Source: a virus. From it: a stretch of 25,786 nucleotides of DNA. The notes under the pieces were generated by a model. The model worked only from the letters and a program-made list of their open reading frames with translations, made no database searches and was not told where the DNA came from. This document shows, in pieces, positions 1-25,786 of this stretch. Where the stretch lies: the IMG/VR virus record IMGVR_UViG_3300031997_000057, positions 1 to 25,786 of that record. One strand, 5' to 3'. A program made the translations under genes and the position numbers. The number at the start of each line of letters is the position of its first letter. Position 1 is the first letter of the stretch.

Positions 1-17
1 GACAGGAGGAAGAAAAA

Positions 18-209
18 ATGACGAAGATGAGTGATATTAAAATCAAGGCTAGGATTATCGTTCACAAAGAACGAACTGCTTACCTAAGAAGTCATGGCGA
101 GGAGGCTCCTAGCTACCGAGCATTTCATGAGATTTGTTCAGGTGAATTGGACGAGCAGGTCGAAAGGAAAATCCTAGAACTGATGGAAATACAAAAAGAA
201 AAGACTTGA
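18..209 (+). CDS. Small hypothetical phage protein (63 aa)
   Basis: I do not recognise this 63-residue protein. The start is well supported by AGGAGG ten bases upstream. The product is charged, with no membrane segment, signal peptide or cysteine motif. Its last six residues, IQKEKT, are identical to the end of the HD protein at 740-1174, because the 3' end of each gene lies inside a duplicated 56-bp segment (188-243 and 1153-1208). A sigma70-type promoter for the next gene overlaps its stop codon. It is probably an early accessory protein. Real coding is likely from the RBS and tight context; function is unknown. Confidence 0.7.
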   Translation: MTKMSDIKIKARIIVHKERTAYLRSHGEEAPSYRAFHEICSGELDEQVERKILELMEIQKEKT

Positions 210-243
210 CAATCATACAATTATGCTATACAATAAGGTTGAA
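188..243 (+). repeat. 56-bp direct repeat, copy 1 (carries promoter)
   Basis: This segment matches 1153-1208 at 55 of 56 positions; the only difference is T213 versus G1178. It holds the last codons of one gene and a complete sigma70-type promoter. It therefore looks like a duplicated gene-boundary cassette. Confidence 0.95.
206..234 (+). promoter_or_regulatory. Sigma70-type promoter, TTGACA-17-TACAAT
   Basis: TTGACA at 206-211 is followed by a 17-bp spacer and TACAAT at 229-234. Transcription would begin near 241, leaving a leader of about 14 nt before the ATG at 255. The consensus match and spacing are seen directly; the transcription start is inferred. Host RNA polymerase would be expected to use it early. 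Confidence 0.85.
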
Positions 244-254
244 GGGAAAGAGAA

Positions 255-740
255 ATGACAGACAACTACGAAAGAATCCATGTGTTTGAGAAGGCGGGAC
301 TGGGGAAAGCCCCGTTCAAGTACATTGGTGCGAGTCAGTTAGGGAGTTCTTGCCAGTTTTGCGGGACGGGTATTTTGTACCAGTTCTGGGTTAGGTCCAC
401 GGACGGAAAAGAGTTTTATGTCGGGTCCGAGTGCATCTACAAGTCGGGAGATTCCGGCCTGCGTCGAGTGGTCGAGCAGGAAGTCAAGAAGTTCAAGAAA
501 ATCAGAGAAGACGAGCGGATAAAAGCTGCGAAGGGAAATCTTGAGATGCTCAAGGATACGTTCCAGACACTGCGGCATCCGCTGGCAGACAGGGGAAATT
601 TCTTCCGCGAGAAATCCCTGTACGATTACGCAGTCTACCTGTTCAAGTGGGGCGGACAGTCGGGTAAGTTACGGGCTGTTCGCATGGTGGAGGGATACTT
701 GAAGGGAGTTAAAAAAGAGATTCAGGAGGTGACAGCATAA
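255..740 (+). CDS. Putative zinc-binding phage protein (161 aa)
   Basis: The N-terminal half has a C33-x2-C36 pair followed by a hydrophobic/aromatic stretch and the segment FYVGSEC, with C60. This looks like a small treble-clef or zinc-ribbon domain of the kind seen in many uncharacterised phage proteins (from memory, not a search). Residues 70-105 are rich in Lys and Glu and probably helical. The start follows GAAGGGAAAGAG and lies about 14 nt after the predicted transcription start of the 206-234 promoter. The stop TAA overlaps the next ATG (TAATG), so the two genes are translationally coupled. Function is unknown; nucleic-acid binding is a guess from the fold. Confidence 0.8.
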   Translation: MTDNYERIHVFEKAGLGKAPFKYIGASQLGSSCQFCGTGILYQFWVRSTDGKEFYVGSECIYKSGDSGLRRVVEQEVKKFKKIREDERIKAAKGNLEMLKDTFQTLRHPLADRGNFFREKSLYDYAVYLFKWGGQSGKLRAVRMVEGYLKGVKKEIQEVTA

Positions 741-1174
741 TGGGAAATTCATTCAAAGTGTACGAGTCGGCCTTGCGGTTTGCGGCTGCAGTTCATCGGG
801 ACCAGAAAGACAAAAGAGGGGAGCCGTACATTCAGCACGTTATTCGGGTTTCTACTGCGGTGGACGGGGCGTTGCTAAAAACGGTTGCCCTGCTTCATGA
901 TACGATTGAGGATGGTGTTTCCGAGCGGTATCTTCTGACCATGTTCTCTGAAGAGATAGTCGGTTTGGTAAAGACCCTGTCTCGCAAACCAGATGAAAGT
1001 TATAACAAGTATATTGACCGAGTTAGGGAAAATCCTCGGGCTACGGCAGTCAAGATAGCTGACCTGAAAGACAATACGGACCTTGCCCGGATGCCTACTC
1101 CTACGGATAGGGACATCGCCCGGACGCGTAAGTATCTGAAAGCATTGAAGAGAATACAAAAAGAAAAGACTTGA
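740..1174 (+). CDS. Single-domain HD phosphohydrolase, RelA/SpoT-like (small alarmone hydrolase-like)
   Basis: The 144-residue protein is nearly all one HD domain of the RelA/SpoT/MESH1 type. It has H19 in the first helix, then a GEPYIQH segment with H33. The HD pair is at 53-54 inside LLHDTIEDG, with E57-D58. The segment KIADLKDN, with D108, is near residues 105-112. This order (H, H, HD..ED, D) is that of metal-dependent (p)ppGpp 3'-pyrophosphohydrolases. No synthetase, TGS or ACT domain is present. By family it would degrade alarmone or a related nucleotide in the cytoplasm. A phage could use it to blunt the stringent response (inference). Its 3' end lies in the duplicated promoter segment, so it shares the C-terminus IQKEKT with the first gene. 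Confidence 0.82.
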   Translation: MGNSFKVYESALRFAAAVHRDQKDKRGEPYIQHVIRVSTAVDGALLKTVALLHDTIEDGVSERYLLTMFSEEIVGLVKTLSRKPDESYNKYIDRVRENPRATAVKIADLKDNTDLARMPTPTDRDIARTRKYLKALKRIQKEKT

Positions 1175-1208
1175 CAAGCATACAATTATGCTATACAATA
1201 AGGTTGAA
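1153..1208 (+). repeat. 56-bp direct repeat, copy 2 (carries promoter)
   Basis: This is the second copy of the 188-243 segment, offset by 965 bp, with one mismatch. It again spans the end of one gene and the promoter of the next. Confidence 0.95.
1171..1199 (+). promoter_or_regulatory. Sigma70-type promoter, TTGACA-17-TACAAT
   Basis: TTGACA is at 1171-1176 and TACAAT at 1194-1199, with a 17-bp spacer identical to the 206-234 promoter except for one base. Transcription would start near 1206. This excludes the in-frame ATG at 1188 as the start of the next gene and favours 1224. Confidence 0.85.
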
Positions 1209-1223
1209 AGGAAGGAAAAAAGA

Positions 1224-1433
1224 ATGTACACGACGATTGACTTCAAGAGCAAGAAGGCACTGAAAGAGGCTGTGGCTGCTGGTAAGTCTGTCTATTACTA
1301 CCAGCCGGGACCATTCGGGGGAAATGTTCCTACCGAGGGGACGATTTTTCTTGAGGGTCCGCACTACCCGAAGCCCCATACTTGGTATGCTCAGGCCGAG
1401 GCCAAGGGTGGGAGAATCGTGAAGGTGAAGTAA
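1224..1433 (+). CDS. Small conserved-looking phage protein (69 aa)
   Basis: The protein starts MYTTIDFKSK and has a short helical N-terminus. It is followed by a beta-rich part with the segments YQPGPFGG and LEGPHYPKPH. That pattern recalls small hypothetical proteins in other phages (memory, not a search). The ATG at 1224 is chosen because AAGGAAGG precedes it and the predicted transcription start lies near 1206, downstream of the in-frame ATG at 1188. No catalytic motif is visible. It is the first gene after the second promoter copy. Confidence 0.72.
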   Translation: MYTTIDFKSKKALKEAVAAGKSVYYYQPGPFGGNVPTEGTIFLEGPHYPKPHTWYAQAEAKGGRIVKVK

Positions 1434-1443
1434 GGGGGACTAA

Positions 1444-1695
1444 ATGCCTAAACTTGAGACAAAGGGAAATCATCTGGAGATTGACGGTAAGAGGGTTCTC
1501 AAGGGCTGGGAGTCTTTTTCCGGGTGGTACTGGTTCGGAGTCGAGAAGGTCGAGTCGGACCCGGGGATGTGGTTCGGGTTGGTTCAGGGATTTGAGGATG
1601 AGTGGGGATACTTCTCTGAAGCTGAACTAAAATCGAATCGCATGATTTGGAAAATCAAGGCGTGCGACCTGCCGATTGCGGGAAGGAGACAGTGA
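1444..1695 (+). CDS. Small hypothetical phage protein (83 aa)
   Basis: This 83-residue protein is rich in Trp, Gly and Glu (GWYWFGVEKV, FGLVQGFEDEWGYFS) and ends ACDLPIAGRRQ. It looks like a compact beta protein of the kind found in phage early regions. A purine-rich GGGGGAC precedes the ATG. The stop TGA overlaps the ATG of the next gene (TGATG), indicating translational coupling. A second open frame over this stretch (1382-1630) is a shadow. Function is unknown. Confidence 0.75.
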   Translation: MPKLETKGNHLEIDGKRVLKGWESFSGWYWFGVEKVESDPGMWFGLVQGFEDEWGYFSEAELKSNRMIWKIKACDLPIAGRRQ

Positions 1696-1958
1696 TGGGA
1701 AAACAAAAGAATCTTTGTGGGAAGTCCCGGAAGGTCGATGCTCCTTATGCGGTCTTTCGGTCCGAGGATGGTTGGGAGTGGAAGGTTCTGAAGACTTATC
1801 AGGCTCCTGAAGAGGAGAGTTTAAATCCTTACGCTCGTTGGTTCTGTTCTGTTTCGTCTCCGTTCACTCATGGTGGGTACGATATGGGAGATGTTTATGT
1901 CAGAGATGTCGGACCCGAGCTTGTGGCTGCCGAGGCTATTTTTCTGGAGGGGAGATAA
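1695..1958 (+). CDS. Small hypothetical phage protein (87 aa)
   Basis: The 87-residue product carries an aromatic-rich core (EDGWEWKVLKTYQ, NPYARWFCSV, GGYDMGDVYV). This suggests a small beta-sheet domain; no known motif is recognised. The ATG at 1695 is preferred over upstream in-frame starts. It overlaps the previous stop by one base and has GGAAGGAG eight bases upstream. It sits in a run of similarly sized unknown genes, typical of phage host-takeover clusters. Confidence 0.75.
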   Translation: MGKQKNLCGKSRKVDAPYAVFRSEDGWEWKVLKTYQAPEEESLNPYARWFCSVSSPFTHGGYDMGDVYVRDVGPELVAAEAIFLEGR

Positions 1959-1961
1959 CTG

Positions 1962-2279
1962 ATGGCTACGAAAAAAGAATTTGGCACAGTTAATATCAGA
2001 GGCGTTTCAGTTCGTATTTATAAAGTTTCTTTGTCTGTTTCGGGGTTGCCGCTGATGCATTGGTTTTGTGCCTATGCGACCATTAAGGGTTCCAGCGCGT
2101 TGTCGGATTCTTTTCTTTCTCCGCAGACTTGGCGGGATGGAGATGAGTTTGGGGTTGATACGGCGCAACTTAGGAACACAAAACAACCGCTGGATTTAAA
2201 GTTATTGGACTGTCTTAATCAGATTTCTGTTTGTATTGAGGCCGCTCAGTCGGCCTTAAAAAGGAGTAAAAATGTCTAA
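1962..2279 (+). CDS. Hypothetical phage protein (105 aa)
   Basis: I recognise no family. The first 60 residues are beta-prone with scattered hydrophobics (VNIRGVSVRIYKVSLSV, LMHWFCAYATI). The C-terminal third (QPLDLKLLDCLNQISVC) is probably helical. GGAGGGGAGAT precedes the start. Its last eight bases overlap the next gene, whose SD (AAGGAG) lies inside this coding sequence. Confidence 0.7.
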   Translation: MATKKEFGTVNIRGVSVRIYKVSLSVSGLPLMHWFCAYATIKGSSALSDSFLSPQTWRDGDEFGVDTAQLRNTKQPLDLKLLDCLNQISVCIEAAQSALKRSKNV

Positions 2280-2481
2280 GACAAAAAAGGCAGGGATGGA
2301 TTCTTACACGGCCTGTTCTATTGCGGAGGGGTTCTGCGGGTATGAGCCTGATGAGGATGAACTTCATGAGGCTTGGCAGTTTCTTATTGGCACAGGGTTG
2401 TGTTGGAGCTTGCAGGGTTGGTACGGGCGGACGGCTGTCCAGCTGATTGATGCGGGTATCTGTAGAGCCGCGAAGGAGTAA
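2272..2481 (+). CDS. Small phage protein of a common early-region type (69 aa)
   Basis: The protein contains AWQFLIGTGLCWSLQGWYGR followed by AVQLIDAGIC. This resembles small phage proteins of about 60-70 residues that share a tryptophan-rich turn and a C-terminal helix ending LI..G.C (recalled pattern, not a search). The start has AAGGAG at a good distance and overlaps the previous gene by eight bases. Function is unknown. Confidence 0.77.
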   Translation: MSKTKKAGMDSYTACSIAEGFCGYEPDEDELHEAWQFLIGTGLCWSLQGWYGRTAVQLIDAGICRAAKE

Positions 2482-2482
2482 A

Positions 2483-2827
2483 ATGTCCCGGTTCAAGTTT
2501 GGGAAAATCCATTGGGATATCGGACCTGATGGAAGACCTGTCTGGAGCGTTCTGTTCCCTTGGGGTATTGAGATTAGAGAAACGGAACAGGAAGCACTGA
2601 CAGCTAGTGCAATCTGGCACTTTTTTAGGGAGAAGAAAATGACAATAGGAAGAAAGCACTTTAGGAAAATCGCTGCGGAGATTAGGGAGATAGCTGACCC
2701 GTCCGCCCGGACGGCGGCTTCTGTGGCGGTTGGAAAAGCTTTGCGGGAGATGAATCCTAGATTTGATTGGAGTATTTGGGAGAAAGCTTGCGATGTTGAG
2801 GGGCTGAAGGTTTCTCCAATTTTATAA
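2483..2827 (+). CDS. Hypothetical phage protein, apparent fusion of two small domains (114 aa)
   Basis: Residues 1-50 form a Trp-rich beta segment (GKIHWDIGPDGRPVWSVLFP). Residues 53-114 (MTIGRKHFRKIAA, then ALREMNPRFDWSIWEKAC) resemble a free-standing phage protein of about 60 residues that normally begins at the internal Met. An internal ATG at 2639 has a purine-rich AGGGAGAAG upstream, so the second domain could also be made separately. The start at 2483 has AAGGAG and follows the preceding stop by one base. The 2805-2828 promoter lies inside its 3' end. Confidence 0.75.
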   Translation: MSRFKFGKIHWDIGPDGRPVWSVLFPWGIEIRETEQEALTASAIWHFFREKKMTIGRKHFRKIAAEIREIADPSARTAASVAVGKALREMNPRFDWSIWEKACDVEGLKVSPIL

Positions 2828-2828
2828 T
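2805..2828 (+). promoter_or_regulatory. Phage-type promoter motif TGAAR-N13-TATAATACT, copy A
   Basis: TGAAG at 2805-2809 and TATAAT at 2823-2828 (continuing ACT) are separated by exactly 13 bp. Three other sites in the window have the same spacing (10277, 21440, 22332). No TTGACA lies at the usual distance. The layout resembles activator-box promoters such as T4 middle promoters, where a MotA box lies 11-13 bp before the -10. Predicted start of transcription is near 2835, before the gene at 2855. Confidence 0.65.
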
Positions 2829-2854
2829 ACTTATAGGTGAAAGGAAAAACGCTG

Positions 2855-3145
2855 ATGTCAGAACTTGACCTTGGTAAAATTATTTTGGAGAATACGACTC
2901 CGCCTCACAATAAGTATTACATCATGAAGTTCTCAAAAGCGGAGGACTTTAGTTATGTAATTAGATATCGTTATGGCAGGCGTGTTTGGCAGTGGCAGAC
3001 GCGGGAGGACCACGGGATTAAGGGCGTAAAGACTTTTACTTACAAACGAAAGGCGATTATTTGGATTAAAAATAATTTGTACAATAGGTCAAAGCGTGGG
3101 TATAAGGTTCAGGGTCTTCCCACGCTTGACCTTGAGAGATTTTGA
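2855..3145 (+). CDS. Hypothetical basic phage protein (96 aa)
   Basis: The 96-residue protein is basic and aromatic-rich (VIRYRYGRRVWQWQTRED, then KRKAIIWIKNNLYNRSKRGY). Nucleic-acid binding is possible, but no known motif is visible. ATG at 2855 is preferred to GTG at 2837, because GAAAGGA lies upstream of it and the predicted transcript from copy A of the phage promoter starts near 2835. Its stop overlaps the next start (TGATG). Confidence 0.7.
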   Translation: MSELDLGKIILENTTPPHNKYYIMKFSKAEDFSYVIRYRYGRRVWQWQTREDHGIKGVKTFTYKRKAIIWIKNNLYNRSKRGYKVQGLPTLDLERF

Positions 3146-3528
3146 TGGATAAGTCTTTGGAGTATAATCGGTTTGTGTGGCAAGAAGGAGACTTTGAAAT
3201 GGTGGCTCCTACGAAAGTACGATTCCGAATATACTTCAAAGCAGATGGTCGTCTTTATTTTAATAGTAATTTTAGAAAAGAGCTAGACGGAAATCGGGTG
3301 ATGTTGCGGGTCAATAGGGATTTGAATATGCTGGCAGTCATTGTATCGCCCGTTGGTCAGGCCGTTCCCAAATGTGGTCATATCTGTATTCAGGCATTTA
3401 AAAAGCAGTTCCCGGCTTTGCAGACGGTTGTAGGAAAATCCTTTTCTTTGGACGGGTGGTTCAATTGGGGGAAGTCGGCGCAAGTATATTTTGCAAGCCT
3501 TGAAAGTCCAATTTTAAACTGGGTGTAA
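3145..3528 (+). CDS. Hypothetical phage protein (127 aa)
   Basis: No family is recognised. The body is beta-prone (VRFRIYFKADGRLYFNS, NMLAVIVSPVG) with a single Cys pair around PKCGHICIQ. Two starts are plausible. ATG 3145 overlaps the previous stop, consistent with coupling. ATG 3199 has a much better SD (AAGGAG, eight bases upstream) and would give a 109-residue product beginning MVAPTKVRF. I report the longer form but consider the shorter one equally likely. Confidence 0.65.
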   Translation: MDKSLEYNRFVWQEGDFEMVAPTKVRFRIYFKADGRLYFNSNFRKELDGNRVMLRVNRDLNMLAVIVSPVGQAVPKCGHICIQAFKKQFPALQTVVGKSFSLDGWFNWGKSAQVYFASLESPILNWV

Positions 3529-3529
3529 A

Positions 3530-3712
3530 ATGAGCAATGAAAAATATGAAGCCATGACGGCTGAGCAGATAATTAACTTCCGAAAAGTTCTAGCAGACAT
3601 GATTGGTCCGTGGGCTTTACTGATGCCCGACAGAGAGATAGAGAATGTACGGAATGTGCTGCAAGATAAACTCAACAAATTCACAGAAGACAAAATAGGA
3701 GAAAACAAATGA
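3530..3712 (+). CDS. Small hypothetical protein (60 aa)
   Basis: This short, mostly helical, charged protein has one hydrophobic patch (FRKVLADMIGPWALLMPD). The start is one base after the previous stop, with no strong SD, so translational coupling is likely. Its stop overlaps the next ATG (ATGA). Function is unknown. Confidence 0.62.
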   Translation: MSNEKYEAMTAEQIINFRKVLADMIGPWALLMPDREIENVRNVLQDKLNKFTEDKIGENK

Positions 3713-4176
3713 AACCTTTTTATGAAGATGAAAATGTTAAAATTCAAGTGGGAGAGGAGGCCGACAATGCGATTATGGTCCTTGACGAAAAGAACCTTCC
3801 GTATTTTATTGTCAAAGCCCCAGTTCGTCCGGAGCATTTTCCAGTAGCTGGGGTTAAAATATTTGTGACCAAGAACACAGACACAGGTAAACTTACAACG
3901 AAGTTGTGTGTTGAGGATTCTGTGGCAGATGATGCTCCGTCTGACCAAGCTCCAAAACGGTCTGTTTACAGTTTGACCACTTTGTCGGAGCAGGGTTCTA
4001 TCAGGCCGGAACTGGAGAGGATTATCAACGGGTTTGTTAGCCGTGAATATGTCGATTCTGATAAAATTTCATTTACCGATTATTCTGATTGTAAGGATTT
4101 GAGGTCGGCACTTCAGCGGATGGGGGTTCCTGATTCTGTGGCTGATGGAATGCTAAAAACAGAAAAAAGCGATTGA
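3709..4176 (+). CDS. Hypothetical acidic phage protein (155 aa)
   Basis: This is an acidic protein with a beta-rich N-terminal part (NVKIQVGEEADNAIMVLDE) and a linker rich in Asp, Ala and Pro near residues 65-80. The C-terminal helical part ends RMGVPDSVADGMLKTEKSD. No catalytic motif is seen. TAGGAG precedes the start, which overlaps the previous stop as ATGA. It is the last gene before the 4177-4411 control region, and a sigma70-type promoter overlaps its stop codon. Confidence 0.7.
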   Translation: MKPFYEDENVKIQVGEEADNAIMVLDEKNLPYFIVKAPVRPEHFPVAGVKIFVTKNTDTGKLTTKLCVEDSVADDAPSDQAPKRSVYSLTTLSEQGSIRPELERIINGFVSREYVDSDKISFTDYSDCKDLRSALQRMGVPDSVADGMLKTEKSD

Positions 4177-4201
4177 CAATGTTAAATGTCTTGGGCATAA
4201 T
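4173..4201 (+). promoter_or_regulatory. Sigma70-type promoter, TTGACA-17-CATAAT
   Basis: TTGACA at 4173-4178, a 17-bp spacer and CATAAT at 4196-4201 form a good promoter. It would start transcription near 4208. The transcript would have a leader of about 200 nt before the ATG at 4412, containing the pyrimidine tract and the strong hairpin described separately. Confidence 0.8.
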
Positions 4202-4240
4202 ACAGATGCCCAATGTTTCTTTCCTTTCCTTTCTTGTCGG

Positions 4241-4276
4241 GGGCGGGGTGGGTGTTCGCAAGCATCCATCCCGCCC
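4241..4276 (+). other. Very stable RNA hairpin in the 4208 leader
   Basis: GGGCGGG (4241-4247) pairs with CCCGCCC (4270-4276). The next seven positions on each side (4248-4254 with 4263-4269) also pair, including two G-U wobbles, around the loop TTCGCAAG. No U-tract follows directly, so it is not a classical intrinsic terminator. A leader structure, attenuator, RNA-stabilising element or protein-binding site fits better. Confidence 0.75.
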
Positions 4277-4291
4277 AATCTACCCATATAA

Positions 4292-4354
4292 AAATGAAAG
4301 TTTTTCATAAGTGTATGATTGTAATGTATTTATATGTACTTTTTTCTTTCATTT
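4292..4354. repeat. 9-bp inverted repeat in AT-rich spacer
   Basis: AAATGAAAG (4292-4300) and its reverse complement CTTTCATTT (4346-4354) flank 45 bp of AT-rich sequence just upstream of the 4359 promoter. It could be a two-half-site operator or part of an origin. The length is short enough that chance remains possible. Confidence 0.45.
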
Positions 4355-4358
4355 GATA

Positions 4359-4386
4359 TTGACAAATGACAAATACATGTTATAAT
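4359..4386 (+). promoter_or_regulatory. Sigma70-type promoter, TTGACA-16-TATAAT with TG extension
   Basis: A perfect TTGACA (4359-4364), a 16-bp spacer and a perfect TATAAT (4381-4386) preceded by TGT give the strongest promoter in the window. Transcription would start near 4393. This excludes the in-frame ATG at 4391 as a start and supports ATG 4412. Confidence 0.9.
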
Positions 4387-4411
4387 AACAATGGAAGGAA
4401 AGGAAAGACAA

Positions 4412-4903
4412 ATGAACGCTCATGGTTGGCAACGCGGATGGCAAGAAGTAAAAAAATCGGATTTGAGAGGGGTTGGGCATATGTTTAAGTTTGGAATACT
4501 CTCTGCTTCTGCGGACCTCTCCGGGAAACAGATTGATAAGCTTACAGAAGTCTTTCAGGACTTCAATGTTCTGGACGTTATCTCTTTTCCTGTTGTTCCT
4601 GCGGTGGTTGGAATTTCTAGACGGGTTGTTGGGCATGACCCCGTTCCTGAAATATCTTTTCTTGACGTTATAAAAAAGTCTGATATCGTTCTGCTCTTCC
4701 CGTCAGACCCGGAGTATTCAGAAAGCCGTGTGTGGGATGCGGTTGCGGTTCTTCGTGATTCTTTGCGGAAGCCCTTCATGATTATATATCCTGATGGGAC
4801 TGTTGATTTTGACTTCTCTGCGTTCCCCGAGCCTGAGTGGTTGACTGCTGCGAAGAGGGGGAAAGAGAAGAAAGAAAGTTTTGTTTACAAATTTGATTAT
4901 TAA
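4412..4903 (+). CDS. Putative Rossmann-like protein (SLOG / deoxyribosyltransferase-like, tentative) (163 aa)
   Basis: After the N-terminal 25 residues, alternating strands and helices follow: FKFGILSASADLSGKQ, NVLDVISFPVVPAVVG, SDIVLLFPSDPEYSESR, and KPFMIIYPDG. The third element is a strand, an acidic loop and a helix with Ser-Arg-x-Trp. It recalls nucleoside 2-deoxyribosyltransferase and SLOG folds, where this loop binds a nucleotide ligand. I see no complete active-site signature, so this is only a fold guess. ATG 4412 is chosen over 4391 because the predicted transcription start is near 4393 and AAGGAAAG lies upstream. It is the first gene from the strongest promoter. Confidence 0.72.
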   Translation: MNAHGWQRGWQEVKKSDLRGVGHMFKFGILSASADLSGKQIDKLTEVFQDFNVLDVISFPVVPAVVGISRRVVGHDPVPEISFLDVIKKSDIVLLFPSDPEYSESRVWDAVAVLRDSLRKPFMIIYPDGTVDFDFSAFPEPEWLTAAKRGKEKKESFVYKFDY

Positions 4904-4914
4904 GGAAGGAAAGA

Positions 4915-5454
4915 ATGGAAAAACTCACACAGGAAACGGTTCTTCGGATTGTGGAGCAGGTGGCTGGGAGTCAGTTGTACTTTGCGCAAATAAAATATGA
5001 CCGACAGGAGTTGGTGAACGAAGCTTACGTTGCCGTTATGGAAGCTATGAAGAGAAAGAAGAATCTGACTCCAATGGAAGTCACGACTATCGCAAAAAGG
5101 ACTCTTATCAACTGGAAACTTATGCAGGCTTCTCAGCTATCAATTCCTGCTGGCTCTGTATACAAAGTTTTTAGGGATGGGCGGCTGACTTCTGGAGTCT
5201 TTGTTGATAAGTTTGACTATGTTGGTGCATGTCCTTCCGGAGAAAAACTTCATGACTTGGCAATCGTTTCTGCGCGGGTCCGTGGAAAACTTAAACGGAC
5301 GGAGCGGTATGTCTTGGATGTATTGCTGGGTGGGGGAAATATTTCAGAGGCTTGGAAAGACCTTAAAAAACGGAAGGTCAAGGATTCTAAGCGTAAGGCA
5401 TATGAAGCCGTTCCTGTGATTCGTAAAATGTTCGTGCAAGAACTTCATGCCTGA
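4915..5454 (+). CDS. Putative phage sigma-like transcription factor (179 aa)
   Basis: Residues 28-80 resemble sigma region 2: YDRQELVNEAYVAVMEAM corresponds to the DLxQEG helix, and TIAKRTLINWKLMQASQ to the later helix, followed by SIPAG. Residues 125-175 (KRTERYVLDVLLGGG, then EAWKDLKKRKVKDSKRKAY) could be a region 4 helix-turn-helix. The length matches small ECF-type or phage sigma factors. The aromatic-rich region 2.3 is weak, so confidence is moderate. AAGGAAGG precedes the start. Transcribed from the strong 4359 promoter just before primase, it is the best candidate in the window to direct RNA polymerase to phage-specific promoters. Confidence 0.62.
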   Translation: MEKLTQETVLRIVEQVAGSQLYFAQIKYDRQELVNEAYVAVMEAMKRKKNLTPMEVTTIAKRTLINWKLMQASQLSIPAGSVYKVFRDGRLTSGVFVDKFDYVGACPSGEKLHDLAIVSARVRGKLKRTERYVLDVLLGGGNISEAWKDLKKRKVKDSKRKAYEAVPVIRKMFVQELHA

Positions 5455-6253
5455 AGACCTTTTGATACGGTGTCCGTTCTGTGGGGACAAGCCCGGAGGT
5501 TCTCATGTTCACTTGTCTGTGAACTTAGATAAAAAAGTATACTATTGTTATTTTTGTGGTCGGGGCGGGAAGACAAGTGAACTGGTTAGGATAATCCCGG
5601 AGTTGAGTGTGAAGCTTGGAATACCGGGATTGTTTGCCAAAAGAAACTCCGGTCCTGCGGAACCGATGGATTTGTTCTTAACGCCTGTCGGTTCTACCAA
5701 GACTCCAGAAGCCGAGAGAGCAAGGCGGTTTTTGATATTCCGAGGGCTTACTCCGGAGCATATTAGGATTTATAAGCCGGGGTTGCTGCGGTCTCTTCCA
5801 AATAGGGTTGTATTTCCTCATATGGTTGGTACGGATGTGGCGTTTTGGTCGGCTCGGGGACTGACCAAGAATACAAAGCCGAAATGGATTTTCCCAACCG
5901 TTGGTCAGACGATTTTGACAAAGCGAGAAGCGGTGTGGAATCTGGATAGGCTTACTGTGCTGAGAGAAAAAACTATCTGGATATGTGAGGGAGTTTTTGA
6001 CGCAATAGCCTGTACCGGTGTTGCTGTGTTTGGTAAGGTTCCGTCTCCAGTCCAGATTAGGAAAATCCTAGAGACCAGACCTGAGCATTTGGTGATAGCG
6101 TTTGACCGTGATGCTCTTGCTGATGCTGGGAAGTTACAGGTGCAGCTTCGGGGAATAGTAAGAACGTCTGTTCGTCCCCCTGTAGCGATGAAAGATTATG
6201 GGGAGTATTTGCAGGTGGGTAGAGTTAGGAAAATCCATGAGGAGTTCACTTGA
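5447..6253 (+). CDS. DNA primase (zinc-binding + TOPRIM)
   Basis: This short DnaG-type primase has 268 residues. The N-terminal zinc ribbon has C9-x2-C12 (CPFCG) and C34-x2-C37 (CYFCGRGG). The TOPRIM domain has E181 in WICEGVFDAIA and D220-x-D222 in VIAFDRDA. Both metal-binding signatures are intact. It lacks the C-terminal helicase-binding domain of bacterial DnaG. It would synthesise RNA primers for the PolA of this phage, together with the DnaB-like helicase at 8883. The start overlaps the upstream stop by eight bases with no strong SD, so coupled translation is likely. Confidence 0.93.
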   Translation: MPEDLLIRCPFCGDKPGGSHVHLSVNLDKKVYYCYFCGRGGKTSELVRIIPELSVKLGIPGLFAKRNSGPAEPMDLFLTPVGSTKTPEAERARRFLIFRGLTPEHIRIYKPGLLRSLPNRVVFPHMVGTDVAFWSARGLTKNTKPKWIFPTVGQTILTKREAVWNLDRLTVLREKTIWICEGVFDAIACTGVAVFGKVPSPVQIRKILETRPEHLVIAFDRDALADAGKLQVQLRGIVRTSVRPPVAMKDYGEYLQVGRVRKIHEEFT

Positions 6254-7656
6254 TTACTCTGGTTAAGGGTACGGTTCTTACCTACCTGCTGAAGGCGGAC
6301 AGTCCTAAGGAGGAGGGGTGGATTGCGTCTGCTCTGACTTATACTGTCCCTAATTTTTGGTTTATGAAGAGCTTCAAGCGTGGGGTTTGGGACGGTAGGT
6401 TTTCGTTTTATAATAAGTGGTCGAAGAGTTTTCCTACAGGGCTTCTTGACGTTCTGCCGGAATCGCTGAAGCCTTATCTGATAATCACTGATGGCAGGAA
6501 GAAACCGGAATGTTTGGTGTGCGAGCCTGAAGCGGCTGGGATTGAGTTGCGCGATTACCAGATTGAAAGTGTGAGGCGGGCAATTGAAAAAGAAAACTGT
6601 ATCATCACTGCCCCTACAAACGCTGGCAAAACGGAGTGTGGGGCTGCGATTATCCATTCTCTCTCTGGGCTGAAGACCTTGTGGGTGACTCATCGCGGGG
6701 CTTTGTCCTCTCAGACAAGGGAACGGTTGGAAAATCGTCTTGGAGAGTCTGTTGGACTTATACAGGGAAACGAGTTTGACCCGAATGTCCGAGTGAATGT
6801 CGGCATGGTTCAGACTTTATGTACTCGTTTAAAATCAGAAAAAAGGTACAAAGAATATTTGCATAGTGTCGATGTTATGATACTAGATGAATGTCATCAT
6901 ACGTCATCTAAAACGTGGCAGTCCATAGCTAAGAATTGTACGGCTTATTATCGGATAGGTCTTTCTGCGACTCCTCTTTTACGGGAGGAAATTAGCAACC
7001 TGTGGTTGATTGGGCTGACTGGTTCCGAGATAAAAACTGTTTCAAATAAAGAACTCATACAACGTGGAATCTCGGCAGCTCCGAGGATAATCAGGATTCG
7101 CAACGTGGTTCGTATTAGAATTCAGGGTTTGTACAGGAGAAGTTACGAGATTGGAATAGAAGAGAACGAGGACCGGAATAAAACAATTGCGGGATTGGCT
7201 AGGCTTCACAAGGAGCAGGGGGATACGACTTTGGTTCTGGTTAATACAATCAAGCATGGGCAGGCCATTTTAGGAAAATCACCAGAAGGAACTGTCTTTC
7301 TTACTGGGAATGACCCGGCTGAATATAGAGACTCGGTTTTGCATGGGCTGAGAAGCGGGGAAGTAAAGACGGTGATTGCGACTCCGATATTTGATGAAGG
7401 GGTAGATGCTCCTCAAATAGGAGTACTTATTCTTGCTGGGGCTGGAAAATCTCATTTGCTTTTGCTTCAGAGGCTTGGGCGGGGGATGAGGAAAAAAACG
7501 TCTGGTAAGAATGAAGTTTTGGTTTACGACTTTGAAGACCGGGGCGATAAATATTTGGAAGGCCATTCCCTTTATCGGCTGAAGTTGTATAGGGATGAAG
7601 GCTTTAAAGTATTTTCTGCTGACATAAGTTTTAATAGGAGGGTCGAACATGACTGA
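6250..7656 (+). CDS. uvsW: UvsW-like superfamily 2 DNA helicase
   Basis: The 468-residue protein has an N-terminal domain with SFKRGVWDGRFSFYN and FPTGLL, typical of UvsW-like phage helicases. Two RecA-like domains follow: motif I APTNAGKTE (121-129), motif II DECH (213-216), motif III SAT (239-241) and motif VI QRLGRGMR (407-414). In T4 the homologue unwinds branched DNA and R-loops and switches replication from origin- to recombination-dependent mode. The start is TTG, overlapping the primase TGA (TTGA), with GAGG upstream. The recombination partners encoded at 13201-15859 and 18474-21442 support the role. Confidence 0.9.
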   Translation: MITLVKGTVLTYLLKADSPKEEGWIASALTYTVPNFWFMKSFKRGVWDGRFSFYNKWSKSFPTGLLDVLPESLKPYLIITDGRKKPECLVCEPEAAGIELRDYQIESVRRAIEKENCIITAPTNAGKTECGAAIIHSLSGLKTLWVTHRGALSSQTRERLENRLGESVGLIQGNEFDPNVRVNVGMVQTLCTRLKSEKRYKEYLHSVDVMILDECHHTSSKTWQSIAKNCTAYYRIGLSATPLLREEISNLWLIGLTGSEIKTVSNKELIQRGISAAPRIIRIRNVVRIRIQGLYRRSYEIGIEENEDRNKTIAGLARLHKEQGDTTLVLVNTIKHGQAILGKSPEGTVFLTGNDPAEYRDSVLHGLRSGEVKTVIATPIFDEGVDAPQIGVLILAGAGKSHLLLLQRLGRGMRKKTSGKNEVLVYDFEDRGDKYLEGHSLYRLKLYRDEGFKVFSADISFNRRVEHD

Positions 7657-8053
7657 AGAATTCCCGGATGGGTTTTCTACGGTGAGTAAAACGGACATGG
7701 TGAAGCATCGGGGTACTCATGTGAAGCTCCCGAAAATTTCCTTGACAAAGAGTGGGTACTTGGTCTTGAATATACCCGCTGCCTCGTTTTTTTCAAGTGG
7801 CTCTGGTATTGTTCGGATGGCGTATAATCCGGATGATGGGGTGTTGGCTATAAGAAATACAAACGTCCCAGCGCAGCCTCCAGAGGTACTGAAAATAACT
7901 CCTGCAGGGGCGTATCGAAGACATGGAGCTATAGGATTCAAGACCTTGGCAAGGATTTGGCACATTGCGATGGATGGCTCCCATTACGTTTGCACATGGG
8001 ATGCAGAGAAGGAAACCTTGTTTGTAGACTTAACCCAAAATAATCCAGAATAG
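7649..8053 (+). CDS. Hypothetical phage protein (134 aa)
   Basis: I do not recognise it. The protein is beta-rich (SGYLVLNIPAASFFSSG, DGVLAIRNTN, HYVCTWDAEKETLFVDL), with no cysteine cluster, transmembrane span or catalytic motif. AGGAGGG sits nine bases before the ATG, and the gene overlaps the helicase by eight bases. Position between two replication helicases suggests a replication accessory role, but this rests only on context. A strong hairpin follows its stop. Confidence 0.75.
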   Translation: MTEEFPDGFSTVSKTDMVKHRGTHVKLPKISLTKSGYLVLNIPAASFFSSGSGIVRMAYNPDDGVLAIRNTNVPAQPPEVLKITPAGAYRRHGAIGFKTLARIWHIAMDGSHYVCTWDAEKETLFVDLTQNNPE

Positions 8054-8062
8054 GCTATTTTC

Positions 8063-8089
8063 TACTCCCCCCCTTAAGGGGGGGGAGTA
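8063..8089 (+). other. Perfect GC-rich hairpin between genes
   Basis: TACTCCCCCCC (8063-8073) and GGGGGGGAGTA (ending at 8089) form an 11-bp perfect stem around TTAA and one extra G. The downstream sequence TATAAAGGG is not U-rich, so rho-independent termination would be weak. It may instead partially terminate transcription, stop exonucleases or set relative expression of the flanking genes. It sits about 20 bases before a TTG-start gene. Confidence 0.7.
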
Positions 8090-8109
8090 TAAAGGGAAAG
8101 GAGCAGGTA

Positions 8110-8901
8110 TTGGGCAGCACCTTTTTTGACATTTTGAGACTAAAGACAGCCTACGAGTCTAAAATCTTTGATACTACAAAACGCTCGGTTATAATCTCTA
8201 TCGACCAGTCACACCCAAAGGGGGAGAAAAATATACAACTTTTTACGAAACTTCTGGATAGGCTCCGGCTTGAAAAGATTGACCAGAATGTTTTTTTGTC
8301 GGTGATGTTTGATGGGCTGGCGTGGCCTCGACGAATTTTTAAAGGTCAGTCTTTGTGGAAGTATCCTTATCTTATTTTGTTGTCTAGTGATGCTGGGATA
8401 CGAATGTTTCAGGAAGCGTATCAAAGTATTGATAAAATGTTTGGGTCCGAGACGGTTGCGGATGAATACATAAAGGCGAACTATCCGATAAAGTATGAGA
8501 CTCAATTCAAGAACTGTTTCTATGAGGGGTTTTCTCTTATGGTCAGCACTATAGAGCAGAATGGGGAAGATTTTCTGAACGATGTTTGGAATCTATTTTC
8601 TGCGTTTTATGCCTTTAATGATTTGTTTACGCCTGCTTTTTTTATAACGCATTCTCGATGGAGCGAGGTTGTTAATAGTGATACAACCACGCTTCCTTTA
8701 GAAATAAGAGAACTGAAAGCTCTTCTGCTTCGGCATACAAGAGCTATTGTTCTTTTTTGCAGGAAAAATCCTGTTCATAGAAAATATTTACTTAGGGCTA
8801 GGGCTGTAATCGCTAAACGAGAACTAGAATCAGTAAAGAAGTTTTCTAGCCTCGCAAAAACACCCGCTGAGAGGAAGAAGGCATGGAATCAACTTATCTG
8901 A
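8110..8901 (+). CDS. Hypothetical phage protein in replication cluster (263 aa)
   Basis: No family is recognised. The protein is largely helical and aromatic-rich, with long hydrophobic helices in the middle (SLMVSTIEQNGEDFLNDVWN, FSAFYAFNDLFTPAFF) and a basic C-terminus. No Walker or zinc motif is seen, so it is not an obvious AAA+ helicase loader. A non-AAA loader for the DnaB-like helicase is conceivable because the genes overlap by 19 bases. The start is TTG with GAAAGGAG upstream. In-frame ATG codons lie well inside the reading frame. Confidence 0.72.
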   Translation: MGSTFFDILRLKTAYESKIFDTTKRSVIISIDQSHPKGEKNIQLFTKLLDRLRLEKIDQNVFLSVMFDGLAWPRRIFKGQSLWKYPYLILLSSDAGIRMFQEAYQSIDKMFGSETVADEYIKANYPIKYETQFKNCFYEGFSLMVSTIEQNGEDFLNDVWNLFSAFYAFNDLFTPAFFITHSRWSEVVNSDTTTLPLEIRELKALLLRHTRAIVLFCRKNPVHRKYLLRARAVIAKRELESVKKFSSLAKTPAERKKAWNQLI

Positions 8902-10274
8902 ATCTGGAGACCTCTGTTATTCCAAGCGACCATCAGCTGGAGGTTTTGGGATATCTGTTACAAGACAAAGAGGTTCTTGCAAGATTTGCTGAGTCGGTCA
9001 GGCCGGAGCATTTTGAAAATCCAGTTCATAGGCTGCTGTATAAAACTGCAAGAGAATATTTTATTCAGTACATGAATGCGTGTCCTAAAAAGATTCTTGA
9101 GCGAGAGGTTGGTGTATTTATCCAGAAAAATGAGAGGGATTTGGCAGTTCCTCCGATAATGTTTTGGGAAGAATTGGAAAAAGCGTATCGTGTCCCGATA
9201 TCTGAAACTCAATATGTAACAGATAAAATAATGAAATACATTATGCGGTATCAACTTGCCTCGCTCGGGGAAGTATCGTTGGATTCGGCTCGGCAGGGAC
9301 AGACGGATATGGTCAGGGTGGGTCGTGAAATAAACTCTCTCTTTAGCATTTTGTCGGGGGGTGTAAAGCAGAGAATGGAGTTTTTGATTGGAGATGTTCA
9401 GAGAAGGTCAAGGCAGAATCAGGCGATTGAGAAAATCCCAACGGGGTTAAGGCAGTTTGATAGCGTTTTGGGTGGGGGTTTGGGAAGGGGGGAGTTGGGA
9501 GTGATGCTGGCTCCTACGGGATGGGGAAAATCGTTCTTTCTTGTCACAGCAGGAAGTGGGGCTTTGAAAAGACGGTGTAACGTCATGCATGTGACGCTGG
9601 AGTTGAGCAGAGAAAAAGTAATTTCAAGGTATGAGTCCTTCATGACTAGGTTGGCAAAAAACAGCTTGTCTGAGGTGAGTGAACTGGTGACTCAGAAACT
9701 GTTGAGACTTAGGAGAGTATTGCAGCCTGCGGATGTGTTGGTCATTGAATATCCAACAAGGGGATTGACGGTCGAAGAACTTCGGGCTGTGATTATCCAA
9801 ACGCAGCTCGGCAGGGACTTCACTCCTGATGTTCTATTGCTGGATTATGCAGACATTCTGCAACCGAGTTGGGCGGATAGGGAAAAAACACGTTATGAAG
9901 CTCTTATGAATATTTATGAACGGTTGAGGGGGATAGCACAGGAGTTTAAACTGGCTATTTGGACGGGGTCTCAGACGACAAGAAAAGCCCTGAGTAAGAC
10001 GATTATCACCATTCAAGATATAGCAGAGAGCTTTGGCAAGGCGCAGGTTGCCGATGTTGTGGCTGCTATTTGCCAGACGGATGAGGAAGCTCGGGCGAAC
10101 AAGGGCAGGTTTTATCTGGACAAGGTTAGGGAAAATCAAAGCCATATTATCGTACCGTTCAGAAAGAATTTTGATATAAGTACTTTTACCGAGGATGTGG
10201 ACGCTCATCCTCAAGAAGCTGTTCCGTCTCAGGTCGCTTACGAGACAGGAAGGTCGGATGATGTGCCATTTTAA
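8883..10274 (+). CDS. dnaB: DnaB-like replicative helicase
   Basis: The 463-residue protein has a helical N-terminal domain with the EVLGYLLQDKEVLARF pattern of DnaB N-domains. A RecA-like motor follows, with Walker A APTGWGKS (210-217), a conserved acidic element near THVTLE-type strand ELS (240-242) and Walker B VLLLDYAD (317-324). GSQTTRKAL then corresponds to the H4-type strand. It would form the hexameric 5'-3' helicase at the phage fork. The start overlaps the preceding gene by 19 bases and has GAGGAAG upstream. Copy B of the phage promoter follows directly after its stop. Confidence 0.92.
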   Translation: MESTYLNLETSVIPSDHQLEVLGYLLQDKEVLARFAESVRPEHFENPVHRLLYKTAREYFIQYMNACPKKILEREVGVFIQKNERDLAVPPIMFWEELEKAYRVPISETQYVTDKIMKYIMRYQLASLGEVSLDSARQGQTDMVRVGREINSLFSILSGGVKQRMEFLIGDVQRRSRQNQAIEKIPTGLRQFDSVLGGGLGRGELGVMLAPTGWGKSFFLVTAGSGALKRRCNVMHVTLELSREKVISRYESFMTRLAKNSLSEVSELVTQKLLRLRRVLQPADVLVIEYPTRGLTVEELRAVIIQTQLGRDFTPDVLLLDYADILQPSWADREKTRYEALMNIYERLRGIAQEFKLAIWTGSQTTRKALSKTIITIQDIAESFGKAQVADVVAAICQTDEEARANKGRFYLDKVRENQSHIIVPFRKNFDISTFTEDVDAHPQEAVPSQVAYETGRSDDVPF

Positions 10275-10276
10275 TG

Positions 10277-10300
10277 TGAAAGATTTTAAGGATTTATAAT
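10277..10300 (+). promoter_or_regulatory. Phage-type promoter motif TGAAR-N13-TATAATACT, copy B
   Basis: TGAAA at 10277-10281 and TATAAT at 10295-10300 are 13 bp apart, and the -10 continues ACT. The predicted transcription start, near 10307, leaves only about seven bases before the polA ATG. The polymerase mRNA would be nearly leaderless and without an SD. Confidence 0.68.
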
Positions 10301-10313
10301 ACTGAATAGTAAG

Positions 10314-12638
10314 ATGCTTAAAGTTAAAGGTGGATGTTTTGGATGTCCTTACGAGGGTAATACTCTTGTGCCGCCAGATGGAAAATCGATTGCAGAAGCA
10401 AAGCTCATCGTCGTTGGAATAAATCCCGGAGAGATAGAAGAGAGAATGCTTTTACCTTTTGTTGGAAGGTCCGGTCAACTTCTTTGGCGGGAATTGGCGG
10501 CATTAGGAATAGATAGGGATGATTGTTGGGTTACTAATATTTGTAAATGTCGGCCTCCCAGAAAAGAAGACGGGACCGGAGATGAACAGCCGAGTACAGC
10601 AGCAAAAAAACACTGTGCTAAACAATGGAGTGAGGAATGGGACGGCATGAAGGGGAAGATTTTTCTTCTTCTTGGGACTCTTCCGACTCGTCATTTTCTG
10701 AAGAGGGCGGGGGTGTCTATGAGAGGGAGCGTGTACGAAAAAGATGGGAACAAGTTCTTACCGACATGGCATCCGTCTTTTTTACTAAGGTCGGAAAACG
10801 AACATAATATAATCACATGGAGGAAAGATTTGCGGCTGCTTCCCTCTTTGCTGGTTCAGGCGCGGGAAAGAAAAAAGGTAGTGTGGAGTGTCGCTAAGAC
10901 TCCAACGGAAGTAAAAGATACGGTTGACTATTTTATCGGGGTGAATAAATTTGCCGTTGATATTGAGACCACGACTTTACACCCCTACGAGCCGGGGGCC
11001 GATATAATAAGTATTTCTATGTCCGATGGAATTGTATCTAAGGTCATAGATTGTCAGACTATGCCCGTTGCTGGAGAATTAAAGCGTCTGCTTGAATCCG
11101 AGGCTGGGAAAATAGTCCAGAATGCCAAGTTTGAATTGGTGTGGTTGCAGGCTAGATACGGTATAATTATTAAAAATATAGTGTTTGACCCTTCTTCTGC
11201 ACAGTATTTATTGGATGAAGGGACGGGGACCAGTGTTGCTCTGAAGCAGATGGTTTGGAAGTACCTTCCTGATTTTGGGGGGTACGAAGCCGAGGTGGAT
11301 AGGTCCAATATGGCTGCGTTGGAAAAAACTAAACTTTATGAGTACAACGCTACTGATGCATATGTAACTTACAAGATAGCGGAGATACTTGCTCCCCGGA
11401 TAGAAGCTGAAGGATTTTCCTATTTGCTCTATGAAGTCATTCTTCCGGCCTCTTATCCATTGGCGGAAATGGAAGCTTATGGACTTGCTGTGGATATAGA
11501 AACGGTCAGGAAGAGACGAGCCGAGTTGGAGATAAGAGTTGAAGAGTTGGAAAAAGAGATACTTGCCCTTCCGTCAATCAGGGGTATGGAAGATTTTAAG
11601 ATAACTTCGGTTCATGATTTACGGAAACTGTTCTATGACAAGTTGAAGTTTGCTCCGCTAGGAAAATCAAAGAAGACTGGTTCTCCTACCATGACTAAAG
11701 AAGTTTTGGGAGGGTTTGAGGAGGGGGGTAGCCTTGAAGCAAAAATGATACAGGAGTATAAGCAGACCCGAAAAGTTCTAAAGACTTACTATGAGAACTA
11801 TGACCAGTTGGTAGGGACCGATGGTAAAATTCATACGAACTATAACATGCTTGTCGCCCGAGGTGGCAGGCTTACGTCTGGAAATCCGAATTTACAAAAT
11901 GTTCCTAAAGATGTTCGGGATATTTTTGTATCTTCTTTTGGTGAGGATGGGATTTTGGTGCAGATGGATTTTAAGCATATTGAGATGCGGGTTATGGCCT
12001 GTGAGTCGGATGATGAGGGGTTGTTGAGGATTTTTAGGGCCGGAGGAGACCCACACGCAATGATTGCCGCAGAAATATTGGGTGTCCCGATAGAGACTAT
12101 TACCAAAGAGCAGCGGCAGGCAGCTAAGGCGGTTAATTTCGGGTTGCTTTACGGAATGCAGCCTAGTACTCTGGCGCAGAGAGAAAAAATTCCCATAGAA
12201 AGAGCCGAGCAGTTCTACGCCGGATTTTTTAGGAAGTATCCGGGGGTCCGGGCTTGGCATAGGCAGCAGGAACAAATAGTCGAGTCTGGCTATGTTGTAA
12301 AATCTTTTTTTGGAAGGCGGAGGGATTTGTCTTCCTTTACTGGAGGAGACAAAATAAAACGCGCTTATAATTTTCCAATTCAGTCTTGTGGTTCTGATAT
12401 TAATTTGTATACAATGGGATTAGTCTATGATATGATTAGGTCATTCAATCTTAGAGCAAAGTTGGTAGCCACGGTTCATGACTCGCTATTGGTTGATTGC
12501 CCAATCAACGAAGTGGAGACCATCAGGAAAATCCTTGAAGATGTCACGGCGGAGCTACCGTCTATTTTTTCTTGGATGAAATGCCCGATGAATATCGACC
12601 TTCAAGTCGGTAAAAATTGGAGACAGGCATCGGAATAA
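10314..12638 (+). CDS. polA: DNA polymerase A with N-terminal family-4 uracil-DNA glycosylase
   Basis: The 774-residue fusion has three parts. Residues 1-185 form a family-4 UDG: C8, C11, C79 (KCRPP) and C101 fit Fe-S ligands, with GINPGEIEE (35-43), PFVGRSGQLL (48-57) and HPSFLLR (153-159). Residues 211-360 are a DnaQ-like 3'-5' exonuclease: D216-x-E218 and Y344-x3-D348. The exo II Asp appears as E274 in NAKFE. Residues 370-774 are the polymerase: motif A D552-x3-I-E557-x-R559, motif B R601/K605/F609/Y613, and motif C H722-D723. Serine follows H-D where E. coli PolA has Glu. F609 corresponds to the Phe762 position. A UDG-PolA fusion has been reported in SPO1-like phages (recalled). No clear SD precedes ATG 10314. 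Confidence 0.95.
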   Translation: MLKVKGGCFGCPYEGNTLVPPDGKSIAEAKLIVVGINPGEIEERMLLPFVGRSGQLLWRELAALGIDRDDCWVTNICKCRPPRKEDGTGDEQPSTAAKKHCAKQWSEEWDGMKGKIFLLLGTLPTRHFLKRAGVSMRGSVYEKDGNKFLPTWHPSFLLRSENEHNIITWRKDLRLLPSLLVQARERKKVVWSVAKTPTEVKDTVDYFIGVNKFAVDIETTTLHPYEPGADIISISMSDGIVSKVIDCQTMPVAGELKRLLESEAGKIVQNAKFELVWLQARYGIIIKNIVFDPSSAQYLLDEGTGTSVALKQMVWKYLPDFGGYEAEVDRSNMAALEKTKLYEYNATDAYVTYKIAEILAPRIEAEGFSYLLYEVILPASYPLAEMEAYGLAVDIETVRKRRAELEIRVEELEKEILALPSIRGMEDFKITSVHDLRKLFYDKLKFAPLGKSKKTGSPTMTKEVLGGFEEGGSLEAKMIQEYKQTRKVLKTYYENYDQLVGTDGKIHTNYNMLVARGGRLTSGNPNLQNVPKDVRDIFVSSFGEDGILVQMDFKHIEMRVMACESDDEGLLRIFRAGGDPHAMIAAEILGVPIETITKEQRQAAKAVNFGLLYGMQPSTLAQREKIPIERAEQFYAGFFRKYPGVRAWHRQQEQIVESGYVVKSFFGRRRDLSSFTGGDKIKRAYNFPIQSCGSDINLYTMGLVYDMIRSFNLRAKLVATVHDSLLVDCPINEVETIRKILEDVTAELPSIFSWMKCPMNIDLQVGKNWRQASE

Positions 12639-12653
12639 ATTAAGGAGGTATAG

Positions 12654-13208
12654 GTGAAAAAGGTTAAAGGTAAAAAAATTGGGACTGTTTGGCAGAGGCA
12701 GGCGGTTGCAGACGTAAAAAAGTTTGTTTCTGTCAAGGGTAAGAAGTGGTCGCAGATTGAACGTCTTGCCGAAACCCTCGATTGTACGTTTGTTGCTGTG
12801 TATGGGTGGTTGTCGAAACGTAGTTTTCCGAGCGAAGAGAATGTAGGAAAAATCTTCTTTCTTCTGAACGCTAAGATGTATAACAAATGGAAAAAGTATC
12901 AGGAAGCGGCGGGAGATACTAAAAGTAGTAAGGTTGTTATACGGCCCCCAAGGAAAAAGAGAAAGATTATAGGGAAGAAGTTCGTAGAGATTACTTCTAC
13001 TATTAATCCTGTACTGTATTATTTTGGATGTATTAAGAAAGACCTTGAGAAGTTGCGGTATTATCAGGAAGCTATTTTTAATCGCTTGGTTGCTATGGGG
13101 GAAAAGAAACTGAAAGTGGATATCCCGATTGATAAAATACTTCAAGCCGAGACTCAGTTGTCTCTTGCGTTTCCGGAAGATAAAAAAGAGGAGGTAACAA
13201 ATGTCTGA
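12654..13208 (+). CDS. Putative helix-turn-helix DNA-binding protein (184 aa)
   Basis: The GTG start has a perfect AAGGAGG upstream. Residues 28-65 (KGKKWSQIERLAETLDC, then VAVYGWLSKRSFPSEENVG) look like a helix-turn-helix. A sensor helix, a turn and a recognition helix ending in YGWLSKR resemble XRE/Cro-type domains. A very basic linker (near 98-110) follows, then a helical C-terminal half with KKDLEKLRYYQEAIFNRL, possibly a coiled-coil oligomerisation segment. It may be a regulator of the recombination gene cluster or an architectural protein. Its last eight bases overlap the next gene. Confidence 0.68.
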   Translation: MKKVKGKKIGTVWQRQAVADVKKFVSVKGKKWSQIERLAETLDCTFVAVYGWLSKRSFPSEENVGKIFFLLNAKMYNKWKKYQEAAGDTKSSKVVIRPPRKKRKIIGKKFVEITSTINPVLYYFGCIKKDLEKLRYYQEAIFNRLVAMGEKKLKVDIPIDKILQAETQLSLAFPEDKKEEVTNV

Positions 13209-13731
13209 AGTTGAGACCCAAGCACAAGCAGTCCCTGAAAGGGATGGAGATATGACCATTCGGTTCGGCTCTGGTCAGGTCTACCGTGGAAATTACATGG
13301 ACGACTTGGTCACAGACGAGCGGAAAATGAACGAACATTTATCTAAGCAGCCCCAGTTATTTGTCTTTTGGGCGAGGATGGCAGCTTACCAAAAGATGAT
13401 TTGTGACAGGAAAAAACTGGAGGTTGAGAAGTACGAATCCGATATGGATGCTTCTATCCGGATAGAAAAAGAGCATAGGGAAGAAAAAGTTACGGACAAG
13501 ATTGTTGAAGCTACTATTAAGAGAGACCCTGCCCGGATGGATTTGCTTAAAGATTTGTACCAATCGCAAGCCAAGCTGCGTATTCTTGAGGGTATCAAAG
13601 AGGGATTTTCCCAAAGGAAGGACACGCTTATATCTTTGGCTTATAACCTGCGGGAGGAAATGTCTGTATCTGGGGGTTTGGCTGTTAGGGAAAAAGAGTT
13701 TCTGGAAGCAAGAAAAGCCAAGGAGGAATAA
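13201..13731 (+). CDS. UvsY-like recombination mediator (putative)
   Basis: The first 25 residues are disordered. Residues 45-165 form a helical, charged domain: LFVFWARMAAYQKMICDRKK, a run alternating E and K, then EATIKRDPARMDLLKDL and LRILEGIKEGFSQRKDTLIS. A short helix, a K-E helix, then a helix ending in F..RKD.L matches UvsY, which loads UvsX on gp32-coated ssDNA. The sequence match is by pattern, but context is strong: gp32-like SSB and RecA follow within 1.2 kb. GAGGTAAC precedes the ATG, with an eight-base overlap upstream. Confidence 0.66.
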   Translation: MSEVETQAQAVPERDGDMTIRFGSGQVYRGNYMDDLVTDERKMNEHLSKQPQLFVFWARMAAYQKMICDRKKLEVEKYESDMDASIRIEKEHREEKVTDKIVEATIKRDPARMDLLKDLYQSQAKLRILEGIKEGFSQRKDTLISLAYNLREEMSVSGGLAVREKEFLEARKAKEE

Positions 13732-13732
13732 A

Positions 13733-13999
13733 ATGATTCCGGAAGACAGCATTATATGTTCGTTTTGTGAGGGGTTGGGTTGGAGCTTGCGGGGGGTTGG
13801 GGGTGGTGATTCAGTTCAAGACGAATGTCCTGAGTGTCAGGGATTCGGATTTATTTATCTTGGAGCGACATGCCCAAAATGTCATGGAAAAAAGGTAGTT
13901 GAAGACCATTTTATTGTTCAAGGACTTCGGGTAACGGGAACCTATCCATGCAAGTTCTGCAAAGGTACTGGGGAAGTACAGGCTGATTCGGAAATCTAA
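13733..13999 (+). CDS. DnaJ-type zinc-finger protein (88 aa)
   Basis: Four CxxC units are present: C9/C12 (CSFCEGLG), C32/C35 (CPECQGFG), C47/C50 (CPKCHGK) and C73/C76 (CKFCKGTG). Three of them fit CxxCxGxG, the repeat of the DnaJ cysteine-rich domain that binds two zinc ions. No J-domain is present. Such stand-alone domains occur in phages and may act as protein-folding or protein-binding modules (inference). AAGGAGG precedes the ATG, one base after the upstream stop. Confidence 0.85.
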   Translation: MIPEDSIICSFCEGLGWSLRGVGGGDSVQDECPECQGFGFIYLGATCPKCHGKKVVEDHFIVQGLRVTGTYPCKFCKGTGEVQADSEI

Positions 14000-14018
14000 A
14001 TATTTATAGGAGAAAAAT

Positions 14019-14852
14019 ATGACTACGACACGAAGAGAAATGTTGGAGCAGGAAGCCAAAAGGATTGAGAATTCTAGCAAACGCTCGGATGCTCGATTCT
14101 GGAAGGCCAAGGTGGGGAAGAATACCATTAGGATTCTGCCTCATTGGACGGGGGACGAAGGAAAGGTCTTTTACGAAAAGTGCATGAAGCACTTTGGAGT
14201 GGGTCCGGACAAGGCGAGAATACGTTGCCGTAAATCCCAAAACTCCAAAGAGGAATGCCCCATTTGTGAGTTCGTCGCGCAACTCAAGTCGAGTGGAGAC
14301 ACCCTTTTCAAAGAATTGGTGGCTAAGGACAGGTACTACCTGAATATTATCGACGTTGAGGCTCCGCAGAACGGTGTTCAGATTTGGGAGGTTGGGGCAA
14401 TGGTTATGGGGACAATTTTCAGTCTCTTTACGGATGTTGATGAGAATATCGACAGTCTGGACAAGGGCAGGCACATAATCATTCGTAGGGTTGGGGAAGG
14501 AAAAATGGATACTAAGTACACGGTCATGGCTTCTGGTACGGTTACAAAGATTGACCCGAGAGTTATGGCTAAGGCTCATAATCTTTCCGAGTTCTCTCAG
14601 ATTCCAACGGTTGAGGAAGCCATAGCCGCGTTACGGGGAGACGATGACGATTTTCCTCCGGCAGCTAAACCGGAGGACGATTTTAATCTTCCGCCTTCCG
14701 AAGAGGACGTTGTGGAGAATACTTCAACAGAGTCTGAGGATGTTTTGTCGATTCCTTTGGGGGATGAAGAAGAAGCACCAAAGGCTCAAGCTGCAACTCC
14801 GGTTTCCAGAAAGGATAAGCTGGACGAGATGCGGAGCAAGATGACAAAATGA
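14019..14852 (+). CDS. gp32-like single-stranded DNA-binding protein
   Basis: The 277-residue protein has a basic N-terminus (TTRREMLEQEAKRIE) and a zinc-binding motif H58-x11-C70-x9-C80-x2-C83. The motif is almost identical in spacing to T4 gp32 (H-x12-C-x9-C-x2-C), and an OB-like core runs to about residue 185. The tail from 205 is acidic (DDDDFPPAAK, EEDVVE), as expected for partner binding, but ends in a short basic segment. It would coat ssDNA during replication and recombination. The start follows TAGGAG. The stop overlaps recA as ATGA, so the two proteins are co-translated. Confidence 0.85.
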   Translation: MTTTRREMLEQEAKRIENSSKRSDARFWKAKVGKNTIRILPHWTGDEGKVFYEKCMKHFGVGPDKARIRCRKSQNSKEECPICEFVAQLKSSGDTLFKELVAKDRYYLNIIDVEAPQNGVQIWEVGAMVMGTIFSLFTDVDENIDSLDKGRHIIIRRVGEGKMDTKYTVMASGTVTKIDPRVMAKAHNLSEFSQIPTVEEAIAALRGDDDDFPPAAKPEDDFNLPPSEEDVVENTSTESEDVLSIPLGDEEEAPKAQAATPVSRKDKLDEMRSKMTK

Positions 14853-15859
14853 CAACAAGAGACCGTGACTTAGACAATCTTAGAAAAACTCTGACAACCG
14901 TTGACTTGAGCGAGGTCAGTGAAAATGTACAGTGTATATCAACCGGAGTAATTTCTTTTGACCTCGCTATGGGTGGGGGGTGGCCTGAGTCACGGATTTC
15001 TGAGTTGGGTGGGATGTGGCAGACTGGAAAATCACTCATTGCTTACCAAAGTATTAGGGAGTGCCAAAAATCCGGTGGTATAGCTTTTTTAGATGATGCT
15101 GAACGGGCCTTTGATAAAAGATGGGCCAGAATAATAGGTGTAAACCTTGATGATTTGTTTCTTTACAATTCAACTTCACTAGAAGATGGGTTTGAGCATC
15201 TGGAAAAAGCTTGTACGGCAGTCCGAGAAAGTCCGTCATTTGCGAATTGCCCTGTTCTGTATGTCAAGGACAGTTTGGAAGCAAGCATCGCCATGGACGA
15301 AATGAAAAAGTCTTTGACAGAAACTGGTGGTGTTGCTCTCAGGGCAAGGTCTATTTCTAGAGGGCTTAGAAGACTGACGAATCTTATCGCGGACCAAAGA
15401 ATGTCCGTTCTTTTTATTAATCAATTACGGACAAAAATAGGAGTGATGTTTGGAGACCCGGATGAGACGAGCGGAGGAAAAGCTCCAAAGTATTATTCCG
15501 GGATGCGGGTGGCTCTTAGGCCGGGAGGTAAAATAAAGGTCGATGAAAAAGTAGTTGGGTTTAAATGTTCTTTTGAAGTCATAAAATCAAAGATAGGAGT
15601 TCCGTTCAAAAAAGTTCATTTTGAGTTGATGTTGAATCGGGGCATACATTCGATGAGCGGACTCCTGCCTTATCTTTTGAGCGAGGGAGTCATTACAAAG
15701 CCGACAACGAAGTCGTATCAGTTCGGGGATGTACGATTCCCCTCTACCGATTTTCCCAAGGTGTGGGAAGAGAAAAAAGTAGAAATAGTTGTGGCTCTTA
15801 AGATTTTAAACGAGGCTCCTATGGAAGACGTTGTCGCGGAGGAATCAGAAGATGGTTGA
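14849..15859 (+). CDS. recA: RecA/UvsX-type recombinase
   Basis: This 336-residue RecA-family protein has Walker A GMWQTGKS (55-62) and the catalytic Glu E85 in FLDDAERAFD. The second ATPase strand is VLYVKDS (136-142). The L2 DNA-binding loop region is INQLRTKIGVMFG, continuing to about residue 213 with SGGKAPKYY. The last segment closely follows bacterial RecA. Walker B has Lys before the Asp, which is unusual. It lacks the long C-terminal domain of bacterial RecA. It would catalyse strand exchange with the upstream SSB and UvsY-like mediator. It overlaps the SSB gene by four bases. Confidence 0.95.
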   Translation: MTTRDRDLDNLRKTLTTVDLSEVSENVQCISTGVISFDLAMGGGWPESRISELGGMWQTGKSLIAYQSIRECQKSGGIAFLDDAERAFDKRWARIIGVNLDDLFLYNSTSLEDGFEHLEKACTAVRESPSFANCPVLYVKDSLEASIAMDEMKKSLTETGGVALRARSISRGLRRLTNLIADQRMSVLFINQLRTKIGVMFGDPDETSGGKAPKYYSGMRVALRPGGKIKVDEKVVGFKCSFEVIKSKIGVPFKKVHFELMLNRGIHSMSGLLPYLLSEGVITKPTTKSYQFGDVRFPSTDFPKVWEEKKVEIVVALKILNEAPMEDVVAEESEDG

Positions 15860-16370
15860 TAGAAGTAAAATCGGTAGAAGTAATCGACAAAAGGGAAAAC
15901 GGGGGGAACGGGAGGTTAGGGATATATTCCAAGCGTTGATATATCCAAATGGCGAAGGTACGGTCTCCCGGACCCCCCATAGCGGAGCGTGGCACGGTAT
16001 GCCTATACTCACAGGGGATTTGGTTTTTCTGAAAGATGGAAAATCAGATAACGATGTGTTGTTTTTTTGTGAGGTTAAGACTCGGCAGAAGGGGTCGATA
16101 TCGTTTGCCAATTTGTTGTCGGGGGATTCTGGAACTATAGGAGCGTGGGTTAAAACAGCCAAGGGTAATTGTCCGGAAGACAAGATTGCAATAGTTGTAT
16201 GGAAAATCCCATTCTCTGAGTGGTTTGTCAGTGTGTCTCATCTTGATACTCTTGTTCTTATGGATATTTTTGGGTCTATGCCGATTCCTTCTTCAATTCT
16301 TATGACGAATGACGAAGATGGAGTTGCTACACTTCCTTGGGATACTTTTAGTAGGTGGGTAAAAAAATGA
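15852..16370 (+). CDS. PD-(D/E)XK nuclease, Holliday-junction-resolvase-like (putative)
   Basis: The 172-residue protein begins with a basic segment (SNRQKGKRGEREVRDIF), as in Hjc-type resolvases, with E19 in the first helix. D56 in TGDLVF and E74-x-K76 in CEVKTRQ complete the PD-(D/E)XK metal site. The length fits a stand-alone archaeal-type or phage junction resolvase or ssDNA/dsDNA nuclease. ATG 15852 is preferred to the upstream TTG at 15831 because CGGAGGA lies at good spacing. The gene overlaps recA by eight bases and could resolve recombination intermediates. Confidence 0.78.
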   Translation: MVDRSKIGRSNRQKGKRGEREVRDIFQALIYPNGEGTVSRTPHSGAWHGMPILTGDLVFLKDGKSDNDVLFFCEVKTRQKGSISFANLLSGDSGTIGAWVKTAKGNCPEDKIAIVVWKIPFSEWFVSVSHLDTLVLMDIFGSMPIPSSILMTNDEDGVATLPWDTFSRWVKK

Positions 16371-16579
16371 AAAATACATTCGCGGTGGCGATGCGGGTAT
16401 TGCTGGACGCTCAGGTGAATTGCGCCGTCAAATCGACATCGGGAACGATAGGGGATTGCTTATTCTGTGGCAAGATGAGTGCCGCCAACCGCATCATGGA
16501 CGCGGCGGGGAACGTGCTCGAAAACTCGGGGTTGCCCCCAGACCATATTCTCTACATAACGGAGAAGGTACGAGGCTGA
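16367..16579 (+). CDS. Small hypothetical protein, first gene of GC-rich island (70 aa)
   Basis: ATG overlaps the previous stop (ATGA). The product is a 70-residue protein with one C-x2-C (CLFCGK) and an otherwise soluble helical character. From about 16379 the base composition and codon use change abruptly to GC-rich, unlike the genes on either side. This suggests recent acquisition with the next gene. Function is unknown. The other open frames over this stretch on both strands result from high GC. Confidence 0.65.
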   Translation: MKNTFAVAMRVLLDAQVNCAVKSTSGTIGDCLFCGKMSAANRIMDAAGNVLENSGLPPDHILYITEKVRG

Positions 16580-16588
16580 GGAGGGAAC

Positions 16589-17287
16589 ATGAAAACCACA
16601 ACTCTCTGGAAGTCAATGCAATCGGGCCTGCGCTCCGGCGTGGGCGACATGACGTGGAAGGTCGGCAAGTGGGCGAAGCACAAGGGCAAACTCTCGATGT
16701 GCACGTCCGGTTTCCACGCCAGCGTCCGGGCCATCGACGCGATGCGGTACGTGGACTGCGAAATCCTCGCTCTCGTCGAGGTTCGCGGGAAGCATCTAAA
16801 ACAGGACGACAAGCAATGCTGGTCGGAGATGAGGGTTGTCAAGGCTTACCGATGGGAGAAGCCTGACAGCGTGGCGATGGCGATATACTCCGCCGAGTTG
16901 GTTATCGGGGAATACGAGAAGCGATACCCGGACGACAAGCGGCCCCGGCGGGCGATAGAAGCGGCGAAGGCGTGGCTGGAAAACCCAACGGAAGAAAATC
17001 GTGCCGCCTATGCCGCCTCTGCCGCCTCTGCCGCCTATGCCGCCTATGCCGCCAATGCCGCCAAGGCCGCCGCCTATGCCGCCTATGCCGCCGCCAATGC
17101 CGCCTATGCCGCCGCCTATGCCGCCAATGCCGCCGCCTATGCCGCCGATGCCGCCAATGCCGCCGCCAATGCCGCCTATGCCGCCTATGCCGCCTATGCC
17201 GCCGATGCCGCCGCCTCTGCCGCCGTTCTCGATAAGGTCGAGGCGTGGATAATGGAACGCATTGAGACGCTCAAGGAGGTCGCATGA
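16589..17287 (+). CDS. Alanine-repeat protein with a conserved N-terminal domain (232 aa)
   Basis: Residues 1-110 form a globular domain (KLSMCTSGFHAS, CEILALVEVRGKHL, KAYRWEKPDSVAMAIY). A linker, RRAIEAAKAWLENP, precedes about 75 residues of Ala-Ala-x repeats with x = Tyr, Ser, Asn, Asp or Lys, then a charged helix at the C-terminus. I recall this architecture, with a GFHA motif and Ala repeats, from phage and bacterial proteins, but no biochemical role. GAGGAGGG precedes the ATG. The repeat DNA is made of GCC-rich units and lies in the GC-rich island, consistent with transfer and repeat expansion. Confidence 0.85.
   Translation: MKTTTLWKSMQSGLRSGVGDMTWKVGKWAKHKGKLSMCTSGFHASVRAIDAMRYVDCEILALVEVRGKHLKQDDKQCWSEMRVVKAYRWEKPDSVAMAIYSAELVIGEYEKRYPDDKRPRRAIEAAKAWLENPTEENRAAYAASAASAAYAAYAANAAKAAAYAAYAAANAAYAAAYAANAAAYAADAANAAANAAYAAYAAYAADAAASAAVLDKVEAWIMERIETLKEVA
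17001..17225 (+). repeat. GCC-rich tandem repeat tract
   Basis: The tract is built from units such as GCCGCCTAT and GCCGCCAAT, with occasional extra GCC triplets, and encodes the Ala-Ala-x repeats. It is open in all three forward frames because the unit contains no stop codons. Variable length among relatives through slippage or recombination would be expected. Confidence 0.9.
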
Positions 17288-17355
17288 TATTCTACATTGC
17301 CCTCGCCGTCATCCGGGCCGCACTCAAACTGAGGGAAGGAAAGGAGAAACTATGA
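17284..17355 (+). CDS. 23-codon hydrophobic minigene
   Basis: ATG overlaps the stop of the alanine-repeat gene (ATGA). Its own TGA overlaps the start of the next gene (CTATGA). The 23-residue product begins MIFYIALAVIRAALKLREG, a short hydrophobic helix with a basic tail, as for a membrane-associated microprotein. AAGGAGG upstream of the 17284 ATG gives it a strong SD. It also spans the SD of the following gene, so it may act mainly as a translational coupler. Real translation is likely; a protein function is uncertain. Confidence 0.5.
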   Translation: MIFYIALAVIRAALKLREGKEKL

Positions 17356-18140
17356 CCATTAAAAATAAGATGGGTGAAATTATTCTTAGTGATGATGAAG
17401 TTTCTTTTATTACTTTACTTGCGCAGGCTAGGTTTAAGGATTCAAGAAATAAAAATAGGAAAAGGTTTTGGCTTTCTGGGCAGACCGAAAAAGATGAACT
17501 GAACGATGATATCCTTGGTACGGCGGGGGAATTTGTTTTTTGTAAGGCTTATGAAATAGAGTTTGACCCGACTATTTGGAACAGTTTTGGAGAAGTTGGT
17601 GATGTTTTGGGTATAATTCAAGTCCGAACAACGAATAAGCTATATGGTCGTCTTATTATACGAGATAAAGACAACGTAAGTCATATCTATGTTTTAATTA
17701 TTGGTAATATTCCATCATTTCGTGTTGTCGGATGGAGATGGGGTTCTGATTTTTTGGATGATGCTTGGGTAAAGAATCCCGGAGGTCATGGAGCTGCTTG
17801 GTTTATTCCTTCACTATCTCTTCGCGCTCCTGAGGAATTGTTACCTATTATTATGAAGTTGAAGGATAAAAATGTAAAGAAGTTAGGTGAGAAAGCCGAG
17901 CAGTTTAAGCCGGGTCCGGAGATTCTAGAGGAAGGTTCGACTCCTTCCCCCGGCTTTGCTATTACCTACGAGGACATGAATTGGGCGAAGGAAGACGAAG
18001 AGTTTATAGATGCGGGTCAGGATATGAACGAGGTGGAGGAACCTGTTGATTGGGGGGACGGATTTTTCACTCCGCATGACCCTGCCTACTGCGAAGGATT
18101 GCACTGTCCGATACACAATCCGAGGGAGAGAGAGAAATGA
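17352..18140 (+). CDS. PD-(D/E)XK-fold-like phage protein with altered active site (262 aa)
   Basis: Residues 1-145 follow a pattern known from phage nuclease-fold proteins. E60 lies in GTAGEFVF and D84 in EVGDVLG. A strand then carries Q90-x-R92 (IIQVRTT) where active enzymes have (D/E)-x-K. LIIRDKDN and VVGWRWGSDF follow. The substitutions suggest loss or change of catalysis. The C-terminal 90 residues are acidic, with a final DPAYCEGLHCPIHNP segment. ATG 17352 is chosen for AAGGAG upstream and overlap with the minigene. Base composition returns to the phage average here, marking the end of the GC-rich island. Confidence 0.68.
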   Translation: MTIKNKMGEIILSDDEVSFITLLAQARFKDSRNKNRKRFWLSGQTEKDELNDDILGTAGEFVFCKAYEIEFDPTIWNSFGEVGDVLGIIQVRTTNKLYGRLIIRDKDNVSHIYVLIIGNIPSFRVVGWRWGSDFLDDAWVKNPGGHGAAWFIPSLSLRAPEELLPIIMKLKDKNVKKLGEKAEQFKPGPEILEEGSTPSPGFAITYEDMNWAKEDEEFIDAGQDMNEVEEPVDWGDGFFTPHDPAYCEGLHCPIHNPREREK

Positions 18141-18472
18141 GAAAGATTAAAAGTAATGTTCCGTCCATTGGTTTTGGGGTATTGACGGTGGTACTGGCGG
18201 GCGTTCTTTGGATTCCTAAGTTGGGGCATAGGGAGACTACTCCAGCTGTGACCTATAAGGCTATGGAACGTCAACCTGTGGTTACGGAGGGGTTTCAGGA
18301 TAAGACCAAGGCAAGGCCGCGTCCGATTCCAGAAAAGGTAATTCCGGAAGCGGCTGCTCCAACGGAAGAAAAACAGCCGTCTCTGTACTCAAAGGTGAAG
18401 TCTGAGGTGAAGGATTGGGTTCCTGTTTTGTCTCTTGGGATGGCTTGGTTCTTACGGAAGAAGCGGCAATAA
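18137..18472 (+). CDS. Small membrane protein, probable (111 aa)
   Basis: A basic N-terminus (MRKIKSNV) precedes a hydrophobic segment at residues 10-27 (SIGFGVLTVVLAGVLWIP), probably a transmembrane helix or uncleaved signal anchor. A Pro- and Lys-rich linker follows, then a second hydrophobic segment WVPVLSLGMAWFL before a RKKRQ end. Two membrane passes with a polar loop are plausible. Overlap as ATGA with the previous gene and AGAGAG upstream support the start. Function is unknown. Confidence 0.7.
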   Translation: MRKIKSNVPSIGFGVLTVVLAGVLWIPKLGHRETTPAVTYKAMERQPVVTEGFQDKTKARPRPIPEKVIPEAAAPTEEKQPSLYSKVKSEVKDWVPVLSLGMAWFLRKKRQ

Positions 18473-18473
18473 T

Positions 18474-19559
18474 ATGGATGGTAATTTAAGAATTTTAGTT
18501 TTTTCTGACGCACATATTCATCCTTTTCGGATGTTTGCAGAGCATTCTTCAGGAGAAAATTCAAGAAGGGCTGAGATACTATCGAGAGTCGATAGTATTA
18601 TCAGTTTGACGCAAGATGGAACTTACGATGCTGTTTTATTTGGTGGGGATTTTTATCATGAGCGGGGGAAAATAGATACGGTGTCTTTGGTTTATTCCAA
18701 AGAGATTATGAAGAAGCTTCATCCAGCTACTAAATTTATAGCCTGTTCAGGAACTCATGATTTGGCCCGTGATGGAAAATCAGCACTGGCTGCATTCGTA
18801 GAAGAAAATGCTCCAAAGAGATTTTTTATAGACGAGCCTTGTCTGTTGGGGCGGGGTTCTACGGTGGTGGCTGTTGTGGCTGTTCCGGACCCTGTTATAT
18901 ACGAGGAACATGAGGTAAGAATAAGAGAAGCACTTGGTCAGGTTAAGGTTGATTTTCCTAAAATATTGTTAAGTCATGGGTTTGTAGTTGGGTCTAGGGA
19001 GTTTGAGGCAGAGCCTTGGATGTCAAAGGGAGTAAGTCAGTCGTTTTTGAGGGAAAATTTTATTTTGTCGATACTGGGGCATCTTCATCAGCCTATTTTA
19101 TCTCAGTCAGATAGGGGGATTATCCTAATTCCGGGAGCTGTTATTCCTCATAATTTTGGGGATGATTGTGGGGGTGGGTCTTACTATGATGTGGAAGTAT
19201 CCGGAAAAGAGGTACTTGTCAGGCGGCATGCCTTTGCTCATCCTCAGTTTTTGACGGTGGACGATACATTTCACTCCTTTGACAGGGAGGATTACTATCG
19301 GGTCAGAACAAGCGATAAGAACTATGCTTTGCCGGAGGGGATTCGTGGATTTTCCCAATATACTGAGCAAGCAGGTGCGGAGAGTGAGAGGTCTGAGCTA
19401 CGTCTTGCAGATAGCCCGGAGACACTTGTTGAGAAGTATGCTCGGAGTAAGCCTGTCTCGATTACAGAGGTAGGAAAATCCATTGTTCGTGGTCTGGCTT
19501 TGTCAGATAACAATCTACAGGGGGCTATAGAGGAGATTATGAGTAGGGTGGAGTTATGA
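18474..19559 (+). CDS. sbcD: SbcD/Mre11-like (gp47-type) nuclease subunit
   Basis: The 361-residue metallophosphoesterase has the ordered motifs D12-x-H14 (FSDAHIH), GGD (57-59), G93-T-H95-D96 (usually GNHD), H168 in LLSHGF and GHLH (202-205). Together they form the two-metal site of the Mre11/SbcD/gp47 family, which trims DNA ends with the SbcC/gp46 ATPase. The Asn-to-Thr change at position 94 is unusual, because that Asn normally contacts metal. ATG 18474 is used because it falls right after the previous stop. The stop overlaps sbcC as ATGA. Confidence 0.93.
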   Translation: MDGNLRILVFSDAHIHPFRMFAEHSSGENSRRAEILSRVDSIISLTQDGTYDAVLFGGDFYHERGKIDTVSLVYSKEIMKKLHPATKFIACSGTHDLARDGKSALAAFVEENAPKRFFIDEPCLLGRGSTVVAVVAVPDPVIYEEHEVRIREALGQVKVDFPKILLSHGFVVGSREFEAEPWMSKGVSQSFLRENFILSILGHLHQPILSQSDRGIILIPGAVIPHNFGDDCGGGSYYDVEVSGKEVLVRRHAFAHPQFLTVDDTFHSFDREDYYRVRTSDKNYALPEGIRGFSQYTEQAGAESERSELRLADSPETLVEKYARSKPVSITEVGKSIVRGLALSDNNLQGAIEEIMSRVEL

Positions 19560-21442
19560 AAATAGAGTTCTTACGGGTTGTAGTTCGGGACTTTTTGGCG
19601 ATTGGGGCTGCTGATTTTCCTATTTACTCTTCTGGGATGCACGGGGTGGTTGGGGAGGTAGAGGGTGGGTTTTCGGACAGCAACGGGGCGGGCAAATCGT
19701 CTCTGTTTGAAGCCTTAGTTTGGGGGTTATATGGGAAAACTCTGCGTGGAGTTACGGGGTCTTCGGTTATTCGGAATGGAGCCGATAGTTGCAAAGTTAC
19801 TGTGTTTTTTAAAAAAGGTGCTGTTGAGTATTGTATTGTCCGTATACGAACCGGAAGCTCTGGAAGTGTTGAGTTCTCATGTGAAGAGACAAGGCTTTCC
19901 GAGCCTCATACAAAAGATACGGACAAGAAAATATCGGATGTGTTGGGTATCCCCTTTGTGGTTTTTCAGAATTCAGTAGTTCATGGGCAGGGACTTCCCT
20001 ATAGATTCATAGAAGCTACGGATGCAGAAAAAAAAGAGGTTATGGAAAGCTTGCTGTCACTTGGATGGTTGGAGCAGGCTAGAGCTAGAGTTTCGTCACT
20101 TAAAAAAAATTACGATGTACTGGTCACAAACTTGGAGGTGGAGTTACGCGTAAAAACGGCTGCTCAGTGTGATGGGTGGTCAAGGCTTGGGGCTATAGAC
20201 AGGAAACTGGTAGACCTAGCTGAGGATTTAAAAAAATTGCAGGAAGGATTTTCCATACAGGAACTTCGTAAGAACATAGAGGATAAAAGAACAGCAGAGG
20301 CTATTATTGTGGCTGAAGGATATGAGGCTAAGAGAATGGTTTCTGAAGAAGATTTAAATATTCAGGAAGCCATGAATAAAATAGCTGATATGCGGGTATC
20401 TATTGGTAAACTTGGGTCTGAGTGTAGTTCAATCGAAGAAATAATTTCTAGGATAGATTCTAGGATAGGTTTATTTCAGAGGCCGAAAAAAGAATCGTCA
20501 TTCTGTCCTACCTGCGGTCAGGATATAAACTCTGAGCAAGTTAAAATTATTATTGGGGGTCTTGTTCAAGAGAGAGAAAATAATCTTAAGGATTTGGATT
20601 CTAGTCGTGGTCAAATATGGACAATACAGACACTATTGAATCAGGCTGAGACGGAAAAACAGGATTTTGTTACTAGAAAGAAGGATTGTCTTGAAAGAGT
20701 TCAAGAGCTAGAAGTAGAGAGGTTAGGAATTTCAAATTACCTTACAAACGCGGAGAGGTTTTCTTCTGATTATCAGAACAAGGCAGGAAGGAATTCCGCA
20801 GAAAAGGAACTTTTGGAGAGCGACAAAGCTGAGTTAGAAGCGCGGTTGTCGATTATCTCTGGAGAATTGCAGACAATAGATGAGTCGAGAGACTTTTGCG
20901 ATAGTATCAGGGATGTCCTTATTTTTTGGGAGCATGGGTTTTCTGACCAAGGTATAAAATCTTTGGCAATAGACAATATCATGCCGTTCTTGAACGAGGC
21001 CATGGAAAAGTATCTTGGTATACTTGCAGACAATGATATCGGAGTATCTTTTAGGAGTCAAAGTGAGACGGCGCGTGGTGGGGTCCGGGACAAGATATCT
21101 GCGAGTGTTACGATGGAGGGGGCTACGTCTTATGTACAAGCGTCTGGTGGAGAAAAACGCAGAGTCGATGTAGCTGTGCTTCTAGCCCTGCATGATTTGG
21201 TAGCTTGGCAGAATGGGGTGGATACGAATATTCAGGTGTTTGACGAGGTGTTTGAAAATCTTGATGAGTCCGGGACAGAGAGGTTGATGTCCCTTCTTTC
21301 GGAGAGGGCAAAGGATAGGTCTATTTATGTAATTTCTCATGATTCGGACTTGCTTTGTGATATTAGTAGTACGCTCAAAGTTAGAAAATCACCGAGCGGA
21401 GTTAGTTCTGTGGATACCTCTGAGTACCACAGCAATATGTGA
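19556..21442 (+). CDS. sbcC: SbcC/Rad50-like (gp46-type) ATPase subunit
   Basis: This 628-residue SMC-like ATPase has Walker A SNGAGKSS (42-49) followed by LFEALVWGLYGKT. Its coiled coil carries a zinc hook, C317-P-T-C320. The ABC signature is SGGEKRR (530-536), Walker B is QVFDEVFENLD (560-570), and H595 lies in the ISHDSD switch. All motifs are intact. With SbcD it would process DNA ends for recombination. In T4 the homologous pair is essential for recombination-dependent replication. It is shorter than bacterial SbcC (about 1,000 residues) and near T4 gp46 in size. It overlaps sbcD by four bases. Confidence 0.95.
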   Translation: MKIEFLRVVVRDFLAIGAADFPIYSSGMHGVVGEVEGGFSDSNGAGKSSLFEALVWGLYGKTLRGVTGSSVIRNGADSCKVTVFFKKGAVEYCIVRIRTGSSGSVEFSCEETRLSEPHTKDTDKKISDVLGIPFVVFQNSVVHGQGLPYRFIEATDAEKKEVMESLLSLGWLEQARARVSSLKKNYDVLVTNLEVELRVKTAAQCDGWSRLGAIDRKLVDLAEDLKKLQEGFSIQELRKNIEDKRTAEAIIVAEGYEAKRMVSEEDLNIQEAMNKIADMRVSIGKLGSECSSIEEIISRIDSRIGLFQRPKKESSFCPTCGQDINSEQVKIIIGGLVQERENNLKDLDSSRGQIWTIQTLLNQAETEKQDFVTRKKDCLERVQELEVERLGISNYLTNAERFSSDYQNKAGRNSAEKELLESDKAELEARLSIISGELQTIDESRDFCDSIRDVLIFWEHGFSDQGIKSLAIDNIMPFLNEAMEKYLGILADNDIGVSFRSQSETARGGVRDKISASVTMEGATSYVQASGGEKRRVDVAVLLALHDLVAWQNGVDTNIQVFDEVFENLDESGTERLMSLLSERAKDRSIYVISHDSDLLCDISSTLKVRKSPSGVSSVDTSEYHSNM

Positions 21443-21463
21443 AAAAATCCTGCTTTTTATAAT
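21440..21463 (+). promoter_or_regulatory. Phage-type promoter motif TGAAR-N13-TATAATACT, copy C
   Basis: TGAAA at 21440-21444 and TATAAT at 21458-21463 (followed by ACT) are 13 bp apart, as at the other three sites. The motif begins within the sbcC stop region. The predicted transcript starts near 21470, ahead of the SD CGGAGG and the ATG at 21485. Confidence 0.68.
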
Positions 21464-21484
21464 ACTTATGTTCGGAGGTGTTAA

Positions 21485-22048
21485 ATGGACCCCCAAACAG
21501 GACCATCTGAATCGATGAAACAATCTCTTGAGTTGGTAGAAATATTAGCAGAGAATTATTGTACTGATTTTTCAGAGAATAGTTGTTTGCAGTTTGTTAA
21601 TGCTTATGAGGCGGCATTGACCTTGCAGGTCCGGTCTCCCTTGGATAAAAAAACAGAATTGCTTCGTTCTGCTTGGCTAGATATAGCTCGATGGACGGTT
21701 GTGCGGAATATAACAAAACTTCGTATTTTTAGAACTCATATGATGGGGTTAGGAAGGCTATTTTCAAAACCGTCTTATAATCCTTGGTGCAATTTTTGTC
21801 TTACATTTGGTGGGGGGTGTGGTACTTGTCCGCTTGTTGTGGGTGGTCTTATCAGTAAAGATGTTTGTAGTGTTTGGTTTGCGGAGAACTCTTTTTTGCG
21901 GTGTAGTAGTGAGGGTGGTCTGACGTATGGTTTGGCTGCTGCATTTAAGGGGAAGGACTTTGCCAGCATAAAAGGTATTGTTAAGGCAGCTATGTCTGAT
22001 TCTGGGGAACTTGTAAAGTTTTGGGATAAGGTAGGAAAAAATGACTGA
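21485..22048 (+). CDS. Cysteine-rich, probably zinc-binding hypothetical protein (187 aa)
   Basis: A helical N-terminal half precedes C102-x2-C105-x6-C112-x2-C115 (CNFCLTFGGGCGTC), with further Cys at 128 and 140. The CxxC...CxxCP pattern is common in uncharacterised phage proteins and probably binds one or two zincs. It differs from a canonical RING, which needs a longer loop and a His. It has its own copy of the phage-type promoter and CGGAGG before the ATG. It lies just upstream of the ubiquitin-like cassette, so a supporting role is possible but unproven. Confidence 0.72.
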   Translation: MDPQTGPSESMKQSLELVEILAENYCTDFSENSCLQFVNAYEAALTLQVRSPLDKKTELLRSAWLDIARWTVVRNITKLRIFRTHMMGLGRLFSKPSYNPWCNFCLTFGGGCGTCPLVVGGLISKDVCSVWFAENSFLRCSSEGGLTYGLAAAFKGKDFASIKGIVKAAMSDSGELVKFWDKVGKND

Positions 22049-22334
22049 TAAATGGTCGGCTTATAGAAGAGTTTGTTATATCTATGCTTTGTATGAAGAA
22101 GTCCGGACGCAGGTTGATGCCGATGTTGAAAAATCCATTGTTTGTGTTTTGGCTGGTATGAGTGTTGTTCTAAACAAATGGAGCGAGGATGTGGGTATTC
22201 CTGTGGAGCAGGAAGTAAAAAGCATCATTGAAGAAATAACTTTAGCTGGGTTCTCGACGGATGTATCTTTGCTGGCAAGGAAAATCCACATGGGTATTGT
22301 CTCTTTGATAAATTTCTCTGAAACAATAAACTGA
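22041..22334 (+). CDS. Small helical hypothetical protein (97 aa)
   Basis: This 97-residue, all-helical protein has no motif that I recognise (RRVCYIYALYEEVRTQ, EKSIVCVLAGMSVVLNKW, LLARKIHMGIVSLINF). It overlaps the previous gene by eight bases, and TAGGAAAA precedes the start. The ubiquitin-like cassette begins under a separate promoter just after its stop. The only GGAAAATC word between 20.3 kb and the window end lies near its 3' end. Confidence 0.68.
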   Translation: MTDKWSAYRRVCYIYALYEEVRTQVDADVEKSIVCVLAGMSVVLNKWSEDVGIPVEQEVKSIIEEITLAGFSTDVSLLARKIHMGIVSLINFSETIN

Positions 22335-22355
22335 AAGATTTTGTTATTCTATAAT
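22332..22355 (+). promoter_or_regulatory. Phage-type promoter motif TGAAR-N13-TATAATACT, copy D (drives UbL cassette)
   Basis: TGAAA at 22332-22336 and TATAAT at 22350-22355 (then ACT) are 13 bp apart. The sequence between begins GATTTT, as in copy B. The predicted transcript starts near 22362, followed by a strong SD (AAAGGAG) and the UbL ATG at 22380. It gives the conjugation cassette its own expression control. Confidence 0.7.
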
Positions 22356-22379
22356 ACTATAGGGTGAAAGGAGACTAAC

Positions 22380-22673
22380 ATGACAGAACAGGACGGTCTC
22401 GTAAGAGACGGCGGTAGCGCGGTTGCGGAAGAGGCGTATGAGGATGCACTTCCAGTTGGTCAGATTCGGGTTGCTGAGCTTGGTCGTGCGCCAAAGTCCG
22501 TTTCCGTTGGTCCTGATGAAGAACTGACGATTGGGGAGCTTGTGGCTGAAAACCATATTTCTTCCCCTGATTTTCATTTCTTTATCAATGGTCGGCAGGC
22601 TGGGGGTATTGATGCCCTCGTCCGGGCTGGTGACTCCGTAGTTGCTATCAAGCGTATCAATGCCGGGGTCTGA
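22380..22673 (+). CDS. Ubiquitin-like / MoaD-ThiS-type beta-grasp protein (97 aa)
   Basis: After a 25-residue acidic, flexible N-terminus, residues 27-94 have beta-grasp order. Strand QIRVAEL and strand SVSVGPD come first, then helix TIGELVAEN and strand HFFINGRQ. The turn LVRAGDSV and final strand VAIKRIN complete the fold, as in ThiS, MoaD and bacterial UbLs. The C-terminus is N-A-G-V rather than a free Gly-Gly, so one residue may be trimmed, perhaps by the JAB protease encoded three genes on. The E2-like, E1-like and JAB genes immediately follow, which argues for protein conjugation rather than sulfur transfer (inference). SD AAAGGAG supports the start. Confidence 0.72.
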   Translation: MTEQDGLVRDGGSAVAEEAYEDALPVGQIRVAELGRAPKSVSVGPDEELTIGELVAENHISSPDFHFFINGRQAGGIDALVRAGDSVVAIKRINAGV

Positions 22674-22687
22674 AAGTGGAGAATCCT

Positions 22688-24106
22688 ATGGGTGCGTGGA
22701 TTAATGTCAGTGTTCTTCGGAACGGGGCAGACCCCCGTAGTGTTGTCACGGCTCATGATGTTTTGACCACGCTTGGTGAGGGAATGCGGGGTATTTCCTC
22801 CATTCCCTCTACGGATTCTATGTACTTTACAATATTCGATGGGGACTTAGATAGATTTACGAGGATTTGTTCTCGTTATGGGTTCACGGTTGTTTCCGTT
22901 GGTCCGGATGGAGGGTTGGGGCATGCTCGGGTGGACCCCGCTTTTCAGGAGAATGAAAGGCGACTCAGAGAGTTTCAAGATGGACTTGAGATGGCTCGCA
23001 GAAGGGTTAGTAGGGTAGGTGTAATTCCTCCGGGGGCTGTCGATAACGCGCCCGCGCCCGGAGATATCGTAATGAACGGAGACAATTTGCGGGTTGCTCC
23101 TCCGGCTCCGCAAACCAGTCGTCTTAATAAACTTATCGGACTTACGCAAGAAAAATCTAAAATAGCCGAGAAGAAAATAAAAGACCTTTTGGATGAAGTT
23201 AAGGTTGATGTTACAGTCGTTGAAAAAATGACTGAAGTCATGCTTGCGTGTGGTAATGATATCAGACAAAAAGTTAGGATAGCTCTTGATAATTCTGTTT
23301 CTCAATATGAGCAGGTTATGGCTAATATGAGAAAGTCAATCGGGCCGTATCAGGTTCAGAAGTTTCTTTACTCTAAGCTGACGGATATCACTGATGCGGC
23401 AAATACTCCAAAAGAAAAAGAGCAGAGAGAAAAAGTGTTCGATGCTCTCTCTGGAATTTTTGGTAAGAATAAAAAGGACTACGAAGAGGACTTTGCGAAA
23501 GGTGTCGCTTCTATCCTCAGTCAGATAAAAAATTCGGATATCGAAAAACAGATGGAGATTAATATTAAGAATGTTGTGACTCTTGGGGCGCAAGTCGAAA
23601 CGAATCGTAGGTTGCTTGACGCGTCTCTTTCGGATAGAAGAGAGGCTCTTAAAAAAACGAATGCTGACCACATTGACAGGATTGTAAAATATCCTTTTGT
23701 TCGTGGTGTCCGGATGTATGGAAATAATATCGTTGTTACTTATGATGCAGTGACTCTTCGGCATGATGGGAAACTGTGGCCTCTTGGGACTTATACCGCC
23801 ACAATTGATATTGGTCATAGTTCGATTAAACTCACTGCCGATGAGTGGGGGTTGAATCAGTCTTATCAGGGTCCGCATATCACAAGCGGTGGTTCTTCAA
23901 TTTGTTGGGGAAATTTGAGCGAGGGTGTGAGACAACTGATGGCTGATTGGAATTGGAGTTTTCTTGTTCATGTTATCTGGAATTTTTTGAATGTCTACAA
24001 TCCTGCGGACAGATTCTGTGATTTGGAACATTTATTTGTTACAGCTGTCAAGAGAAAACCACTCCCTATCCCAGAACAGGCTGTGGTTGCGGGAGAAAGG
24101 AAGTAA
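22688..24106 (+). CDS. E2-like (UBC-fold) protein with long N-terminal extension (472 aa)
   Basis: The C-terminal residues 330-455 look like an E2 domain. Strands GVRMYGNNIVVTYD and GTYTATIDIG are followed by P396-H397-I, then C406 in SSICWGN. This parallels the E2 signature (HPH...ICLG) in which the Cys carries the ubiquitin thioester. A helix (VRQLMADWNWSFLVHV) follows. Residues 1-90 form a separate small alpha/beta domain and 150-330 are helical, both unrecognised. ATG 22688 has GTGGAG upstream and is preferred over the GTG at 22676. The gene lies between UbL and E1-like genes. Assignment is by motif and context; a structure prediction would test it. Confidence 0.68.
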   Translation: MGAWINVSVLRNGADPRSVVTAHDVLTTLGEGMRGISSIPSTDSMYFTIFDGDLDRFTRICSRYGFTVVSVGPDGGLGHARVDPAFQENERRLREFQDGLEMARRRVSRVGVIPPGAVDNAPAPGDIVMNGDNLRVAPPAPQTSRLNKLIGLTQEKSKIAEKKIKDLLDEVKVDVTVVEKMTEVMLACGNDIRQKVRIALDNSVSQYEQVMANMRKSIGPYQVQKFLYSKLTDITDAANTPKEKEQREKVFDALSGIFGKNKKDYEEDFAKGVASILSQIKNSDIEKQMEINIKNVVTLGAQVETNRRLLDASLSDRREALKKTNADHIDRIVKYPFVRGVRMYGNNIVVTYDAVTLRHDGKLWPLGTYTATIDIGHSSIKLTADEWGLNQSYQGPHITSGGSSICWGNLSEGVRQLMADWNWSFLVHVIWNFLNVYNPADRFCDLEHLFVTAVKRKPLPIPEQAVVAGERK

Positions 24107-24110
24107 AGAT

Positions 24111-24812
24111 ATGAGTAACCAGTCAAATTTTTTGAGGCAGCTTGATTTCTTTGACCCTGAAAAAGATGGCAATGTCGGGGTTGAGATTATTGGAGCGGGT
24201 GGCATTGGCTCTTTTGTTGCTCTTGCTCTTGCTAAACTGGGTATAAATAAAATGAGAGTTTGGGATGGAGATAAGGTAGAAAATCACAATCTACCGAATC
24301 AGCTTCATGCGATTGCTTCAGTCGGGGTTCCAAAAGCAGAGAGTATCGCCAAGGTGTGTCATGACCTTGGCGAAGTCGATATCGAAGTCAAGAACGAATT
24401 CTGGACTCCGGAAAAAGCGGCAGGTCTTTCTGGAATAGTTATCTCTGCTGTTGATAGTATGGGTAGGAATGCTAATCGGGATACGGATGGTCGGAAAGAA
24501 ATTTGGGAAGCCGTCAAGATGAATACGAATGTTCGTCTCTTCATTGACTGCCGTATTGGTGGTGAGTTTATTAGGATTTTGTCGGTTCGTCCAATCAATG
24601 ATTATATGAAGTATGGGTGGTATGAGAAAAATCTCTTTGAAGACAAAGATGCTGCGCCTCTTCCCTGCACTGCCAAGTCAATCATCGATGTTGGGTTCAT
24701 GGTTGCGGCAATCGTAACTCGGCTTGTTCGTGGATATCTTAAAAACGGTGAAGTAATGCATGACGTTATTGCAAGTATGACTGACCTGACTCTTCACCGG
24801 ATGGAGGTTTAA
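24111..24812 (+). CDS. E1-like / ThiF-family adenylating enzyme (233 aa)
   Basis: This Rossmann-type E1/ThiF domain has G28-x-G30-x2-G33 (IIGAGGIGS) for nucleotide binding. WDGDKVENHNLPNQLH follows, containing the Asp and the N-L-P-N-Q segment typical of the family. D-C-R-I-G-G-E lies later, and Cys186 in PLPCTAKSI is at the position of the catalytic Cys of UbL-activating ThiF proteins. The CxxC zinc pairs of MoeB/ThiF are absent. It should adenylate the UbL C-terminus and pass it as a thioester toward the E2-like protein. GAAAGGAAG precedes ATG 24111, four bases after the E2-like stop. Confidence 0.88.
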   Translation: MSNQSNFLRQLDFFDPEKDGNVGVEIIGAGGIGSFVALALAKLGINKMRVWDGDKVENHNLPNQLHAIASVGVPKAESIAKVCHDLGEVDIEVKNEFWTPEKAAGLSGIVISAVDSMGRNANRDTDGRKEIWEAVKMNTNVRLFIDCRIGGEFIRILSVRPINDYMKYGWYEKNLFEDKDAAPLPCTAKSIIDVGFMVAAIVTRLVRGYLKNGEVMHDVIASMTDLTLHRMEV

Positions 24813-24813
24813 T

Positions 24814-25683
24814 ATGAAAGAAAATATTATGCCCGTTGGGTCCGGAGGTTGGAAGGTCGTTCTTCCTCAAAGGGTTCGTGACAAGATGCTGTATATTGCT
24901 CGTCTTGCCTCGCCTTCGGAAGTTCAGATGCTCGGAGAAGTTTCCGTATCTGGAAAGACTCTGTTGGTTGAAGACCTTCATGTAATCAAGCAGAGAGTTA
25001 CGGGGGCTAGTGCTACATTCGACATGCCTGCTCTGGCTCAATTTGTCGAGACTCATCCTCATCCCGAAAAAATTAGGTGTTGGATTCATAGTCATGTCAA
25101 TATGGGTTGCTTCTGGTCCGGTACGGATACAGGAACGATTGAAGACCTTGCTCCGCAGGGTTGGCTACTCTCAATCGTCCTGTGTTTGAATGGGTCCATG
25201 AAGGCTCGTATGGATGTTAGTTTTGAGACGGTCCAGAAAAAGATTTCCGAAAAGGCAGATAGTCAGGGTGAGGGAGATTGGGCTGTTCTTATGCTCCCTA
25301 AGATTTTGACATGGGACGATATCGAAATAGAGATTTCTGATTCTTTGAGTGACGTAGAGAAAGAAACCCTGAAGAAGTCGGTTGATGAAAATGTCGCCGT
25401 TGCAGGTGTTTGTGACGAGTTGGATTTGCAGACATATATACCCGATTTTGATTATGACGATGTGGATGAAAGGCAACCAGTATTTTCTCCTGTTAGGTAT
25501 AGGTCTTTTCAGAGTTATCCTAAGAATCCTCCGAGGGGGGAAAACGAATTTAGGTGTGCTACTTGTGCAAATGATAATATCGGAATTGTTTGCCTAAAGG
25601 GGCTTGACAGGGTTCCCGAGTTTTATCTGAATCGGGAAGATGTACTTTGTACAAGTTACAATCCAGTAAAGTCTGTGTCATGA
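24814..25683 (+). CDS. JAB/JAMM metalloprotease, deubiquitinase-like (289 aa)
   Basis: The catalytic JAMM motif is complete: H92-S-H94-x7-S102-x2-D105 (HSHVNMGCFWSGTD), with E36 as the probable upstream acidic residue. It binds one zinc and cleaves isopeptide or UbL C-terminal bonds. Beyond the JAB domain (about 1-140) there are 150 extra residues. They end in a cysteine cluster (RCATC, VCLKG, VLCTS) that may bind a second zinc and substrate. It follows the E1-like gene by one base after its stop, with GGAGG upstream. By family, roles would be trimming the UbL precursor or removing it from targets. Confidence 0.9.
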   Translation: MKENIMPVGSGGWKVVLPQRVRDKMLYIARLASPSEVQMLGEVSVSGKTLLVEDLHVIKQRVTGASATFDMPALAQFVETHPHPEKIRCWIHSHVNMGCFWSGTDTGTIEDLAPQGWLLSIVLCLNGSMKARMDVSFETVQKKISEKADSQGEGDWAVLMLPKILTWDDIEIEISDSLSDVEKETLKKSVDENVAVAGVCDELDLQTYIPDFDYDDVDERQPVFSPVRYRSFQSYPKNPPRGENEFRCATCANDNIGIVCLKGLDRVPEFYLNREDVLCTSYNPVKSVS

Positions 25684-25786
25684 GAAAAAAAAAGGTGTTA
25701 TTGTTTATTCAAGATTTACAAGACTGGCGGGATGGGTGTGAACAAAAACTTAGAGAAGTACGGGCAGAAATGAGAACAGAGACATG
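25680..25786 (+). CDS. Partial gene at window end (35 codons seen)
   Basis: ATG overlaps the JAB stop (ATGA). The visible N-terminus MRKKKVLLFIQDLQDWRDG is basic then helical, and the frame stays open to the end of the window. Tight coupling suggests the same operon as the ubiquitin-like cassette, so it could encode another component. Identity cannot be judged from 35 residues. Confidence 0.6.
   Translation, partial: MRKKKVLLFIQDLQDWRDGCEQKLREVRAEMRTET

Follow-up and report, generated by a model that had tools for sequence, protein, structure and literature searches.

Does a phage encode a complete ubiquitin-like modification pathway beside its replication genes, and what would such a pathway do during infection? 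The window analysed here is a whole IMG/VR virus record of 25,786 bp, linear and possibly a fragment. At positions 22380-25683 it holds four co-directional genes with tight junctions on the + strand, in the order UbL, E2-like protein carrying a long extension at the N-terminus, ThiF/E1-like enzyme and JAMM protease (Table 1). All four components are present and co-conserved, and the catalytic residues of each are conserved. An earlier note, made from the DNA sequence alone, had called these four genes, and all were found where it had placed them. We consider it very likely that the cassette is a phage-encoded pathway for ubiquitin-like conjugation and deconjugation.

The cassette lies, as the earlier note had it, within a replication region. 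In family scans the gene set of the window is one of replication and recombination, with a primase, a ResIII-type and a DnaB-like helicase, a gp32-like SSB, RecA/UvsX, RusA, a family A polymerase with an N-terminal UDG domain, and SbcD- and SbcC-like genes. Two small genes directly upstream of the UbL, g1 and g2, are possible accessory genes of the cassette. The record stops about 100 bp 3' of the cassette, so that genes further downstream are outside view.

Table 1. Coordinates of the cassette features and of the upstream genes in the window
Feature	Position	Strand	Basis
SbcD- and SbcC-like genes	18435..21442	+	phrog_100, phrog_77; replication/recombination context
g1 (187 aa, Cys-rich) and g2 (97 aa)	21485..22334	+	same position across the window clade
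TATAATACTATAGGG, promoter-like motif with AGGAG Shine-Dalgarno, 5' of UbL	22350..22374	+	consensus only
UbL modifier, 97 aa	22380..22673	+	AF2, Foldseek, profile, alignment of 29 UbLs
UbL C-terminal Ala-Gly/Val	22662..22670	+	UbL tails, UbL alignment
E2-like protein	22688 (ATG)..24106	+	AF2; homologues in L009, L011, L012 at 28-31% identity
E2 N-terminal alpha/beta domain	about residues 8-75 from GTG		AF2
E2 long helical segment	about residues 147-337 from GTG		AF2; C-terminal UBC-like domain follows
UBC-like E2 domain	23636..24103	+	profile to UBE2L3; pLDDT 86-97 over most
E2 active site P400-H401-I..G..C410-W-G412 (from GTG)	23873..23911	+	Cys codon 23903-23905
E1-like ThiF-family adenylating enzyme	24111..24812	+	PF00899, E 1.4e-16
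E1 catalytic-position Cys in PCTAKS	24666..24668	+	invariant in two E1 alignments
JAB/JAMM isopeptidase, 289 aa	24814..25683	+	homologues in L009-L013 at 36-40%
JAMM motif HSHVNMGCFWSGTD	25087..25128	+	invariant in JAB alignment; partner Glu36 at 24919-24921
Cys-rich C-terminal unit of JAB (CATC...C...C)	25555..25650	+	sequence

The four components

In the AF2 model of the UbL, about 27 N-terminal residues of low confidence precede a domain whose core (pLDDT 93-95) has the strand order of a beta-grasp fold. Foldseek matched this model to MoaD, the Caldiarchaeum ubiquitin, Urm1 and ubiquitin with a probability of 1.00, at E values of only about 2e-3, and the profile of 29 UbLs reached SAMP2 (E 2e-11), the nearest solved UbL by profile. 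Together with the conserved C-terminal Gly, these results bear out the beta-grasp UbL proposed for this gene. The protein ends in ...VVAIKRINAGV, with AG, not GG, before the final Val; the other UbLs of the window clade end in AG or AG-C, and tails outside that clade are mostly GG, GA or AG, often with one or two further residues. Since relatives mostly end at AG/GG or a few residues past it, the JAB is predicted to remove a single residue here.

The E1 family profile finds UBA5 (E 1.5e-16) as its nearest solved structure, and the ATP-site residues G29, G31, D53, D55, N61, Q65, K76 and D116 are invariant in the alignment. The catalytic-position Cys, previously given as Cys186, is correct when counted from 24111 (C187 from 24108), and it is invariant across the E1 alignments. 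For the JAB family profile, the nearest solved structures are CSN5 (1.2e-6) and Rpn11 (4e-4). The catalytic-site residues E36, H92-S-H94, S102 and D105 are in place and the motif HSHx7SxxD is intact, in line with the earlier note, which had claimed all metal ligands for this protease. Of 79 distinct JAB ORFs, 72 contain the motif, and the remaining seven are split ORFs. The Cys-rich C-terminal unit, present in several copies in the JABs of L009 and L013, is possibly a zinc module.

The E2-like protein may start at a GTG (22676) or at the ATG (22688), the latter having the better Shine-Dalgarno. Foldseek of the whole model of this protein was dominated by helices. The family motif is HPH..G..C[WLF]G, for which the window protein has PH in place of HPH and one extra residue before the Cys. 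C410 and G412 are invariant and P400, H401 and G406 are conserved in at least 90% (26-28 sequences); apart from Met1, only this Cys and this Gly stay invariant when 28 divergent sequences are compared. Cys406 of the earlier note, counted from 22688, is correctly placed and invariant. The domain profile reached UBE2L3 with a modest E value (6e-4), aligned through the catalytic Cys (Cys86) with HPHvsesGkaCw of the phage family set against HPNIdeKGqvCl, and the weaker matches of this profile are mostly E2s too. The order of helices and strands predicted by AF2 for the C-terminal domain fits UBC. Foldseek of the whole 476-aa model against the PDB returned no UBC fold, and mostly helical proteins at E >0.01. 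The proposal of a UBC-like C-terminal domain thus stands on the profile match and the helix/strand order, and the whole-model search did not add an E2 match to it. No Pfam or NCBIfam family matched the phage E2.

The UbL and the E1 also resemble ThiS/MoaD and ThiF/MoeB, respectively, and archaeal SAMPs serve both conjugation and sulphur transfer. A sulphur-carrier pathway, in which the E1 would activate a UbL that, like ThiS, MoaD or TtuB, donates sulphur as a thiocarboxylate for the thiolation of tRNA or cofactors, is nevertheless very improbable, as no rhodanese, thiolase or cofactor gene was seen to recur beside the cassettes and the two proteins are accompanied by a JAMM protease and by an E2 whose Cys is invariant. 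These last two components contradict a role in sulphur transfer only, which the earlier note had named as one of the outcomes that would speak against its reading.

That note had also given the cassette its own promoter. A perfect TATAAT lies at 22350, and TATAATACT is enriched on the + strand, with four copies (2823, 10295, 21458 and 22350, each 14-30 bp upstream of an ORF start) against 0.125 expected in simple shuffles. On the other side, no recognisable -35 was found for the TATAAT at 22350, and sigma70-like sites are at expectation (8 observed, 7.5 expected). Judged by these motifs, a promoter of its own is plausible but weakly indicated.

Recurrence in phages and in bacterial and archaeal bins

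Scans with the E1, E2 or JAB of the window as single proteins found almost nothing (one locus in one scan), so that alignments were needed as queries; tblastn of the window E2 against phages and of the L016 E1 against plasmids gave no match. With an alignment of eight phage E1s as the query, the scan of viral contigs yielded 80 viral loci. Nearly all of 88 loci with an E1 match also had a JAB ORF by our own HMMs, and all four genes stood together on about 30 distinct viral contigs, mostly in the order UbL-E2-JAB-E1. A chance arrangement is excluded, since the cassette recurs independently. The exact order g1-UbL-E2-E1-JAB, together with shared upstream genes, was found in five phage contigs, L009-L013 (L010/L011 and L012/L013 are near copies), and the E1 of L009 is 60% identical to that of the window. 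This order with a long-extension E2, unfamiliar in a phage to the author of the earlier note, is thus not unique.

Terminase matches confirmed many of the cassette contigs as tailed phages. Related cassettes are also present in bacterial and archaeal MAG contigs (within L091-L122), with several copies per bin in Myxococcales, and some of these loci, such as an 8 kb Lokiarchaeota contig, may be mis-binned or proviral. In a quick E1 tree, whose deep branches are unsure, the window, L009, L011 and L012 form one clade with full SH-aLRT support, 40 crAss-type E1s form another, separate clade, and the E1s of bacterial and archaeal MAGs are intermixed with the remaining phage E1s. Among cultured phages, Xanthomonas phage PhiXhv-15 has a UbL ending in GG, an E2 (8.4e-7) and an E1; a JAB was undetected in a search that had no positive control in this genome.

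The cultured phage crAss001 encodes homologues of the window JAB (gp77) and E1 (gp76). The two genes upstream of these, gp78 and gp79, had been left unassigned. In profile-profile comparisons, gp78 matched the phage E2 family (E 1.8e-5), with Y.HSH...C.G aligned to HPH...C.G, and gp79 matched the UbL family (6.3e-5), with SG aligned to GG, the best negative controls being 0.035 for E2 and 0.054 for UbL. The gp78 and gp79 families both recur in 44 loci. Based on these profile matches and on the gene order UbL-E2-JAB-E1, the same as in most phage cassettes, gp79-gp78-gp77-gp76 are probably the same system as the window cassette. We hold this with less confidence than the assignment of the window, because neither the gp78 nor the gp79 profile alone reaches solved structures (no relevant match in the PDB). 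Unlike the window UbL, the probable UbL of crAss001 has a long C-terminal extension after its SG. Flavobacterium phages, on weaker profile evidence, appear to carry a divergent version of the cassette, as crAss001 probably does. The main text of key crAss papers does not mention the cassette genes.

Mechanism and possible roles

The chemistry of the cassette can be proposed by analogy with the families to which its proteins belong. The JAB would first cut the precursor of the UbL back to the C-terminal Gly (RINAG/V), and the E1 would adenylate this Gly with ATP and then hold the UbL as a thioester on Cys186. From there, the UbL would move to Cys406 of the E2, which would attach it to phage or host proteins through their amines, with lysines as the most likely sites, and the JAB would take it off again. 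Because no recognisable E3 gene accompanies the cassette, the N-terminal domain and the helical extension of the E2 are candidates for target choice and would probably select the substrate. On these sequence grounds, the UbL is likely to be attached to proteins reversibly in the course of infection, and the earlier note's reading of a phage conjugation and deconjugation set has survived its refutation tests as far as they were run.

Several purposes could be served by this mechanism, which is compatible with control of phage proteins, with counter-defence and with defence against other phages alike. The UbL could control replication, recombination or repair proteins of the phage itself, much as eukaryotes use ubiquitin and SUMO. 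The genes around the cassette, in both arms, include those for primase, helicase, polymerase, UDG, nuclease and SbcCD, but such a position is common for many phage genes, and beyond the crAss arm and the window clade no single neighbour gene was found to be conserved across cassettes; we regard this role as a tentative possibility. Gene context points, with low confidence, to targets in the replication and repair programme. A role in counter-defence, which the earlier note had suggested, or in host takeover, with the UbL inactivating defence or metabolic proteins of the host by being attached to them, appears rather doubtful. The recurrence of the cassette in many phages would suit it, as would a precedent (PMC10097602), namely the control of CBASS by UbL-like conjugation, but the search for an anti-defence neighbour or a target gave none.

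Some relatives have additional features. A tandem UbL with two KGG ends is encoded in L008, and a tandem UbL is also present in L024; among 20 records, PF10431 (Clp) matched only two, the phages from which L016 and L017 come. In a far broader proposal, reversible UbL modification of replication and repair proteins would be common and ancient in many tailed phages, including human-gut Crassvirales, with tandem-UbL chains in some and, in others (L016, L017), coupling of the tag to a phage ClpC-like unfoldase, in parallel to the link between ubiquitin and the proteasome. Taken in full, this proposal is unlikely.

Comparison with known systems

Of the archaeal SAMP2/UbaA/JAMM1 proteins, SAMP2 is the nearest solved UbL, as noted above. 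SAMP systems are not known to have an E2. In the lambda-type tail assembly genes I and K, a phage UbL also stands beside a JAB peptidase (Iyer 2006), but in the tail region and without E1 or E2, whereas the window cassette is in a replication region. The JABs discussed in the polyvalent-protein paper are of the RadC type only, and we found no description of such phage cassettes in the PMC literature. Type II CBASS with Cap2/Cap3 shares the E1, E2 and JAB chemistry, but Cap2 is an E1-E2 fusion that conjugates the cyclase with no separate UbL gene, while the phage cassette comprises four separate genes, and no CD-NTase/cyclase was found in the window.

The bacterial ISG15-like BilABCD antiphage operons have the same four components, and their order UbL-E2-JAB-E1 (PMC11354881) is that of most relatives, though the window has UbL-E2-E1-JAB. 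BilA contains two UbL domains; the window UbL has one, and the tandem UbLs of L008 and L024 recall BilA. Such likenesses in order and domains could suggest a Bil-like defence in which the UbL would tag the structural proteins of prophages or, as a form of superinfection exclusion, those of competing phages. The window cassette is phage-borne, however, and the cassettes recur in replication regions and not in accessory defence islands, those of the crAss arm are a conserved single clade, and PADLOC models matched only generic E1-E2 and JAB. A defence role of this kind is quite unlikely.

The PRTRC system of plasmids (operon type 6d, Iyer 2006; TIGR03735-03738) likewise unites UbL, E2, JAB and E1 in one operon, and its relative order C-(F)-B-A-ThiF is that of most phage cassettes but differs from that of the window. 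The operons for comparison were fetched from plasmids, since PRTRC_B matched only 1 of 337 genomes of one class. Between the PRTRC and phage profiles, the E1s (7e-21) and JABs (7e-7) are related and the E2 motif G.iCwGN is shared; the UbL profiles are unrelated (0.16), and the E2 similarity (4.5e-4) is confined to 13 columns. The conserved His lies downstream of the Cys in PRTRC E2s (THPN) but upstream in phage E2s (HPH..C). The window falls short of the curated cut-offs for ThiF (31 bits against 144.75) and A (11.7 against 101.8), the PRTRC_B and PRTRC_C models have no match in it, and neither its gene list nor the family scans show ParB, E or F. With UbLs dissimilar, E2s alike in the active-site motif only, and no ParB, E or F, the cassette is, by sequence, not a PRTRC member, and its origin as a diverged PRTRC plasmid cassette acquired by phages is decidedly improbable. 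It probably works like PRTRC systems and shares ancestry with them in part.

A cassette of this kind in phages would offer a testable function for genes labelled 'thiamine biosynthesis protein' or 'hypothetical' in the cultured phages crAss001, DAC15, the Flavobacterium Fpv phages and Xanthomonas PhiXhv-15. Prokaryotic ubiquitin-like conjugation is known mainly from cellular defence loci (Bil, CBASS) and plasmid loci (PRTRC); a four-part phage cassette with its own E2 family would put this chemistry on the side of the virus and would enlarge the pool of possible sources for the spread of E2 and UbL variants.

Promoter-like and repair-related features of the window

Four copies of TATAATACT occur in the window, all on the plus strand (2823, 10295, 21458 and 22350), against about 0.1 expected, and each lies 14-30 bp upstream of an ORF start; the last immediately precedes the gene for the ubiquitin-like modifier (UbL). 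The element, which somewhat resembles the T4 late promoter, is possibly a phage promoter. Near-identical stretches at about 190-250 and 1140-1190 carry TTGACA and TATACAAT-like elements (ACAAAAAGAAAAGACTTGACAA.CATACAATTATGCTA) and represent a duplicated promoter-like sequence.

The family A DNA polymerase gene at 10314-12638 encodes an N-terminal uracil-DNA glycosylase (UDG) domain (PF03167, residues 28-164). In most loci of the crAss type, UDG genes also adjoin the cassette, and one lies near that of L008. The gene at 16589-17287 carries DUF7666, together with an Imm5-like match that falls below threshold.

Interrupted genes and an adjacent unfoldase

In four loci, an insertion splits the JAB protease gene at or adjacent to its catalytic HSH...SxxD motif. 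These insertions, and the HNH gene within the UbL-like gp79 of a crAss-type locus, are likely homing elements. In L009, which shares the gene order of the window, the SbcC-like ORF (243-3176) spans 977 aa rather than about 628; the interruption, which falls at Walker A (GAGK-CLPEDSPVLMSDG...), looks like an intein. Directly downstream of the cassette, two related large phages encode a ClpC-like AAA+ unfoldase with a CxxC segment at its N-terminus.

Coordinates of interrupted, adjoining and tandem genes at related loci
Feature	Locus	Position
Split JAB gene	L002	4635-6927
Split JAB gene	L070	4720-6462
Split JAB gene	L073	4143-6497
Split JAB gene	L080	4215-6495
crAss UbL gene (gp79) with HNH gene inside	L006	4411-5614
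ClpC-like AAA+ unfoldase gene	L016	8263-10794
ClpC-like AAA+ unfoldase gene	L017	7962-10481
Tandem UbL domains, phage gene	L008	6239-6652
Tandem UbL domains, phage gene	L024	8169-8642

Cassettes in a cultured phage, bacterial bins and tandem modifiers

The cultured jumbo Xanthomonas phage PhiXhv-15 (L089) carries cassette genes at 3817-7696, comprising a UbL terminating in GG, an 892-aa E2-like protein (HPHM...CLGS) and an E1; no JAB was detected in its genome, which was searched without a positive control in it. Several cassette copies occur within a single Myxococcales bin (L109, L111 and L115) and within an Uhrbacteria bin (L091), the latter having three tandem E2-like genes, two of which are missing the Cys motif. 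Two phage genes encode tandem UbL domains, and in L008 each of the two copies terminates in KGG, resembling a short polyubiquitin.
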